From Paraburkholderia phenazinium (GTDB lineage Bacteria; Pseudomonadota; Gammaproteobacteria; Burkholderiales; Burkholderiaceae): DNA of 64,000 nt. Both the position numbers and the translations under genes were made by a program. Positions 1 to 64,000 of the stretch are shown here, piece after piece (position 1 is the first letter of the stretch; every line of letters starts with the position of its first letter). The notes beneath the pieces are model-generated. The model ran no database searches. It was not told the DNA's origin and saw nothing but the letters and a program-made list of their open reading frames with translations. The stretch is taken from NCBI RefSeq assembly GCF_900142845.1, contig NZ_FSRU01000001.1:3286001-3350000 (forward strand). Direction: 5' to 3'.

Positions 1-298
1 GCAGCAGCACTTCCTTGATCTCGTCGCGCGTCACGCCATTGTTCTTCGCCGCGCGCAGATGCAAGGCAAGTTCTTCGCTGCGGTTGAGCGCCACCATCAG
101 GCCGATGGTCAGCAGGCTACGCGTGTGACGGGGCAAACCCTCGCGCGTCCAGATCTCCCCCCACGCATAGCGGGTGATGAAGTTCTGGAATTCCTCGGTG
201 ATCTCGGTGCGGTTGGCCAACGAGCGGTCGACGTGCGCGTCGCCCAGCACCGCACGGCGCACGTTCATTCCTGCTTCATAGCGTTCGTCGTCGTTCAT
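1..298 (-). CDS. pcaC: 4-carboxymuconolactone decarboxylase (partial, cut by window edge)
   Basis: The reverse strand reads MNDDERYEAGMNVRRAVLGD and continues in frame to the window edge, so the C-terminal part is missing. The AhpD-like CMD fold is recognisable from the stretch around LPRHTRSLLTIGLMVALNR. The enzyme decarboxylates gamma-carboxymuconolactone to beta-ketoadipate enol-lactone in protocatechuate degradation, in the cytoplasm. Its ATG overlaps the stop of pcaD by four bases (ATGA), so the two are translationally coupled. It is the last visible gene of a pcaI-J-B-D-C transcription unit. Identification is firm; the full length cannot be judged here. Confidence 0.93.
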   Translation of the reverse strand, partial: MNDDERYEAGMNVRRAVLGDAHVDRSLANRTEITEEFQNFITRYAWGEIWTREGLPRHTRSLLTIGLMVALNRSEELALHLRAAKNNGVTRDEIKEVLL

Positions 299-1086
299 TG
301 CTGCTCCGTGAGGAAGTCGAGAATAGTCTTCGTAAACGTTTCCGCCTGCTCGATGTTGGAAATATGCGAGGCGTCCAGTTCGACATAGCGGGCACCCGGA
401 ATCGCTGCGGCGAGTTCCTTCCCCTGTGCCGGCGTTGCCGCCAGATCGTGCGTACCGCTGATTACCAGCGCCGGCAGCTTGATGCCGGGGGCTTCGGGAC
501 GCAGGTCGGCGGCGTCGATCGCTTCGCAGTTGCTGGCGTAGCCTTCCTTGTCGGTGTGGACGAAGACGTCGCGGATCACCGAGAACATCAACGGCTGGCG
601 GGCAATGAACTCGCCGGTGAACCAGCGCGGCAGGACTGCTTCCGAAAGCGTCAGCATGCCTTCCTTACGCGCCCGTTCTGCACGCGGCACCCACACTTCC
701 GGCGAACCGATGCGCGCCGCCGTGTTGCAGAGCATGACGCGCTCGAAGCGGTTCGCATGACGCGCGGCGAGCGCAACGCCGGTCAGCCCACCCATCGACA
801 ACCCGCAAAAATTCGCCGTGGCGATCTTCAGCGTATCCATCAGACCCAACACGTCGCCGCTCAACTGTTCGATCGTGTAGGGCCCTTTCGGCGCCTCCGA
901 GTGACCGTGTCCGCGCGTGTCGTATCGCAAGACGCGAAACTGCTTCGACAACGCGGCGACCTGGGGCGTCCACATCGACATGTCGCTGCCGAGCGAATTC
1001 GACAGCACGATCCACGGTGCGTGTCCATGGCGATCGCCGTCGATCCGATAGTGAAGCTCGATGCCGTTGACTGCGGCGTAGGGCAT
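295..1086 (-). CDS. pcaD: 3-oxoadipate enol-lactonase
   Basis: Alpha/beta hydrolase of 263 residues that hydrolyses beta-ketoadipate enol-lactone to beta-ketoadipate. The nucleophile elbow GLSMGG and the oxyanion-side stretch around SNSLGSDMSMW are visible, and the catalytic His lies near the C-terminus in ELDASHISNIEQ. I start it at MPYAAVNG because AGAGGAG lies just upstream and the ATG follows the pcaB stop by four bases. A longer N-terminal version would run back into pcaB. It ends in a four-base overlap with pcaC. In some bacteria pcaD and pcaC are fused (pcaL); here they are separate. Confidence 0.95.
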   Translation of the reverse strand: MPYAAVNGIELHYRIDGDRHGHAPWIVLSNSLGSDMSMWTPQVAALSKQFRVLRYDTRGHGHSEAPKGPYTIEQLSGDVLGLMDTLKIATANFCGLSMGGLTGVALAARHANRFERVMLCNTAARIGSPEVWVPRAERARKEGMLTLSEAVLPRWFTGEFIARQPLMFSVIRDVFVHTDKEGYASNCEAIDAADLRPEAPGIKLPALVISGTHDLAATPAQGKELAAAIPGARYVELDASHISNIEQAETFTKTILDFLTEQQ

Positions 1087-1090
1087 TCCG

Positions 1091-2470
1091 TTACTCCTCT
1101 GAGGTGGCGCGGCCAGCGCGCTCGTCATGAAGGGCCAGCACGGCGTCTACATAGGCGTGCGCCTGGCCGACGTATTGAGCCGGGTCGAGCAGATGCCGCA
1201 ATTGCTCAACCGAAAGATGTTGGGTGACTGCGGCATCGGCCGCCAGCACGTCGAACAGCGTTTGCCCCGACTGCACCGCCGTTTTCGATGCGCGCTCAAC
1301 CAGATGATGCGCGTCGAGCCGGCCGATGCTATCGCCGAGCGCAAGCATCACCGATTCGCCGAGAATCAGGCCGTGCGTGACCTCGAGGTTCGCGGCGAGA
1401 CGCGCGACATTGACGTCCAGTCCGCTCGCGATCTGTTCGATATTGGCGAGCGCGCCGCCGGCGAGCCGGGCGAGATCGGGCAGCGCGTCCCACTCGGCCT
1501 GCCAGCCGCCGAGCGCGCGTTCGTGTTCCTGCACCATGCCCGACAGCACCGTGGCGACGAGGCCGGGCGCGCGCGTCGCGGCGGTCAGCACGGCCGCGCA
1601 GCCGACCGGGTTGCGCTTGTGCGGCATGGTCGACGACCCGCCCTTGCCCGCCGCGGCCGGTTCGGCCAGCTCGCCGAGTTCGGTTTGCATCTGCAGGGAA
1701 ATATCGCGAGCGATCTTGCCGAGCGTGCCGATCAGCATGCCGAACCACGCGGCGGTTTCGGCCATGCGATCGCGCTGCGTGTGCCACGGCACCGCGGGCA
1801 CCGTCAGCTTCAGTTCCGCGCCTAGCGTCTGCGTCACCGCCGGTGCTGCGTCGCGCAAGCTTGCAAGCGTACCGGCCGCGCCGCCGAACTGCAGCACCAG
1901 CACGCGCGGGCGCAACGCCTCGAGCCGCTCGCGATGACGCAGCAAGGCGTCGAGCCACTGCGCGAACTTCAGACCCAGCGTGATGGGCAGCGCCTGCTGC
2001 AACCACGTGCGGCCGATCATCGGCGTGGCGCGATGCTTGCGCGCCAGCGCGGCGAGCGCCGTGCAGGTGGATTGCAGATGAGGATCGAGCAGGTCGAAGC
2101 TGTCGCGCAGTTGCAGGACGGTCGCGGTATCGATGATGTCCTGGCTCGTCGCGCCCCAATGGACGTATTTCGACGCTTCCGCGTCCGCCGCCTTGACGCG
2201 TGCGGTCAGTTGCTTGACCAGAGGAATGGCGAGATTGCCGCCGAGCGCGGCATCCTGCGCGAGGGCCTCGGCATTCAGTTGATCCGCCTGACAGGCGGCT
2301 TCGATCGCGGCCACCGCCGACGACGGAATCACGTTGTGCGCCGCCGATGCGCGCGCCAGCGCCGCTTCGACATCGAGCATGCGCTGCAGCGTCGCGCGTG
2401 GCGACCAGATATCGTTCATTGGCTGCGTGCCGCAGAGGAGACCGGTCAGACGGGCGCTGGCTTCGAGCAT
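1091..2470 (-). CDS. pcaB: 3-carboxy-cis,cis-muconate cycloisomerase
   Basis: A 459-residue member of the fumarase/aspartase superfamily, of normal length for PcaB. The superfamily signature GKGGSSTMPHKRNPVGC is intact, and so is the first conserved region (WGATSQDIIDTA). It converts beta-carboxy-cis,cis-muconate to gamma-carboxymuconolactone. The start MLEASARLTGLL matches the usual PcaB N-terminus, but no strong Shine-Dalgarno sequence is visible. A gap of about 130 bp separates it from pcaJ upstream, and pcaD follows by four bases. The protocatechuate dioxygenase genes pcaHG are not in the window. Confidence 0.95.
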   Translation of the reverse strand: MLEASARLTGLLCGTQPMNDIWSPRATLQRMLDVEAALARASAAHNVIPSSAVAAIEAACQADQLNAEALAQDAALGGNLAIPLVKQLTARVKAADAEASKYVHWGATSQDIIDTATVLQLRDSFDLLDPHLQSTCTALAALARKHRATPMIGRTWLQQALPITLGLKFAQWLDALLRHRERLEALRPRVLVLQFGGAAGTLASLRDAAPAVTQTLGAELKLTVPAVPWHTQRDRMAETAAWFGMLIGTLGKIARDISLQMQTELGELAEPAAAGKGGSSTMPHKRNPVGCAAVLTAATRAPGLVATVLSGMVQEHERALGGWQAEWDALPDLARLAGGALANIEQIASGLDVNVARLAANLEVTHGLILGESVMLALGDSIGRLDAHHLVERASKTAVQSGQTLFDVLAADAAVTQHLSVEQLRHLLDPAQYVGQAHAYVDAVLALHDERAGRATSEE

Positions 2471-2599
2471 GGTGGAATTGGCAAAACGGAGAAGAAGGTA
2501 GGGTCCGCCCGCGCCGGACTCAGCGCAAGCGGAGCAGGCACGGTGTTCGGCACGCGGACCGATACATTAGACACCATTGTGCCAAACGCTGCGCCGGGA

Positions 2600-3259
2600 T
2601 CAGGCGGCGCGCGCCGCCTGGGTGCCGTCGATCAGCGGAACGCCCGTCAGCTTGTGCAGCTCGGCGAAGTCGATGTCCGAGAAAATCTCGCGCACCACGA
2701 GGCCATCGGCGGTCACGTCGATCATGGCGAGATCCGTGTAGATGCGGTCCACGCACGCCACGCCCGTCACCGGGTAGCTGCATTGCGCGGCGATCTTGCT
2801 TTCGCCCTGCTTGGTCAGGTGTTCCATCATCACGTAGACCTGCTTAGCGCCGATGGCCAGATCCATTGCGCCGCCGACTGCCGGAATCGCATCCGGTGCG
2901 CCGGTGTGCCAGTTCGCGAGATCGCCCTTGGCCGACACCTGGAACGCGCCCAGCACGCAAAAGTCGAGATGGCCGCCGCGCATCATTGCAAAGGAGTCCG
3001 CATGATGGAAGTAAGCGCCGCCAGTCAGCAGCGTGACGTGCTGCTTGCCGGCATTGATCAGTTCGTCGTCCTCTTCGCCTTTCGCGGGCGCCGGGCCCAT
3101 GCCGAGCAGGCCGTTTTCGCTGTGCAGGAAGATTTCCTTGTCGGCGGCGAGGTGGTTGGCCACCAGCGTCGGCACGCCAATGCCGAGATTCACATACGCG
3201 CCTTCGGGGATGTCCTGGGCGACGCGCTTGGCCATTTCATCGCGGGTCAGTTTTTTCAT
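2600..3259 (-). CDS. pcaJ: 3-oxoadipate CoA-transferase, beta subunit
   Basis: The 219-residue beta subunit of succinyl-CoA:3-oxoadipate CoA-transferase starts MKKLTRDEMAKRVAQDIPEG and carries the subunit B signature NLGIGVPT. The catalytic glutamate is expected in LHSENGLLGMGP. With PcaI it activates beta-ketoadipate before thiolysis. The ATG is preceded by GAGGAG, which overlaps the pcaI stop codon; the intergenic gap is 11 bp. It could also be called a scoB-type 3-oxoacid CoA-transferase, but the pca context decides for pcaJ. Confidence 0.93.
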   Translation of the reverse strand: MKKLTRDEMAKRVAQDIPEGAYVNLGIGVPTLVANHLAADKEIFLHSENGLLGMGPAPAKGEEDDELINAGKQHVTLLTGGAYFHHADSFAMMRGGHLDFCVLGAFQVSAKGDLANWHTGAPDAIPAVGGAMDLAIGAKQVYVMMEHLTKQGESKIAAQCSYPVTGVACVDRIYTDLAMIDVTADGLVVREIFSDIDFAELHKLTGVPLIDGTQAARAA

Positions 3260-3270
3260 GTCGGGTCTCC

Positions 3271-3975
3271 TCAGGCGGCAGTCGCGGATGCAAGTTCGGC
3301 TTGATGCGTCGCCTGCGGCACTTCGATCACGCGTTGCACGAAGATGCCAGGTGTGACGATCTCTTCGGGATCGAGCTCGCCGAGCGGCACGACTTTCGAT
3401 ACCTGCACGATCGCGGTTTTCGCGGCGCTCGCCATGATCGGGCCGAAGTTGCGCGCCGTCTTGCGATAGACCAGATTGCCCCAGCGATCGCCCTTGAACG
3501 CCTTGACGAGTGCGAAGTCGGCGTGCAGCGGCGACTCCAGCACGTAATGCCGGCCGTCGATCAGGCGGGTTTCCTTGCCCTCGGCGAGCTTCGTGCCGTA
3601 GCCGGTGGGCGTGAAGAAGCCGCCGATGCCGGCGCCGGCGGCGCGAATGCGCTCGGCCAGGTTGCCTTGCGGCACGAGTTCGAGCTCGATTTCGCCGGCG
3701 CGGTAAAGCGCGTCGAACACATACGAATCGGTCTGGCGCGGAAACGAACAGATGATCTTGCGCACCCGCTTGGCCTTGAGCAAGGCAGCGAGGCCGATGT
3801 CGCCATTGCCCGCATTGTTGTTGACGATAGTGAGCTCGCGCGCGCCCTGTTCGATCAGCGCGTCGATGAGTTCGGACGGCATGCCGGCCGTGCCGAAGCC
3901 GCCGATCATGACGGTCGCGCCGTCGTGCACGTCGGCGACGGCCGACTGAAGTGACTCGAAAATCTTGTTGATCAT
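3271..3975 (-). CDS. pcaI: 3-oxoadipate CoA-transferase, alpha subunit
   Basis: The 234-residue alpha subunit starts MINKIFESLQSAVADVHDG. The CoA-transferase family I glycine-rich motif GGFGTAGMPSELIDAL is present, followed by the NNNAGNGD loop. It forms a heterodimer or heterotetramer with PcaJ. It is the first gene of the pcaI-J-B-D-C unit, and about 145 bp upstream lie two IclR-family-like sites. I chose the ATG at 3975 by alignment to the family N-terminus; an in-frame extension upstream has no family resemblance. Confidence 0.93.
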   Translation of the reverse strand: MINKIFESLQSAVADVHDGATVMIGGFGTAGMPSELIDALIEQGARELTIVNNNAGNGDIGLAALLKAKRVRKIICSFPRQTDSYVFDALYRAGEIELELVPQGNLAERIRAAGAGIGGFFTPTGYGTKLAEGKETRLIDGRHYVLESPLHADFALVKAFKGDRWGNLVYRKTARNFGPIMASAAKTAIVQVSKVVPLGELDPEEIVTPGIFVQRVIEVPQATHQAELASATAA

Positions 3976-4119
3976 GTCGAATTCCCTTTGGGACGCACCG
4001 CACCGTGCCGCTCGATCCGCAGCGGCTCGCCTTGCCGGCGAGCTGCGTTGAACAACACACGGGACGGTCTCCACGTCCTTGTCATGGCGCGTAGACCAGA
4101 AGGGGTCAACACGCAATTT

Positions 4120-4153
4120 GTTCGCTATATGAACAGTGATTCGTTTAGCGAAC
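4120..4153. promoter_or_regulatory. Pair of IclR-family (PcaR/PobR-like) operator sites upstream of pcaI
   Basis: Two 15-bp sites in inverted orientation, GTTCGCTATATGAAC (4120-4134) and ATTCGTTTAGCGAAC (4139-4153), are centred 19 bp apart. Both resemble the GTTCG-N5-CGAAC type of site bound by PcaR/PobR in pseudomonads. On the minus strand they lie just upstream of a possible -35 (TTGACC, complement of 4104-4109), which is the usual place for an activator. No IclR-family regulator gene is in the window, so the binding protein is inferred. The rest of 3976-4336 holds no gene that I can see. Confidence 0.55.
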
Positions 4154-4336
4154 GCACTGGCGCATTATGAAAGGCGGCCGTTCAGCTTGTCAAGGCGGGG
4201 ATATCCATGATCCGCTTTTCTGGGTGGGTTTGCAGGCTGGGGGGCGTTAAGACGCCAAGTGAGTCGGAAGTCTCACGCGCTGAGTAAATCTTCTGATTGA
4301 AAAGAAGAAGTGCCTGATTGTTTATCTCATTCAGGA

Positions 4337-4366
4337 TAAATATTATCTTTATTCAGATAATATTTA
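4337..4366. repeat. Perfect 12-bp inverted repeat upstream of the S8 protease
   Basis: TAAATATTATCT (4337-4348) and AGATAATATTTA (4355-4366) are perfect inverted repeats around a 6-base centre. They end 14 bases before the protease ATG. The AT-rich arms stand out against the GC-rich surroundings. It could be a repressor operator or a hairpin in the mRNA leader next to the ribosome binding site. No T-tract follows it on the plus strand. Confidence 0.7.
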
Positions 4367-4380
4367 GAGACGAAGAAATA

Positions 4381-6498
4381 ATGCGAACCAAGAGACATCA
4401 CAACGGACGGAATGATTTAGGCAGACAGCGTTCGATCCGCAACCTGATTGGGCCGAAATCCAGCGTACGTCGCGTGCTTGCCGGCGCCGCCTGCCTGTCG
4501 CTTTCACTGGCGCTCACAGCCTGCGGCGGCGGCGACAACGCCACGACCGCCGAAGCCACCCCAGCGGCGCAAAACGCGGCGGAGGTCGCGGCCGCGGCCA
4601 GCGCTGCCAGTGCAACCAGCGTCCCGCTGGCGACGTCGCTCAAGATGAATACGAGCAGCATCGATTCCAACACGTCCATCGACCGCTTTATCGTCAGATA
4701 CAAGACCGGCACCGCGGAACGCGGTTCGACCTCATCGGCCCAGTCGCAACTCGACAAGCTGGCCGGCGCCCTGCCCGCTCGGGCGCACCATGTTCGCCGC
4801 ATGGGGATTGGCTCCGACGTGGTGACGACCGAGCGCAAGCTCAACGCCAATGAAGCCAAAGCATTCATGCGTGCGATGGCATCGGACCCGAACGTCGAAT
4901 ACGTCGAGCCCGACAGGGAAATGTCCGGCACCATGGTTCCAAACGACCCGGAGTACGTCAATCAGTGGGGCTTGAGTTCAAACCTGAAGCCCGGCAACGC
5001 CATGGTTGGAATACGCGCCGAGGGCGCCTTCGACAGCGCTAACGGCGCTGGGGCAGTCATCGCCGTGATCGACAACGGCGTGACCAGCCACAGCGATCTC
5101 AACGCCCATATCCTTCCAGGATACGACTTCACCGCGAACAACCGCGGTAGCAACGGCACCAATCCTGGGCGCATCAATGAAACCTGCGAGGTTGTCTGGC
5201 ACGGCACGCACGTCGCGGGCATCGCCGGCGCGTTGACGAATAACGGCGTGGGCATAGCAGGTGTTGCGCCAGCCGCCAAAATTGTCCCGGTTCGCGTATT
5301 GAACGCGTGCGCGAAAGGCTACACATCGGATATCGCCGACGGCATGACATGGGCGGCCGGAGGAAGTATTCCGGGTGTACCCGACAACCCCAACCCTGCC
5401 AGTGTCATCAACGTGAGCCTTGGTGGACTCGGGTCTTGCGAGACCACCTTTCAGACCGCGATTGATTACGCAGTCAGCCGGGGGGCCGTCGTTGTAGCGG
5501 CGGCCGGCAACAACAGCGGTGACGCGTCGAATTTCGAGCCGGCCAACTGCCGTAATGTGGTCAATGTCGGGGGCATCAATCGCATTGGATGGCGATGGGT
5601 CGACTCGAACTTCGGGCTGAACGTGGATATTGCCGCCCCCGCGGACTCGATCTGGTCGACCTACAACAACGGAACGTCGACCCCAGGTACCGAAGGCTAT
5701 GCGTATATGAGCGGCACCTCGATGGCAGCGCCCATGGTGAGTGGCGTCATTGCACTGGCCCAGTCGGTGGCGCCGAGGCCATTGACCCCGGCAGAAATGC
5801 GCACCCTTCTCACACAGAACGTACAGCCGTTCCCTAACGGCCAGCCGGATCAGCCCATCGGGCCCGGCATTCTGGATGCGAATGCCACGGTCAATGCCGC
5901 AAAGTCGGGGAAAATTCCAGCGGCGGCAAATTTCACTTGCACGGAGAGCACGTCGATCATGCAGGTGACATGCACGGACCTCTCTACGGCGCGCGGTGCG
6001 CCCATCAGTTCATGGGCCTGGAATTTAGGCACCGGCGGCCCCGATATGGTCCGGACACAATCGGTCAATCCCTGGACGAACTATGACTACCCAGGTACTT
6101 ATCCGATCACCCTGACGGTTACCGATAGCACCGGCGCCGTTAGCAAGTTGACGCGTTCGTTCCGGGTCCTTCCCCCGACACTTACCGATCTGAGCGCCGG
6201 CATTCCCACGACAATTTCGGCAAAAAACGGTGAGATGCAGAATTACGATCTGGTCGTGCCTGCTGGTGTGAAAAGCCTGACTTTTACCCTGTCGCCCGGA
6301 GCCAGCAGCCAAACCGCGCTTCTGGACACTCGGGCCGGCACGCCTTCATCGCTCCACCCCGATTGCGAGTCGATCATGGTGAGAGGCGGCGCGGCCACCT
6401 GCACGATCGCCAACCCGGCACCCGGAAGTTACTACGCCATTGTTAGTGCAAACACCAAGTTAAGCGGAGTCACCCTCCTCGCGACTCTCACGCAATAG
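4381..6498 (+). CDS. Secreted subtilisin-like (S8) serine peptidase with PKD-like C-terminal region
   Basis: A 705-residue exported protease. The catalytic triad is complete: Asp231 in VIAVIDNGV, His277 in WHGTHVAGIAG and Ser447 in SGTSMAAPMVSG. A long basic N-terminus precedes a hydrophobic stretch ending LALTACGGG, a possible lipobox with Cys48. An I9-like propeptide (FIVRYKTGT to YVEPDREM) is followed by the peptidase domain. A PKD-like domain lies at about 517-597 (ISSWAWNLG to YPGTYPITLTVTD), and a bacterial pre-peptidase C-terminal-like domain ends the protein. I start at MRTKRHHNG; an in-frame extension upstream would pass through the inverted repeat and looks unlike coding sequence. 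It appears monocistronic. Confidence 0.9.
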   Translation: MRTKRHHNGRNDLGRQRSIRNLIGPKSSVRRVLAGAACLSLSLALTACGGGDNATTAEATPAAQNAAEVAAAASAASATSVPLATSLKMNTSSIDSNTSIDRFIVRYKTGTAERGSTSSAQSQLDKLAGALPARAHHVRRMGIGSDVVTTERKLNANEAKAFMRAMASDPNVEYVEPDREMSGTMVPNDPEYVNQWGLSSNLKPGNAMVGIRAEGAFDSANGAGAVIAVIDNGVTSHSDLNAHILPGYDFTANNRGSNGTNPGRINETCEVVWHGTHVAGIAGALTNNGVGIAGVAPAAKIVPVRVLNACAKGYTSDIADGMTWAAGGSIPGVPDNPNPASVINVSLGGLGSCETTFQTAIDYAVSRGAVVVAAAGNNSGDASNFEPANCRNVVNVGGINRIGWRWVDSNFGLNVDIAAPADSIWSTYNNGTSTPGTEGYAYMSGTSMAAPMVSGVIALAQSVAPRPLTPAEMRTLLTQNVQPFPNGQPDQPIGPGILDANATVNAAKSGKIPAAANFTCTESTSIMQVTCTDLSTARGAPISSWAWNLGTGGPDMVRTQSVNPWTNYDYPGTYPITLTVTDSTGAVSKLTRSFRVLPPTLTDLSAGIPTTISAKNGEMQNYDLVVPAGVKSLTFTLSPGASSQTALLDTRAGTPSSLHPDCESIMVRGGAATCTIANPAPGSYYAIVSANTKLSGVTLLATLTQ

Positions 6499-6575
6499 CT
6501 TGTCACCGCACAACGACACCCCGGATCGCTGTTTCCGATTCGGGGCGTCCATCAAAGTCAAACTATGGCGAGAAC

Positions 6576-7859
6576 ATGCCCTCTATAGCCACCCTGCAAG
6601 ACCAGTTAGACCGTGTCGCGGCATTGGCAAAGACCGATCGCACCCGTGAACTCGACGAATTCATCACGCAGCTAAGAACCCATTTTTCCGATCATGCCGA
6701 GTCGCTTAAATCCTTAGCTTTCCTGCTCAATCAGAATGACAGGTTTGGCGATGCGGTTAGCGTGGCGAAACAAGGACTCGCGCTTGACCCGCTACACCCG
6801 TTGCTACACCACAATGCCGCGCGGGCGCTTGGGATGCTTGGCAACGTAGCTGAAAGTCTGGTGTACAGCAGGGAAGCTGTCCGGCTTCTGCCCGACAATC
6901 CTTATATGCATTTCCACCTCGCAGGTACGTTGCTCGGTTTGGGAAAGCTCGATGAAGGATGGCAGCACTATCGGTGGTTTTATGACTTACCCGGCATGGA
7001 CCGGCAACTTGTACGGCTGAATTTTCCCCAATGGCGAGGGGAGTCGCTGACTGGACGCACGTTTCTCCTTGTCGGAGAACAGGGCCGGGGCGATGAAATC
7101 CAGTTCATCAGGTTCGCCGAGTGGCTGCACAGACAGGGAGCCATCGTTGATGTGCTGGTTAGTCAACCCATCGCGGGCATAGCGGCCAGCATCGCGGGAG
7201 TGCGAGCCGTGTTCACCACCGTACCGCCTGGCGCCTATGACTACTGGAGCCATATGCTAAAGATGCCCGAGCATATGAAACTCAATCAGTCGATGCTCCC
7301 CATCGCCACGCGGTACATCGCCGCATCGTCAGACAAGCTTGCCTATTGGCGCGCTCACGTTGATGCACTTCCAACACGTCCGGCACATGCGAAGACAAGG
7401 CGAATGGGTGTCGTGTGGGCAGGAGGCCCGCACCATGTGCTCGACCGCTTCCGGTCTATCCACCTTGACGCACTGAAGCCGCTTTTCGCGTTGCCGGGAA
7501 CAAGCTGGTATTCGGTCCAGAAAGGGGACCGCGAGTGCGAAAGCGAAGCCTTAGCGGACGAATTCGACTTGCATACGCTCGGCCCGGCAATCCAGGACTT
7601 CACCGACACGCTCGCGATACTTGAGACGCTCGACCTGCTCATCACCGTCGACACGTCCGTCGCGCATCTTGCCGGTGCGGCCGGACGGCCAGTATGGGTG
7701 CTCCTGCCCACTTGTGCAGACTGGCGATGGATGGTCGATAGAACCGACACCCCGTGGTACCCGTCAATGCGACTCTTCCGCCAACGCGAACTCGGCCAGT
7801 GGGACGAGGTGATCGAAGAGGTACGCAATGCGCTGCGCGAATGGCAGGCCGCCAGATAG
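6576..7859 (+). CDS. TPR protein with glycosyltransferase family 9-like domain
   Basis: A 427-residue cytoplasmic protein. Residues about 45-140 look like tetratricopeptide repeats (for example SLKSLAFLLNQNDRFGDAVS and DPLHPLLHHNAARALGMLGN). The C-terminal half resembles heptosyltransferase/ADP-heptose:LPS transferases (GT9). It has the acceptor-side glycine motif LLVGEQGRGDEIQF and the nucleotide-binding region ITVDTSVAHLAGAAGRPVWVLLP near the C-terminus. Such proteins are common in Burkholderiaceae and are linked to glycosylation of surface or secreted proteins. The substrate is unknown. The gene follows the protease by 77 bp on the same strand, which could mean shared transcription, but a hairpin-like sequence lies between them. 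Confidence 0.8.
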   Translation: MPSIATLQDQLDRVAALAKTDRTRELDEFITQLRTHFSDHAESLKSLAFLLNQNDRFGDAVSVAKQGLALDPLHPLLHHNAARALGMLGNVAESLVYSREAVRLLPDNPYMHFHLAGTLLGLGKLDEGWQHYRWFYDLPGMDRQLVRLNFPQWRGESLTGRTFLLVGEQGRGDEIQFIRFAEWLHRQGAIVDVLVSQPIAGIAASIAGVRAVFTTVPPGAYDYWSHMLKMPEHMKLNQSMLPIATRYIAASSDKLAYWRAHVDALPTRPAHAKTRRMGVVWAGGPHHVLDRFRSIHLDALKPLFALPGTSWYSVQKGDRECESEALADEFDLHTLGPAIQDFTDTLAILETLDLLITVDTSVAHLAGAAGRPVWVLLPTCADWRWMVDRTDTPWYPSMRLFRQRELGQWDEVIEEVRNALREWQAAR

Positions 7860-7949
7860 GCCTCGGCGCTTTCCCCAATATCCGTCCGGGCGATTAACGC
7901 GGTATGGTCTATACGCTGAAACGATACTCCACCCGCCGCCCCCGCCCGC

Positions 7950-8873
7950 ATGTCCGAACTCGACCTGAACCTGATCCCTTACCTCGTTGCGATGGAGGAA
8001 ACCCGCAACGTCAGCCGCGCGGCCGAACGGCTCGGCGTCAGCCAGCCGCGCGTGAGCACAGCGCTTGGACGGCTGCGCGAGTACTTCGGCGATCAGCTCT
8101 TCGTGCGCACCTCGCGCGGCATGGAGCCGACGCCGCGGGCGCTCGCCCTGATCCCCGCCGCGCGTGAAGCGCTGACGCGGATCAAACAAGGCATGCTGGA
8201 CGCGCAAGACTTCGATCCCGCCACGACCACGCATACGTTTTCCATTGCTCTCTCCGACGTCGGCGAAATCGTGTTTTTGCCGCGCCTGCTGCAACTCTTC
8301 GCCGAGCGCGCGCCGCATGCGAATCTGCGCTCGGTGTCGCTGCCGCCTTCGCAGATCGAACGCGGCCTCGAATCGGGCGACGTCGATCTGGCGGTCGGCT
8401 ATTTCCCGGATCTGTCGGGCAACAACTTCTTTCAGCAACGCCTCTTCACCCATCGCTTCATCTGCCTGATGCGCAGCGACCATCCCCTCACCCGCGCGCC
8501 GCTCACGTTGCCGCAGTTCGTCGCGTCCGGTCATGCGGTCGTGCGCGCCGAGGGCCGCAGCCAGGAAGTCCTCGAGCAATTCCTTGAGAAAAAGCGCATC
8601 CGGCGCCGCGCCGTGCTGGAGACTTCGCACTTCATGAGCTTGCCGTTCATCCTCGCGCGCACGGACCTGATCGCCACGGTGCCGCACGCCATCGGCTTTG
8701 CGTACGTCTCGGAACACGCGTCGATCACGCTCGTCGAACCGCCGCTCGAGTTGCCGCGCTTCGATCTGAAGCAGCACTGGCATCGCAAGTTTCATAACGA
8801 TCCGCGGGCAGGCTGGTTACGCAGTATCGTCGCCGGGCTGTTTAACGACGCCATGGATGAATGGCCGAAATAG
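7950..8873 (+). CDS. LysR-family transcriptional regulator
   Basis: A 307-residue LysR-type regulator. The N-terminal winged HTH is clear ([20 protein letters not shown]), followed by a LysR substrate-binding domain from about residue 90. The [10 protein letters not shown]... stretch and a C-terminal [13 protein letters not shown] motif resemble the NahR/LinR/NodD-like subgroup, which often responds to aromatic compounds. Neighbours are the TPR glycosyltransferase upstream and folE downstream. Neither looks like an obvious target, so its regulon is unknown. Confidence 0.9.
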
Positions 8874-9016
8874 CGCTCCAGCACAGGCGAGCCCTTGGAC
8901 CACAGGGCAATCGGCGCGTGGCCGGCCAGCCGCTGCGCACGCCGCAACGCAAAACATGGAACAATGGCCGTTGCCGTCCGCGGCCATATTCAACATGCGA
9001 GTTCAAGGAGCGAAGG

Positions 9017-9652
9017 ATGAGCAGCAAGGCAAAGAAGACCAAACAAAGCGAAGCCCTGGGCCGCCCGACGCGCGATGAAGCCGAAGCCGCCGTACGCGTT
9101 TTGCTGCGCTGGGCCGGCGACGATCCGCAGCGCGAAGGCCTGCTCGACACGCCGGCGCGCGTGGTGCGGTCTTACGAGGAGTTCTTCGCGGGCTATTCGG
9201 TCGATCCGCGCGAGATCCTCGCCCGCACCTTCTCCGAAGTGGACGGCTACGACGAAATGATCGTGCTGAAAGACATCCGCTTCGAAAGCTACTGCGAGCA
9301 TCACATGGTGCCGATCATCGGCCGCGCGCACGTCGCCTATCTGCCGGGCCATCGCGTGGTGGGCATTTCGAAACTGGCGCGGCTCGTCGATGCATTCGCC
9401 AAGCGTCTGCAGATCCAGGAGAAGATGACCGTGCAGATCGCCGATACCCTCAACGAAGTGCTGCAGCCGGAGGGAGTCGGCGTGATCCTCGAAGCGTCGC
9501 ATCAATGCATGTCCACGCGTGGCGTACACAAGGCCGGTGTGACGATGGTCACCTCGCGCATGCTCGGCACGTTTCGTACGGATCCGTCGACACGTCGCGA
9601 GTTTCTGTCCATCGTCGGCAATCCCGGCGTAGTGGCCGTAGCGAATACCTAA
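9017..9652 (+). CDS. folE: GTP cyclohydrolase I (type I)
   Basis: A 211-residue GTP cyclohydrolase I, first enzyme of tetrahydrofolate/pterin synthesis: GTP to 7,8-dihydroneopterin triphosphate. Zinc and active-site residues lie in [20 protein letters not shown] and the conserved Cys is in [11 protein letters not shown] start at [10 protein letters not shown] because AAGGAGCGAAGG precedes it; an upstream in-frame extension overlaps the LysR gene and is not family-like. Full-length family members are 180-220 residues, so it is complete. The short lysine-rich leader is common in Burkholderia. Confidence 0.95.
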
Positions 9653-9726
9653 GCACACCAGAAGAAAGCAGAACGCCGGGACGCAGAGAGCGCAGCAACC
9701 GGCGACTGGCTAGCGCGACGCCAGCC

Positions 9727-10635
9727 TCACGCCGAGCGACGCGGCATGCGCCTCATGTGCCCCACTGTCGCAAACAACACTGCGCCGAGCACACACGCCA
9801 CCCCGGCAAGCTGCGCGCCGGACACCGGTTCGTGCAGCAGCAGCGCCGCCATCGCCACGGCGCTGATGGGCACGAGCGCGGTCATGAGTCCGGCTTCCGC
9901 GCCGGTGATTCGTGCGGCACCCTCATACCAGAGCACGAACCCACCCACTGTCGGCACGAGGGCGTAATAGACAACGCCGGCGAGCGCACCGGGATCGAAC
10001 GGCAGCGTCCACGCCTGTTCGAAACTCGCCGGCACGATCGCCACCGCCAATCCTAGCCCACTCATCAACGCGGACAACGGCAGCGCCGCCACCGGCGTGC
10101 GCAGCTTGCGATTGAGCAGAATGAACAGCGCCTCGCAAACAATCGCGGCAAACACCAGCGCATTGCCGGCTAGCGAACTCGCGGCACGCGGGGCGGCCAG
10201 GTCTTCGACGTGGACGGTGCATACCAGCACACCCAGCGTCGCCAGGACGATGGCGCCGATCAGCGAAGGCGCGGGCCGCTCGCCGAGCGCCAGCATGGCC
10301 ACCAGCGCCGACACGGCCGGCAAGGTGCCTGCGATCACCCCCGCATCCGCCGCCGAGGCGAGCTTCATGCCGCTGATCAGAAACACCGTATAGCCGACGC
10401 TGCCCGCACCTGCCTGCGCGATCAGCAGCAGGACATCACGCCGCGCCAGACGTGGCCAACGCACCCCGCGCAGGCGCATCACCAGCAGGAACACGGGAAA
10501 CGCAATCGCGAAACGTAAAGCCGTCGCCGAAAACGGCGGCAGCCCCGCCGCGATCGATTTGCTGACCACTACCGTGCTACCCACGCCGATCATCGCCAGC
10601 GCGCAACACAGGTAACCCACGTAACGCGAATTCAT
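9727..10635 (-). CDS. EamA-family (DMT) transporter, probable metabolite exporter
   Basis: A 302-residue membrane protein with ten predicted hydrophobic segments and two EamA repeats (first half around GLPPFSATALRFAIAFPVFLL, second around VAALPLSALMSGLGLAVAIV). It belongs to the drug/metabolite transporter superfamily, which commonly exports amino acids or related metabolites through the inner membrane. It lies 97 bp downstream of an AraC-family regulator on the same strand, so that regulator probably controls it. Its substrate cannot be read from sequence. Confidence 0.85.
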   Translation of the reverse strand: MNSRYVGYLCCALAMIGVGSTVVVSKSIAAGLPPFSATALRFAIAFPVFLLVMRLRGVRWPRLARRDVLLLIAQAGAGSVGYTVFLISGMKLASAADAGVIAGTLPAVSALVAMLALGERPAPSLIGAIVLATLGVLVCTVHVEDLAAPRAASSLAGNALVFAAIVCEALFILLNRKLRTPVAALPLSALMSGLGLAVAIVPASFEQAWTLPFDPGALAGVVYYALVPTVGGFVLWYEGAARITGAEAGLMTALVPISAVAMAALLLHEPVSGAQLAGVACVLGAVLFATVGHMRRMPRRSA

Positions 10636-10732
10636 GCAGCCGCCGCTCAGAAGGGAATGAACGGTCAGCTTAAAAGTCGCCGGGCGGGCGGTCTTGAACG
10701 AAATTGCAGCGTTGCGTCGGGGGCTGCGTGAC

Positions 10733-11563
10733 TTATCGGATCGCGCCAGCGTAGCTAGCCGGCGTCACGCCGAACAAACGCACAAAGGCGCGCGTCATAT
10801 GGCTCTGGTCGGCAAATCCGGCCGCCGCGGCCGCATCGGCCAGCGCCGCGCCACGCGCGATCAGTTGACGGGCCAGCACCACGCGCCGCTGCATCCGATA
10901 GGCATGCGGCGGCAACCCCATCGCCTGCGCGAACCCGCGCAGCAACTGGAAGCGGCTCATGCCCGCTTCGGCGGCCAGTTCGGCGAGCGTCAACGCCGCT
11001 GCGGGGTCGTCGTCGATGCGGGCCTTGGCGCGTGTGATCGGCCCCGCCGGCGCTCGCGTCGATGTGCAGGTCAACGTGGTGTGATGGCGCCCAAGATAGC
11101 CGAGCATCTGCAGCAGCGCAGCTTCGCGTGCCAGTGCATCCCCGGCGTTTGCCTGCGTGACGGAAACCAGGAATAACTGCTCGAACAGCGCCTTCAACAC
11201 GGGATCGTGCGCGACGGGCTGCGTCAATTCAATCTGGCGTGGACCGCTGGTCGCCCGCTCTTCGGCCAGTTCAGCCGCAGCGTGGCACATTAATGCAGGT
11301 TCGAAGTACAGCATGCGCCATGCGCGACCACGCTCGTCGAGCGGGCTGCCGTCGTGAACTTCGCCGGGATTGACCATGATCGCGTCGTTCGCGCGTGCTT
11401 CCACGACGCCCCGTCCGCTGGCAGAGCGGTGACCGCCCCGCACAATGACGCCCACGCCGAAGCGGTCGTGCGAATGACGCGGAAACGCATGGACCGTTTC
11501 TGCAACCGTTGCCTCGACGCCGGCAAGCGCACAGCGCGGCATTTGCACGCGGTTGGCGGCCAC
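10733..11563 (-). CDS. AraC-family transcriptional regulator
   Basis: A 276-residue AraC/XylS regulator. The N-terminal cupin-like ligand domain has HSHDRFGVGVI and VNPGEVHDGSP. The C-terminal double HTH runs from about residue 180 (ALTLAELAAEAGMSRFQLLRGF to DQSHMTRAFVRLFGVTPASY). The downstream DMT exporter on the same strand is the likely target, an arrangement frequent for LysE/EamA exporters. The gene upstream is a serine acetyltransferase, which hints at cysteine-related export, but that is only context. Confidence 0.9.
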   Translation of the reverse strand: MAANRVQMPRCALAGVEATVAETVHAFPRHSHDRFGVGVIVRGGHRSASGRGVVEARANDAIMVNPGEVHDGSPLDERGRAWRMLYFEPALMCHAAAELAEERATSGPRQIELTQPVAHDPVLKALFEQLFLVSVTQANAGDALAREAALLQMLGYLGRHHTTLTCTSTRAPAGPITRAKARIDDDPAAALTLAELAAEAGMSRFQLLRGFAQAMGLPPHAYRMQRRVVLARQLIARGAALADAAAAAGFADQSHMTRAFVRLFGVTPASYAGAIR

Positions 11564-11603
11564 GGTTAGCGCTGCCCCTACGAGGCGAACGACGGCGTCA
11601 CCA

Positions 11604-12548
11604 TCAACGCCGCCCCTCGTCGTCGCAATCGGTTTCGCGGATCTTGCCTTGCGAGACGCTGCTGCCTGGCGGCACGCTATGGGTCAGCCACACATTGCCG
11701 CCAATCACCGAGCCGCGCCCAATCGTCACGCGCCCGAGAATCGTCGCGCCCGCGTAGATCACGACGTCGTCCTCGACGATCGGATGGCGCGCATTGCCCT
11801 TGATGAGCGTGCCGTCGACATCCGCCGCAAAGCTCTTCGCGCCCAGCGTCACCGCCTGATACACACGCACGCGTTCGCCGATGATGGCGGTCTCGCCGAT
11901 CACCACACCCGTGCCATGGTCAATGAAGAAGCTCGGCCCGATTTGCGCACCCGGGTGAATGTCGATGCCGGTCGCCGAATGGGCGATCTCGTTGATAAAG
12001 CGCGCCAGCAGCGGTACGCCGAGCCGGTGCAGCGCGTGCGCGAGACGATGGTGCGTCATCGCCCAGACGCCCGGATAGCAAAGCAGGATTTCGGTGATGT
12101 GCTGCGCGGCGGGATCGCCAGTAAAAGCGGCCTGGATGTCGCTCACCAGCAGCGCGCGGATGCCGGGCAACTGGGTGCCGAACTCGCGGGCCACCTCGAA
12201 CGCGCGTTCGCCGAGCAGCGCGTCCGGGGTCTCGCCATGTTCCGGCAGAAATCGCAACGCGCGGCGGATCTGTTCGGCCAGCAGCCGCAAGGTGCTTTCG
12301 AGCGTGTGCCCGACGTAGTAGTCGACGGTCTCGTCGGTCAGGTCCGGGGCGCCATAGTGGGTGGGAAAAAGCGCGGCGCGCAGGCCCGTGACGATGTTGC
12401 CGACGGCCTCGCGCGACGGCAGTTCGCGAATGCCGCGCGGATGGCGCGTGCGGTGCAGTTGCTCGCGCGACGCGCGCAGGTCGGCGACGATCTGCTCGAG
12501 GCCCCAGTTGCGAGTAGGAGGGTTTGACATGGTAAGGACGGCGGTCAT
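11604..12548 (-). CDS. Serine O-acetyltransferase, EpsC type
   Basis: A 314-residue acetyltransferase that makes O-acetyl-L-serine for cysteine synthesis. The C-terminal left-handed beta-helix hexapeptide repeats are clear (SATGIDIHPGAQIGPSFFID then GTGVVIGETAIIGERVRVYQ). The catalytic His is in FIDHGTGVVIGE and a second His in RFINEIAHSATG. The long N-terminal helical region of about 170 residues marks the EpsC-like subfamily rather than classical CysE. Start choice lies between MTAVLTMSNPP and MSNPP, and neither has a strong Shine-Dalgarno. A cysE/epsC symbol would be a guess. Confidence 0.85.
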   Translation of the reverse strand: MTAVLTMSNPPTRNWGLEQIVADLRASREQLHRTRHPRGIRELPSREAVGNIVTGLRAALFPTHYGAPDLTDETVDYYVGHTLESTLRLLAEQIRRALRFLPEHGETPDALLGERAFEVAREFGTQLPGIRALLVSDIQAAFTGDPAAQHITEILLCYPGVWAMTHHRLAHALHRLGVPLLARFINEIAHSATGIDIHPGAQIGPSFFIDHGTGVVIGETAIIGERVRVYQAVTLGAKSFAADVDGTLIKGNARHPIVEDDVVIYAGATILGRVTIGRGSVIGGNVWLTHSVPPGSSVSQGKIRETDCDDEGRR

Positions 12549-12633
12549 GCGGCAAGCATGACAAAGTGAATTGTCCCCAGAGATTACCGCGTTTTCCCGC
12601 CGCTCGTGCAGCGCTGCGTCCACGCTAGCTGCG

Positions 12634-12867
12634 TCAGATAGTAACGCTGCTAGCGTCGATCCAGCGTACCGCCCAATCGCGCGCATGTGCGATGGCAGCG
12701 GCTTCGTCGGCGAAGCGGAAATCCGTAGGGAAAAACCGGTTGGCAACCAGCTCGCCGTCACTCGAACGCGAGATGACCACGTAAGGTTGCCATGTCCCGT
12801 CGCCCGCGCGCGCCGGCGCGCAGTTAAGCAAGTAGCCGCGATGTGTGAATGCAGCATCAAAGTGCAT
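12634..12867 (-). CDS. Small conserved hypothetical protein (77 aa)
   Basis: A 77-residue protein beginning MHFDAAFTHRGYLLNCAPAR and ending WAVRWIDASSVTI. The pattern (RGY-L-C-P, then a stretch of beta strands, then HARDWAVRWID) is one I associate with small Burkholderiaceae proteins of unknown function. It contains no membrane segment or signal peptide. It sits alone, 85 bp upstream of the serine acetyltransferase start on the same strand. GC content and codon use are like the neighbours, which supports it being coding. Confidence 0.6.
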   Translation of the reverse strand: MHFDAAFTHRGYLLNCAPARAGDGTWQPYVVISRSSDGELVANRFFPTDFRFADEAAAIAHARDWAVRWIDASSVTI

Positions 12868-13146
12868 GTGTCACCCGCCCTGACTGCCTCATATAGTGTT
12901 CGAGCAGCGCGTTGTCGTCTCCCAACGGCCCGCTGAGACGGCTTGGCAGAAGCCGTCAATTTTAACCGCGACTACTCGTCGGAGTAAGATCATACTCTGT
13001 AGAAAATACGCGTTGATTAAAAAAAAATCAAAAGAATGTCATACGCGTGTGCCAGGAAAAAACGGAAGGCGCGTCGCTCGCCCTCGCGATCTCCGGAACA
13101 AGTTTTGCTGTCACTTCAACCATCAGTCTTCCATGGAGAATGCACG

Positions 13147-13602
13147 ATGAACAGCAATGACACAGGCAAACCCTTAGACACCGCCCGCGCAGCCGGCACC
13201 GGCGGTCCGAGCAGCACGGATCTGCACAACGACCGCACGCACGACAGCACCGTCGACACCGACGGCAAGAATCTCGAAGCCGCGCGACTGGCAGGCCACA
13301 GCCCGATCGGTCCCGACGAAGTGACCACCTCCAACGCCACGCTCGTGAACAGCGTGCCGGAAGCGAGAGACGGCCTTGCCGGGTTCGATAGCCGGGTGGG
13401 CGGCAATCATCTGCTGCTGGCGCTCGAGCCGGGCTATGCGGTGGTCGACAAAGGCATGATCGCGCCGCAATCGACCTACGACGAAGACCATCAATTCGAA
13501 GAAGAGCAAACGGCGGCAAGCCGTCAGGATCGCGGTCGCATTCACTTTGCGCTCAACCATATGCGGCCCACGCGGGTAATCGAACTGCAGCGCGTGAAAT
13601 AA
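13147..13602 (+). CDS. Hypothetical protein (151 aa), hydrophilic N-terminus
   Basis: A 151-residue soluble protein starting MNSNDTGKPLDTARAAGTGG. The first 60 residues are rich in Asp, Gly, Thr and Asn and probably disordered. The C-terminal half (VGGNHLLLALEPGYAVVDKG to MRPTRVIELQRVK) looks folded. The start has GGAGAATGCACG in front. No domain is recognised. The upstream 280 bases are AT-richer (run of A at 13019-13027) and probably hold its promoter. It may be stress-related, but that is only an impression from composition. Confidence 0.6.
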   Translation: MNSNDTGKPLDTARAAGTGGPSSTDLHNDRTHDSTVDTDGKNLEAARLAGHSPIGPDEVTTSNATLVNSVPEARDGLAGFDSRVGGNHLLLALEPGYAVVDKGMIAPQSTYDEDHQFEEEQTAASRQDRGRIHFALNHMRPTRVIELQRVK

Positions 13603-13844
13603 CGTGGCGGCGGGTCGCGTCATGTCACGCGCCCGCTTGCGCGCTGTTTGCTTTCGTCTCTCCTGCCCGACTCCAGGCGGACTCGCGCGGTCCACGCCGT
13701 TTGAATGACAACGCGAACTGCGTATCGTCACTGCCAAAACCCGATTCGAAACTGCAGGTTTAAGGACCTGCAAGCCACGCCCCCTTTTTCTCGCCGCGCG
13801 GGCCACCGACAATCGAAGCCACACTTAACATTCAGAGGTCGCAC

Positions 13845-14450
13845 ATGAAAAAGATCGTCGTGATTGGTGCAACGGGTACGCTCGGCCAGGCGGTGAGCGC
13901 CGAATTGAAAGCCCGCCATGAGGTGATCGAGGTCGGCGCGACGCGCGGCCAGTACCGCGTCGACAGCACGGACCCGGCGAGTATCGAACGGCTGTTCCGC
14001 GAAATCGGCAAGGTGGATGGCGTCGTTACGACCACCGGCAAGCTGCATTTCGGCCCGCTGCCGGAGATGACCATCGAGCAGTTCTGGGTCGGCCTGCGCG
14101 ACAAACTGATGGGACAGATCAACGTGGTGCTCGCGGCCCAGCAGTTTGTGAACGACGGCGGCTCGTTCACGTTGACGAGCGGTATCGTCGGCGACGAGCC
14201 GATCCGCGAAGGCGCGAACGCGACCACCGTCAATCTGGCGCTGGAAGGTTTCGTGCGCGGCGCGGCGATCGAATTGCCGCGCGGTCTGCGCATCAATGTG
14301 GTGAGCCCCACGGTCCTCACCGAATCGCTCGAAGGGTATGGTCCGTATTTCCGCGGCTTCGAACCGGTGAGCGCGCAGCGCGCTGCGCAGGCGTATCTGC
14401 GCAGCGTCGAAGGCGCGCAGACGGGGCGGGTTTATCGCGTCGGTTATTGA
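13845..14450 (+). CDS. Short-chain dehydrogenase-like protein lacking the usual YxxxK
   Basis: A 201-residue Rossmann-fold protein. The N-terminal nucleotide motif VVIGATGTLGQAVSAEL is clear. Where classical SDRs have Tyr-x-x-x-Lys, this one reads TTVNLALEGFVRGAAIELPRG, so the catalytic Tyr and Lys are absent although the helix and the following proline-rich turn are kept. It belongs to a short SDR subgroup common in proteobacteria whose reaction is unclear; some members may only bind nucleotide. It converges with the dehydratase gene downstream. Confidence 0.85.
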   Translation: MKKIVVIGATGTLGQAVSAELKARHEVIEVGATRGQYRVDSTDPASIERLFREIGKVDGVVTTTGKLHFGPLPEMTIEQFWVGLRDKLMGQINVVLAAQQFVNDGGSFTLTSGIVGDEPIREGANATTVNLALEGFVRGAAIELPRGLRINVVSPTVLTESLEGYGPYFRGFEPVSAQRAAQAYLRSVEGAQTGRVYRVGY

Positions 14451-14468
14451 GGCGTCGGTTATCGAATC

Positions 14469-14510
14469 GGGGCGGTCGAACTGCTCGGACTATGCAGTCA
14501 AAACCGCCCC
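14469..14510. terminator. Stem-loop between convergent genes (possible bidirectional terminator)
   Basis: GGGGCGGT (14469-14476) and ACCGCCCC (14503-14510) are perfect 8-bp arms with a 26-base loop. They lie in the 91-bp gap between the convergent SDR and dehydratase genes. There is only a short A tract and no strong T tract, so intrinsic termination is uncertain. Confidence 0.4.
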
Positions 14511-14541
14511 GTGATTGCCGTGAGTCGCCGTCACCTTCGCT

Positions 14542-16293
14542 TCAGTGAATCTCCGGCTCGCCAACACTACTGCTGTTCGCCGCGCCGCCCGCACCTTCGC
14601 GTTGCAGGAAGTCGAAGTCGCAACCCTTGTTGGCCTGCATCACATGCACCTGATGCATCGCGCCATAGCCACGCGTGAAGCGCGGCTCCGGCTCCACCCA
14701 CGCCGCCTTGCGCCGCACCAGTTCCTCGTCCGGCACCAGCACGTTCAGCTTGCGCTGCGGCACGTCGAGCTCGATCAGGTCGCCGTCCTGCACCAGCGCA
14801 AACGGTCCGCCGATGAACGACTCCGGCGCCACGTGCAGCACGCACGCCCCGTAGCTCGTGCCGCTCATGCGTGCATCGGAAATCCGCAGCATGTCGCGCA
14901 CGCCCTTTTGCAGCAGCTTCTTCGGAATCGGCAACTGGCCCCACTCCGGCATCCCCGGCGCGCCCACCGGACCCGCATGCTGCAGCACGATCACGCAGCT
15001 CTCGTCGATGTCGAGCGCGTCGTCGTCGATACGTGCCGCCATGTCGTTGTAGTCCCTGAACACCACCGCACGGCCTGTATGCACATGCAGCTTCGGATCG
15101 GCCGCGCCCGGCTTGATCACCGCGCCGTCGGGCGCGATATTGCCGCGCAGGACCGCGAGACCGTTGTTCGGCAACAGCGGCGCCGCGCGGCGGCGGATCA
15201 CGTCGTCGTTGAAGATCTTCGCGCCTTCAAGGTTCTCGCCGAGCGTGCGCCCGTTCACCGTCTTCTGCGAACGGTCGATCAGCTCGCCCAGTTCGGCCAG
15301 CATCGCCTGCAGGCCGCCGGCGTAGTAAAAGTCCTCCATCAGGTACGAGCCGGTCGGGCGGATGTTCGCCAGCACCGGTGTATGACGCGAGATGTCGTCG
15401 TAGCGGTTCAGGGTCAGGTCGATGCCGGCGCGGCGCGCCAGCGCGATCATGTGGACGATTGCATTGGTCGAGCCGGATAGCGCCAGGCACGTGGTGACGG
15501 CGTTATCAATCGAGCCCGCCGTGATGATGTCCGACGGCTTCAGGTCCTCCCACACCATCTCGACAATCCGCATGCCGGTTTTCGCCGACATCTGCGCGTG
15601 GCGCGAATCCGGCGCCGGAATCGACGCAAACCCAGGCAGCGTGAAGCCCAGCGCTTCCGCGGCGCTCGTCATGGTGGACGCCGTGCCCATCGTCATGCAG
15701 TGGCCCGGCGAGCGCGCAATGCCGCCTTCCACGCCCTGCCAGTCCTGCTCGGTGATCTTGCCCGCGCGCAGGTCCGCCCAGTACTTCCACGTGTCCGAAC
15801 CCGAGCCCAGCGTCACGCCGTTCCAGTTGCCGTTCAGCATCGGGCCGGCAGGCAGGAAAATGGTCGGCAGGTCCATCGAGATCGCGCCCATCAGCAGCGC
15901 CGGTGTGGTCTTGTCGCAACCGCCCATCAGCACCACGCCGTCAGCCGGGTACGAGCGCAGCGTTTCCTCCGCTTCCATGGCGAGGAAGTTGCGGTACAGC
16001 ATCGTCGTGGGCTTCTGGAACGGCTCCGAGAGCGTCTGCACCGGCAGCTCGATCGGAAAGCCACCGGCCTGCCAGATGCCCCGTTTCACTTCCTCCACAC
16101 GCTGCTTGAAGTGCGTGTGGCACGGGTTCATCTCGCTCCACGTGTTCAGGATTGCGATCACCGGCTTGCCCGCGTACTCCTCACGGCTGTAGCCCATCTG
16201 CGACGTGCGCGAACGGTGGCCGAACGAACGCAGGTCATTCACGCCATACCAGCGGTGGCTGCGCAATTCTTCAGGGGTCTTTCTCTTGGTCAC
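14542..16293 (-). CDS. IlvD/Edd-family sugar-acid dehydratase (L-arabonate dehydratase-like)
   Basis: A 583-residue [Fe-S] dehydratase of the IlvD/Edd family. Cluster-ligand cysteines are visible in [27 protein letters not shown] and [14 protein letters not shown]. It resembles the pentonate/hexonate dehydratases (AraC/XylD type) that make 2-keto-3-deoxy acids rather than IlvD of branched-chain amino acids. The context (lactonase, DapA-like protein, semialdehyde dehydrogenase, sugar ABC importer) supports this. I prefer the GTG start [15 protein letters not shown] because GGAG lies 8 bases upstream; a TTG start 45 bases earlier lacks a ribosome site. It is the last gene of the importer operon. 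Confidence 0.85.
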
Positions 16294-16360
16294 AGCATTT
16301 TCTCCAACAGTATCTTGGCTACCGGGCTCGTTAATCAAACGCGCCGACCGTTCTTTCGGA

Positions 16361-17359
16361 TCAACGCTTCTGTTCCTTCACACGTGACACGATCTGCGTC
16401 GGGCTCACGAATTGCAGCGCGATCAACACCCATATCAGGGTGATCGCCATATAGATCATCGCCATCGCATCGATGGATTGCGGCGCGCGCACGCCGGTTG
16501 AAAACACCGCGTAGTACAGCGCGACAACCAGCGTCTGCGTACCCGGTCCGGCCGTAAAGAAGGTCAGCTCGAACATGCCGATCGTACGCACCAGCACCAG
16601 CAAACCCGCGGCGAGCATGCCGGGCACCAGCAGCGGCAGCAGCACATAACGGAAATAGCGAAACGTATTGGCGCCGAAGATGCGCGCGGCGGCTTCGAGA
16701 TTCGGATCGATCTGCTCGATGAACGGCGTCATCACCAGAATCACGAACGGCAGCGCGGGCACGAGGTTCGCGAGAATCACGCCGGGCAGCGTGCCGGCGA
16801 GTCCCACCTTGTACATCACGGTGGCCATCGGGATACCGTAGGTGACCGGCGGCACCATCAACGGCAAGAGGAACACCAGTACTGCGAAGCGCTTGCCGGG
16901 AAACTGCACGCGAGCGAGCGCGTAAGCTGCCGGCACGCCGAGCAGCACCGATAGGATCACCACCGCACCGACGACTTCAACCGTGACCCACAGCACGCTC
17001 GCCAACTGGAAGTCGCTCCATGCCTGCGCGTACCAATGCAGCGTGAAGCCTTGCGGCAACAGCGTGCCGAACCAGCGTGTCGCGACTGAATTGACCGCCA
17101 CCGTCGCGATCAGCAACAGGACGTTGACGAGAAAAAACACCATTGCGCCCCACACCAGGACTCTCCAGACGCGCTCGGGCAACGGCGTGCGTTGCTTGAC
17201 GGCGTTGCCCGGTTGCGCACCCTGGTTGCGTCCCGCTTGGCCCGCGTGGCCCGCGCTTTCCACGCTGCCGGCTTGCTTGCCCTCATCCTCGCCCGCAACG
17301 GCTGGCGCCTGCGAGGCGGATGCGGACCACTGAGGTGTGGCGTGACGATCGGTTGTCAT
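16361..17359 (-). CDS. ABC transporter permease (PotC/CysW type)
   Basis: A 332-residue inner-membrane permease. After a variable hydrophilic N-terminus of about 65 residues there are six predicted membrane segments. The EAA loop is present as [27 protein letters not shown], preceded by a PNLEA motif. It pairs with the next permease and the UgpC-like ATPase. Its ATG overlaps the stop of the upstream permease (ATGA). The family serves polyamines, phosphonates, iron and sugar acids; the catabolic neighbours favour a sugar acid or aldonate here. Confidence 0.88.
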
Positions 17360-18237
17360 CAGCCCTTCCCGCCCGTCACCGGTCCGCTATAGAAGAAGCG
17401 GCGCGCCCCCAGGATGCCGGCCACCACCAGCAGTTGCACGAAGCCCATCACCATCGCGATGGCCGAGGCGAGCGCGTAGTCGTAGTTTTCGAAGGCGGCT
17501 TCGGCGGCGGCAATCGACATCACCCGGGTCGGTCCCGCGGGCGCACCGAGCAGCACCGCCGACGGAAACACCGAAAACGCCTGCACGAACGACAGGCACG
17601 CGGCCATCGTCAGACCGGGCACCAGCAGCGGCAGATAGATGCGCCGGAACTGCTGCCAGGGACTCGCGCCGAGCGTGGCAGCGGCGCTGGCGAGCGTCGG
17701 ATCGATGCCCGTGACGTACGACAGCGTCAGCAGGAACGCAAACGGAAAGCCCGACACGATCAACGAAATCAGGACACCCCAATAATTGTGGGTCAGCCGC
17801 ACTTCGTCGGTATACAGATGCAGGCCTTGCAGCGCCTGCGGAAACCAGCCGTTCGGTCCGAAGTACGTGAGCATGCCGTCGGCGATCAGCACCGTGCCGA
17901 GCGTGACCGGAATCACCAGCAGGGTCGTGACGAGCTTCTGATAAGGCGAATTGCGGCGCAGCGCGAACGCTACGGGAATCGACACGCCGACGTTGAGCAA
18001 CGTAGCAGGCACCGCGAGCTTCAACGTGACGAGAATGGTCGGCCACATCGACGTGTCGGTGAAGAACGCCACGTAGTTGGCCCACACGCCGCCGCCGTTC
18101 ATTGGCTGGAACGACAGCACCAGCCCGTAGGCGAACGGATAGATGAACAGCGCAACGATAAACAGCAACGCAGGCGCAACCAGCCAGCCCTTGGTATCGC
18201 GCGGGGCAAGCGGCGGCAAAAGTGCGGGGGCGTTCAT
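17359..18237 (-). CDS. ABC transporter permease (PotB/CysU type)
   Basis: A 292-residue permease with six membrane segments. The EAA-loop is DPTLASAAATLGASPWQQFRRI followed by YLPLLVPGL. I start it at MNAPALLPPLAPRD: its ATG overlaps the ATPase stop by four bases. An upstream in-frame extension would lie inside the ATPase gene. It makes the heterodimeric channel with the downstream permease. Confidence 0.9.
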   Translation of the reverse strand: MNAPALLPPLAPRDTKGWLVAPALLFIVALFIYPFAYGLVLSFQPMNGGGVWANYVAFFTDTSMWPTILVTLKLAVPATLLNVGVSIPVAFALRRNSPYQKLVTTLLVIPVTLGTVLIADGMLTYFGPNGWFPQALQGLHLYTDEVRLTHNYWGVLISLIVSGFPFAFLLTLSYVTGIDPTLASAAATLGASPWQQFRRIYLPLLVPGLTMAACLSFVQAFSVFPSAVLLGAPAGPTRVMSIAAAEAAFENYDYALASAIAMVMGFVQLLVVAGILGARRFFYSGPVTGGKG

Positions 18238-19313
18238 GACGCCTCGCCGTCGTAGACCAGCGTGCGCGCCGGCGGCACGCGCAGCGTGATGTGTTCGCCC
18301 TCGGCGAAATCGCCGGCCACGCGCGCCCACAGATCGCCGAACGCCGACTTCACGCGGATCAGCGAATCGCGTCCGCCGTATTCGACGCTCAGCACGTCTG
18401 CGTCGAACGTGTTCTCAACACCGGGCGTGCTGCGCTCCATATCTTCGGGGCGCAGCGCGACACTCACGCGCTTGCTGTCGAAGCCATGCATCGGAGTCCC
18501 GAGCAAGCGCACACCGTTGCCGCTCACCGCCACCGCTTCGCCCTGCATCCCTTCGAGCGTAAAGTCGAGCACATTCCGGTAGCCCATGAAGCGCGCGACA
18601 TGCAGGTTCTTCGGCCGCCCATAGACTTCCTTCGGCGTCGCCACCTGCTGCACGACGCCCTCTTTCATCACGACGATGCGATCGGCCATCGACAGCGCTT
18701 CGTCCTGATCGTGCGTGACGTAGATCGTCGCGCGTTCGAGCTGGCTATGGATGCGGCGAATCTCCGCACGCATTTCGATGCGCAACTTCGTATCCAGGTT
18801 CGACAGGGGCTCATCCATCAGCACGAGCGGCGGCTCGATCACGATGGCCCGCGCAATCGCGACGCGCTGCTGCTGGCCGCCCGACAGCTGCCCCGGCAGC
18901 TTGCGTTCATGCCCGACCAGTTGCACAAGCTGCAACGCCTCGCGGGCGCGGCGCACTGCTTCGCTTTTCGCCACGCCGCGCATCTTCAGGCCGAAGCCGA
19001 CGTTATCGAGCACGGTCATATGAGGAAACAGCGCGTAGTTCTGGAACACCATGCCGAAGCCGCGCTTCTCGGGCGGCAGGACGTCGATGCGCGTGTCGTC
19101 GAGCCAGATGCCGCCGGCCGAGAGCGGTTGCAGACCCGCAATGCAATTCAGTGCCGTGGACTTGCCGCAGCCCGACGGCCCCAGCAACGCGATGAACTCG
19201 CCGCGCCGGATCTCCAGATCGAGGCCCTGCAGCGCGGCGACGGGATGACCTTCAGCATTCGTGAAACTGCGGCTCACCGAGTCGAGACGCAACTGCTCAA
19301 AATGAGGCTTCAT
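18234..19313 (-). CDS. ABC transporter ATP-binding protein (UgpC/PotA type)
   Basis: A 359-residue ATPase with all motor motifs: Walker A GPSGCGKST, the ABC signature LSGGQQQRVAIARAI, Walker B PLVLMDEPLSNLD and the switch His in YVTHDQDEAL. A C-terminal TOBE/OB-like domain of about 120 residues starts near ARFMGYRNVLDF, typical of CUT1/MOI-type importers. It is co-translated with the permease behind it and follows the binding protein gene by 27 bp. Confidence 0.93.
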   Translation of the reverse strand: MKPHFEQLRLDSVSRSFTNAEGHPVAALQGLDLEIRRGEFIALLGPSGCGKSTALNCIAGLQPLSAGGIWLDDTRIDVLPPEKRGFGMVFQNYALFPHMTVLDNVGFGLKMRGVAKSEAVRRAREALQLVQLVGHERKLPGQLSGGQQQRVAIARAIVIEPPLVLMDEPLSNLDTKLRIEMRAEIRRIHSQLERATIYVTHDQDEALSMADRIVVMKEGVVQQVATPKEVYGRPKNLHVARFMGYRNVLDFTLEGMQGEAVAVSGNGVRLLGTPMHGFDSKRVSVALRPEDMERSTPGVENTFDADVLSVEYGGRDSLIRVKSAFGDLWARVAGDFAEGEHITLRVPPARTLVYDGEAS

Positions 19314-19340
19314 GGCGCGTTCCTGTGGACCCCCTCGCGG

Positions 19341-20519
19341 CTACTGGCTCTTCTGCGCACCGATATCGCGGTCCCACTTCTGGAACGCCGCTACCATCGC
19401 CGCGGCATCCAGCGGCAGGACGTGCGGATGCGCAGTCAGCATCTGCGTATATTCCGGGCGGCCATACTTCTTCAGGACCTCCTGGCTATGCGCCGGCGCC
19501 TGCTCGACGCTGACACCCTTGATGGCCGGTCCCGGGTAGAAATAGCCGTCGTCATAGGTCAACGCCTGCTGCGCCGGTTGCAGCATGAAATTCATCAGCT
19601 TGTAGAGCACGTCGAGCTTCTCTTTCGGCACGCCCTTCGGGATCACCATATAGTGAGCGTCGTCGACCCACGTCATGTTGTCGAAACCCTGCACGCGGAA
19701 TTCGGCCGGCACGATGCCGAGCGCACGCGGGTTGATGTCCCAGCCGGTCACCGTGACCGTCATGTCGCGGGTGCCCTCGCCCAGTTCCTTCATCACCGCC
19801 GAGGTGCCGCCGGGGTAATACGGCACGCAGTCGTTCAGTTGCTTGAGGAACGCCCAGGTCTTGTCCCAGCCGTGGATCGGATCGCGCGGGTCCTTGTCGC
19901 CGAGTACATACGGCAAGCCCATCAGGAACGTGCGTCCCGGACCGGAGTTGGCCGGCCGCGCATAGATCAGCTTGTTAGGATGCGCCTTGCACCATTGCAG
20001 CAGTTGATCGGGCGTCTTCGGCGGATCGCCGACCTTCGCCGGGTTGTATTCGAGCAGCGGACCAGCGGGCATGTAGGCCACTTCAAGTCCGTCGCCTTGC
20101 GCGAGGTCCTGCATCTTGCGCGGACCGGGCGCGTAGTTGTCGAGTACGCCTGGGAAGGTGGCCGCCTGATCCGGCAACAGCTTGATCCACAGGTTCTGCT
20201 GGATGCCGGCGGCGAGCGCGTCGGTGCCGGTCAGCACCAGATCGATATCGGAGCGGCCGGCCGCCTGCATGGCCTTGAGCTTGCCCGGCAACTGCGGCGC
20301 GGGCGCGTTCGTATAGGTGATGTTCGCTACCAGATTCGGGTATTTGGCCTTGAACGCCTCGAAGCCCTTTTGCGTCAACTGAAGATCGCCCGCTACGTCG
20401 ACGATATTGAGCGTGACCGGATCTGCCCAGGCCGGCGCCGCGAAGGTTGCACCGAACGCTGCCCCCACCGCCACCCATAAGCCCGCTAACCTGACCGACA
20501 AGCTGCCAGAAAAAGTCAT
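19341..20519 (-). CDS. ABC transporter periplasmic solute-binding protein
   Basis: A 392-residue family 1-type extracellular binding protein. A signal peptide runs from MTFSGSLSVRLAGLW to a likely cleavage after APAWA. The mature part begins DPVTLNIVDVAGDLQLTQKG and has the two-lobed binding protein pattern. It is the first gene of the importer operon and lies behind a good sigma70-like promoter (20593-20622). The ligand is unknown: the family includes binders of sugars, polyols and polyamines, while the genome context points to a sugar, aldonate or lactone. Confidence 0.87.
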   Translation of the reverse strand: MTFSGSLSVRLAGLWVAVGAAFGATFAAPAWADPVTLNIVDVAGDLQLTQKGFEAFKAKYPNLVANITYTNAPAPQLPGKLKAMQAAGRSDIDLVLTGTDALAAGIQQNLWIKLLPDQAATFPGVLDNYAPGPRKMQDLAQGDGLEVAYMPAGPLLEYNPAKVGDPPKTPDQLLQWCKAHPNKLIYARPANSGPGRTFLMGLPYVLGDKDPRDPIHGWDKTWAFLKQLNDCVPYYPGGTSAVMKELGEGTRDMTVTVTGWDINPRALGIVPAEFRVQGFDNMTWVDDAHYMVIPKGVPKEKLDVLYKLMNFMLQPAQQALTYDDGYFYPGPAIKGVSVEQAPAHSQEVLKKYGRPEYTQMLTAHPHVLPLDAAAMVAAFQKWDRDIGAQKSQ

Positions 20520-20592
20520 TACGTCTCCTCGCTTCTTGGTATGGAAGTCCGCCAGTCGAATCGCGGTGCGGGCGGTGTGCGTCTCTCAATGC

Positions 20593-20622
20593 AACATAGC
20601 GAAGGCCCACTGTTGATGTCAA
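20593..20622 (-). promoter_or_regulatory. Sigma70-like promoter of the ABC importer operon
   Basis: On the minus strand TTGACA (complement of 20617-20622) and TATGTT (complement of 20593-20598) are 18 bp apart. They lie about 75 bp upstream of the binding protein ATG. The -35 is part of TTGACATCAA, whose ends are inverted repeats. The rest of 20623-20802 shows no gene. Confidence 0.6.
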
Positions 20623-20802
20623 GCCAATTCACGGTTTGAGCCGTGCGGGAGCAGCGACTTCAGATGGCGAGGAAAGTCTTTTTATACAAAGCGTTGATGG
20701 AGATTCTCGAGCGCGGTGACGGGGACGTGGCGAGCGGAGTTGATGACCACTTGTTTGGCAACCGCAAGCACTTATGGGCACATACAGGTAGCCATGGACA
20801 CC

Positions 20803-21735
20803 TTAGCCGCCCTTTACGCCCTGCGTATTCACATACAACGAATACAGCCCGTGGCTAGCCGCCATGAACAGACGGTTGCGATGCAAGCCGCCGAAACACA
20901 CGTTCGCGCAACGCTCCGGCAATGCAATATGACCGATGGCCTCGCCTTGCGGCGTGAAGACGCGCACGCCGTCGAGTTCCTCGGTGCCCATGCCCCAGCC
21001 GCACCAGAGGTTGCCGTGGATGTCGACCCGGAAGCCGTCCGGCGTGCCGGGCCCCGCGTCGATCAGTACGCGGTTGTTCGAGAGCGCAGTGCCGGTGACG
21101 TCGAACGCGCGGATCTTGCGCGGCTCGCCGCGCGATTCGACTACGTACAGGATCGATTCGTCCGGCGAGAAGGCGAGGCCGTTCGGTCCGAGCACGTCGT
21201 CGATCACGACCGTCACCTCGCCGCTCTGCCCGTCCACCCGATACACGCAGGCCGGCAACTCCGATTGCTGCTGCTCGCCTTCGTAGAAGCTGTCGATGCC
21301 GAAGGTCGGATCGCTGAACCAGATCGAGCCGTCCGACTTCACGATCACGTCGTTGGGCGAATTGAGGCGCTTGCCGCGATAACGGTCGGCCAGCACGGTG
21401 ATCGACCCGTCGTATTCGGTGCGCGTGACGCGACGCGTCAGATGCTCGCAACTGACGAGCCGTCCTTCGCGATCGCGCGTGTGGCCATTGGCGTGGTTCG
21501 AAGGCTGGCGAAACGGCGTCACGGCGCCGCTCTGCTCATCCCATCGCAGGATGCGGTTGTTCGGGATGTCGCTCCACAGCAGATAGCGGCCATCCCCGAA
21601 CCATACCGGACCTTCCGACCAGCGCGCGCCCTGATACAGACATTCGACCGAAGCCGAGGCCAGCCGCAAGTCCTTGAAACGCGGATCGAGAATGCGGATC
21701 GCGGGATCGGGATAGCGTCGGTTCGTTTCGGTCAT
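20803..21735 (-). CDS. SMP-30/gluconolactonase-family sugar lactonase
   Basis: A 310-residue six-bladed beta-propeller lactonase. It has WSEGPVWFGDGRYLLWSDIP near the N-terminus with the metal-binding Glu, the conserved RLNSPNDVIVKSDGSIWFSD and LGPNGLAFSPDESILYV. It would open an aldonolactone to the aldonate before the IlvD/Edd dehydratase acts. It is the third gene of the catabolic set, after the DapA-like protein and the aldehyde dehydrogenase. The sugar cannot be decided from sequence. Confidence 0.88.
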   Translation of the reverse strand: MTETNRRYPDPAIRILDPRFKDLRLASASVECLYQGARWSEGPVWFGDGRYLLWSDIPNNRILRWDEQSGAVTPFRQPSNHANGHTRDREGRLVSCEHLTRRVTRTEYDGSITVLADRYRGKRLNSPNDVIVKSDGSIWFSDPTFGIDSFYEGEQQQSELPACVYRVDGQSGEVTVVIDDVLGPNGLAFSPDESILYVVESRGEPRKIRAFDVTGTALSNNRVLIDAGPGTPDGFRVDIHGNLWCGWGMGTEELDGVRVFTPQGEAIGHIALPERCANVCFGGLHRNRLFMAASHGLYSLYVNTQGVKGG

Positions 21736-21777
21736 GCCATGTCCTCGGGGTTACCTGCGCGTGATCGGATTGGGGTG

Positions 21778-23358
21778 TTACTCCTGCACCAGTTTACCGT
21801 CGCGCAAACGCCAGAGGTGAAGCGGATTGCCGTCGTGCAGCGCTTCGGGCAGCAACTCGGCCGGCAGATCCTGATAGCAGACCGGGCGCAAGAAGCGTTC
21901 GATCGCGGTGGCGCCCACCGAGGTGGCGCGTCCGTCCGAGGTGGCCGGGAACGGGCCGCCGTGCACCATCGCATACGACACTTCGACGCCGGTCGGAAAA
22001 CCGTTGGCGAGAATCCGGCCTACCTTGCGCTCGAGTGTGGGCAGAAGTTGCCGCGCCAGCGCGTAGTCGTCCGCTTCGAGTTGCAGGGTCGCGGTCAGTT
22101 GGCCTTCGAGATGTTCCGCCACCTTGAGCATTTCGCCGATGTCGGCGCAGGTGACGATCAGCGAGGTCGGCCCGAAGATTTCGTCTTCAAGCTGCGCCGA
22201 GGCCAGGAATTGCGCCGCGGTGGTTTCGAACAGCACCGGCAACGCAGCGCAGGTCGCTTCCGTGGATGCACCTTGCGCCACGCTTTGCACGCCATTGCTC
22301 GAGGCGCGTTGCGCGACGCCGTCACGGTAGGCCGTCGCGATGCCTGCCGTCAGCATCGTCTGCGCGCCCTTGCCGGCGAGCGCCTTCGCGGCCGCGTCGA
22401 TGAAGCCGCGCGTATGCGGGCCCTCGAGCACCAGCACGAGACCCGGATTCGTACAGAACTGGCCGACGCCGAGCGTGACCGAGTCGACGAAGCCGTTCGC
22501 CAGCGCTTCACCGCGTTTGGCCAACGCGCCGGGGAACACGAAGAACGGATTGACGCTGCTCATTTCGGCGAACACGGGAATCGGTTCACGGCGCTTCGAG
22601 GCGATCTCGACCAGCGCGAGACCACCGCGACGCGAGCCGGTGAAGCCCACCGACTTGATGGCCGGATGCTTGACCAGCGCCTCGCCGATTTCGTTACCCG
22701 CACCGATCACGAGCGAGAACACGCCTTCGGGTAGGCCGCTCTCGGCGACCGCCTTCTGGATCGCCCGGCCCACCAGTTCGGAGGTGCCGAGATGTGCCGG
22801 ATGCGCCTTGACGACCACCGGGCAGCCCGCCGCCAACGCAGAGGCCGTATCGCCACCCGCGACGGAAAACGCCAGCGGGAAATTGCTCGCGCCGAATACC
22901 GCGACCGGCCCGACCGGAATCTTCTGCAGACGCAGATCCGAACGCGGCAGCGGCTTGCGCTCCGGCAGTGCGGAGTCGAGCGTGGCGGTCAGCCAGCGGC
23001 CTTCGCGCACCAGCGACGCAAACAGCTTGAGCTGGCCGACCGTGCGGCCGCGCTCGCCTTCGAGGCGTGCCTTCGGCAACGCCGATTCGACGTGCGCGCG
23101 CTCGATCAGCGTGTCGCCCAATGCGAGGATGTTCTCGGCAATCGCTTCGAGAAAACGCGCGCGCGTCTCGAGCGAGGCGAGGCGGTACGGGTCGAAGGCC
23201 TGTGCCGCGAGTTCGCAGGCGCGCTCGACGTCCGCCGCGCCGCCGGCGCCGAACGCGGGTTCGATTTCCGCGTTACGTGCCGGGTCGAACGCGCGCAAGG
23301 TACCCTGGGTGCCGCGCACGGCGGAAGCGCCCAGCAACATGTCTCCGGTAATCTGCAT
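21778..23358 (-). CDS. Aldehyde dehydrogenase, alpha-ketoglutarate semialdehyde (2,5-dioxovalerate) dehydrogenase type
   Basis: A 526-residue NAD(P)+ aldehyde dehydrogenase. Catalytic residues are visible: Asn159 in [10 protein letters not shown], Glu265 in [11 protein letters not shown] and the nucleophile Cys302 in [10 protein letters not shown]. The FAEMSSVNP and GQFCTNPG versions, and the length over 500 residues, are typical of KGSADH enzymes. These oxidise alpha-ketoglutarate semialdehyde to alpha-ketoglutarate at the end of the oxidative pentose and glucarate routes. It follows the DapA-like gene by 27 bp. Confidence 0.88.
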
Positions 23359-23385
23359 CGTGTATTCCTTTTATCCTTGGGATGT

Positions 23386-24327
23386 TTAGCGCGCCGTAGA
23401 GGCTTGCGCAAACTGGCGTTCGAACGCGAGCAGCGCCTGCGCCGCCTGCTCGATGCTCGCGTGATGCTCCTGCGGGCTCGAACTCAGCAACGGCAGCATC
23501 GGACCCATGTCGGCAATCTTCGAGTACGTGACGGCGTCGTGCAGCACGCGAATCAGCGAAATGTCGTCGCGCAAGGTTTCGAGCGGCATGAACGCGTCGT
23601 AAATGCGCTGCGCGTCTTCCATCCTGCCGGCCTTGGCCGCGTGCAACAGCGCCGTCACCGCGTGCGAGGCAATGCAGCCCGAGCCGGTCGTCCAGGCCGC
23701 GAGGCCAAAATCGCGCACGTGTACCAGCGCCGGGCGCTCGCCCATGCCGGACACCACCTTCGCAGCCGGCACGCTCTCCAGCAGGCGGCGCAGGTACGCG
23801 TCGTCAGCGGGGTTCTCGCGCACGATAGCGTATTTCACCGCAATCAGTGTGCCGTTGTTGACCAGACGGGCCAGCGTGTCGACGTCCACGTAGTTTTCGC
23901 TCTTGATGTAGAGCGTGAGCGGGATACCCGCTGTGTCGACGATGCGGGTCAGGCCGGTTTCCACACCTTCGGAAGTGGTAAAGCCCGCGAGCGGCAGCAC
24001 CATGGCCGTACGGTAGGACGTCTGCGCAAGGATGCGCGCCTGATCGAGCATCTTGCCGTAGTCCGCGCCGATGGCCGGAATCACCCGCGTGTCCGGGCCG
24101 GCGCTGTCCGCGAGCAGATCGAGCAGCTCGCGGTATTCGCTGACGGCGACGTGGTACAGATTGGCATTGCCGCCATACAGCAACGTACGCACGCCGCCCG
24201 CCTCGATGTGCTGGATCAGCTTGCGGTTTTCGGCGGCGTCGAGCGAGTAATCGGCGCGGCGGGCCAGCGGCGGCACGGCCATGACAGTGGCGGCGAACTC
24301 GCTATCGAGGATGGGAGAAGTTTTCAT
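23386..24327 (-). CDS. DapA/dihydrodipicolinate synthase-family dehydratase or aldolase
   Basis: A 313-residue TIM-barrel class I Schiff-base enzyme. The lysine is Lys165 in LIAVKYAIVREN and the helper Tyr140 in IPLTLYIKSEN. With an adjacent semialdehyde dehydrogenase it most likely acts as a 2-keto-3-deoxy-pentonate dehydratase (AraD-like, giving alpha-ketoglutarate semialdehyde). An aldolase or a hydroxyproline-type deaminase are the alternatives. It is first in its transcription unit, directly behind the palindromic FadR-type operator. Confidence 0.8.
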   Translation of the reverse strand: MKTSPILDSEFAATVMAVPPLARRADYSLDAAENRKLIQHIEAGGVRTLLYGGNANLYHVAVSEYRELLDLLADSAGPDTRVIPAIGADYGKMLDQARILAQTSYRTAMVLPLAGFTTSEGVETGLTRIVDTAGIPLTLYIKSENYVDVDTLARLVNNGTLIAVKYAIVRENPADDAYLRRLLESVPAAKVVSGMGERPALVHVRDFGLAAWTTGSGCIASHAVTALLHAAKAGRMEDAQRIYDAFMPLETLRDDISLIRVLHDAVTYSKIADMGPMLPLLSSSPQEHHASIEQAAQALLAFERQFAQASTAR

Positions 24328-24379
24328 GGCACCTCAAGACAGTATCGAAGAATTGATGCCAAGGTAGCACCCCGCTCGC

Positions 24380-24398
24380 AATGTTGTCAAACAACATT
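24380..24398. promoter_or_regulatory. FadR-subfamily GntR operator overlapping the -35 of the catabolic operon
   Basis: AATGTTGT-CAA-ACAACATT is a perfect 8-bp inverted repeat with a 3-base centre. It matches the TTGT-N3-ACAA type bound by FadR-subfamily GntR repressors. On the minus strand a possible -35 TTGACA (complement of 24385-24390) lies inside it, so binding would block RNA polymerase. The GntR gene at 28132-28824 is the natural candidate. Confidence 0.7.
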
Positions 24399-25102
24399 TG
24401 AAATGCATCAGGATCAGGGCTTCCACGGACAGTTGTCCGTTAGGTAAAAGAAATCTTTTAGCTCCTTACGTCTTGGGCGTTCCAGGGTACATTCATGCGG
24501 CTTTTCCGGCTCCGTCAGACCGGAAAATCTGGTATGACAACATGCGCCTCTCACCATGTGCGGCTGAACGCGGGTCACCCAGCAGCGTGGGCGCGATATC
24601 CGATGATAAGGACAGCCCGTCGTCAACGCGCGACAAATAAAATCGGCCAGGTAAAACATCCCGAATTAATTATTAACGGTCAATTTGACCGTATGAAGCG
24701 ACGCCTATTTCGTCAAACCCCGTTTCTATTGGGATCACACAGACGGTTCAGGAAACGATTTGAACCGGCTTGTTCAATCGAGCCAAAGACATTCAAGGAC
24801 AATGGTTAAAAAACACGCGGACTTTATTGCAGGCAGTCGTTCTTTGAAACTATCATGCGGATCGGTGCAGATAGCCGTCGCCCGAATTGTTAAATCGGGT
24901 GGAAATCGTTTTCAGCAGGGTTGATTTGACAATTGCCAGGCGGCGCACGCAACACAGCGTAAGGTCTTACAACTGGCAGCCGGTCTGGGCAAATTTTCGC
25001 CAGGCGGGGATATTTTTGATTTCTATAGACTGAGCTGCAAGAATCCGGGTACCCGGATTAGAAGCGCCTGACTTTGCGGTTTGAACCGTTCAGGAATAAA
25101 CG
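24399..25102. other. 704-bp intergenic region without a convincing gene
   Basis: Between the GntR operator and the luxR-type gene I see no believable CDS. The base composition is richer in A and T than the flanks. One notable element is ACGGACA-GT-TGTCCGT (24425-24440), a perfect 7-bp inverted repeat. There are several TTGAC/TTTGAC elements (24687, 24928). The luxR promoter must lie in the right part. The length and AT content suggest decay or a regulatory region. Confidence 0.5.
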
Positions 25103-25918
25103 GTGATAAATTGCTGCCCAATATCATGCCGGTCGCGAGTTCGCGCCGACGAAACCCGCGGCTGGGCTGCTGCGATTGAGAGAACGAAAGTGTCGCTACA
25201 TTTTATCGAGCAAATGTCGCCACTCGTGGACGCCCCAGACGAAGCGACGTGGTTCAACGCGCTCACCACAATCGCCGGCACGTGGGGATTCGACCGGGTT
25301 CTTATCGCCATGCTGCCGCGCCCCGGTATGCGCCTGGAAGATGCTTACGTTCGCAGCACGTATTCGCAAACGTGGCGCCGCAGTTATGAAGAGCAGGGGT
25401 TCATGCACATCGACCCCATCGTCACGCATTGCCTGAGCCGCTCGGCGCCGCTGATCTGGTCGCCGGAACTGTTCGCCACGCGCCAGCAGCGGGCGCTCTA
25501 CGAGCTTGCCTGCACGCACGGACTGCGCTCGGGCCTGTCCTTGCCGATCCATGGCCCGAATCAGGAAGCCGGCATGCTGTGCTTCGCCAATAACTTCAAC
25601 ACGACCGACTCGTTCTGGACGCACATTGACGGCGTGCTGCCCAATCTCGTCCTGCTGCGCGATGTGGTGATCGACACCAGTCGCCGCCATCTCCACTCAC
25701 ATGCGCAAACCGTCCTGCCGCAACTGACGCCGCGCGAGCGGGAATGCCTGAACTGGACCGCGCGCGGTAAATCCACCTGGGAGATTTCACATATTCTCAG
25801 TTGCTCGGAAGCCGCAGTGAACTTCCACGTGAAGAATATCAGGGCGAAATTCGGGGTGAACTCGCGGCGCGCGGCAGCCGTGATTGCCGCGCAACTCGGA
25901 CTTATTGACCCGGGTTAA
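25103..25918 (+). CDS. LuxR-family quorum-sensing type regulator
   Basis: A 271-residue protein with an N-terminal autoinducer-binding domain and a C-terminal LuxR HTH (LTPRERECLNWTARGKSTWE to AVNFHVKNIRAKFGV). Ligand-pocket residues of acyl-homoserine-lactone receptors are present: the W, Y, D and P in TWRRSYEEQGFMHIDPIV and the second W in APLIWSPE. The GTG start has AGGA upstream; a shorter start at VSLHFIEQ is possible. An RsaL-like gene converges with it and overlaps its end by 17 bp. No luxI is found next to it, so it may be a solo receptor or act with a distant synthase. Confidence 0.88.
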   Translation: MINCCPISCRSRVRADETRGWAAAIERTKVSLHFIEQMSPLVDAPDEATWFNALTTIAGTWGFDRVLIAMLPRPGMRLEDAYVRSTYSQTWRRSYEEQGFMHIDPIVTHCLSRSAPLIWSPELFATRQQRALYELACTHGLRSGLSLPIHGPNQEAGMLCFANNFNTTDSFWTHIDGVLPNLVLLRDVVIDTSRRHLHSHAQTVLPQLTPRERECLNWTARGKSTWEISHILSCSEAAVNFHVKNIRAKFGVNSRRAAAVIAAQLGLIDPG

Positions 25919-26231
25919 GCAGGGCGGCAGCGTCGCGGCTATAAATCACCCGCTCGGCACGCCCTAAATCGCCGTCAGAAACCGTCTTCAGGAAGTACAG
26001 CCCCAGCAGGATTGAAACCGGCGGCGGAATTTCTGCGCCCGATTCGAACCGGCTGCCACGCGATTGCGTCACGCCAAAGCGTGCCCAGAAACGCCGCTGG
26101 CTTTCCTTTTTCATTTTGCGGTAAGCAATGATCAGGTGGCGATCAACCGTGGTGGAGGTTTCTTCGGGAGTATCGACCGCACGGTTTTGAATCGTGACGG
26201 GGGCTTTCCAATGATTTTCTAGTAATTCCAT
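25902..26231 (-). CDS. rsaL: RsaL-like repressor (HTH)
   Basis: A 109-residue HTH protein. The core ESQRRFWARFGVTQSRGSRFESG and the following LGLYFLKTVSDGDL match RsaL, the repressor that dampens luxI expression in Pseudomonas and in BraI/R-type systems of Paraburkholderia. The gene converges with the luxR-type gene, as in those loci, where luxI usually follows divergently; here the neighbour is an exporter gene instead. I choose MELLENHW as start; a GTG start 63 bases upstream is possible and would run into the palindrome. Confidence 0.8.
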   Translation of the reverse strand: MELLENHWKAPVTIQNRAVDTPEETSTTVDRHLIIAYRKMKKESQRRFWARFGVTQSRGSRFESGAEIPPPVSILLGLYFLKTVSDGDLGRAERVIYSRDAAALLNPGQ

Positions 26232-26295
26232 GGCGAGTTTCTCAGGTGGATTGGCCGTTATTTGTATGAATTTTGCTGGACCCTGAAAGACCACA

Positions 26296-26317
26296 CACCT
26301 ATCCAGGTAGGTAGGTG
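26296..26317. promoter_or_regulatory. lux-box-like palindrome upstream of rsaL
   Basis: CACCTATC-N6-GGTAGGTG is a 22-bp near-perfect palindrome (7 of 8 arm positions) about 65 bp upstream of the rsaL start. Its size and dyad shape fit a LuxR-type binding site. In rsaL-luxI systems the shared region carries both a LuxR box and an RsaL site. Confidence 0.55.
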
Positions 26318-26329
26318 CAAAACCGACCC

Positions 26330-26359
26330 AACGCGCATAGCGATTTTTGCGCGTTTTTT
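26330..26359 (+). terminator. Intrinsic terminator-like hairpin with T tract
   Basis: AACGCGC (26330-26336) and GCGCGTT (26349-26355) pair around a 12-base loop and run into a stretch of six T on the plus strand. No plus-strand gene ends just before it, so it terminates nothing visible. It could be a remnant of a lost gene or protect against read-through. Confidence 0.5.
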
Positions 26360-26430
26360 ATTGCCCGAAATATGTTCGGCAGAGGCGAAAAGAGTTCGGG
26401 ACCACCGCACGGCGGTCCCTTGAAAGGCGA

Positions 26431-28017
26431 TTAATGCGCTGCTGGAGCGCCGCTATTGCTGTCGCTGCTGCGTTTAAAGGTGATATGCGCGATCCGGCGC
26501 ACCACGAAAGCCGCCACCAGCGCGGCGATGCCGGTAAGCACCACGCCAATGTGGATGGACTGAACCAGCACGCGGCGCGCCGCTCCCACGAGTGCAGGGC
26601 CGGCCAGCCCCGCGTGCGCCAGTTCGGCCAGCAAGCCGTCGCGCAGGCTCGGGTCGATCAGGATGCGCGGATCCGACAGTTTGGGCAGCCACGCGGAGGC
26701 GACCGGCTCGCCCAGCACCTGCAACGACTCCGCGACGCCCGCCTCGTAGCGGCGGTTGATGATCGTGGCGACGATGCTGGTGCCCAGCATGCCGCCCACC
26801 ATCCGCGTGGACTGCAACAGCGCGGTGGTGATGCCGAAGCGCTCGCGGCCCGCGATTTCCTGGCCGAAGACGTTCAGGTTGTTGAGAATGAAGCCGAGCC
26901 CGATGCCGACCGCGCCCATCGCCAGTTCGAGGTAAAGATGCGGCGTGGCCGGCGTCGCCAGCGCAATGCCGACTGAGGCGATCACCAGCAGCATGAAGCC
27001 GATCGACAGGATCAGCGTTGGCTTCGGCATGTGAATCACGATGCGCGTGTTGATCACGCTGCCGAGGGCGATGCAGGCCGCGATCGGCGTGGCGAGCAGA
27101 CCCGCCTGCTGCGGGGTTAGGCCGAAGCCGCCCTGCAACAGCAGCGGCGCGAAAAAAATCAGCGAAAACATCACGAAGCCTGACAACAGCGACAGCGTGA
27201 ACAGCGTGACGAGTTGCGGGTCCCTGAACAGATCGAGCGGAATGATGGGGTGCGTTGCGCGGTGCTCGCAGATCAACAGCGCCGCGGCGCCGAGCACGAC
27301 CAGCGCCGCCAGCACCAGGTTGCCGGTGGTGAGGCCCGACTTCGGCACCGCTTCGATAAACGTCTGCAAGCCGCCGAGCACCAGCGCCACCAGCACCGCC
27401 CCGCTCCAGTCGATGCGGACCTGGCCGCTCACCGCACGCCGGTAGTTGGGCAAATGCGCCCAGATGAAATACAGCGCCAGCACGCCCACCGGCAGATTGA
27501 CGAGGAACGTGGAGCGCCAGCCGAACTGCTGGCTCAGCCAGCCGCCGAGCGACGGCCCCGCCGCCGTGCCGATGCCGTAAGCCGCCGCCATGATCACCTG
27601 CCAGCGCACGCGGGCGCGGGCGTCGGGAAACAGATCGGGGATCGAGGCGAAAGCGGTGCCCACCATCATCCCGCCGCCGACGCCTTGCAGGCCGCGCGCC
27701 ACCACCAGGAACGGCATGCTGGGGGCCACGCCGCACAGCACCGAGGCCACCGTGAAGACGATCACCGCGGCAATGACGAAACGCTTGCGGCCGAAATAGT
27801 CGCCCAGCCGCCCGAACACCGGCACCGTCACCACCGAGGCCAGCAGGTAAGCGCTCGCGATCCACGCGTAGTACTCGAAGCCGCGCAATTCGGACACGAT
27901 CGACGGCAAGGCGGTGCTGACCACGGTCTGATCGAGCGCGACCAGCATGTTGACGAGGGCGATGCCGAGCATCGCCAGCAGCGCATCACGGAAAGGCAGG
28001 GGGCGAGGAGCATTCAC
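26431..28017 (-). CDS. MFS transporter, DHA2 family drug exporter
   Basis: A 528-residue inner-membrane protein with 14 predicted segments. It has MFS motif A as GRLGDYFGRKR and motif C-like GPSLGGWLSQQFGWR, the DHA2 signature near segment 5. It probably exports drugs or metabolites with proton antiport. It lies in the place where luxI would be expected in rsaL-luxI loci, but it shows no relation to quorum sensing. A strong terminator separates it from the gntR gene upstream on the same strand. Confidence 0.9.
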   Translation of the reverse strand: MNAPRPLPFRDALLAMLGIALVNMLVALDQTVVSTALPSIVSELRGFEYYAWIASAYLLASVVTVPVFGRLGDYFGRKRFVIAAVIVFTVASVLCGVAPSMPFLVVARGLQGVGGGMMVGTAFASIPDLFPDARARVRWQVIMAAAYGIGTAAGPSLGGWLSQQFGWRSTFLVNLPVGVLALYFIWAHLPNYRRAVSGQVRIDWSGAVLVALVLGGLQTFIEAVPKSGLTTGNLVLAALVVLGAAALLICEHRATHPIIPLDLFRDPQLVTLFTLSLLSGFVMFSLIFFAPLLLQGGFGLTPQQAGLLATPIAACIALGSVINTRIVIHMPKPTLILSIGFMLLVIASVGIALATPATPHLYLELAMGAVGIGLGFILNNLNVFGQEIAGRERFGITTALLQSTRMVGGMLGTSIVATIINRRYEAGVAESLQVLGEPVASAWLPKLSDPRILIDPSLRDGLLAELAHAGLAGPALVGAARRVLVQSIHIGVVLTGIAALVAAFVVRRIAHITFKRSSDSNSGAPAAH

Positions 28018-28084
28018 TTCGGGACAACGCGGCGTAACGCGTAAAAGAGGGCGTGAAAAAGCCAGACACGAGGTCGGACCGATT

Positions 28085-28114
28085 AAAAAAAACGGGCCGC
28101 GTTCGACGCGGCCC
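28085..28114 (-). terminator. Rho-independent terminator behind the gntR gene
   Basis: Read on the minus strand, GGGCCGCG and CGCGGCCC form a perfect 8-bp stem with a 5-base loop, followed by G and eight T (complement of 28085-28092). It ends transcription of the gntR gene 18 bases after its stop and separates it from the exporter gene. Confidence 0.85.
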
Positions 28115-28131
28115 GGGATGACGGGAGTCCG

Positions 28132-28824
28132 TCAGGAACCGAACATCCGCTCGAGTGCGTTTTCGAGGTGCACCCGCATCGCCTGGCCGGCCGCGGGACC
28201 ATCCTTGCGGCGGATCGCTTCGAGGACGGCCAGATGCTCGGCCTGCACGAGCCGCTGCCGCTCGACCGTCTTCACCAGCGACAGGTTGCGCGACAGGTTC
28301 ATGCTGAACACGATCTGCTCTTCGATGAAGGACATCACGGTGATGAAAAACGGATTCTTCGACGCCCGCGCGACGGCCAGATGAAACGAGAAGTCGTCCT
28401 TTGCGCCGATACCCTGGGTTTCGACGATGCGCTCCAGTTCGTCCCACGCGTGCTGGATCGCGGCGAGGTCTTCCGCCTCGGCTTTTTCCGCCGCGAGTTC
28501 GGCCGCACCGGCTTCGGTGACGATACGGAATTCGTAGCAGCGGCGAATATCGGAGAGCGTCTCGAGCGGCGCGAAGCGGCGCACGTCCGGATCGGGCCGG
28601 CGCGCCACCGTGGTGCCCGAACCGTGCCGCGTGACGATGATGCCGTCGGCACGCAGCCGGGCCAGCGCTTCGCGCACGGTGGGCCGCGAGGTTTCGAAAG
28701 TTTCGGCGAGCGCGTGCTCAGTGGGCAGGCGCTCACCTTCCTTGTACTCGCCTTCGAGTATGCGGTTCAGGATGTCGCTATAGATCTTGTCGGGCAAGCC
28801 CGTCGATTTGCGCTCGTTCATCAT
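28132..28824 (-). CDS. GntR-family regulator, FadR subfamily
   Basis: A 230-residue regulator. The N-terminal winged HTH reads EGERLPTEHALAETFETSRPTVREALARL and the C-terminal all-helical FCD domain has metal-binding residues in LAVARASKNPFFI and AVLEAIRRKD. It ends with a strong terminator. FadR-subfamily members often control sugar-acid catabolism, so the operator at 24380-24398 is its likely target. No exact copy of that palindrome is seen in its own upstream region. Confidence 0.9.
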   Translation of the reverse strand: MMNERKSTGLPDKIYSDILNRILEGEYKEGERLPTEHALAETFETSRPTVREALARLRADGIIVTRHGSGTTVARRPDPDVRRFAPLETLSDIRRCYEFRIVTEAGAAELAAEKAEAEDLAAIQHAWDELERIVETQGIGAKDDFSFHLAVARASKNPFFITVMSFIEEQIVFSMNLSRNLSLVKTVERQRLVQAEHLAVLEAIRRKDGPAAGQAMRVHLENALERMFGS

Positions 28825-29110
28825 CGATGAAGGGTTAGCTTGTCAGAATAGACCACGATTGTAAGGCAAACAGCGTGTGTTGCCCGCTTAAAGATGAGTC
28901 AAACGACCCCAACGCCGCCCGCAAAAGCCGACTGGGCGGCGCGGCGACTATATGACCCTACGAGCGGAAATTTGACAAGTGTTTGATTTACATCCTGACA
29001 AAACTGCACATTCTTCAGCGATCATTGAAGCTGGAATCGGTCATCAGGCGCCTTCGCACAGCCGACATCAGGCGCAGCCGGTCTCGAACCTTTCCGACGT
29101 GGAGTCCAAC

Positions 29111-29593
29111 ATGTACAAACGCATCCTCGTAGCGGTCGACGGCAGCAATACCTCCCGCCGTGCCTTTGAATCCGCCCTGAACCTGGCCAGTTCGATGGGC
29201 GCGGTGCTGCAGCCTTTCTATGTGGTGGAAAACACCCCGATGTACTTCGAAGCGCCCGGCTACGACCCGTCCATCCTGCGCAACCGGATGATCGAGCAGG
29301 GCAAGGAACTCGGCGCCGAGTTCACCCAGGCCATGCGCGAGCGCGGCGTCAGCGGTGAAGTGGCGGTCGGCGAGGCGTCCTCGCTCGACGACGTCTCCAC
29401 CGTCGTGCTGAAGGGCGCGGCCGCATTCAACGCCGACCTGCTCGTGATGGGTACGCACGGACGCCGCGGTGTCCAGCGGCTGTTCCTCGGCAGCGTCGCG
29501 GAGCGCTGCGTGCGGCAAGCGGCCTTGCCCGTGCTGCTGGTTCCATCGGCGGCGAGCCAGGAGCCAGGCGCGCAGGCAGACGCCTCTGCTTGA
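29111..29593 (+). CDS. Universal stress protein (UspA family)
   Basis: A 160-residue UspA domain protein starting [20 protein letters not shown] with GGAGTCCAAC upstream. The ATP-binding motif G-2x-G-9x-G-S is present in [18 protein letters not shown], so it belongs to the nucleotide-binding class. An extended open frame upstream has no Usp similarity and I leave it out. The next gene is FNR; together they suggest an oxygen- or stress-linked locus. Confidence 0.9.
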
Positions 29594-29795
29594 GCGTGCC
29601 GGGACACGGACCGGCCGGGCGGGCGGGCGCCATGGCGTCACGCGCTGGCCCGGCGTTCCTGGGGCGCGATGCAACCTGACAACCGTGTGATCCCGCTCAA
29701 ACGGAAGAAGCGCGGGCGCGCGTCATTTTGTCGCTAAACAGCGTTTAACCATGGTGGGACAATGGGTATGTTCTCCTTACAAATGGTCGTACACC

Positions 29796-30545
29796 ATGCT
29801 TACGCCCACCCCCGTTGTCCGCCCTTCTGCCCGCCGTGCGCCTGTGCGCCCGGCCGCCCGCAGCAGCGCGCGCTGTTCGAGTTGCGCGATGCGGCAACTG
29901 TGCATGCCGCAAGGTCTCTCGCCCGATGAACTGCCGAAGCTCGAAGCGCTGATCTGCAGCGCGCGCCCGGTACGGCGCGGCGAGGCGCTCTACCGTTCCG
30001 GGGACGCCTTCGACAATCTGTATGCGGTGCGCTCCGGCTCGCTCAAGACCACCATGGCGCACCGCGACGGCCGCGAACAGGTGACCGGCTTGCGCCTCGC
30101 GGGCGAGGCGCTCGGCCTCGACGGCATCAGCGACGACAAGCACGCGTGCAGCGCGACCGCGCTCGAGGACAGCACCGTCTGCATCGTTCCGTACGTCGCG
30201 CTCAAGCGTCTGTGCCGCGAAGTCGGCTCCATGCAGGAGCGCCTGCATAAGCTGATGGGCGAGCAGATCGTCCGCGAGGCCGCGCAAATGATGGTGCTCG
30301 GCTCGCTCTCCGCGGACGAACGGGTCGCCGCGTTCCTGCTCGACGTGTCGGAGCGCAACGCGCAACGCGGCTATTCATCGGCGGAATTCAATCTGCGCAT
30401 GACGCGCGAAGACATGGGCAGCTACCTGGGCACGACGCTCGAAACGGTCAGCCGCACCCTGTCAAGATTTCAAAAGCGCGGCCTGATCGACACGCAAGGC
30501 AAGTTCATCCGCATCGTCGATCTCGAAGGTCTGCGGGCGGTGTAG
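29796..30545 (+). CDS. fnr: FNR-type oxygen-sensing transcriptional regulator
   Basis: A 249-residue CRP/FNR regulator. The N-terminal cysteine cluster C27-x2-C30-x5-C36 (CSSCAMRQLC) and a later Cys in DDKHACSAT match the four ligands of the [4Fe-4S] cluster in FNR. The cyclic-nucleotide-like beta roll is followed by an effector helix and an HTH with MTREDMGSYLGTTLETVSRTL, the classical FNR recognition helix with E-x-x-S-R. Start ATG at 29796. It should switch genes at low oxygen by binding TTGAT-N4-ATCAA sites, none of which is obvious nearby. Confidence 0.9.
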   Translation: MLTPTPVVRPSARRAPVRPAARSSARCSSCAMRQLCMPQGLSPDELPKLEALICSARPVRRGEALYRSGDAFDNLYAVRSGSLKTTMAHRDGREQVTGLRLAGEALGLDGISDDKHACSATALEDSTVCIVPYVALKRLCREVGSMQERLHKLMGEQIVREAAQMMVLGSLSADERVAAFLLDVSERNAQRGYSSAEFNLRMTREDMGSYLGTTLETVSRTLSRFQKRGLIDTQGKFIRIVDLEGLRAV

Positions 30546-30677
30546 CCGCCCGCTGTTGCGGGCCTATCGGACGGCGCGGCCAGGGCGGCCGCGGCCTCCT
30601 CGCGTGCGCCTCCTTGGCACGTCTCCTGCGACTCAGGTACAGTCTTCAAACTGTCCCCCTCCAGGAGGCCCGGCGAT

Positions 30678-32036
30678 ATGAATCGCGACCCCGCCCCGCA
30701 TCATCCGCTGGTCCAGCGCCTGATCGACGCGCGTCACATTACCGACGCCCTCTTCTCCATCGTCAAACCCGAATACCTGTACGAACGGCCGATCCGCGAG
30801 CGTCACCGGATCGTGTTCTATATCGGGCATCTCGAAGCGTTCGACCGCAATCTGTTCGACGAGCGCCTGTGCTCGCTGCCCGCCTTCGATGCATCGCTCG
30901 ATGCGCTGTTCGCGTTCGGCATCGATCCCGTCGACGGCGGACTGCCGACCGATGTGCCGGGCGACTGGCCGTCGCTGGAAGCCGTGCGCGCGTACGGCGA
31001 GCAAGCGCGTGCGCAGATCGACCGCGAGCTGGCGGCCTTGAACGTCGACGGCCTGCCTCAAGGAAACGGCGCGCAGACCGGCTCGGCCGAGCAGTTGCTG
31101 AACGTCGCCATCGAGCATCGCCTGATGCACGCCGAGACCCTCGCTTACATGCTGCATCAGTTGCCGCTGGCGCAGAAGATTGCCGAGCGCAGCGAAGGCG
31201 AAGGGCAACGCCCCGGCTACGTCCCTCCCGCGCGGCATGCCGGTCGCACCCGCGAAGTGGATCACGCGCCGATGGTCAGCGTGCCGGCAGGCTCGACGCT
31301 GCTCGGCATGACGCGCGAAAGCGGCCGCTTCGGCTGGGATAACGAGTTCGGCGAATTGCGCATCGACGTGCCCGCCTTCGAGATCGACCGTTACATGGTG
31401 ACGAACGGCGCGTACCTCGAATTCGTCATGGCCGGCGGATATCGCCAGAGCACGTGGTGGAAAGACAAGGACTGGCTCTGGAAGGAAAGCGAGGCAATCA
31501 CCCACCCGGCGGGCTGGTCGCAACGTGCCGGCGACGGCGAGTGGCTGCTGCGCACCATGTTCGAAGAGCGCCCCTTGCCGCTCGATTGGCCGGTCTATGT
31601 CAGTCATGCCGAAGCGAGCGCCTACGCCCGCTGGGCCGGCAAAGCGCTGCCGAGCGAAGCGCAATGGCAACGCGCGGCCCACGGCGCGCCTCATGCGGCG
31701 TCGGGCAACTTCGATTTCCGTCACTGGGATCCGCAGGCCGTCGACGCCTATCCCGACAACATCAGCGCGTTTGGCGTGGAAGGCCAGTTCGGCAACGGCT
31801 GGGAATGGACGTCCACGCTATTCGACGCGTTGCCCGGATTCGAAGCGTTTCCGTTTTATCTGGGTTACTCCGCGAACTTCTTCGACGGGCAGCATTACGT
31901 GCTGAAGGGCGGCTCGGCGCGGACCGCGCAATGCATGTTGCGGCCCGCGTTTCGCAACTGGTTTCAGGCGCATTATCAGTATGTGTATGCGGGGTTTCGG
32001 TGTGTGCGGGCGTGTGACAAACAAAGCGTAAGTTGA
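30678..32036 (+). CDS. EgtB/SUMF1-type non-heme iron enzyme (DinB + FGE-sulfatase domains)
   Basis: A 452-residue protein with an N-terminal DinB-like four-helix domain and a C-terminal formylglycine-generating-enzyme fold. The three iron-binding histidines expected for EgtB-type sulfoxide synthases are present as His51 (YIGHLEAF), His147 and His151 (IEHRLMHAE). FGE-fold motifs include WDNEFGELRIDVPAFEID and WEWTSTLFDALPGF. Related enzymes make ergothioneine or selenoneine intermediates, but no egtD, senB or senC lies here. AGGAGG precedes the ATG. The last codons, after VRAC, overlap a candidate transposon end and may be foreign. Confidence 0.82.
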   Translation: MNRDPAPHHPLVQRLIDARHITDALFSIVKPEYLYERPIRERHRIVFYIGHLEAFDRNLFDERLCSLPAFDASLDALFAFGIDPVDGGLPTDVPGDWPSLEAVRAYGEQARAQIDRELAALNVDGLPQGNGAQTGSAEQLLNVAIEHRLMHAETLAYMLHQLPLAQKIAERSEGEGQRPGYVPPARHAGRTREVDHAPMVSVPAGSTLLGMTRESGRFGWDNEFGELRIDVPAFEIDRYMVTNGAYLEFVMAGGYRQSTWWKDKDWLWKESEAITHPAGWSQRAGDGEWLLRTMFEERPLPLDWPVYVSHAEASAYARWAGKALPSEAQWQRAAHGAPHAASGNFDFRHWDPQAVDAYPDNISAFGVEGQFGNGWEWTSTLFDALPGFEAFPFYLGYSANFFDGQHYVLKGGSARTAQCMLRPAFRNWFQAHYQYVYAGFRCVRACDKQSVS

Positions 32037-32090
32037 TCGTCAAAACAGCCTTATGCTTTATTGCAAATACTGGCCGACTTATGCTTTATT
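32013..32090. mobile_element. Candidate terminus of the Tn7-like element with short repeats
   Basis: TGTGACAAACAAAGCG begins at 32013 inside the last codons of the EgtB-like gene and has the TGT start expected for Tn7-type ends. Two exact copies of CTTATGCTTTATT follow at 32050-32062 and 32078-32090, 28 bp apart, as TnsB-binding repeats would be. A matching right end with inverted copies was not found; only a 7-bp AAGCATA at 38986-38992 resembles it. The 5-bp GGGCG before the TGT would be the target duplication. Confidence 0.5.
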
Positions 32091-32166
32091 TTCCCCACCC
32101 AAAGCGAATATGGAGGCGAGCAGAAAACGTGCGGGGTGTCTCGGGACGAGTATGAGCTGCCCCCAA

Positions 32167-33393
32167 CTAAAGCTTACCTCGTATTACCAGTTTCAGTATG
32201 CGACTGCTTTCCGTGCCGGGCCAGAACCCTGCCCCTGTCTCCGAGCGAGCAACGCACTCTGTAAGCCGGCCGCCCGTCGCCTCAACTTCTCTCTTGATCT
32301 CATGCAGCCTTTGCACGAGCCGTTGCCTACGCGCGCGACGCCTCTTGGCCCTTTCAATTTCGTCCTTTCTTCTTATGGTGGCTACTAGTTCCGGGAGTAT
32401 TACTTCCATCCTCCTTGGAGCGACGCGCACCGATTGCGCGAGTTCATGTAACGACATTCCAGGCATCTCACCAGCCGCCTGTTGAAACGCTAGAGCGAGC
32501 TCAGCATCGCGGATCGTCCTGCGGCGCGCCCGGGGGATAGCATCGGACGGCTGGTAAGCCCGCTCGATTTTCCCGTCAAGCAGACGTACGAGATTCGCGC
32601 CAGTTGTCAAGCATATCGTCATCAGCAAATCGATGGGGACCCTTGATCGGCCGCCAAGCGTATACAAGTGACCCACATCCATTCTAAAAAATCGGGATGC
32701 CTCCATTACGCTGCCGAACTCATCAACGAGGTGGCACAAGACCGCCTCAGCAGCGACGCCACGATCAAACTCCTTGCCATCCGATATCGCCGCAATCAGA
32801 TCGGCCATCTGCGAGGCGATTATAAGTTTGTTCCCGGTTGCCCGTCTTGCAGGGTGTTCGGAACAGCCATACGACACCGATCCACAGCATGGACATACAC
32901 CAAATAGATTCGGTGCCTTTGCGGACCCGTACTGCATCGGGATGAGACACGAGCAAGACATTAAGTCGATCTCATGGAATGGACATGCGTCCACTATGGA
33001 AATGTCCCACAGCACCCGGCCCCACGCATCTGGAAATGGAGATTCCTCAACACACACAGGGCAATAACGCCCGGCGCCATCTATCCCTCCGATCATTAAA
33101 GCGAAGTTATTTCGAAATGGTAGTAGTGCGCATTTATGAAGACCGTCGCAGCCCGTCGCTAAAGTGAGCGATTCTGCCTCTTTGCCCGGACTGTTATATC
33201 GATTGCGCAATCCGCGACGACTCGGATAAATTTCGGAAAGGTACGATTTTAATTTCACATAAGGTACGCAGTGCTGGAACGCGAGGCGACGCATGAAGCT
33301 TCCGACGCTTTCGCAGTCCCACAAACCGAGACCAATAGGCTTCAACGGATAAAGGATGGTTCCCGTCGTTTGCACATCTACCTGATTTACCAC
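32167..33393 (-). CDS. TniQ/TnsD-family target-selection protein, copy 1
   Basis: A 408-residue TniQ-family protein. The zinc-binding module is visible: CPVC in RYCPVCVEESPFPD, CPFH in IVDACPFHEIDLMSC and the C-x-C-C set in GVCPCCGSVSYGC. The middle carries an HTH-like stretch (EASRFFRMDVGHLYTLGG). In Tn7-like elements TniQ/TnsD proteins bind the attachment site and recruit TnsC. I choose a GTG start with AAAGG 8 bases upstream; a TTG 18 bases earlier is possible. It is last in the operon, 213 bp after the second tniQ, and lies next to the candidate element end. Confidence 0.82.
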   Translation of the reverse strand: MVNQVDVQTTGTILYPLKPIGLGLWDCESVGSFMRRLAFQHCVPYVKLKSYLSEIYPSRRGLRNRYNSPGKEAESLTLATGCDGLHKCALLPFRNNFALMIGGIDGAGRYCPVCVEESPFPDAWGRVLWDISIVDACPFHEIDLMSCSCLIPMQYGSAKAPNLFGVCPCCGSVSYGCSEHPARRATGNKLIIASQMADLIAAISDGKEFDRGVAAEAVLCHLVDEFGSVMEASRFFRMDVGHLYTLGGRSRVPIDLLMTICLTTGANLVRLLDGKIERAYQPSDAIPRARRRTIRDAELALAFQQAAGEMPGMSLHELAQSVRVAPRRMEVILPELVATIRRKDEIERAKRRRARRQRLVQRLHEIKREVEATGGRLTECVARSETGAGFWPGTESSRILKLVIRGKL

Positions 33394-33624
33394 GGTACGT
33401 ACCTTTATCAACTACTGCAACTAACCATTACGTATCGAAGACTCGACAATTCAAGAAATCTAGCCTACGCGCGCTAGAAGCAGATCGGCGAGCACGCTGT
33501 TTGGAGTTGGTGATCGAAAAACCTCGGGCAATGTGAACGACTAACCTGTCATCTCCTCGTTGGTGCAATCGCTGCACTTCGGCATCGCCCTACTCGCGCT
33601 GTACTAATGCAGCGGCTGACGAGA

Positions 33625-34956
33625 CTAGTCGTTCTGCGCATCCTGCTCACGCCTGAAAGGCTCTTCAAAGCGTGAGCCTCGACTTACACAAATGCCCGAT
33701 TCGAGCCACACATTGCGTAGCGTAACGGATTTACCTGCGTTCTTCAGATTCTGGGCAACGGATTCAATCGATGCTTGTGCCTCAAGTATGCGCGCGGCCG
33801 TATTAATGCTTCTTGCCGAGCGCCAACGCGCTGTGAGCATCGCCGCCTCCTCCGGCAGACGTTTCGAAATGGTTGAACGGTCGCAACCTATATAAGCCGC
33901 AACAGCCGCCACGGAGGGATCTTGCAGGACAGCAAGCGCAGAATCTATCTTTTCGCGCAACTCATCAAGAGAAGTGATCCGAGTTCGGCGCGCGTGAGGC
34001 TTATAGCGAAAGTCCGCCCCTTCGGAGCATTGCGCCGGGCCTCGCAACACATCAACGACATTTATACCGCATGCCGCGCAGAGCGCGAGCAGAGGGGCGT
34101 ACTTGATAAGCCTGACTCCGTGAATCCAATCGTATAGCCTGGCTTTGTTGAACCCGCATACTGCAGCTGCGCGAAATGGGAAGCCATCGCCTATCTGGGT
34201 CGCGAGCCCGCGGATACGCTCAGGCGCCAACGGTGCGTCAAAATTCTCGCCATCCGAGACCGCAGCAATGAGCATCGCTGACTGACGCGCCACCCACTGC
34301 TCTGCGAGCGACGCGCCTACGTGGGAAACCGCCCGGCAAGCGTAGGCGATCGAGCCACACTCGGTACAGACCCCTGGCATGTGAACTCTATGCCACCTCG
34401 GACGGCGTTGGGGTGTCTCCCGTCCGCATTCAGAATCGACCAGTCGCACCGCGTGAACCGGACAGCAACTGACTGCCTTAAGATCCCAAAGAAGCGGACG
34501 GTGCAGTTGGGCAAACTCTGCGGCTCCGTAGCACAGCGGACAGTGGCGAAGACGGAGAGAGGACATGCCCGCCAAATCTATGACGCCATCAAGAGAAGCT
34601 AGCGAAAGCCGACCGACCGCCTGAATTCCGGTCGCTCCGACGAGGGCGTCCCGGAGTGCCAGCGTGCGTTGCTTCGCAAAGACATCCACCGCGCGGTCTT
34701 TCATCCACGTCGAGAAATGACGCCAGATTTTGAAATCGTTTGCGGAATACCGCGCCAGTCCCATGTTGACCAGATCATCGACGCTAACGCAATGCGCCAA
34801 AGCCAACCTGCAAAGGTAACTCACCAGACCTTCGCAATCTCCCGTCCCTATCCCCATTGGCAGAAGCCCATAAAACAACGGAACAGGTTCTCGCGCCAGC
34901 GGTAGACCGGAACGCAAGTCTTCGGACATGGCGGACTGCATCGTATCTGCGTTCAC
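33625..34956 (-). CDS. TniQ/TnsD-family target-selection protein, copy 2
   Basis: A 443-residue paralogue of the neighbouring TniQ. The zinc module reads LRHCPLCYGAAEF, CCPVHAVRL and GVCTECGSIAYAC with the same order and spacing style. The HTH-like part is FRAAAVCGFNKARLYDWIHG. The GTG start at 34956 has GGAAGG upstream and follows the tnsC stop by one base, so it is co-translated. Two divergent TniQ proteins in one operon suggest two targeting routes, as with TnsD and TniQ in other Tn7-like elements. Confidence 0.82.
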   Translation of the reverse strand: MNADTMQSAMSEDLRSGLPLAREPVPLFYGLLPMGIGTGDCEGLVSYLCRLALAHCVSVDDLVNMGLARYSANDFKIWRHFSTWMKDRAVDVFAKQRTLALRDALVGATGIQAVGRLSLASLDGVIDLAGMSSLRLRHCPLCYGAAEFAQLHRPLLWDLKAVSCCPVHAVRLVDSECGRETPQRRPRWHRVHMPGVCTECGSIAYACRAVSHVGASLAEQWVARQSAMLIAAVSDGENFDAPLAPERIRGLATQIGDGFPFRAAAVCGFNKARLYDWIHGVRLIKYAPLLALCAACGINVVDVLRGPAQCSEGADFRYKPHARRTRITSLDELREKIDSALAVLQDPSVAAVAAYIGCDRSTISKRLPEEAAMLTARWRSARSINTAARILEAQASIESVAQNLKNAGKSVTLRNVWLESGICVSRGSRFEEPFRREQDAQND

Positions 34957-34957
34957 T

Positions 34958-36043
34958 TCACCTTCCCGCCACGAGCTTTTCCATCTCCGCAACGCGATCC
35001 AGATCAATGGTTGACTCATCGAAATTTTCTCTTATCAACATGGCTTCACCGGCCTCGACTGCTTTCCGGATCTTTTCGATAGAGTGCTTCTTCTTGAGCG
35101 CAACGGGTATGAAGCCTTCCTTCCACCTTCCCGAGTTCTCTATCTGGCAAATCAGACATCGCGTCAAAAATTCCTTCAGCAATCCGACGATACCTAACGT
35201 CGCCGTCAACAAGTCGCTTGCTACCAGTTCAAATCGCGGCACCAGCTCCAGTGGCCAGCGTTCCATCAGTTTTCTTATAATATTTTTGTACTCATCCACA
35301 TCGCTTTTGTTCCGAACTTTATCCGGTCGATCATTCCTGTACCGGCCGAGATAAACCATTTCGCCTCGCCGCACCACCTGGTCATAGTTTGTCACCATGC
35401 CGAACAGATCATAAGGCCCGATCAACAGAATCTGGGTTGAAACGGCGTCCGACAGGTCTTTCACCGAGTCCAAGGCTTTATCGTGATCACCATATCGCAG
35501 GATATGGAGAATTTCGTCAACGACGAGTAGCCGTGTGTCACGGTTTTTCAGCATCTGGCATACCGCATTTTGCAAAGCCGGGAGGTCAGCCCGACTACTC
35601 GAGCCGATCAGACGATTGTCCCGCACGCCCCATGAGCGCTTCGCGTCAATCATCGGTTCCTGACCTGCCTCCAGGATTTTTCTGAAAAAACCACCCCAGG
35701 ATACTTTTGCGGCTCCAAAAGCGGGCGCTCTCACATAAATATATGGCCGATGACCGGCTTCAGTCGAGTTCATCCGGGAACCAACTGTCTCGGCCAGCGC
35801 TGTCTTGCCCCCTCCGGTTGGCCCGAAAAGTGTAATTATTCCGGTATCGGTGCACGGCCCCAACAGATCCGTTAGCTTAGCTTCCGCACCGTCACGAAGA
35901 AGATGCTTTACTCTCAGCGAATAAAAGTAGCGAACTTTCTGCGCATCGGGAAGCGCGAGGACCTGCTCACGAGTCAGCCTGCTATACATCAGCCTCTCTT
36001 CGTACGTAATCCTGTGTATTGTCTTAGAGAAGTCCAGCTTCAT
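34958..36043 (-). CDS. tnsC: TnsC/TniB-type AAA+ ATPase
   Basis: A 361-residue AAA+ regulator of transposition. Walker A is GPTGGGKT (residues 74-81) and Walker B RLLVVDE (171-177). The N-terminal YSRLTREQVLALPDAQKVRYF and the sensor region TQILLIGPYDLFG are typical of TnsC/TniB. It would form the ATP-dependent platform that links TniQ with the TnsB transposase. I start at MKLDFSKTIHR with GGAGCGAGCCAG upstream, overlapping the tnsAB end by 20 bp. A longer frame upstream lies within tnsAB. Confidence 0.88.
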   Translation of the reverse strand: MKLDFSKTIHRITYEERLMYSRLTREQVLALPDAQKVRYFYSLRVKHLLRDGAEAKLTDLLGPCTDTGIITLFGPTGGGKTALAETVGSRMNSTEAGHRPYIYVRAPAFGAAKVSWGGFFRKILEAGQEPMIDAKRSWGVRDNRLIGSSSRADLPALQNAVCQMLKNRDTRLLVVDEILHILRYGDHDKALDSVKDLSDAVSTQILLIGPYDLFGMVTNYDQVVRRGEMVYLGRYRNDRPDKVRNKSDVDEYKNIIRKLMERWPLELVPRFELVASDLLTATLGIVGLLKEFLTRCLICQIENSGRWKEGFIPVALKKKHSIEKIRKAVEAGEAMLIRENFDESTIDLDRVAEMEKLVAGR

Positions 36044-38789
36044 CTGGCTCGCTCCATGCGGAAGAGGTCGGATCAGACAGCGCGGCAAGTTCGGCAGCCG
36101 CTTCTCCACCAGCTCGCGCGATCGCCGCATCGGGTGCCATGTCCACCTCCGAGGAATCGGGCCCAGAGGCTGAACTGCAAGCTGGTTCCTGACGAGGTAC
36201 CATGCCAAGATCAATGGCTCTTGCAGTTCCCATTCCAAGCGCCTTATAAAGCTCCAATTCGCTCTTCTGTTTCTTTGCAGTGGTCTCGTCAAAACTTATA
36301 GGCGTTCTTACCTGCCCAAGACGCACGGCCCGCGATGTCGTATGGCGGTCACGTTCTGCAGCAAGGCGGTTGAAATTTCGCTCCATCCGCTTGGCGTACT
36401 CCACTTCGTAGCGCGTTCGACCCCAGTAGGGCTCGAGGTCACGCGCGAGGGCCGTCACCCAGCAATGACCAACATAGACATAGATGACGTTCGCCAGCCA
36501 CGGCTCGTATCGGACCGGACACGGCTTCCCGCCGACCTTTGCAAATTCCGCATGCCAATAAAACATGCCGCTCTCCCACACACCCCGTTGCGCGTGAACC
36601 TTGTGTTCGCTGCGTGGTGGCGAAGGCGCCGTGAGCAGAAGCAGATTCTCGTCAAATTCGACCCGTATATGGTCCCGCCGGCCTGTCTGTTCGAGCCTGG
36701 CCTGCTCGTAGTCACACTGCGTCATACCCAGCCCCGGATGAACGTGCCGACGGTATCTGAAGTCGAAAAGAAAGGATTCCATCGCGCGGTAAAGCTGAGG
36801 GAACGTCCAGACAGCGCGGCGCGTAGGATCGACTGACTTGGTTACGGTGCGAGCCTCCTTCAACTGGATCGAACAGCCTTCCAGACCGGATAGCAGTTCT
36901 TCCTCGGTCAGACCGAATAGCCGCTCAACGTCTTTGCCGCCACGCGGTCGACCGCCTGCCCGATATCGCACATCAATGTTATGGATCTTGCAGAACTGTT
37001 CAACCGCGTGCGAGCGCATGTCGGCGCCACCGTCAAAGACCACAATCCGCGGCAGGCGCCTCCACCGACGCACATAGTCCCGGAGTGTCATGAGCACCGA
37101 CAGCGCGGATGGTGGACGATATGAGAGATAAAATGCGCGTGCACAGGTTACGTTACCGTCCACTGCCGCAGAGAGCCAGAGCTTTCCCCAGTCCTGTCCC
37201 TCAGGACCCTTCGTGAAGAGATTAGGCTCGGTGTGGTCGATGTAGCAGACTTCGTGGGGCGCTACGCCATCCACCGGCTCGCGCGCGTCCAGGATCAGAG
37301 GAATCTGCCCGTCCCGGTAGGCAACACGTTTGCCGAACCGGGCATTCGGGTCCTCGTATGCCTTGACCCGTTGGCACAATGTTGGATAAGACATGGGCAC
37401 GACACCCTGTTTAATGCATTCCTCGCAGTAGGTGTCGTAAGTCTTCTTTGCATTGCCGGCCGATGCCGCGTTATGAACGGTCTCAATCGTCGTCTTCGCA
37501 AGCAACTCGACCAGTGGTGGAAGCCGGGGTAACCGGTTACCTTTTTCTGCGTGATGCGGTGCGAGCTCGAGCAGGACATCCTGTACGAAGGTGCAGTCGC
37601 GTATTGCCTGCCTGGACCTGCCCAGAGTCGCATCGGAATACTGGTCTGCCCCGTCGTCCAAGATTACTGCCTTATATTTCTTTATTCCATCCTTGAGCTC
37701 CGTCCTGCTTAAGGAAGCGATGGCGCGCCGTTTCTCGCTGTTAAGCAAAGCAACGCGCTCTTCATCGGTTGCGCGCTCGGCCAGCAATTGCCTTGCTGTC
37801 TCGGTGGGGAGGCTCATTCTCCCTCCCGCGCCTGAAGTAAGAAGCACCTCCGCGTCCGGTCCTGTCGAACCCAAGATAACAGTCCACGCCTCTCCTCCAT
37901 ATTGCAGTCGGGTGCCGATTGGGCACGCTGCAAGGCCGGGAAGGGGCAACGGCTCGCACATGAAGTCGCCCCGGCGAATGAGCCGATCGGCCTCGGCAAG
38001 GTCAGCATCGCGGTGCATCAGCAGATCGGCGGGATTACCAATACTGTCGGTATTCAGATCAACGAACAGCACACCCTGGACGATCGCCGACAGCAGAACA
38101 TCCGCTTGGAATCCCTCACGCTTCATCATGTCATCGTAACTGACCGGACCGTTCTGTACGCATTGCCTTAGCCGCTCTGCCGTATCCGAGGAGAGAACCG
38201 GTGTCCTTGGATCGTAAAAATCCCGCAGATATCGAATATTCTCGAGAAACCATCGTGGAATCTCTCGGTTCGTCCGCAGTTGATGCGCAATTCCAAGCGA
38301 CCCGCAATATTGCTCGCATGCGCGGTCATGCCAGCGATCGCATTCATCACGCCAGAAGCGGCCCACCTTTTTCCATCGATCGTCTTCTTTCTTTTGCATC
38401 TGGAATAGGACCGTCTCCTCTTTCCAGTCCTCGAAGCGGGGCGCACCGTCCCCAAGTATCAGAAAATCGAACCAGTGCTGCGACTTGTTTGCGACGCTCC
38501 CATCTTCCCGTTGAGTAATTGCAGTGAATGAATGCACATTTGCATAGTATTCCTGAATTTTTTCGTCAAATTCATACCACATGGCCGCACTGGCGTGTAG
38601 CGTCCGGCTCTGTACGGTGACGCCCTGCTGCATTTTTGCGGAACGAATCGTCACGACCGTTCGTGTACCCTGATGATTGAACGGATTGAAGTCTGACTGA
38701 TTGCGCCGGATCTTCTCCACCAGTTCGCGCGTGGTAGCCGGCATCGGATGGCTTGCGAGATACTCAGCTAGTTCCAGTTGACCGAACAT
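36024..38789 (-). CDS. TnsA-TnsB fusion transposase
   Basis: A 921-residue protein. The C-terminal two thirds is a TnsB/TniA-type DDE integrase with Asp518 in VCYIDHTEP, Asp586 in IVVFDGGADM and Glu622 in GKDVERLFG, giving a D(35)E spacing. The first about 230 residues look like a TnsA restriction-like nuclease: Glu73 in MWYEFDEKI, Asp108 in HWFDFLIL and an E-x-x-K at 120-123 (RFEDWKEE), then a helix with AHQLRTNREI. A fused TnsA would allow cut-and-paste rather than cointegrate transposition. Start MFGQLELAEY has AGGTG upstream. It leads the tnsAB-tnsC-tniQ-tniQ operon. Confidence 0.85.
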   Translation of the reverse strand: MFGQLELAEYLASHPMPATTRELVEKIRRNQSDFNPFNHQGTRTVVTIRSAKMQQGVTVQSRTLHASAAMWYEFDEKIQEYYANVHSFTAITQREDGSVANKSQHWFDFLILGDGAPRFEDWKEETVLFQMQKKEDDRWKKVGRFWRDECDRWHDRACEQYCGSLGIAHQLRTNREIPRWFLENIRYLRDFYDPRTPVLSSDTAERLRQCVQNGPVSYDDMMKREGFQADVLLSAIVQGVLFVDLNTDSIGNPADLLMHRDADLAEADRLIRRGDFMCEPLPLPGLAACPIGTRLQYGGEAWTVILGSTGPDAEVLLTSGAGGRMSLPTETARQLLAERATDEERVALLNSEKRRAIASLSRTELKDGIKKYKAVILDDGADQYSDATLGRSRQAIRDCTFVQDVLLELAPHHAEKGNRLPRLPPLVELLAKTTIETVHNAASAGNAKKTYDTYCEECIKQGVVPMSYPTLCQRVKAYEDPNARFGKRVAYRDGQIPLILDAREPVDGVAPHEVCYIDHTEPNLFTKGPEGQDWGKLWLSAAVDGNVTCARAFYLSYRPPSALSVLMTLRDYVRRWRRLPRIVVFDGGADMRSHAVEQFCKIHNIDVRYRAGGRPRGGKDVERLFGLTEEELLSGLEGCSIQLKEARTVTKSVDPTRRAVWTFPQLYRAMESFLFDFRYRRHVHPGLGMTQCDYEQARLEQTGRRDHIRVEFDENLLLLTAPSPPRSEHKVHAQRGVWESGMFYWHAEFAKVGGKPCPVRYEPWLANVIYVYVGHCWVTALARDLEPYWGRTRYEVEYAKRMERNFNRLAAERDRHTTSRAVRLGQVRTPISFDETTAKKQKSELELYKALGMGTARAIDLGMVPRQEPACSSASGPDSSEVDMAPDAAIARAGGEAAAELAALSDPTSSAWSEPDEAGLL

Positions 38790-39514
38790 TCTGGCACCTG
38801 TAATCCATGCATCATGATTGCAACACACTTCTGATTGACGGCGGCGGGATACGGTGGATCCTGACCAACGCTTTTGCGTTCGCCATCAGTTACACACCTG
38901 ACACGTCCTGAAATAGCAGCTCATGCGCCATATTCCAACGATCGGAAGCCGGAGCACCCCAATCGCGCGCCCACTGTCAGGGACAAGCATAGCTTGCCTG
39001 CCCGGGAATCGAGGCATGACCTGCGGTGTGGGCACGTGGTGGGCGGCTGTTTCCAGGCCGTGCACGGCTGGCTGGATAACACGGGCACGTAAGAGCTTTT
39101 TCGGCACAAAATCGGGTTTTTATGGGAAAGCCGAAATGTCGATATATGTCCTACAACGGTTTTCAGAGCAGTCTGACGGAATACTGTTTGTATCGGAAAC
39201 ATCGTCTGTGGTATTTTGTTTCAATTGCTGATACGCGCAACCGCCATGTTCGATTGCGAACATCCGTCTTTCCCCATACCGGTTGCCGTTGTTATTTAGT
39301 TAACGGCACAAATAAATACACGGCAAAAAAATGGACGGTTGGCGCGTCATGCCGGGACGGTGAGCGCAATAATGCCACTCTGTTTCGCGTGATAATTAAA
39401 GTTATCATTTCTCCAGCGCTCTATCCCGGACATTTATCCCAATCAGTACGTCCTGTATGTATTGGAATAACCGCGAATCACATTAAAATCCGTTTTCGGG
39501 CCATAATCAGTTTT
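38790..39514. other. 725-bp non-coding, palindrome-rich region between tnsAB and the kfrA-like gene
   Basis: No believable gene. It carries several perfect or near-perfect inverted repeats: AACGC-TTTT-GCGTT (38867-38880), ATGTTCG-ATTG-CGAACAT (39246-39263), TGCCGTT-N11-AACGGCA (39284-39308), TGATAA-N6-TTATCA (39390-39407) and TTATCCCAAT-N17-ATTGGAATAA (39434-39470, 9 of 10 arm positions). The right part is AT-rich. This arrangement ahead of a KfrA-like protein and a tyrosine recombinase suggests operators and perhaps a recombination or resolution site. The right end of the Tn7-like element may also lie here. Confidence 0.55.
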
Positions 39515-40324
39515 ATGAGCCGCGCTCCGTCCAATTCCCCCGAAGCCGTTCGTGCGACCGTAATCGCTTTGCTGGCCGAAGCTGGTCAACCCGCGCCTGC
39601 GTCAACGGAAGAGTTCCGCCGTCACGTCTCGGTCCGACGAGTCAGGGCGAGGCTCGGGGGCGGTGACACCACAGCGTTAGGGCGGACGATAAACGAGATT
39701 GAAGTTGAACTCGTCGCAGCGGGCCGGGCGCACCTGCGCGTGCCGGACATTCCGCCACACGTCTCTGACCTGATGCGAGGGTTATGGACTGCGGCACTGG
39801 ATGCGCAGACCCACGAGATACTTAAAATCCAGCAGGCGGCGGCCGAATCCGTGGAGAACGCCGAGACCGAGCGCGACAATGCCCGCGCGAGGGTGGATCT
39901 GCTGAAGGTGGAACTGGATGATCTGCGTCAGGATCTTTCCACCCGTGACGAAACGGTTGGCGAACTGCGTGCCCGACTCGCGGAAACCGAGACGCAGCTG
40001 GAAGCAGCAAATCGCAATGCACGGACTATGGCGGATCGGCTCGATGAGATGAAGTCCCAGCGCGATGAGGCACACCGCGCTTACCAGGAGCGCGTTGATG
40101 CACTCCGACTGCAATTTGACGGCCTCGGCAGGCAACTCAGGCTTGAGACCGACACGCTGCGGCAGGGGATGGTGTCTGAAAAGGCAGCCCTCGAAGGAGG
40201 GTTGACGAGAGCATCGCAAGTGATTGAAAGCCAGAAGCAAATCATTGAGGAACTCCAGGCCGACCGGCAAAAACTCAGGAGCGAACTCGCGGGCCAGCGC
40301 GATGCGGATTCCCCGGTCCGGTAG
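39515..40324 (+). CDS. KfrA-like DNA-binding coiled-coil protein
   Basis: A 269-residue protein. The N-terminal about 100 residues match the KfrA/plasmid-replication DNA-binding domain (SPEAVRATVIALLAEAGQP, VRRVRARLGGGDTTALGRTI). The rest (about 105-265) is one long heptad-rich coiled coil (for example LKVELDDLRQDLSTRDETVG). Similar proteins (TnpT) work with a tyrosine recombinase (TnpS) in cointegrate resolution of Tn4651-type transposons; KfrA on plasmids aids segregation. The recombinase gene follows by 35 bp. Start MSRAPSNSPEA chosen by domain; no clear Shine-Dalgarno. Confidence 0.82.
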   Translation: MSRAPSNSPEAVRATVIALLAEAGQPAPASTEEFRRHVSVRRVRARLGGGDTTALGRTINEIEVELVAAGRAHLRVPDIPPHVSDLMRGLWTAALDAQTHEILKIQQAAAESVENAETERDNARARVDLLKVELDDLRQDLSTRDETVGELRARLAETETQLEAANRNARTMADRLDEMKSQRDEAHRAYQERVDALRLQFDGLGRQLRLETDTLRQGMVSEKAALEGGLTRASQVIESQKQIIEELQADRQKLRSELAGQRDADSPVR

Positions 40325-40359
40325 TCAGGCCGCCCGTTCACTGTTTGAAAGGTTGCATC

Positions 40360-41838
40360 ATGATGCCTTCCGCGTGGATCGACGCGATGGTCGCACCGCC
40401 GCGGCGACTGCCAGACCGAATCGACGACGCGATCGAGTATGTGTCTGCGGCGCTGGGTGTCCCTGTCTATGAACGATGGACACCGGCAACGCTGGCACGT
40501 CGTTATCCGTCGATGACCGCCGCGAAGAGTGCCCAGCCGGCAGTGTTCAATCTGCTGCTCGATTCGCTCGAAGCCGTGCAGTTCTGGCACGCTGGCACCA
40601 TCGTGGTGATGACAAGCGAGCAGGCGCCCACCTCGGGACAGGTGCTGGAACAGCTGTTACGCACCCTCACCGTCCGGTTTCGCCTGACGCACCCGGATGC
40701 AACGAAACGTTCAGCAGACAATCACCCGATCCCGAAGGGCGACGGCCATGCAGTTGCTATAACCGGTTCCTCCCATGATGAAAGGTGGTTGGCGAGAACG
40801 GGCAGGTTCTTCAACGCGGACCCCAGCACAAATACCCTGAGCTCGACGAACGACGCGACGGCACTCCGTGCATTCCTCGTTGACCGTACCGGCCGGTCTT
40901 TGCATACCCGGCGCGCGTACGTGACAGAGCTGAAACGGCTGATCGCGTGGTGCCAGTGTGCCGATCTCGGACCGTTATCAGGTCTCACCCGCGAACACTT
41001 GATCGCATTCCGTGATACGCTGCCTCATATTTCAGCTCACGCTACCGCCCACCCGCTTGGAGCAGCAAGCTGCGCGCGCGCCATGGCGGTCGTTAAAAGT
41101 CTTTACCAGTACTGGGCGAAAACGGGCTATATAACGGTGAACCCCGCACTGGAACTCGGGAGTACCAAGGGCGAACGACCCACGTTCGAGCCGAAGCGCT
41201 TTCTGCCAGACAGTGCCACTGAAGCGTGCGATGCATGGATTAGCGCGTGGCTTAGCGCCCCGCCGGCCAACGCAAAACGGAACCGCCAGGCAACCATCCT
41301 TGGCCTCTACCGTTATACAGGTGTCAGACTGGCCGAGCTTGCGTGGGAAGACGGCTATCCACTGCTTCATACAGACCGGACAGGATGGACACTCGAGGTG
41401 AAGGGGAAAGGTCAACGCGTGAGACGCATTCCCCTTCCTGCTCAATGTGTCAGCTGCATCATGCGTTACCGCGAGTCGCGGGGACTACCGCCCGCTCCGT
41501 CTCCGATCGAAGACATGCCTCTCATCCACACCACACGAGGACACGGGCTGGGACGAAGCGGACTATATCGCGAGGTGAAGCTGGCTTTCGAGGAGATCGC
41601 AGGCCAGCTTCCAGCCAACGACATCGCCGGACGGTTCGCCCTCATGGCCGCGTCAACCCACTGGCTGCGACACTCGTACGTGCATCACCTTGTTGTGAGC
41701 CATCAGGTGCCACTGCCCGTGGCGCAAGCGCTCGCCGGTCACTCATCCGTGCAAACCACGGCAGCATATGCCCTTACCGATCAGTCGCAGCTGCGTAAAT
41801 TTGTGTCGGAAAGCTTCGGCGACGTGCCAGCGTCGTGA
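40360..41838 (+). CDS. Tyrosine recombinase/integrase
   Basis: A 492-residue site-specific recombinase. The catalytic set is visible: Arg in YRYTGVRLAELAW, Lys in EVKGKGQRVRRIPL, H-x-x-R in HWLRHSYVHH, His in LAGHSSVQTTAAYAL and Tyr in the same motif. The core-binding SAM-like domain starts near ALRAFLVDRTGRSLHTRRAY. An unusual extra N-terminal region of about 150 residues precedes it. It forms an apparent operon with the KfrA-like gene. It may integrate or resolve the island, or be a TnpS-like resolvase. Confidence 0.88.
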   Translation: MMPSAWIDAMVAPPRRLPDRIDDAIEYVSAALGVPVYERWTPATLARRYPSMTAAKSAQPAVFNLLLDSLEAVQFWHAGTIVVMTSEQAPTSGQVLEQLLRTLTVRFRLTHPDATKRSADNHPIPKGDGHAVAITGSSHDERWLARTGRFFNADPSTNTLSSTNDATALRAFLVDRTGRSLHTRRAYVTELKRLIAWCQCADLGPLSGLTREHLIAFRDTLPHISAHATAHPLGAASCARAMAVVKSLYQYWAKTGYITVNPALELGSTKGERPTFEPKRFLPDSATEACDAWISAWLSAPPANAKRNRQATILGLYRYTGVRLAELAWEDGYPLLHTDRTGWTLEVKGKGQRVRRIPLPAQCVSCIMRYRESRGLPPAPSPIEDMPLIHTTRGHGLGRSGLYREVKLAFEEIAGQLPANDIAGRFALMAASTHWLRHSYVHHLVVSHQVPLPVAQALAGHSSVQTTAAYALTDQSQLRKFVSESFGDVPAS

Positions 41839-42061
41839 TCCTCCCGTGCCGCGACCAGCAAGTGGGGCACTTTCACTGTGCAAGTATTCTTCGCGACACC
41901 TCTACTCGGCCCGCACGCTGTGCGCCCCACCTCATGTGACAGTCGGCCATCCAGAATCGATGCAGCGTGCACCGACTGCCGCGGAGTTATCCGCAATTGA
42001 ACGAGGCGCTGGCGCGTGTTTCCTACGTAAGCGCGCAGCAAACCCGCCTTGACGGATTGCG

Positions 42062-42318
42062 CTAATTGACTATCACAGGCGGACGCCAGCGATGCGGCAG
42101 CAATGCCGAGATGTCGCTGGCCTTGTGGGTCGGCAGCCGCGTGAGGATGTCCTTCAGATAGGCGTGCGGGTCGTGGCCGTTGAGTTGGGCCGAGCGTATC
42201 AGGCTCATGATGGCGGCAGCACGTTGGCCTGCTCGTAGCGAGCCGGCGAACAACCAGTTGGCCCTTCCGATAGCCCATGGGCGGATCTGGTTTTCGACCC
42301 AATTGTTGTCTACGTGTC
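42062..42318 (-). pseudogene. IS66-family transposase, C-terminal remnant
   Basis: The reverse strand encodes DNNWVENQIRPWAIGRANWL and FAGSLRAGQRAAAIMSLIRS, the end of the IS66 DDE transposase (TnpC), down to a proper stop. Everything before DNNWVEN is missing; the sequence to the right changes abruptly. The 223 bases between the integrase and this remnant contain no gene that I recognise. It marks past insertion and deletion in the island. Confidence 0.8.
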
Positions 42319-42669
42319 GAGAAGGCGATAAAGATCGTTCAGAGTCCTGACTACTTCGATGCGCAGGCACGTCGACTTCTGTTACCCCTTCTCACGGAGG
42401 ACGACAAATGGCAGCTTTTGGGAATCGACTTCGGTGTGGCAGCGTGAGAGCACGACTGTGAATTTCTGATGTGCTTCGCCTTTCAAGCAGCGAATGCCGA
42501 ACTGTCAGCTGCTAGTCCCTACGTTGAAATTGGCTTCTCCTTGCCTGAGAGTTCCGCTGCCGAGTCAGAGTTCATTCCGACAATCGAAACGGTGTTCGGC
42601 ACCGGATTGCCCGCGTTCAATGAGGGTCACGCGCTCACAGGAACCATAAGTGCTTCCGCGCCGAGATAG
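42319..42669 (+). pseudogene. C-terminal fragment of an unknown protein, with in-frame stop
   Basis: One plus-strand frame is open from the IS66 remnant junction: EKAIKIVQSPDYFDAQARRL ... WQLLGIDFGVAA, then an in-frame TGA near 42446, then EHDCEFLMCFAFQAANAELS ... GTISASAPR and a stop at 42669. Composition looks like real protein on both sides of the TGA. The 5' part is missing, apparently lost at the IS66 junction. I do not recognise the family. Its 3' end overlaps the end of the convergent ImmA gene by 43 bp. Confidence 0.5.
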
Positions 42670-43562
42670 ACGCCCAACGTCAAAGCGTCGTAGCGATTGA
42701 AAAATGTCTCGAAGAAAAACCGGTGCGAATCTCCATTGTCATCCGTCAAGATGAGCTCTCGTTCGCCAAGCAGGCCGCCCTTCTGTCGTCCGCAATAGCT
42801 GCTCACTGCGTTGAACAGCTCCACTTCAGTGATTCTGGAAAATCTTGCGTGAAAAGCGTGCGACTGAATCAGATGGCGGCATGGACTTGCTGGATCAAAA
42901 TTGATCGGGCGACGATCCACATGCGGGTGGCAGGTCATGAGGCCCACTACGGGAGTTTCCTGTCCGACGCTCTCGACGAAGCGATAGAGGGTCGTTGAAA
43001 GCGTATTCCCATACGTATTTTTGAGATCGATTATTGATTGAAGACACGCCGGCGAGGAGCGGGCTTCGTTCACAAACCGGTCCCGAAGGAAAAGTAGCCG
43101 ACCGGCCGCGAAATTAGCCTCGGTTTCAATCTGTTCGGCGCAGTCTCTCGAGACCGTGTTCTCGTTATCGCCATGCATCATGTCCTGATGCCAGGGAATG
43201 AGACTGTGGCCAATTTCGTGAGCTTCATTCCATCGGTGCTTGAGCAGTGGTACCGCACTGTCTAGCATGATCCGCTTACGATCAGGCAGGTAAAGTGCTT
43301 TCAGAGAAAATTTCTTCACTGCATCGAGAATCAGCGCGGGCCGGCGGTATACCTGCACGGCCGCGACGCGGATTCGGCTGATGGCTTCCCGAGCCAGACC
43401 AGGATCGTCCGAGGTGTAGAAAGCCAGATCTAACTTGAGGAGCTCACGAACATCTTCAAGCCGCAACGGAGGCTCAGGGTTGCCGAGGCCCCGGAGCACC
43501 CGTTCAACTCGACTGTCGATGTCATTTGAAGTCCTGGCAGAAAGAATCAGATTCCTGGCCAT
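42627..43562 (-). CDS. ImmA/IrrE-family metallopeptidase
   Basis: A 311-residue protein with the zinc peptidase motif HEIGH in WNEAHEIGHSLIPWHQDM and a downstream Glu-rich helix (CAEQIETEANFAAGRLLFLR) that supplies the third ligand. ImmA/IrrE enzymes cleave or inactivate partner repressors, for example in ICEBs1 and in Deinococcus DdrO control. The XRE regulator directly upstream in the same operon (21 bp gap) is the obvious partner. It is last in the RHH-GNAT-XRE-ImmA operon facing the ubiquitin-like operon. Confidence 0.88.
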   Translation of the reverse strand: MARNLILSARTSNDIDSRVERVLRGLGNPEPPLRLEDVRELLKLDLAFYTSDDPGLAREAISRIRVAAVQVYRRPALILDAVKKFSLKALYLPDRKRIMLDSAVPLLKHRWNEAHEIGHSLIPWHQDMMHGDNENTVSRDCAEQIETEANFAAGRLLFLRDRFVNEARSSPACLQSIIDLKNTYGNTLSTTLYRFVESVGQETPVVGLMTCHPHVDRRPINFDPASPCRHLIQSHAFHARFSRITEVELFNAVSSYCGRQKGGLLGERELILTDDNGDSHRFFFETFFNRYDALTLGVYLGAEALMVPVSA

Positions 43563-43583
43563 AGTTGCCTCATGCAGTTATGT

Positions 43584-44075
43584 TTACTTCTGCTCGCTGA
43601 GTACCGCGACGAACGCCTCCAGGGCGGAGCGCTCGGTTTCATTCAGGTCAGTGACCTTCTCGGATCGAGCCGCGAACCGTATTGCTTCATTGGCAAGATG
43701 GCTATCGCGCTGTTGCGATAGACCGGCCAACTGCATCAACTTCGAACTGGGAATCGCGAAATAGCCTGCCAACTGGAAGACAGTGCGCGGCTCCGGTCTG
43801 TAGTGTGAATCTTCCTCAATTTCTACGAGTTCGGTGACGTCGATGTCGGCAGCTTCCGCGAGTTTCTCGAGCGTCTGCTGTCGTCCCCTTCTCATGAGTC
43901 TGACAAATCTGCCAAAAGCTATCCTGGGATCGGCGGATTCCTCCATCGCATACTCCGGACGCTGTGTGGATGGGTCTGCGGCAAACAGGCCAGCACCGAT
44001 CTCGACGTCTGTTCCATTCTCGTGCTCAAGCCTCGCCATTTTCAGGCACCAATCTTTCGTTACTTCAAATTTCAT
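43584..44075 (-). CDS. XRE-family HTH regulator, probable ImmA partner
   Basis: A 163-residue protein. The HTH is in FGRFVRLMRRGRQQTLEKLAEAADIDVTELVEIEEDSHYRP, and a helical C-terminus (SSKLMQLAGLSQQRDSHLANEAIRFA) follows. The order XRE then ImmA is a known regulator-protease pair in mobile elements. The first about 50 residues are extra and acidic. GGAGTCTAGTC precedes the ATG, and the gene starts 2 bp after the GNAT stop. It may bind the operators at 44953-44993 or its own site. Confidence 0.82.
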   Translation of the reverse strand: MKFEVTKDWCLKMARLEHENGTDVEIGAGLFAADPSTQRPEYAMEESADPRIAFGRFVRLMRRGRQQTLEKLAEAADIDVTELVEIEEDSHYRPEPRTVFQLAGYFAIPSSKLMQLAGLSQQRDSHLANEAIRFAARSEKVTDLNETERSALEAFVAVLSEQK

Positions 44076-44077
44076 GA

Positions 44078-44701
44078 CTAGACTCCTTTGGCGATGAACG
44101 CCTCCGCCTGTTCAGGCGTCATCTCAAAATAGCGGAGGTTCTCCTTGGCGGAATCAATTCCCAGGTCCGACATACCGCATACGTTTGCGTACCAAGCGTT
44201 GGCCTGCGGCAGCGAGTGAAGTCCAATTCGTCCGCCAAATCCTTCACTACGGCTAAGCTCGATAGCCGCGCGGACTAGTAGCGTTCCCACGCCTTTCAGA
44301 CGTGGATGTTCAGCGGAGAGGCCAGGGCGATTCCATGGCGCCGTTTCGAGGTACTGGATATAAACGAGCGGCTTGCCCTTCTGATGCGGCAACCGGCAGG
44401 ATTCCAGGGTTTCGACAATCATCAGGCCCTGGGTCATCCCCTGGCACACGATGCTGAATGATGGAGCCGCAAGCAGGCCTTTGAAGGCCTCGGCTTTTCT
44501 GCGCCAGTCCCAATGCCGGTTCTGTGGCCAGAATCGCCTGTCGACACCCTTCTCCTTTAGCTGCTGAAGCGCTCTCGCGAGCGCGGGCATCCAGGCATCT
44601 TCCCAGTCGCTAACGTTGGAATCGGAAATGCCCTCGATCAGGCTTGCCTCAACGGCCGCGTCCGAAGCGACATCAACTAGGTATACCGGGAATTGGCTCA
44701 T
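44078..44701 (-). CDS. GNAT-family N-acetyltransferase
   Basis: A 207-residue protein. The acetyl-CoA-binding region is RLKGVGTLLVRAAIELSRSEG and a C-terminal GNAT strand-helix ends in ANAWYANVCGMSDLG. Upstream YIQYLETAPWNRPG is the substrate-side strand seen in RimI-like GNATs. Its ATG overlaps the stop of the RHH gene by four bases. RHH-GNAT pairs are often type II toxin-antitoxins (TacAT type), but those toxins are about 160-180 residues and the match is not close, so a modifying enzyme of the ubiquitin-like system is equally possible. Confidence 0.78.
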   Translation of the reverse strand: MSQFPVYLVDVASDAAVEASLIEGISDSNVSDWEDAWMPALARALQQLKEKGVDRRFWPQNRHWDWRRKAEAFKGLLAAPSFSIVCQGMTQGLMIVETLESCRLPHQKGKPLVYIQYLETAPWNRPGLSAEHPRLKGVGTLLVRAAIELSRSEGFGGRIGLHSLPQANAWYANVCGMSDLGIDSAKENLRYFEMTPEQAEAFIAKGV

Positions 44702-44913
44702 AGCATCACAACTTCTGCCTTTTCCTTGGTTTTCTCATCCTCGAAAAAAAACTTGTCGCCTCGCTCAGCCCGTACTTCGACAGCCTGATAAAGCCGCAGC
44801 GCCTGCCGAAGGACCGCCGTTTTGCTCAGATCCTTCTTTTCGCAAAGCTCCTCGAGCGCACTCATCTCAGCATCAGTGAGATTTAGGGTCATAGTCTTTT
44901 TTGATGTGGCCAT
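44698..44913 (-). CDS. Ribbon-helix-helix (CopG-like) DNA-binding protein
   Basis: A 71-residue protein. TMTLNLTDAEMSALEELCEK and SKTAVLRQALRLYQ give the strand-helix-helix of RHH repressors; a charged tail ending AEVVML follows. AAGGAG lies in front of the ATG. It leads the minus-strand operon and starts 24 bp downstream of a -10. The palindromes between the divergent promoters are the natural sites for autoregulation and for repression of the ubiquitin-like operon. Confidence 0.82.
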   Translation of the reverse strand: MATSKKTMTLNLTDAEMSALEELCEKKDLSKTAVLRQALRLYQAVEVRAERGDKFFFEDEKTKEKAEVVML

Positions 44914-44937
44914 GTCTTTCTCCTTACTGTTTCCACA

Positions 44938-44999
44938 ATTTTAGGTCCAAAAAATAGCCATGTCAAAGCTATTGACTAGCTAAAATTTAGCTATATAAT
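44938..44999. promoter_or_regulatory. Divergent promoters with overlapping palindromic operators (RHH operon / ubiquitin-like operon)
   Basis: Plus strand: TTGACT (44972-44977), 16 bp, TATAAT (44994-44999), leading to the triple-ubiquitin gene. Minus strand: TTGACA (complement of 44961-44966), 17 bp, TAAAAT (complement of 44938-44943), leading to the RHH gene. A perfect 17-bp palindrome TAGCTAAA-A-TTTAGCTA (44977-44993) fills the plus-strand spacer. A second inverted repeat AATAGC-N9-GCTATT (44953-44973) covers the minus-strand -35. Binding there should shut both promoters. Confidence 0.8.
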
Positions 45000-45047
45000 C
45001 AGTATCAAGCTACCGGGTGGCCGGTTGCTCGAATCAGGGAGAACAGA

Positions 45048-45785
45048 ATGAACATAACGATTGAAGATCTGCAGGATGCGCTGGCGGCAGGCCGCACGAT
45101 CCGCGACCATGGCCCATATCATGTGCGGATCGGGATGCAAGGATTCGACTTCAAGAAGGTCGTTCTTGCTGAGCCGGTCGTGACCGGCAACGCAATCCTC
45201 GAAGCGGCCGAGGCATTTCCCGTCGAGCAGCACCTCCTCTTCAGGATTACGCGAAGTGGCGTGACGGAAGAGATCCGCCCTGATTCGGCGTTGGATTTGC
45301 GCCTGGACGCTGTGGACAGGTTTGTCGTGTTTCGGAGTGATCGCACCTTCCGGTTCCTGCTGGATGAGCGTGCATTCGACTGGGGCGCATCGCAGATTTC
45401 AGGCGCCACCCTCAAGCACCTCGCAGGCGTTGACATGTCAGATCACGATGCGTGGCAACTGGGTACGGACGGGACTGAAGCGTTGATTGAGGACGACTGT
45501 TTTGCCGACCTTGCAGCACCCGGTGTTGAGCGCTTCATCACCCGACACACCGGGCTGACCATCGTCGTGAATGGCAAGCGCAAGGAGGTATTCCGACGTC
45601 GCCTGTCGTACTGGGAGGTCGTGAGGCTCGCGTTTCCCGACGCGGTGAAGAGCGAGAACATCATCTATACGATCAACTATGCTCGCGGTCCGCACGCGAA
45701 TCCCGAGGGCTCGATGGTCGATGGGCAGCACGTGAAGATCAAAGAAAATATGGTGTTCTATGTCACTCCGACTGATCGCTCTTAA
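45048..45785 (+). CDS. Multiubiquitin-domain protein (three ubiquitin-like repeats)
   Basis: A 245-residue protein made of three beta-grasp-like repeats: about 20-95 (YHVRIGMQGFDFKKVVLAEP to FVVFRSD), 96-165 (RTFRFLLDERAFDWGASQIS to RFITRHT) and 166-242 (GLTIVVNGKRKEVFRRRLSY to KIKENMVFYVTPT). The pattern matches the bacterial multiubiquitin family. It lacks a visible C-terminal Gly-Gly and ends TPTDRS. The gene has GGGAGAACAG before the ATG and its 3' end overlaps the E1-like gene by 26 bp. It is the putative modifier or scaffold of the system. Confidence 0.82.
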   Translation: MNITIEDLQDALAAGRTIRDHGPYHVRIGMQGFDFKKVVLAEPVVTGNAILEAAEAFPVEQHLLFRITRSGVTEEIRPDSALDLRLDAVDRFVVFRSDRTFRFLLDERAFDWGASQISGATLKHLAGVDMSDHDAWQLGTDGTEALIEDDCFADLAAPGVERFITRHTGLTIVVNGKRKEVFRRRLSYWEVVRLAFPDAVKSENIIYTINYARGPHANPEGSMVDGQHVKIKENMVFYVTPTDRS

Positions 45786-46947
45786 TCAGGACCTGCGTCG
45801 CCTGCGCGACGAAGGATATGAACTGGAAATCAGATCAGGCTACCTGCTTGTTCATTCCATACCGTACGTAAATTCGAGGCGTGAAGTGTGCCTTGGGGTT
45901 CTCGTGTCGGAAATGAATATGGCGTCTCCTGACGTTCTCGATCGCCCCAACACGCATCAAATCTATTTCGTTGGGGAGCATCCGTGCAACCCTGACGGAT
46001 CTGAACTTGTCCAGATCAAGAACGGAACGAAAACCTACCAGTTGGCCGACAACCTTGTCGCGAACCACTACTTCTCGAACAAGCCGAAGTCCGGCGCGTA
46101 CGAGAATTACTACGAGAAGGTAACGACCTACGCCAACGTCATTTCAAACCAGGCGAGAGCCCTTGACCCGACTGTGGACGCGCGGACATGGAAAACGGTC
46201 GACTCCGCTGAGGATGAGTCCGTTTTTCTTTACGAAGACACCGCATCGAGTCGTGCCGGCATCCAAGCGATCGCCGCACGCCTGAAGCACCAGCGCATCG
46301 CGATAGTCGGGCTCGGTGGGACCGGTGCGTATGTACTTGACCTGGTGGCGAAAACGCACGCCAAGGAAATCCACCTTTACGATGGAGATCCGTATCGGCA
46401 ACACAATGCGTTCAGATCGCCTGGCGCTGCATCGCGCGAAATGCTCAATCGCCGGCTCAGTAAGGTTGCGTACTGGGTTGAAGTGTATTCGGCCATGCGA
46501 AAAGGTGTCGTGCCTCACGAGGTCATGATCAGCGAGACCAACGTCGCGGAGCTGTCGGGCTATGACTTCGTCTTCATCTGCGTAGACAAAGGTGAGGTTC
46601 GGCAACTTATCGTTCGGGAACTCGAACGGCAAACTGTGCGGTTTATTGATGTCGGAATGGGGATTAACCTCACAGAAGACGGAAGCCAGCTCTGGGGTAC
46701 CTGCCGCATCACCACCAGCACGCCCGCGACCCGTGCGCTTGCGTCCGCCCGAATCCCCAAGGTGGACCGCGATGACGAAATATATGGCTCGAACATACAG
46801 ATCACCGACCTGAACTGTCTGAACGCAACCCTGGCCGTCATGAAATGGAAGCGTCTTAGCCAGTTCTACGTTGATGACCGCAACGAGTACGACTCAACCT
46901 ACAACGTTAATCTGAACCAGTTGACAAACGAGGAGCCCGAATCGTGA
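45760..46947 (+). CDS. ThiF/E1-like adenylyltransferase with N-terminal DUF6791-like domain
   Basis: A 395-residue E1-superfamily protein. The Rossmann ATP-binding motif is IAIVGLGGTGAYVLDLVAKT (G-x-G-G-x-G at 184-189), with the acidic strand end IHLYDGDPYRQHNAFRSPGA and FVFICVDKGEVRQL. A Cys in LWGTCRITTSTP is a candidate for thioester chemistry. The N-terminal about 165 residues (GEHPCNPDGSELVQI and so on) form a separate domain of the DUF6791 type; its role is unknown. It would adenylate the ubiquitin-like protein. Overlaps on both sides (26 bp and GTGA) show tight coupling. Confidence 0.82.
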   Translation: MSLRLIALNQDLRRLRDEGYELEIRSGYLLVHSIPYVNSRREVCLGVLVSEMNMASPDVLDRPNTHQIYFVGEHPCNPDGSELVQIKNGTKTYQLADNLVANHYFSNKPKSGAYENYYEKVTTYANVISNQARALDPTVDARTWKTVDSAEDESVFLYEDTASSRAGIQAIAARLKHQRIAIVGLGGTGAYVLDLVAKTHAKEIHLYDGDPYRQHNAFRSPGAASREMLNRRLSKVAYWVEVYSAMRKGVVPHEVMISETNVAELSGYDFVFICVDKGEVRQLIVRELERQTVRFIDVGMGINLTEDGSQLWGTCRITTSTPATRALASARIPKVDRDDEIYGSNIQITDLNCLNATLAVMKWKRLSQFYVDDRNEYDSTYNVNLNQLTNEEPES

Positions 46948-47411
46948 AGGTTAGCGGGTTCAAACCAATGTTTGTCGAGTACATCCCCGATCGGCTCGAC
47001 GAGGGTGTTCTCTATCTGTCGATGGAGTTCGCCACTGCCTCTCATGCGTGCGCCTGCGGATGTGGCCGTGAGGTAGTCACACCGCTGTCGCCGGTTGGAT
47101 GGCAAATGCGCTACGACGGAGAGAACGTCAGCCTTGAGCCATCCATCGGCAACTGGAGCTATCCCTGTAGATCCCATTACTGGATCAAGGGCGGGCATGT
47201 CCGCTGGGATAGCGAGATGCCGCAATGGGCCATAGATGAAGGCCGGGAGCGCGACCGGCAAGCAACAAGAAGATATTACGCGGAACGATCGAATCCGGCA
47301 GCGCCCGCAGCACAGGTCGAGCAGGCTCCGCAGTTGCATGACGTAACCCAGGAAGCAGACGTCCCCGTCTCGCGTACCTGGTGGGAAAGATTGATTTCTG
47401 TTTTCCGGTAA
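46944..47411 (+). CDS. DUF6527-like cysteine/histidine protein of the ubiquitin-like operon
   Basis: A 155-residue protein with a GTG start overlapping the E1 stop (GTGA). Cysteines in SHACACGCGREVVTPLSP and a C-x2-H in YPCRSHYWIKGGHVRW could bind zinc or serve as catalytic residues. The tail from about 115 is Ala/Glu-rich and ends RTWWERLISVFR. I associate this pattern with DUF6527 proteins found beside ThiF and multiubiquitin genes. No JAB peptidase or classical E2 is encoded nearby, so this protein may supply the missing conjugation or processing step; that is inference. Confidence 0.7.
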   Translation: MKVSGFKPMFVEYIPDRLDEGVLYLSMEFATASHACACGCGREVVTPLSPVGWQMRYDGENVSLEPSIGNWSYPCRSHYWIKGGHVRWDSEMPQWAIDEGRERDRQATRRYYAERSNPAAPAAQVEQAPQLHDVTQEADVPVSRTWWERLISVFR

Positions 47412-47715
47412 GAGGGACAACAACATGATCGAGCGGCACAGGCGCTAAGCCTCAAGTTCGCGCGGGGCGGTATTACGAACTGCCCTGTCATCTCGAAGAC
47501 CTTGGCCATTGAATCGCTGGTTTCCAGTCGGGGATTACTGACCAAACCAGCGGACGTTGCGCATCATGTGCGATGGCGATCGCAGCTTGTGATGCATGAT
47601 CCGGTAGCGGCGGCTGTCGCAGCGATCGGACGCTTGGCTCAAATTGTCGTCGTGTAGACCAGCTCTGCCCAGATTCTCAAGACCGTATTGGTCCCAGTTC
47701 AACGAGGAAATAAAC
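47412..47715. other. Intergenic region with possible gene remnant
   Basis: No intact gene. On the minus strand one frame reads HDDNLSQASDRCDSRRYRIM and HHKLRSPSHMMRNVRWFGQ before a stop near 47536, which might be the tail of a lost gene; I do not recognise it. A ribosome site GAGGAAA precedes the next gene. Confidence 0.35.
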
Positions 47716-47982
47716 ATGAAGCTTGCCGAGTACATCGAACATCTCCAAAGCCTACAGAAGCAGTATGCGGGACTAGACATCGAAGTCGCCCAGCGACATC
47801 CGACAGTGAGTACGAATGCCGGACTCTATGTCGTACCAGCGAAAGCTCCTCGTGTTTGGCCCGTGAGAACGGAGGACTCTCATTCTCAACTAGTGCCGTT
47901 AGGCGCACAACCGCTCGACCCGGCCGCAAAACCGAAAGGCCCCGGTCCACACGGCGTCATCCTTGTGTTCGACGTTCAATGA
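47716..47982 (+). CDS. Small hypothetical protein (88 aa)
   Basis: An 88-residue protein beginning MKLAEYIEHLQSLQKQYAGL with GAGGAAAT upstream. The N-terminal helix followed by DIEVAQRHP and LYVVPAKAPRVW is a form seen in many small proteins of unknown function on mobile elements. It ends GPHGVILVFDVQ. It is about 300 bp downstream of the ubiquitin-like operon on the same strand; cotranscription is possible but unproven. Confidence 0.6.
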   Translation: MKLAEYIEHLQSLQKQYAGLDIEVAQRHPTVSTNAGLYVVPAKAPRVWPVRTEDSHSQLVPLGAQPLDPAAKPKGPGPHGVILVFDVQ

Positions 47983-48132
47983 GTGACGGCTGGTCCCGTA
48001 TAGGCTCACACGTATCCGATGAGCAGCGGTTGCCAGCATCCAGCAATACATTTGGAGTTCCATAGTGGCGTTGCATACCGTACGTGTTCGGCTACCCGGC
48101 GTATCGGTAACGACGGACATGGAGAAGCGTTG

Positions 48133-48894
48133 ATGACCCAAGTGCTACTGCCAATTGACCGACCAGATGCGTGGCCGGCTCGGCTGATATCCCTTCTGGA
48201 CAGTCTCCACGAATTACTTCTGGACTCGCAGATCGCCCCAACGAAAGTGAATCCGCCAGACCATGACCGAGCGATTCTCGCCGTCGGTGATGCCCTTCGT
48301 CCGTATTCGATCACCGGCTGGCACTGCACCCGCCTCACAGATATAGAGATCGCGCAGATCGTCGGATCTGGGATGCAACTGCCCGACGATACGATGCTGC
48401 GCCGTCGCATCAATGCGCTGGTCAAATCGGGCCGACTTCCGGGCGACATTGGTGACCGCCTCGCAAGGACCAATCAGGCTGATGAGAGCAATCGCGCAGG
48501 ACGGCTGTGGTTCTGCTTTTTCCCGCCGCATCGCGCTGGCGAACATGGCATTGGACGCTTTTTCCGTCATTCGGGCGGTGAAGCGCTCTATAACTCCCAT
48601 GAGGACGACCCAGTGACGTCTCAGATCCTCTGCGCGATCGGAACACCGTGTGTGATCGAGGCCGACGTACCTGTTACCTCACTCGCCCCCGGTACCGGCG
48701 TTGCCACGAAGCTCGTACGCACGTATTTGATTAGTCGCGGCTACGGGACGCATGAACCGGTGAAACATGTAGACAGAAGCGTGCAGCCCATTGTAGCTGA
48801 CTGCATCAGGCAGGTGATCCGTTATCCCGAAACTGACTTCATGGAACTCACCGGATGCGCAACCTGGCGACGTCCGCCTTTAGATGGACAATAA
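48133..48894 (+). CDS. Hypothetical protein, possibly ADP-ribosyltransferase-like
   Basis: A 253-residue soluble protein. Start MTQVLLPIDRPDAW has GGAGAAGCG upstream; a longer frame lacks a ribosome site. The stretch ITGWHCTRLTDIEIAQIVGS resembles the HxT/R start of ADP-ribosyltransferase-like folds (as in RES and KptA-type proteins), and LWFCFFPPHRAGEHGIGRFF and GGEALYNSHEDDP could be later elements, with Glu as a possible catalytic residue. This is pattern resemblance only. In a defence-like island such a fold would fit a toxin or effector. Confidence 0.5.
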   Translation: MTQVLLPIDRPDAWPARLISLLDSLHELLLDSQIAPTKVNPPDHDRAILAVGDALRPYSITGWHCTRLTDIEIAQIVGSGMQLPDDTMLRRRINALVKSGRLPGDIGDRLARTNQADESNRAGRLWFCFFPPHRAGEHGIGRFFRHSGGEALYNSHEDDPVTSQILCAIGTPCVIEADVPVTSLAPGTGVATKLVRTYLISRGYGTHEPVKHVDRSVQPIVADCIRQVIRYPETDFMELTGCATWRRPPLDGQ

Positions 48895-48964
48895 ACGCTG
48901 TTTCGGAGTGAATTCCGCCTCTGTCCGTGCGGACAGCACGGTATGAATAGGTAATTGCCAAAGT

Positions 48965-49783
48965 TCAGTCCAACCCCTCCGCCGCGCTCGCCGCTTCGAG
49001 GTCCGGCCTGAGAATGTTCCAGTGCAAAGTTAGATCGCCGCGTTCGGCGTTGAATTCACCCAGCCCCATGCTGTCGACAGCGAGGTTGATCAGGTGGATC
49101 GCAGCGGCGTTGGCACATAAAAGCGTCGACGCCATGTCGGACGTATCGGGCCCGAAGAAGTACGCGTCTGGCTCGCCGTCGATACCTTCCCTCATGTGGC
49201 GAACAAATGCACCCAGCGTCGCGTGTGCCCCGTTCCCGGATGTGAACCTGTACGAAAGTTCGTAGAGCAGCGTGAGATCTGACTCATGAGCAAGCGTCGC
49301 AAGCTTCAGTGATCGCGGCCTGTCATACTGCGCTTCAATCTCAGCTTTCCTTCTCCTGAAAATTTCCAGCCGTTCGTCCCCAGCGTCATTTCCGTTGAGT
49401 TCGAGAACCCGGTTACATACACCGAGATCGTGCGCTGCATCGTCCTCGCGGAGGCGTTCGAGCGTGCCCTCCACCTTTGCCAATCCGGCCGTTACGATGA
49501 CGGATTCTGTGCACAAGCGTGCCAGCGCACGAGCCTCTGGCAGCGCTCCGCGACTAGCCATCAGGATGCCCCCCTGGAACGCTCCCAACGCCCGTACGAA
49601 CCCGGCAATGGCCCACTTTACTTCCTCGCGGAGCTCGTTCAGATCAAAAGCCTTCCGCATTCGCATTCCCATCTCGTTCGCGCGCCCCGCGAACTCGAAG
49701 GGCCCGGCGAACAGTTCACGCGCAGCCGTCTGCCAGCCCTCAAGATCGTCAGACAGGAACCCGACTTCATCAAAACTCGCCAT
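48965..49783 (-). CDS. DUF5677-like helical protein
   Basis: A 272-residue all-helical protein with no signal peptide. The segment ALARLCTESVIVTAGLAKVEG with the preceding EARALAR and the late HATLGAFVRHM ... ANAAAIHLINLAVD pattern resemble DUF5677, a family of unknown function often found in accessory regions. It converges with the ART-like gene. GC and codon use are like the core genome. Confidence 0.55.
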   Translation of the reverse strand: MASFDEVGFLSDDLEGWQTAARELFAGPFEFAGRANEMGMRMRKAFDLNELREEVKWAIAGFVRALGAFQGGILMASRGALPEARALARLCTESVIVTAGLAKVEGTLERLREDDAAHDLGVCNRVLELNGNDAGDERLEIFRRRKAEIEAQYDRPRSLKLATLAHESDLTLLYELSYRFTSGNGAHATLGAFVRHMREGIDGEPDAYFFGPDTSDMASTLLCANAAAIHLINLAVDSMGLGEFNAERGDLTLHWNILRPDLEAASAAEGLD

Positions 49784-49981
49784 GGTGGCTTTCTCCAGTC
49801 ACCGCACACAATGCCGGGGCCAGCTAGAACTACGCAGCAGCCTGATCCCGCTCGATGGATGTACTGCTTCGCTGAGGCTTGCGCAAGACTAGAGGCACGT
49901 GATGGCCTGTAGGGTGGACGGCTTTTCCGGCCAGTCCAGCCGCCGCCAAGCCGAACTGGCGCGTATGGGAGAGTATCGCGG

Positions 49982-50001
49982 TTTTTCGCGTACGCGAAAA
50001 A
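49982..50001. repeat. Perfect 20-bp palindrome ahead of the relB/yafQ pair
   Basis: TTTTTCGCGTACGCGAAAAA is its own reverse complement. The same core TTTTTCGCGTACGC recurs at 50844-50857 just after the toxin gene, so the pair is bracketed by two copies 0.85 kb apart; the second lies in a terminator T tract. The region 49784-50215 otherwise contains no convincing gene. It could be an operator, a terminator or a module boundary. Confidence 0.6.
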
Positions 50002-50024
50002 TGCCCCGGGCTTGTCGCGATTTT

Positions 50025-50045
50025 TGTAGCAACGTTGTAGCTACA
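50025..50045. promoter_or_regulatory. Inverted repeat in the relB promoter region
   Basis: TGTAGC-N9-GCTACA is a perfect 6-bp inverted repeat, followed by a TACAAT -10-like hexamer near 50062. RelB-type antitoxins usually bind such sites to repress their own operon. Confidence 0.4.
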
Positions 50046-50215
50046 CGCCACCTTTTGAGATACAATCAACCTACGCGAGATTCCACCAAAGGCCCGCGCG
50101 GGATCTCGCTGTTTATCGTCATTTTCAATTTCATAGCAGTATGAAGTAACTATTTCCGGTAACGGTGAAGCGGCTTGGCCTTTGAACTTGCACGGTTCTG
50201 GAGTGGAGATATGCA

Positions 50216-50506
50216 ATGGTCGGAACCACTGTTGATAACAAGACAGCCGATGTGCGTACCCGAATCGAACCGGAATTGAAGGAAGCAGCCGTGAAGGTAC
50301 TCGCACAGAACGGGCTAACGCTGTCTGACGCGATGCGCCTGTTCCTTCGCCAGGTCGTGCTTTACAAGGGATTGCCGTTTGAGGTTCGGCAACCAAATGA
50401 GGCAACAGTAAGAGCGCTCAGGGAATCCCGGGCGATGCGGGAAAAGGCGCGCTTCGGCTCTGTAGCGGAGCTAATCGATGAGCTTGAAAAAGAAGGGCGC
50501 AAGTAG
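50216..50506 (+). CDS. RelB/DinJ-family antitoxin
   Basis: A 96-residue antitoxin. The RHH N-terminus is TADVRTRIEPELKEAAVKVL and GLTLSDAMRLFLRQVV, the standard RelB/DinJ pattern, then a toxin-binding helix SVAELIDELEKEGRK. It overlaps the toxin gene by 29 bp, so the two are coupled. The protein should bind and neutralise YafQ and autorepress the operon. Confidence 0.9.
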   Translation: MVGTTVDNKTADVRTRIEPELKEAAVKVLAQNGLTLSDAMRLFLRQVVLYKGLPFEVRQPNEATVRALRESRAMREKARFGSVAELIDELEKEGRK

Positions 50507-50798
50507 CAAACGTACGACGCTGCCCCTGCGCAGCGACATGAGTAAGGATTTCAGGAAGGACTGGAATCGGCTGTCGGAGTCGGGGCGTTATGACCTTATC
50601 CGGCTCAAGCGGGCCATGATGCTGCTGGGCATGAATGAGGGGCCGCTGCCGGCCGAGTACCAGGACCACGCGTTGACTGACGACTGGAAGGATCACAGGG
50701 AGTGCCATGTTGGCGGCGACTTTCTTTTGATCTACCGGATCACAAAGGACGCGGTGATTTTTGTACGGGCGGGGACTCACCCGGAGCTATTCGGCTGA
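50478..50798 (+). CDS. YafQ-family mRNA interferase toxin
   Basis: A 106-residue RelE/YafQ-type ribosome-dependent endoribonuclease. SKDFRKDWNRLSESGRYDLI and the C-terminal HRECHVGGDFLLIYRITKDAVIFVRAGTHPELFG match YafQ, including the late H-x-E-L-F ending. The His in GTHPELF is the expected catalytic residue. A clear terminator follows the stop. Confidence 0.9.
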   Translation: MSLKKKGASSKRTTLPLRSDMSKDFRKDWNRLSESGRYDLIRLKRAMMLLGMNEGPLPAEYQDHALTDDWKDHRECHVGGDFLLIYRITKDAVIFVRAGTHPELFG

Positions 50799-50819
50799 GT
50801 GAAGCGGGCAAGACAAAAG

Positions 50820-50848
50820 GCCGTCGCGGCATCGCGGCGGCTTTTTTT
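50820..50848 (+). terminator. Rho-independent terminator of the relB/yafQ operon
   Basis: GCCGTCGCG and CGCGGCGGC pair (8 of 9) around a 4-base loop and are followed by seven T. It ends 50 bp after the toxin stop. The remaining bases to 51136 hold no gene that I recognise. Confidence 0.8.
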
Positions 50849-51136
50849 CGCGTACGCAAATAGCTGGCCAAGGCGGCAGAGAGCGTTCGCCAGCTAACGA
50901 AGTGTGCCCTGGCATCCTCTTTGCCAGGCATCGATCTGCGCCATCCAGTACGGTATTGCTGAAGACCCACACGGGCATCCGCAGTGGTGTGACCCGCGAA
51001 GACAGGCGGTTCCGACTCGTAGCCGCGGATACCCAGATAGTCAGGAACGGCCGGCACATTTAGGAACACGCCCAGATCATCACGAATACAAATCCGGCTC
51101 GACTCCGCACGCGTCGTGCAGTACCTGAGTCTATGA

Positions 51137-51541
51137 CTACTCCGGCGCGTTCGCAGCCGCTGCACTTGCCCAAGGTCGCAGCGCTCCGGATCTGAGCGCG
51201 ACGCCCGCGTACGGAGAACTGGCATCAAGGTCGAAGCGGAAGGAGTTCTTCTTGTCGGTCAACCCAGGAATGGCGCCATGCCAGAACAACGTTGTCTTCT
51301 GGCCTGCCAGTGTCGGAAGGTAGTCGGGCAGCACTTTCTTTTTGCTCGATACCAGTAGCAGGGGAAGTTTCTTGGCTTCATGGAGAAATCGTTTTCTGCT
51401 TTCTATAAGGAAGCTATAGTCCGCCTCTCTGACAGTTGACGCGCCGAAAATGATACGCTCGCGCGGATTCAGCGAACTGATTTCATCGGAAGCACTGCCA
51501 AGAAACGTAAAGGCAGTCTCGTACGTCAGGCGGCGGCTGCC
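51137..51541 (-). pseudogene. C-terminal fragment of an unknown gene, truncated near the IS21 remnant
   Basis: The minus strand is open from the IS21 boundary to a stop at 51137: TYETAFTFLGSASDEISSLN, ERIIFGASTVREADYSFLIE, then KKLPLLLVSSKKKVLPDYLP and a hydrophilic end. It reads like the C-terminal part of a real protein that lost its start when IS21 inserted. I do not recognise the family. Confidence 0.45.
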
Positions 51542-51621
51542 GATTAGACAGCGTCAAGCAGCACGGCCGGTCAGCGACAACTATTTTGGCCGGTCAACGG
51601 GTGTAGTTGTCGCTGGCTAAT

Positions 51622-52419
51622 TCATAGTTGTCGCGCCTCCATCGTAATTGTCGCCGGCGCGCTCTGTTTGTCGCTGGCCTTTCGACGGCGATAGCTTTCC
51701 ACATACAGTTCAAAGATCGTCGAGTGATGGACAAGCCCGTCGATGGCTGCGACCGTCATGCCGGGGTCGGGGAACACGTCATTCCAGCCAGAGAACGGCT
51801 GATTGGCCGTTATTAAAAGACTTTTTCGCTCATACCTCTCGGCGATCAGCTCGAACAGTACGCTGGTTTCGGCCTGGTCCTTGCGCGCATACGACAGGTC
51901 ATCCAAGATGATGAGATCGAAGCGATCGAGCTTCGCGAGCGCGGATGGCAGCTGCAGGCTCTGGCGTGCAGCCTGCAGCTTCTGGACGAGTTCGCTGGTG
52001 CGCGTGAACAGCACCCGGTAGCCAGCGTCGATCAGCGCGTGCCCGATGGCCGATCCCAGATGACTCTTACCGGCACGAAGCGGCCCGAACAGGAGAATCG
52101 TGGCGCCTTTCTCCAGCCAGGATTCCCCGGTTGCCAGCGCAGTGACATGCGCCTTCGAGACCATCGGCACCATGCCGAAGTCGAAGGTAGCAAGTGTCTT
52201 GGTCGGGTCCAGATGCGACTCGGTTCGGTGGCGCTCGATGCGTCGTTTGGCGCGTTCGGCCAGTTCGTGCTCGAGCAATGCGCCGAGCAGCCGTGAAGCC
52301 TGCCAGCCTTCCTTGTCAGAGCGTTCCGCGAACTCGGGCCAAAACCTGCCGATGGTGGGCAGGCGCGGCTCGTTGAGCATCAGGGCCAGACGACCGTTCT
52401 CATAGGCGGGTGCGTTCAT
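51622..52419 (-). CDS. istB: IS21-family IstB helper ATPase
   Basis: A 265-residue IstB. Walker A is FGPLRAGKSHLGSAIGHALI (with G-x-x-x-A-G-K-S) and Walker B FDLIILDDLSYARKDQ. It is intact and begins by a four-base overlap with the istA end. Repeats of GTTGTCGC at about 51587-51672 mark the IS end on the left. It stays ATP-binding competent by sequence, but its transposase partner is broken. Confidence 0.92.
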   Translation of the reverse strand: MNAPAYENGRLALMLNEPRLPTIGRFWPEFAERSDKEGWQASRLLGALLEHELAERAKRRIERHRTESHLDPTKTLATFDFGMVPMVSKAHVTALATGESWLEKGATILLFGPLRAGKSHLGSAIGHALIDAGYRVLFTRTSELVQKLQAARQSLQLPSALAKLDRFDLIILDDLSYARKDQAETSVLFELIAERYERKSLLITANQPFSGWNDVFPDPGMTVAAIDGLVHHSTIFELYVESYRRRKASDKQSAPATITMEARQL

Positions 52420-52870
52420 GCGGCCGCCTTGTCGAGGAGTTCGTCATAGACTGCGATGAGAGGCATCTCGACCACCACCTCGGGACACAGCGCCTCGCGC
52501 GGAGCGAATTCGTCGCGCAACTGTTTCAGGTCGGGCAGTTCGCCGACTACGAGTAACGCATCAAGCCGCTGCGCCAGCAACGCTTCAACGCCGTGGTGTC
52601 CTGCAAGTTCGAGCAACCCCACCATGGTCTTGCATGCCTGACGTTACATCAGTTGCGCCTCCAGCCGCTCCCAGGTCCGGCGGTGGGCATCGCGCGGAAA
52701 CAGCGCGTCGCGAAACGCAAGTCCCTGAACGCCTGAGGCTTGCGCTTGAGAGAATCGATGAAGTGACAGTAATCCAGCGCGTGGCGGTTGTCGGCGGCAC
52801 GGGAGCCTCGCGGCGTACTGTGCGCCAGCGCGCCCGACAGATACCGGATTCGACCAGAAGCAGCTAATGG
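52416..52870 (-). pseudogene. IS21-family transposase IstA, decayed 3' remnant
   Basis: The C-terminal end is intact from MVGLLELAGHHGVEALLAQR to YDELLDKAAA. Further upstream pieces in another frame read HALDYCHFIDSLKRKPQAFR and FRDALFPRDAHRRTWERLEA, which are typical of the IstA C-terminal half. A frame change near 52640 and loss of everything before about 52870, including the DDE domain, inactivate it. The right IS end is missing too. Confidence 0.82.
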
Positions 52871-52895
52871 CCCATCGTTTTCACGGTGAAAAGGT

Positions 52896-53561
52896 TCAGC
52901 ATACTAGCTGCTTCGCCCACTCGAAATCTTCATCTTCCCCGATAGACTTGAGCGTCCAGACAACATCGCGCTGCGGGCAGTGATCAACCAGTTTTTGCAG
53001 CACGTCGAGGCGGATGTTTCGCAGCATGCCCACGAGATTGACGTTATCCTCGTGCAGCCTTTCGTCATGCACAGAACCGGCCAGATATTCCAGGATGGCA
53101 CGTTCTGTGGCCGCCACCGGCATCCTTGCACTACGCGCGGGCAACGCCGAAATCGCGAACGTCGTCGGCAAGGCATCGTCAAACAGGCGGTCGTGCTCGT
53201 ACGTGAGCAACAGCAACTCTTTCGCCCACGAAGGAAATTCGAAGGGCACGGCGCCCCACAGATTGATCCGGGGGCGTGCGTACAGGTAATAGCGTATGCC
53301 TCGCATGTCCAATGCGGCCTTGCCGCTCACATGAAGCCCGGGAACGCGTCGGGCAAAAAAGGCAACGGTGCCGTCGAGAGCCGGCAAATCACCTCGGAGT
53401 AGGTAAGCGTCGTCAGAAAGTCGCCGCAGCCAACCGCCTGTTACGAGATCTGACGCTTCGACCGACGTCACGCCGTATTCGGCGAGGAAGCCTAGATCGA
53501 GCGGCTCTCCGCGTGGCGCGAAATCCATCAGAAGCTGGACCAACCGGGTGATGTCCTCCAT
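52896..53561 (-). CDS. AbiEi-like type IV antitoxin, toxin partner apparently lost
   Basis: A 221-residue protein. An N-terminal HTH-like segment (LDLGFLAEYGVTSVEASDLV TGG) is followed by the AbiEi-type pattern GLHVSGKAALDMRGIRYYLY and ATERAILEYLAGS. AbiEi normally precedes abiEii, a nucleotidyltransferase toxin. Here the next bases downstream are IstA debris beginning near 52870, with only a few possible toxin codons, so the toxin seems to be deleted. The gene starts 11 bp after the upstream hypothetical gene. Confidence 0.68.
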   Translation of the reverse strand: MEDITRLVQLLMDFAPRGEPLDLGFLAEYGVTSVEASDLVTGGWLRRLSDDAYLLRGDLPALDGTVAFFARRVPGLHVSGKAALDMRGIRYYLYARPRINLWGAVPFEFPSWAKELLLLTYEHDRLFDDALPTTFAISALPARSARMPVAATERAILEYLAGSVHDERLHEDNVNLVGMLRNIRLDVLQKLVDHCPQRDVVWTLKSIGEDEDFEWAKQLVC

Positions 53562-53572
53562 GTCCGATTCGA

Positions 53573-54040
53573 CTACGTCGCGTCTACAACCGGGTCATTG
53601 CAATCCTGTGCATCCAGGTTGAGTGCAAGCTGCAATGGGGCGTCGTTGGGAAGGCGATGCTGCAGCCGGGAGCAGGGATGCAGATCACCCTCTTCCGTTC
53701 TGTACCAGTAGTCGTACGCCGGCGCAATGATTTGCTGCTGGGTCAACAAGCCTGTCACGCGTTGCATTCGCGCAGATGGCCGATCCTCGGCGGGTGCATC
53801 CATGACGTACACAGAGAAGCTCCCTGACGTCAGTTCACTCGCGATATCGAGAAGCGCCGCCGGGTCGACGACCAGCAACCCGTCGGGCAGTGCTCCGGTC
53901 CGGTCAGACTGGGGCGCGGGGAAAACCCAGAAACAGATCGTGTCGTCCGTCCATCCCACACACCTCCACGGTTGGAACGGCTTTGCGATGGCGCGCCGGA
54001 ACGCACTCGACTCGGCCCAGTTTGCATCTGTGAACAACAT
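53573..54040 (-). CDS. Hypothetical protein (155 aa) upstream of the AbiEi-like gene
   Basis: A 155-residue protein starting MLFTDANWAESSAFRRAIAK with AAGGGAGAG upstream. It contains VDPAALLDIASELTSGSFSV and ends LDAQDCNDPVVDAT. No known domain recognised. It shares an operon with the AbiEi-like gene and diverges from the XRE gene across a region with two palindromes, so that regulator may control it. Confidence 0.6.
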   Translation of the reverse strand: MLFTDANWAESSAFRRAIAKPFQPWRCVGWTDDTICFWVFPAPQSDRTGALPDGLLVVDPAALLDIASELTSGSFSVYVMDAPAEDRPSARMQRVTGLLTQQQIIAPAYDYWYRTEEGDLHPCSRLQHRLPNDAPLQLALNLDAQDCNDPVVDAT

Positions 54041-54085
54041 ATCTCTCCCTTACGGTGACACGGAAACGCAAAACACACGACAAGA

Positions 54086-54171
54086 CAACAATTAATGTTG
54101 CCAACCAATATAAAGCGATGTTATCAGATCAGTACATTGAAGAGACCATCTCATGTTGAATGACAACATGA
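54086..54171. promoter_or_regulatory. Two operator-like palindromes between divergent genes
   Basis: TCATGTTG-N5-CAACATGA (54151-54171) is a perfect 8-bp inverted repeat just upstream of the XRE gene start. CAACAATTAATGTTG (54086-54100) is a related quasi-palindrome, CAAC-N7-GTTG, nearer the divergent gene. Both share CAAC/GTTG cores and would suit one dimeric XRE regulator controlling both directions. Confidence 0.65.
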
Positions 54172-54182
54172 AATGGTGACTT

Positions 54183-54569
54183 TTGACTGCCGTGAACGAG
54201 CAGAAGACCGCAAAGCATTTGGGGCGCGCGCTAGCAGCGGCCCGAGCCGATGCACAGCTAACGCAGGAGCAGGTGGCCGAACATCTTGGCGTTTTTGTCG
54301 AGACCGTAAGCCGCTTTGAGCGCGGCGCGCATTGGCCGACCATCCCGCGTCTGCTGGAGCTAGCGGATCTCTATAAAATTCCGGTCGTGACATTGCTCAG
54401 GCGCGCGTCCGACCGGCCAACAGATGTCAGCCTGGAGATCGCCGAGCAACTCGAGCGGCTCAGTAGTGACGATCGCGCATGGGTGGGCACGCTGGTCAAG
54501 GATCTGTGCAACCGGTTGCCAGCCGCATATGAACACAAAGCGAGCGGCCAAGGCCGTGCGCGTCAGTAA
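54183..54569 (+). CDS. XRE-family HTH regulator
   Basis: A 128-residue protein. HTH: AARADAQLTQEQVAEHLGVF and VETVSRFERGAHWPTIPRLL. A short C-terminal region with LEIAEQLERLSSDDRAWVGT follows. The start is a TTG at 54183 or a GTG at 54192; neither has a strong ribosome site. It is probably the repressor acting at the palindromes directly upstream. Confidence 0.8.
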   Translation: MTAVNEQKTAKHLGRALAAARADAQLTQEQVAEHLGVFVETVSRFERGAHWPTIPRLLELADLYKIPVVTLLRRASDRPTDVSLEIAEQLERLSSDDRAWVGTLVKDLCNRLPAAYEHKASGQGRARQ

Positions 54570-54706
54570 CGCGACTTTAGCGGTTCACTCCGCAGCGCGC
54601 GACCGAGGGAGTTTTTCAGCGTCCCGACAGGATCCGCGCAACCTGCATACTCCGCGCCTTCCAGACACGAAGCTCGCTGAGGTATGTCGTTCGAAAGCAG
54701 GCCAAT

Positions 54707-55720
54707 CTATACCGCCGGCGCTGCAGCGGTACTTTCCCGCACAATGAGTTCCGCTTCGAACTCGTCTTGCCTGACGGGCTGATTACCCACGTTGTTGACC
54801 TGCGCCAACAGGTTTTCAGCACTTAGGTGTCCGATCTTAACGGCATCGGAATGGATGGTGGTGAGCGATGGAGAACCGAGTCTGGCTAGATCCCAGTCGC
54901 CAAAACCCGTTACCGACACCTGACCCGGAACGGAAACGCCGAGCGCTCTGCACTCGGCAAGCGCCCAGGCCGCTACGAAATCGTTGTTGCAGATAAGCGC
55001 AGTCGGAGGATTTGCCCTGGAAAGAAATTGACGCGCTGCGGAGCGAACGGACTCGGGGTCATACGGCGTAGCGATCACAGCTTCAGGCCGCAAGGCTATT
55101 CCATGACGCCCCAACTCCTCGCGTATGCCCGAGAGTCTCGCGGCCGACAACTGATGGACATCGGACGGACCTGTGAGCACGCCAATACGGACATGCCCAA
55201 GGTTGACGAGATGCTCGGTGACGCGCCCCATGGCACGTTGGTTGTCATAGCCGACGGTCGGATGAACGCGCTCCGGGTCAGTCGCCCACATCAATACATA
55301 AGGAAGTTCCTGCCTGCGTATCAGGGTTAGCACGTCGGGATGATGGCTGGAACCGACTAGCGCGAGGCCATCGACTCCGCGTTCGATAAGCGTCCGAACG
55401 ATACGCAACTCCAGATCTCGATCATCACGATGGCAGGTTAGCAGCCCAGTGTAATCCAACTGAAGAAATTCGCTTTCCAGGGTATCAACGGCTCGCGCGT
55501 ACAACTCGTTCATCAATGTCGGCGCAACGATACCGATGGTTCGCGAGCGACCCGACCGGAGTACGCGGGCTGGCGCGTACGGGACGTAATCAAGCGACGC
55601 AATTGCCTCTCTGACCTTTTTCAGCGTCTTCGGGTGCAGGCGCTCCGGCGCTGCAAGCGCGCGCGAAACGGTGGACGACGACACCCCGGCAAGCGCGGCG
55701 ACTTGTTTCAGATTCACCAT
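54707..55720 (-). CDS. LacI-family transcriptional regulator
   Basis: A 337-residue LacI/GalR regulator starting MVNLKQVAALAGVSSSTVSR, the canonical HTH plus hinge (ALAAPERLHPKTLKKVREA), then a periplasmic-binding-protein-like ligand domain (GRSRTIGIVAPTLMNELY to PALSLTTIHSD). It diverges from the MFS exporter across 327 bp that contain a large inverted repeat with LacI-type AACG cores. Confidence 0.92.
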   Translation of the reverse strand: MVNLKQVAALAGVSSSTVSRALAAPERLHPKTLKKVREAIASLDYVPYAPARVLRSGRSRTIGIVAPTLMNELYARAVDTLESEFLQLDYTGLLTCHRDDRDLELRIVRTLIERGVDGLALVGSSHHPDVLTLIRRQELPYVLMWATDPERVHPTVGYDNQRAMGRVTEHLVNLGHVRIGVLTGPSDVHQLSAARLSGIREELGRHGIALRPEAVIATPYDPESVRSAARQFLSRANPPTALICNNDFVAAWALAECRALGVSVPGQVSVTGFGDWDLARLGSPSLTTIHSDAVKIGHLSAENLLAQVNNVGNQPVRQDEFEAELIVRESTAAAPAV

Positions 55721-55882
55721 GTACACCCCGATACCGGCATGTTCATACCCATAAGATCGTGCGGCGTTGAGTGTATCAAAACAGCAATTCTCTTCATGCC
55801 CGTCTCCAATGGAGGCGCCAAAAGCATCGCAGCATCCCGGCCCGTTGAATTCCCGGCAACTCGCCCCACGAAACCACAAATG

Positions 55883-55958
55883 ATAACGATTGCAAAACAT
55901 CATAATATTGATTTAAATAGAAAAAATATGATATAAGTCTGAACGTTGCAATCGTTGT
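55883..55958. promoter_or_regulatory. Two LacI-type operators in inverted orientation upstream of lacI and MFS genes
   Basis: ATAACGATTGCA (55883-55894) and TGCAATCGTTGT (55947-55958) are inverted copies (11 of 12) separated by 52 bp of very AT-rich DNA. The AACGATTG core resembles half-sites of LacI/GalR proteins. Two sites about six helical turns apart would suit looping by the divergent LacI regulator. No gene lies in 55721-56047. Confidence 0.6.
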
Positions 55959-56047
55959 CATCAAATTCATCAAGGCTAGGGAAAGGATGGGAGCGCGCAG
56001 CTGCGGACAACTTCCCATGCAGACGGCCCCAGTAGGAGAGATAGTCC

Positions 56048-57589
56048 ATGAAGGCATCAAAACAACTCCTGATCATGCTGTGCGTGTCCATACCGTCGTT
56101 CATGATCAACCTTGACGGAAATATCATCGCCGTATCGTTGAGTTCGATTGCCCGTTCGTTACATGCCGATTTCGCCGCAGTCGAATGGGTTATCAGCGCT
56201 TATACCTTGACCTTTGCGGCCATGCTCATGCCGGCCGGAACGCTTGCCGACCGCTTTGGTCGCAAACGCATGCTGATCGTCGGCCTGGTCCTGTTTACGG
56301 GCGCCTCGGCGATGTGCGGCGCGGCACACTCTGATACGGCGCTCAACTGGGCACGAGCACTACAGGGAGTCGGTGCGGCCTTGCAGCTGAGTGCGGCGAT
56401 GGCAACCCTCTCCCACTCATTTCGTGGACTCGCACGGGCCCGTGCGTTTTCGTTCTGGGGCTCGGTCATCGGCGTTGCGATCATGCTCGGGCCAGTCGCC
56501 GGCGGCCTGATCACCCAATATCTCGGCTGGCGCTGGATTTTCTTCGTCAATTTACCGGTGGGCGTGTCAATGATCGCGTTGACGCTGTACGCGGTCGAGG
56601 ATTCGAAAGATCCGCAAGCGAAGCGACTCGACATTGCTGGTGTGACGACCTTCGGCGGCTCTCTGATATTGCTGACGCTTGCCCTTATCTCGGGTAACCG
56701 TGCCGGATGGTCCAATCATCTGATTCTGGCGGAGTTCATCGGGGCAGCGGTCCTCTTTGCCGGGTTCCTGACTGCCGAGACACGACAAGTCCGGCCAATG
56801 GTCGATCTGCGCTTTTTTTACCAGCCAACGTATGTCGGCGCCAATATCGCCGGACTAGCCTACGGGATGGCTTTTCTGACCATGCTGACCTATTTGCCGA
56901 TGTACTTCCAGAATGGCATGGGCCGCACGCCGCTCGACGCAGGGCTTCTCATGTTGCCAATGGCCTTGCCGCTATTCGTGATCCCACGCGTCGTCGCCTG
57001 GTGGCTGGCGCCGCGTTGTTCCGGTCGCCTGCTTCTCAGCACAGGCTTGGCACTGGTCGGGCTGGGATTGATATGGACGTCCACCGAAATGCGCAGTTTC
57101 GCCTATACACCCATCCTCGTCAGCATGCTCGTCGCCTCTTGCGGTGCCGGAATTCTCAATGGGGAAACCGCCCGGGTCGGCATGACTGTCATTCCCTCAG
57201 ACCGTGCGGGGATGGCCTCCGGGGTTTCGGGTACCGTCAAGTTCAGCGGAATCGTGATCGGCTTTGCGACGCTGGGGGCGATCCTGGTTTCCCGCGTCCA
57301 GGCGTCGCTCGCAGACGCTTTGCCTGGGTACCCGGCGGCGGCGCGCAAAGAGCTCACGCGAATGATCACGGGTGGTAATTTGCATGCCGCGCAGGTGCTG
57401 GCTGGCCAGCGCGGTGGTTCGTCATTTGCGCAGTGGAGCTTTGGAAGTGGGTATGAGGCCGTGTTCTTTACGGCCGGCGCCATTGCACTGATAGCCGCCG
57501 CCCTGAGCTGGATGCTGGTCGACGCAGGTGAGACGGCACCGCTGGGAGCGGAAAGCATCCGGGATCACATCGCCGTGATGGAAGACTGA
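56048..57589 (+). CDS. MFS transporter, DHA2-like exporter
   Basis: A 513-residue membrane protein with 14 predicted segments. Motif A is LADRFGRKR in the first loop, and GPVAGGLITQYLGWRWIFFVN is motif C, typical of DHA2 exporters. It probably exports a toxic metabolite or drug with proton antiport. The LacI regulator opposite is its likely controller. Downstream genes of oxidative metabolism suggest a possible export of pathway products. Confidence 0.9.
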   Translation: MKASKQLLIMLCVSIPSFMINLDGNIIAVSLSSIARSLHADFAAVEWVISAYTLTFAAMLMPAGTLADRFGRKRMLIVGLVLFTGASAMCGAAHSDTALNWARALQGVGAALQLSAAMATLSHSFRGLARARAFSFWGSVIGVAIMLGPVAGGLITQYLGWRWIFFVNLPVGVSMIALTLYAVEDSKDPQAKRLDIAGVTTFGGSLILLTLALISGNRAGWSNHLILAEFIGAAVLFAGFLTAETRQVRPMVDLRFFYQPTYVGANIAGLAYGMAFLTMLTYLPMYFQNGMGRTPLDAGLLMLPMALPLFVIPRVVAWWLAPRCSGRLLLSTGLALVGLGLIWTSTEMRSFAYTPILVSMLVASCGAGILNGETARVGMTVIPSDRAGMASGVSGTVKFSGIVIGFATLGAILVSRVQASLADALPGYPAAARKELTRMITGGNLHAAQVLAGQRGGSSFAQWSFGSGYEAVFFTAGAIALIAAALSWMLVDAGETAPLGAESIRDHIAVMED

Positions 57590-57621
57590 ACCCATGAGAT
57601 CGGCCACTCTCAACGGACCGT

Positions 57622-58536
57622 TCAAGCCGCGTCACGAATGACCTCCCTGATCCATGTTGTGAAGGCATCCATCGTGGCCTCGGTCCGCGTTGGCAGATGG
57701 CGGTGTCTTGGATAGAGAATCGATACTTCGGGCGCTGGCGTCTCCCATGAGGTCAGGATCCGCTCCAGCCTGCCCTCGCGTAGTGCGGGCGCAGCGAGGA
57801 ACGAGAGGCTCTGGACGATACCCATGCCGGCGATCGCCAGTTGCAGCCGGGCATCGGAATCCCCAATCGAGGCGATACTGCGAGGGAACAGTTCCTGCCG
57901 TTCCCCGTTCTTGTCGAACTCCCACTCGAGCCGCGCTCCTTGCTGCGGCAGCAGAAAGTCGATCAGATGGTGTTCGGCGAGGTCTTCCGGACACTGCGGC
58001 CGCCCCCTTTTCCGTAGATACGCGGGCGAGGCGACCGTGACGCGTCGTGGACGCCCCAGGGGCCGCAGCACCAGATCCTGATCCTCAAGTCCTCCAATCC
58101 GTACCGCGAAATCGATCCCGTCGCGTACAAAATCGCTGCGATGGTCATTCATCACCAGTTCGACGTGGATCTGCGGATGCTGCTCAAACCAATCAGGCAA
58201 GCGCGGTATGAGAATCGAACGGGCAATCGAGATGTTCGCACTGATTCGGACCCGCCCCGCGAGCGCCTCTTGAGAACCGGTCAGTGAAGCTTCGATTTCG
58301 TCCAGTTCGCCGAGCACCCGGCGACAGACCTCGTAATAGCGCGTACCAGCCTCGGTGGCGGCAACCGCACGCGTCGTGCGGGCCAAAAGCCGCACGCCCA
58401 GGATTTTCTCAAGGCGGGCCACCCGTTCCGTTGCATTTGAAGAAGACATGTCCATTGAACGGGCTGCCTTACCGAAAGAGCCCGTTTCCACAATGCGCAC
58501 GAAAAGACGCATGGCAGCCAACTGATCAACGCGCAT
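57622..58536 (-). CDS. LysR-family transcriptional regulator
   Basis: A 304-residue LysR-type regulator: HTH MRLFVRIVETGSFGKAARSM DMSSSNATERVARLE, then a substrate-binding domain (LAGRVRISANISIARSILIP). It resembles the DmlR/AaeR-like subgroup. It is transcribed away from the aldo/keto reductase with a 109-bp gap, the usual arrangement for LysR and its target. Confidence 0.92.
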   Translation of the reverse strand: MRVDQLAAMRLFVRIVETGSFGKAARSMDMSSSNATERVARLEKILGVRLLARTTRAVAATEAGTRYYEVCRRVLGELDEIEASLTGSQEALAGRVRISANISIARSILIPRLPDWFEQHPQIHVELVMNDHRSDFVRDGIDFAVRIGGLEDQDLVLRPLGRPRRVTVASPAYLRKRGRPQCPEDLAEHHLIDFLLPQQGARLEWEFDKNGERQELFPRSIASIGDSDARLQLAIAGMGIVQSLSFLAAPALREGRLERILTSWETPAPEVSILYPRHRHLPTRTEATMDAFTTWIREVIRDAA

Positions 58537-58645
58537 CCGATTACTCGCTTAAGCCGAAAAGAGTCTTCGCATCTTACGCTCTAGGCGACTGACCGTCGAT
58601 TCCCTATTGTGTGAAGTGTTCTCAACATAAAGCGGGCTCACTGTC

Positions 58646-59665
58646 ATGAACTACTGCACCTTCGGCCGCTCCGGCCTGCGCATTTCCCGTCTCACACTCG
58701 GCGCCATGACGTTCGGCGCAGGTGAAGGCATCTGGGCAACGATCGCCGGCCTCAATCGTGAGCAGGCAGCACGTCTTGTGGGTCTTGCCCTGGATAATGG
58801 GGTGAATCTGATCGATACTGCCGATGCCTATTCGCAGGGTCAGTCCGAGGTGGTGGTCGGCCAGGTGTTGGCCGATCTGGGCCTCGACGAAACGCGCATG
58901 CTCGTCGCCACCAAGGTCCGCCTGCGTACAGGCCCCGGCCCCAACCAGGTGGGCCTTGGGCGCTCGCATATCATCCGCACGGTCGAAACGAGCCTGAAGC
59001 GGATCGGCCGCGATCACATCGATCTGTTGCAACTGCACGATCGCGACGCACTTACACCGCTCGACGAAACCTTGCGCGCGCTCGACGATCTGGTTACACA
59101 GGGCAAGGTCCGGCACATCGGAGTATGCAATTTCAGTGCTTCCGAACTCGAGCGGGCACACGCGATCACGTCGCAGGCGCATTGGGCGCGGGTTGCCAGT
59201 AATCAGGTGCACTACTCGCTGGCCGCACGCGACATCGAGCACGAAGTCGCGCCCGTCGCACGGCAACACGACATGGCGCTGATGGTCTGGAGTCCTCTGT
59301 CAGGCGGTTATCTGAGCGGCAAATACACCGCGCAGAACGGCGAACCTGCAAAGGGTCGGCGCACCAATCTCAACTTTCCGCCAATCGTTCCGCAAAAGGT
59401 CGATCCCATCGTCGAGGAATTACGCGTGGTCGCAAATGCACTGAACACAACGCCAGCGCAGGTCGCGCTCGCCTGGTTGCTCGGGCGCGACGAAGTGGCA
59501 ACCGTGATCGTCGGGGCAAGTTCCGACGAGCAACTTGGCGCCAATCTGCAAGCAGCAGAACTCGTGCTCCCGCCAGAACTCCGTGACCGGCTCGATCGCA
59601 TCTCGCAACCGGACGTACCGTATCCGCACTGGATGCAGCGCTTTCATGACAAGGACCGTGTCTAA
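58646..59665 (+). CDS. Aldo/keto reductase
   Basis: A 339-residue NADPH-dependent aldo/keto reductase of the YajO/Tas-like class. The catalytic tetrad is visible: Asp and Tyr in NLIDTADAYSQGQSE, Lys in LVATKVRLRTG and His in LLQLHDRDALT. The cofactor end is TVIVGASSDEQLGANLQAAE. It reduces an aldehyde or ketone to an alcohol; the substrate is unknown. LysR control is likely. Confidence 0.92.
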   Translation: MNYCTFGRSGLRISRLTLGAMTFGAGEGIWATIAGLNREQAARLVGLALDNGVNLIDTADAYSQGQSEVVVGQVLADLGLDETRMLVATKVRLRTGPGPNQVGLGRSHIIRTVETSLKRIGRDHIDLLQLHDRDALTPLDETLRALDDLVTQGKVRHIGVCNFSASELERAHAITSQAHWARVASNQVHYSLAARDIEHEVAPVARQHDMALMVWSPLSGGYLSGKYTAQNGEPAKGRRTNLNFPPIVPQKVDPIVEELRVVANALNTTPAQVALAWLLGRDEVATVIVGASSDEQLGANLQAAELVLPPELRDRLDRISQPDVPYPHWMQRFHDKDRV

Positions 59666-59705
59666 TCCCACAGCAAATAGGTGAGAAAGACGAAAGGACG
59701 ACCCC

Positions 59706-60341
59706 ATGACTGAAGGCAATATGACTATTCCCCGCGCCCTCGCATTGCTGGCGATTGCAGGGAGCGCGCTTGAAGCGTTCCCCGCATTTAGCCAGGGCAG
59801 TATGCAGCCGACCGCTCAGCCGGCCACAAACGACGTCAAAACGATGCAATTCGATCTCCAACACCGTTCGCGGGAGATTCACTGGCCCGAAGGTTTCAAC
59901 CCGGAAACAGCCGACCTCTTTTCCCACAATGAGACCGTCATCCATGCGTCGTGCGAACGCGTATGGGACAACATAATCGATGCCACCAAATGGCCTCAGT
60001 GGTATCCAAATTCGAAAGATGTCCACATCATCGGTGACAGCCCCGTCCTCACTCGCGACTCCGTGTTTCATTGGACAACATTCGGCCTGCAACTGGAAAG
60101 CAGGATTCACGAATTCGTTCCGTACACGCGTATCGGCTGGTACGGCTATGCACCAGGTACTCAGCCCAGCTTCTACCACACGTGGTATCTCACGCCTGAG
60201 GGGAGCTCCTGTCGTGTAGCGATGGACGAAGTAGGTAACGGTGCCGCCCCAGCCCATCTACGCGAGACCGATGAGAGCCTCATGCACCGCGGCCATGATC
60301 TCTGGCTTGCTACGCTGAAGTGGGTTTCTGAAGAACACTAG
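59706..60341 (+). CDS. Exported SRPBCC (START-like) family protein
   Basis: A 211-residue protein with a likely signal peptide (MTIPRALALLAIAGSALEAF to FPAFSQG) and an SRPBCC ligand-binding fold: ETVIHASCERVWDNIIDATK WPQWYPN is the classical polyketide-cyclase/dehydrase start. The bulk of such proteins are cytosolic, so a periplasmic one is less common. AAAGGACGACCCC precedes the ATG at 59706; a second ATG at 59724 is possible. It sits 40 bp after the reductase on the same strand. Confidence 0.8.
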   Translation: MTEGNMTIPRALALLAIAGSALEAFPAFSQGSMQPTAQPATNDVKTMQFDLQHRSREIHWPEGFNPETADLFSHNETVIHASCERVWDNIIDATKWPQWYPNSKDVHIIGDSPVLTRDSVFHWTTFGLQLESRIHEFVPYTRIGWYGYAPGTQPSFYHTWYLTPEGSSCRVAMDEVGNGAAPAHLRETDESLMHRGHDLWLATLKWVSEEH

Positions 60342-60491
60342 CCATCGTGACGGCATCATTGCCAGCACTGACTACGAGCACAAGCAAATCGTAGAGAAAA
60401 ACAACCGCCCCAGCAATCTGTAACGTTCGCCAATACAAGGGCGAATGTGATCGTGGGTTTCAGACGATCCCACCTTCGCTTGGGAGTTCTG

Positions 60492-61790
60492 ATGGTGAAA
60501 GCTGGAAAGCTTGGTTTGATTATGCTCGGAGTGGCGGGAGTCGCCCTTGCATGCGCAATCCGTTACGCATGGCAACCCTCGATTGAGCCGCTGTTGGCCC
60601 CTGCACCGACTGGCGCCGACACGGCGCTGGTCGCCCACGGGGAGCAAGTCGCAGAAGTGGGTGACTGCATGTACTGCCATACCGCCAACCGTGAAAAACC
60701 TTTCGCAGGCGGCATGCCACTCGATACACCGTTCGGTGTGATCTACAGCACGAATATCACGCCCGATCCGGATACCGGCATTGGCCGCTGGCCGCTCGAT
60801 GCGTTCACGCGCGCGCTGCGCGAAGGCGTTTCACGCGACGGCCATCTGCTGTACCCAGCCTTTCCGTATCCGCATTTCACGAAGATGAGCGACAGCGACA
60901 TCGCTGCACTCTATGCCTATCTGATGTCAGTCGCACCAGTCAGCGCACCGGCGCACCCGAACGATCTGCGCTTTCCGCTCAACTTCCGGCCACTCGTGGC
61001 TGGGTGGAATCTGCTGTACCTCAAAACGGGCGAACTTCAGCCGCCGGACAGGTCGGAATCGCCGGCATGGCTGCGGGGCCGCTATCTCGTAGAAGGGGCT
61101 GCCCACTGCGCATCGTGCCACACGCCGATGAACGCGTTGGGTGCGGAAAAAAACGGCGAAGCATTCGCGGGCAACCTGATTGACAGCTGGAACGCGCCGC
61201 CGCTCAACGCACTGACACGTGCGCCAAAACCGTGGACCCACACACAGCTCGTCGACTACCTGCGTACCGGGCTCGCCTCCGAGCACGGCGCCGCAGCTGG
61301 TCCAATGCTGCCCGTCACGCAACACCTGGGCAACGCGCCGGAGTCCGATGTAGAGGCCATCGCCACTTACCTGATGTCGTTGCAACCGCCGCCCGCACCG
61401 GCGCAACCTGCATCCTCCCGCGAGAAAGCCTCCAGGACCGACGATGCAAGTGCACAGTCCATCCGTGGCGGGACCTTGTTCGCATCGTCGTGTGCCGGCT
61501 GTCATGCGAGCGAAGCGCCGATGCGCGAAATCGGTGGCAGCCCTGCGCTCGGGCTCAGCTCCGTCCTCACCTCCGACAGCCCACGCGATGCGATCCATCT
61601 CGTCTTGCAGGGCAATCCGTGGAACGGCTCTGCGACGGCGCATTACATGCCCCCGTTTGCCGACGTTCTCGACGACGACCAGGTCGACGACCTTCTCGCC
61701 TACCTGCGTACCCAGTATGCGCAGCGCCCCGTCTGGAAAGACGTATCCCGGACGACCGCCGCAATCCGCAAGGAGATTCCACAACCATGA
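60492..61790 (+). CDS. Tri-heme cytochrome c subunit of a molybdenum hydroxylase
   Basis: A 432-residue membrane-anchored cytochrome c. An N-terminal hydrophobic segment (LGLIMLGVAGVALACAI) is followed by three CXXCH heme sites: CMYCH, CASCH and CAGCH, with methionine ligand regions (YPAFPYPHFTKMSDSDIAAL). It is the typical electron acceptor for periplasmic aldehyde or alcohol dehydrogenases and hydroxylases. Its stop overlaps the 2Fe-2S gene start (ATGA). Start at MVKAGKLG has GGAG upstream. Confidence 0.9.
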   Translation: MVKAGKLGLIMLGVAGVALACAIRYAWQPSIEPLLAPAPTGADTALVAHGEQVAEVGDCMYCHTANREKPFAGGMPLDTPFGVIYSTNITPDPDTGIGRWPLDAFTRALREGVSRDGHLLYPAFPYPHFTKMSDSDIAALYAYLMSVAPVSAPAHPNDLRFPLNFRPLVAGWNLLYLKTGELQPPDRSESPAWLRGRYLVEGAAHCASCHTPMNALGAEKNGEAFAGNLIDSWNAPPLNALTRAPKPWTHTQLVDYLRTGLASEHGAAAGPMLPVTQHLGNAPESDVEAIATYLMSLQPPPAPAQPASSREKASRTDDASAQSIRGGTLFASSCAGCHASEAPMREIGGSPALGLSSVLTSDSPRDAIHLVLQGNPWNGSATAHYMPPFADVLDDDQVDDLLAYLRTQYAQRPVWKDVSRTTAAIRKEIPQP

Positions 61791-62275
61791 CCAAGCTCTC
61801 AGTCAACGGTGTCGAATACAACCTCGACGTCGACCCGTCCATGCCGCTTCTCTACGCGCTGCGAAATCATCTGAAGCTCAATGGAGCGAAATACGGCTGC
61901 GGGCTCGGACAGTGCGGCGCCTGCACAGTCGTCGTCAGTAAACGCGCAGTGTTTTCGTGCCTGATGCCTATCTCAGCCGTCAAGGACCGACCGGTGCTGA
62001 CGATCGAAGGACTCGGTACCGTCGAGCGGCCGTCGCCGCTTCAGCAAGCCTTCATCGACAAGCAAGCGGCGCAGTGCGGCTACTGCATCGCCGGCATGGT
62101 CATGCGCGCACAGGCGCTACTCGAACAGAAGCCCGGCGCCACAGAAGTCGAGATTCGCGAACACATGCAGCCCAACCTGTGCCGTTGCGGTACCCACATG
62201 CGTATCATCGGCGCTATCGTGGAAGCCTCGCAGACAATGCGTGAACAACACCGCGCGCAGGGAGCCGATGCATGA
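61787..62275 (+). CDS. (2Fe-2S)-binding subunit of a molybdenum hydroxylase
   Basis: A 162-residue ferredoxin-type small subunit. The plant-type 2Fe-2S set is C-x4-C-x2-C in GCGLGQCGAC, then the second cluster in QCGYCIAGMV and NLCRCGTHMRI. It lacks a signal peptide, as is usual for subunits carried across by the Tat-targeted partner. It transfers electrons from the molybdenum site to the cytochrome c. ATGA overlaps join it to both neighbours. Confidence 0.93.
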   Translation: MTKLSVNGVEYNLDVDPSMPLLYALRNHLKLNGAKYGCGLGQCGACTVVVSKRAVFSCLMPISAVKDRPVLTIEGLGTVERPSPLQQAFIDKQAAQCGYCIAGMVMRAQALLEQKPGATEVEIREHMQPNLCRCGTHMRIIGAIVEASQTMREQHRAQGADA

Positions 62276-64000
62276 ACGTGCGTCCCCCCTCCAATCCGGA
62301 CGCCCCCACGAACCCAGGCCGCCGACGCCTCCTCGTCGCCGGCTCCCTGACGGTGAGCTTCGCGCTGTTTCCTGCTGTGGACGTCATGGCCCAGCGGGCC
62401 ACGGAAGACGCCGCACCCAATGCTACCAGCGCAGCATTGACCAGCTTGCCTGGCAACCTGGCCGGGACGCCCTCGCTCGATGCATGGATACGCATCGACG
62501 AACATGGTCATATCACCGTATACACAGGCAAGGCTGAACTAGGCACGGGAATCAGCACCGGTTTCATCCAGATCGCCGCCGAGGAGCTTCAGGTTCGTCC
62601 CGGTGACATTCACCTGATCACCGCCGACACGGGCTCGACGCCGAACGAGGGCTACACCGCAGGCAGCCACTCCACCGCGGACAGCGGTACAGCCATCATG
62701 CATGCGAGCTCGCAAGTGCGTGTCCTGTTGCTGGAATCCGCCGCCGGCAAGTTGGGCGTGTCCGCCGATACGCTGCAGATCCGCGATGGGACGATCGTCG
62801 CGCCGGATAACCGCAGACTCACGTTCGGCGAGGCAGTCAGCGGTCTCAACCTGCACCGTAACGCCGTCGCGCAGTCGCAGTTGATCGCGCCGGCTCGACA
62901 TCACGTCATCGGGCAGCCGATACAGCGCATCGACATTCCCGGCAAAGTCACCGGTGGAGCGAGCTACGTGCAGGACATGCGCCTGCCCGGCATGCTCCAC
63001 GCAAGGGCGGTGCGCCCTCCCTCGTATGGCGCCAGGTTGATTTCCATCGACAACGCGGTGGAAATGATGCCGGGTGTCGTCAAGGTTGTCCGCGACGGCA
63101 GCTATCTTGCCGTGGTCGCCGAGGACGAATGGCAGGCGATCCAGGCAATGCGTGCGCTCGAGCGGACCGCCCGCTGGGACACCTCCGCGAAGCTGCCGAC
63201 GCCAGCGACAATCTACGAGACGCTGCTCACGCTCCCGCGGCGGGAAATTCAGGTGGCCGAGCAACATGGTCCGGCGCAACCTGCCGTGCGAACGCTGCAC
63301 GCCAGGTTCACGAAGCCGTATCTGTCCCACGGATCGATTGGGCCGTCGTGTGCCGTCGCGCATCTTGATCAGGGCAAGATGACCGTGTGGACGCACGCAC
63401 AAGGCGTATTCCCGCTGCGCGGCGGGCTCGCGGAGATGCTCGGCATGAAACCGGAATACATCCGCTGCATCCACGTTCCCGGCGCCGGTTGCTACGGCCA
63501 CAATCCCGCCGACGATGCCGCCGCCGATGCCGCACTCATCGCACGGGCCGTTCCCGGCCGACCGATACGTGTCCAATGGATGCGCGAGCAGGAACATACA
63601 TGGGATCTGTTCGGGCCAGCAATGGTGACGGACGTGCGCGCATCGCTCGACGCGACCGGCCACGTGATCGACTGGCAATATGAAATCTGGAGCAACACGC
63701 ACAACTTCCGTATCGACAACGCGGGGCGATTGCTCGGCGCGCAATATCTCGCGCAGCCCTTTACGCCTGCCCCGCCCCAACCCATCCCGATGCCGGAAGG
63801 CGGCGGCGACCGCAACAGCATACCGCTCTACAACTTCCCGAATTTCAACATCCAGCACCACTTTCTGCCGGACATGCCACTGCGAGTCTCAGCCCAGCGC
63901 GGACTCGGCGCCTTCCAGAACATATTTACGATCGAGAGCTTCATGGATGAGCTGGCCAGCGCGGCGCAGGTCGATCCTGTTGAATTCCGGCTGCGACATC
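62272..64000 (+). CDS. Molybdopterin-binding subunit, xanthine dehydrogenase family (partial, runs off the right edge)
   Basis: The frame is open for 576 codons to the window end. A Tat signal is clear (GRRRLLVAGSLTVSFALFPA). The xanthine dehydrogenase family large-subunit layout follows: VYTGKAELGTGISTGFIQIA, then a GKVTGGASYVQDMRLPGMLH start of the a/b hammerhead domain and the molybdenum cofactor domain. It resembles IorB-like oxidoreductases (isoquinoline or aldehyde oxidising). Substrate unknown; the C-terminus and any maturation genes are outside the window. Confidence 0.9.
   Translation, partial: MNVRPPSNPDAPTNPGRRRLLVAGSLTVSFALFPAVDVMAQRATEDAAPNATSAALTSLPGNLAGTPSLDAWIRIDEHGHITVYTGKAELGTGISTGFIQIAAEELQVRPGDIHLITADTGSTPNEGYTAGSHSTADSGTAIMHASSQVRVLLLESAAGKLGVSADTLQIRDGTIVAPDNRRLTFGEAVSGLNLHRNAVAQSQLIAPARHHVIGQPIQRIDIPGKVTGGASYVQDMRLPGMLHARAVRPPSYGARLISIDNAVEMMPGVVKVVRDGSYLAVVAEDEWQAIQAMRALERTARWDTSAKLPTPATIYETLLTLPRREIQVAEQHGPAQPAVRTLHARFTKPYLSHGSIGPSCAVAHLDQGKMTVWTHAQGVFPLRGGLAEMLGMKPEYIRCIHVPGAGCYGHNPADDAAADAALIARAVPGRPIRVQWMREQEHTWDLFGPAMVTDVRASLDATGHVIDWQYEIWSNTHNFRIDNAGRLLGAQYLAQPFTPAPPQPIPMPEGGGDRNSIPLYNFPNFNIQHHFLPDMPLRVSAQRGLGAFQNIFTIESFMDELASAAQVDPVEFRLRH

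Follow-up and report, generated by a model that had tools for sequence, protein, structure and literature searches.

We propose, with moderate confidence, that a three-gene operon in Paraburkholderia phenazinium encodes a reduced type 6e ubiquitin-like (Ubl) conjugation system, sister to Bub, in which an E1-like enzyme would adenylate the serine end of its modifier, the DUF6791 domain and/or the DUF6527 protein would complete transfer, and CapH/CapP-like or RHH regulators would exert control. Such a reduced system is probably defensive. Support at the sequence level comes from the gene set, a conserved modifier tail, an intact adenylation site, a conserved Cys/His set and a mobile setting; adenylation, transfer, target, metal binding, regulation and the defence role are what we infer.

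The operon lies in the 64,000-nucleotide stretch of DNA analysed here (the window). As the initial annotation had it, three tightly overlapping genes encode a modifier with three ubiquitin-like repeats, an E1-like enzyme with an extra N-terminal domain and a small Cys/His protein of the DUF6527 kind. The open reading frame coordinates proved exact, and Pfam assigns Multi_ubiq (PF14452, 5.6e-41, three stretches) to the first protein, DUF6791 (PF20590, residues 10-161) and ThiF (residues 173-299, 1.7e-11) to the second, and DUF6527 (PF20137, 5.1e-25) to the third. The operon has the following features:

45048-45785, forward strand: Ubl modifier gene, 245 aa, three Multi_ubiq (beta-grasp) repeats
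45147-45335, forward strand: Ubl repeat 1 (PF14452 match in its own genome, converted to window coordinates)
45348-45548, forward strand: Ubl repeat 2 (PF14452 match)
45558-45776, forward strand: Ubl repeat 3, with the conserved tail after it (PF14452 match)
45760-45785, forward strand: Ubl/E1 overlap, 26 bp in two frames
45760-46947, forward strand: E1-like enzyme gene, 395 aa, DUF6791 plus ThiF/E1 adenylation domain
45787-46242, forward strand: DUF6791 domain (PF20590, 2.3e-56), in the position that JAB occupies in the sister type
46261-46944, forward strand: E1 adenylation domain, residues about 168-395 (88-sequence alignment)
46944-46947, forward strand: GTGA, 4 bp shared by the E1 stop and the DUF6527 start
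46944-47411, forward strand: DUF6527 protein gene, 155 aa, predicted metal-binding
47043-47063, forward strand: H34-x-C36-x-C38-G39-C40 motif of DUF6527 (C36, C38, G39 and C40 in 89 of 89 sequences, H34 in 87 of 89)
47166-47177, forward strand: C75-x-S77-H78 motif of DUF6527 (89 of 89)

Across 91 entries (the window itself and 90 loci, among them L001, which is the same locus as that in the window), E1 and DUF6527 are always present and Ubl is present in 90, the remaining locus (L051) being cut by a contig end; hence, the gene set is not a chance association. The expected co-occurrence held in one direction: every complete locus pairs the DUF6791-type E1 with both partners, and DUF6791 occurs in 7 of 299 genomes of the phylum, the window's own included, all seven of which hold the other two families. 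The converse fails, as DUF6527 is found without Multi_ubiq in 4 of the 12 DUF6527-bearing phylum genomes and Multi_ubiq without DUF6791 in 3 of the 10 Multi_ubiq-bearing ones (two of these three, G310 and G451, have JAB-type operons). Viral contigs and phage records yielded no relatives, and a DNA search of complete genomes of E. coli gave no match.

This gene set is not new, its operon type having been predicted in 2006. Section 14 of Iyer et al. (PMC1779556) describes, among type 6e polyUbl operons, a subset with an uncharacterised E1 domain instead of JAB. The subset agrees with the window operon in having a Ubl with one to three repeats (here, three Multi_ubiq stretches), an E1 with an unrelated N-terminal domain (here, DUF6791 with ThiF and no JAB) and a small protein bearing a metal signature of the C-x3-C... 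type (here, C36-x3-C40...C75-x2-H78), although the published signature ends in H-x2-C and that of DUF6527 in C-x2-H. A JAB-like role of the N-terminal domain is given there as speculation, and the type 6e account in that section does not include the serine end or the constant overlap described below.

The sister branch has Prok-E2_E together with a JAB domain fused to E1, and it matches the Bub proteins of Citrobacter, whose structures are solved (BubA/BubB/BubCD; PDB 9ea4, 9ea5, 9ea8, 9eae, and 9eav). Bil and Bub operons are described as complete with an E2 and a specific protease (PMC12687455). Bub has a related E1 adenylation domain, but it also has a separate E2 (PF14462, Prok-E2_E) and a JAB fused to E1, whereas the window operon lacks such an E2, carries DUF6791 in the place of JAB and has a modifier that ends in Ser. 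PF14462 has no match in the window genome, and because the Ubl and E1 genes overlap, there is no room for an E2 gene between them. The reported absence of E2, JAB and RING families near the operon was confirmed by zero Pfam matches among the 20 window proteins scanned. As read from its genes, the operon is without a peptidase and without a separate transfer enzyme, unlike its closest characterised relative, so the chemistry by which the modifier is attached may be different.

The beta-grasp fold expected of the first protein is borne out by its matches to Multi_ubiq and to a solved multi-ubiquitin structure (PDB 9cd2, E 1.2e-85). The latter, the ZDHYS365 multi-ubiquitin protein, is a close relative that also ends in Ser (TDKS); as far as PDB names show, the modifier alone was solved. 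The window Ubl has the mature-looking C terminus VTPTDRS, without Gly-Gly as first noted, and the proposed search of its homologues for conserved C-terminal residues returned a terminal Ser in all 90 entries, which represent 89 distinct loci. Ser, not Gly, stands at the modifier end in nearly all relatives examined. In the overlap, the Ubl end V-T-P-T-D-R-S-stop is read in one frame and the E1 start M-S-L-R-L-I-A-L in another; 88 of 90 entries share its length of 26 bp, and the E1 start is in register with Ubl in 10 of 10 further loci. Codon use indicates that selection acts on the Ubl frame of the overlap (this test omitted the window row, with L001 kept instead, as well as L010, L051, L006, and L009, the last two having no start codon in the E1 register). 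On this sequence evidence, the modifier end is a conserved Ser under selection in its own frame. We rejected the idea that a Ser end is exclusive to the JAB-less branch: of 14 JAB-type loci, 12 had readable Ubl ends (L147 and L149 were left out), and 10 of these have a Gly within the last five residues or at the Ubl-E2 junction TTEG, but two (L131 and L145) also end in Ser.

The second protein has the ATP-binding and adenylation residues typical of E1-like adenylating enzymes. GxGGxG, D208, D210, R219, K235, and D276 are invariant in 88 of 88 aligned E1s, an alignment made without L001 (the window locus), L010 (near-identical to L007) and L051; loss of the ATP-binding residues across homologues, which would have spoken against the initial annotation, is thus not seen. 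No cysteine is invariant in the same alignment. When the E1 model was searched by Foldseek, a VIA look at the top 1000 chains found rows that span the E1 domain only. In a viral-library search with this model, E1/ThiF types were the strongest among the 50 matches listed, many of the others were methyltransferases or capping enzymes and some were unnamed; no ubiquitin-conjugating enzyme was named among these 50.

The third protein is predicted to bind metal. C-x-C-G-C...C-x-S-H is common to all 89 aligned DUF6527 proteins (counted without L001 and L010), and the predicted structure has a pLDDT of 82.3. A Rieske-like or treble-clef identity was rejected, since Foldseek and VIA gave no significant match; PDB sequences likewise gave nothing significant (best E 0.8), nor did a second search. 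An absent fold match does not prove a new fold. We also rejected C38 as a mark of JAB-less operons alone: the middle Cys is present in 5 of 11 JAB-type DUF6527s read by eye (L147, L150, L151, L152, and L154), and so C38, although invariant in the JAB-less branch, also occurs outside it. All 11 lack H34. The invariant Cys/His set slightly favours the idea that the third protein participates in a reduced conjugation system. In one specific version, which we consider doubtful, the pathway would run without an E2, a maturation peptidase or a conserved E1 Cys: E1 would activate the obligatory Ser, and DUF6527 would take the acyl group and deliver it to the target. C38 is the candidate acceptor because it is the invariant Cys left over if C36, C40, C75, and H78 hold the metal.

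Alternatively, DUF6791 might be a hidden E2-like domain, such that the second protein is a Cap2-like E2-E1 fusion that transfers Ubl, perhaps via C76, and DUF6527 is a metal-binding adaptor only. We think this unlikely, with odds that are not exclusive because the best explanation allows either DUF6791 or DUF6527 as the transferring part. Cap2 has an E2-like domain fused to E1 and a partner peptidase, Cap3 (PMC12355090). The window E1 domain weakly matches PADLOC E1-E2 models (2.1e-07) and, like CBASS type II Cap2, has an N-terminal domain ahead of it, but the operon has no cyclase and no Cap3-type JAB peptidase, and DUF6791 has no significant profile match to Prok-E2_E or PDB sequences where Cap2 has its E2-like domain. 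Of 88 aligned E1s, 84 have C76, as do 107 of 120 close homologues and all 10 further loci, yet it is replaced by H, Y or R in the other 4 of the 88. The element order of the DUF6791 model (helix, strands, a loop with P75/C76/G80, two strands, helix) is compatible with an E2 but proves nothing. The HPC-x3-G run of DUF6791 looks like the HPN region of E2 enzymes, and operons with DUF6791 lack the separate E2 gene that the sister type has. Against this, HHalign with Prok-E2_E, the single E2 family compared, gave scores inside the null range, 15.96 in one direction and 13.79 in the other: reversed controls scored 12.23 and 14.38, and for the second direction a set of 100 block-shuffled controls reached 19.97, at least 12 of them above 13.79. 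E-values were 0.062-0.094 with fewer E2s and 0.26 in a separate comparison. Pfam has no E2 match in the E1 protein, and a DUF6791-only profile found no E2 in PDB, its best match being an unrelated enzyme (E 0.029). Since these comparisons gave nothing above null, we demoted the E2 reading to a rival.

The E1 might also make Ubl-AMP, a C-terminal adduct or a sulfur carrier, with the product acting as a signal or carrier, not a protein tag. MccB makes a C-terminal adduct on a peptide, and sulfur carriers (ThiS/MoaD with ThiF/MoeB) end in Gly-Gly. The strictly conserved Ser end, found in 90 of 90 entries, differs from the latter; moreover, the sister Bub type has both JAB and an E2, and the Bub paper speaks of protein conjugation in its title, which leaves non-conjugating use improbable. 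Finally, the operon could be a degenerate remnant of a Bub-type operon after loss of E2 and peptidase, with Ubl as a scaffold without chemistry. JAB and E2 are indeed absent, as is the E1 crossover CLxC motif that most of the sister type has, but conservation of the ATP-site residues, the tail and the DUF6527 motif extends over many phyla, so decay does not fit and we find this reading hardly credible.

In the window, the operon is part of a mobile island and follows a predicted divergent promoter that contains a palindrome:

44972-44999, forward strand: predicted operon promoter TTGACT-16-TATAAT (consensus match only)
44977-44993: 17-bp palindrome TAGCTAAAATTTAGCTA, covering the spacer of the operon promoter and the final base of its first hexamer
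44938-44966, reverse strand: predicted divergent promoter TTGACA-17-TAAAAT of the regulator genes (consensus match only)
44698-44913, reverse strand: RHH DNA-binding protein of the CopG type, encoded divergently to the operon (PF01402, 2.2e-05)
44078-44701, reverse strand: GNAT-like protein adjoining the RHH gene (PF00583, 0.0019, below the Pfam cut-off)
43584-44075, reverse strand: HTH regulator, possible CapH counterpart (PF12844, 7.5e-11; PADLOC capH only 0.025)
42627-43562, reverse strand: M78/ImmA-IrrE-like peptidase, CapP-like (PF06114, 2.8e-06; PADLOC capP, 1.2e-10)

The island is defence-like, as originally described, with mobile-element, regulator and toxin-antitoxin genes; among the window genes scanned, none beside the operon make up a complete known defence system. 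A search of the island for inverted repeats did not reveal convincing element ends, and the 64-kb window holds no tRNA. The GNAT and RHH genes stand between the window HTH and M78 pair and the operon. Upstream neighbours of the operon are often HTH regulators, with capH in 20 of 78 (80 loci minus L051, which has no neighbour, and the near-duplicates L056 and L064, giving 77, plus the window HTH); downstream, 67 of 79 neighbours were scanned. These CapH/CapP-type neighbours strengthen the suggestion that the operon may have an anti-phage role.

For the reduced conjugation system, we suggest that the E1 domain most likely engages the last repeat of the modifier and adenylates the C-terminal Ser, which is ready-made and so would render a maturation peptidase unnecessary. 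The activated Ubl would then be passed on without an invariant E1 catalytic Cys, and the fused DUF6791 and/or the Cys/His protein DUF6527 would help to move it to a target. The operon is probably repressed by the divergent HTH/M78 (CapH/CapP-like) or RHH regulators and released by DNA damage or infection. Bacterial Ubl systems are closely related to ubiquitination in eukaryotes, and this operon is very widespread, having kept a perfect adenylation site and a constant Ser tail and dropped the usual transfer Cys and peptidase. The Ser tail, the C38/H34 pair of DUF6527 and C76 of DUF6791 offer single-residue handles on its mechanism. Such an operon would show either the minimal machinery for conjugation or a different use of activated Ubls.

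The operon had been placed by the initial annotation at 45048-47411, and the positions of its three open reading frames (45048-45785, 45760-46947, and 46944-47411) proved exact on checking. Pfam matched the first protein (Ubl) to Multi_ubiq in three stretches, the second (E1) to DUF6791 and then ThiF, and the third to DUF6527. The E1 also falls in the NCBIfam hypothetical-protein family NF004805 (531 bits; cut-off 352). In PADLOC, its E1 domain weakly matched Cap2-type E1-E2 models only (2.1e-07), and the Ubl and DUF6527 proteins had no significant match. A fifth type of operon described previously encodes one to three Ub-like repeats, an E1 that is usually JAB-fused but in a subset is fused to an uncharacterised domain instead, plus a protein bearing the signature C-x3-C...H-x2-C (Iyer et al. 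2006, PMC1779556). The gene set in the window is that subset. Operons of the polyUbl kind reappear in a 2024 review (PMC11354881); our literature search found no paper naming DUF6527 or DUF6791 and nothing further on this branch.

Protein searches scored 7057 of 8000 candidates as relatives of the E1 and 5946 of 5971 as relatives of the DUF6527 protein, with the best 120 of each set listed; among the matches listed, Paraburkholderia supplies the best named relatives for each of the three proteins. A genome scan confirmed at least 540 relatives, and the best 80, which were kept, include Proteobacteria, Bacteroidetes, Cyanobacteria, Acidobacteria, Streptomyces, Nitrospira, and two archaeal MAGs. 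Within the window's family, ten loci were found in 9 of 200 genomes (the window's own genome included). We compared 91 entries, i.e., the 80 scan loci, the ten family loci, and the window. E1 and DUF6527 are present in 91/91 and Ubl in 90/91, in the order Ubl-E1-DUF6527, with DUF6527 lying ~2 kb further downstream at three loci (L042, L044, and L066). DUF6791 occurs in 7 of 299 phylum genomes, again counting the window's own, and all seven also hold Multi_ubiq and DUF6527. Multi_ubiq occurs in 10/299, three of which (G310, G433, and G451) lack DUF6791. DUF6527 occurs in 12/299, four of which (G258, G261, G364, and G472) lack Multi_ubiq; it was also matched in one control genome, Caulobacter vibrioides. 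Among plasmids, 121 of 72,556 records carry an E1 relative; none was found in the phage records searched.

In the window, the operon's island has a G+C content of 0.566, versus 0.626 for the rest, and includes two TniQ genes, TniB, an rve-type transposase (a match below Pfam's cut-off), a KfrA-like gene, a tyrosine integrase, RelB-YafQ, and IstB. Gene groups noted in the window are:

32167-38828: two TniQ, TniB, and the rve-type transposase; a Tn7-like/Tni transposition module adjoining the operon's island
39122-41838: KfrA-like protein, then tyrosine integrase
48965-49783: DUF5677 protein
50216-50798: RelB antitoxin and YafQ toxin

A Klebsiella plasmid copy of the operon likewise lies beside TnsD-type transposition genes.

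The Ubl ends in serine in 90/90 entries (89 distinct loci), most commonly as T-D-K-S (50 of 90). Ten more loci, drawn from phylum genomes and plasmids, all show this serine end together with an ATG at the matching register; six of the ten may come from species already among the genome-scan loci. Database homologues end in serine in 68 of 71 cases, the other three being shorter with unrelated ends. The Ubl/E1 overlap is 26 bp in 88/90 entries; the exceptions, L006 and L009, lack a start codon at this register, and where their E1 begins is uncertain. Because the tail is encoded over the E1 start, the question is which frame is constrained. Of 86 loci compared, 84 keep Ubl T at -4 and all keep S at -1. 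The E1 residues encoded over this tail are variable by contrast, with ten or more different amino acids at position 4, four each at positions 5 and 8, and five at position 7. Random synonymous E1 codons would be expected to give 27.9 T and 24.9 S, a calculation that ignores relatedness and codon bias. We infer from this contrast between frames that the exact Ubl end is selected in its own right, as expected if the Ubl carboxylate is a substrate. The initial annotation had noted that the modifier ends without Gly-Gly; indeed, none occurs anywhere in the window Ubl, so it is probably a single three-domain modifier rather than a chain precursor.

Operons with a JAB-E1 fusion form a sister type. 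In these, Prok-E2_E is encoded by a gene of its own or within a fusion, a Prok-JAB domain is present, and most also have a DUF6527 gene (Pfam on ten of the proteins; L150 matches JAB below cut-off). Citrobacter BubB is matched by their E2 (7.7e-11; 1.5e-24 with a profile) and BubCD by one of their E1s (1.1e-29), sequence matches that identify this type as Bub. The aligned BubCD segment contains no cysteine in its crossover region. Bub thus offers a related E1, solved together with its Ubl and E2, that has no crossover cysteine; lack of that cysteine is hence not peculiar to the window operon. The tyrosine of GYITG, a residue common among JAB-type E1s, is number 372 in the BubCD chain's own index (370 there is Arg) and becomes Y370, the residue mutated in PDB entry 9eav, once the numbering is shifted by two, as the JAB aspartate of the D104A mutation indicates. 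By eye, it apparently corresponds to Y342 of the window E1, kept in 86/88.

Several side features were also seen. Ubl and E2 domains are fused in L146, L147, L155, and L156 (L155 by Pfam, the others by HMMs or eye), and in all but L147 a TTEG at the junction resembles a cleavage site. A large phosphotransferase-annotated gene lies between E1 and DUF6527 in four JAB-type operons (L129, by position and eye, L150, L151, and L157), and a UvrD-type or ATP-dependent DNA helicase gene directly upstream of Ubl, in the same orientation, in L155, L162, and L164. Among viral structures, the E1 model best matches a crAss001 'thiamine biosynthesis protein' (BFVD A0A385DVW5; 427 columns, E 2.8e-12, rmsd 11.5).

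In the DUF6527 protein, C36, C38, G39, C40, C75, S77, and H78 are invariant (89/89) and H34 is kept in 87/89. Database homologues keep the pattern in 119/120, with S77 in 113 and alanine in 6. Of eleven JAB-type relatives compared by eye, all have C36, nine have C40, five have the middle cysteine, and H34 is absent from every one; additional ligands are missing in L153 and L154. On this conservation pattern, a four-ligand metal site of C36, C40, C75, and H78, with C38 and H34 spare, is a reasonable but unproven reading. Structure searches with the model (pLDDT 82.3) gave no convincing relative.

Upstream of the operon lie divergent RHH, GNAT-like, HTH, and M78 genes. The RHH and GNAT-like genes form a pair (44078-44913) that resembles GNAT toxin-antitoxin pairs. 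The interval between the divergent genes and the operon holds two facing promoter-like sites (44938-44999; 0.3 expected), and a 17-bp palindrome that occurs nowhere else in the window spans the spacer of the operon's site; it may be an operator on which the divergently encoded regulators act. Nearest upstream neighbours (n = 78, i.e., 77 loci plus the window's HTH, scanning the nearest gene alone so that outer partners are uncounted) were HTH_3 in 29, capH in 20, M78 in seven, capP in six, and WYL in two. One paper (PMC13373217) reports that CapH with CapP, and likewise CapW, regulate neighbouring immune operons in response to DNA damage, and that phage protection by Bub operons is undemonstrated. 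Among the first 25 families listed, downstream neighbours (n = 67) are mixed: AbiEi three, dCTPase three, DNA methylase models two, and single restriction and cyclase genes.

Compared with the literature other than the Bub papers, the new findings are that the Ubl's serine end is conserved and selected within the overlap, that the adenylation site is intact with no E1 cysteine invariant, that DUF6527 has an invariant Cys/His set, and that regulator genes often lie next to the operon. No mechanism was assigned to this kind of operon in the literature found. The operon is real, widespread, and mobile, and of a kind predicted in 2006; it is most likely a reduced conjugation system in defensive use. 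As for its chemistry, we lean slightly toward a scheme in which the E1 would adenylate the serine end and DUF6791 and/or DUF6527 would complete the transfer.
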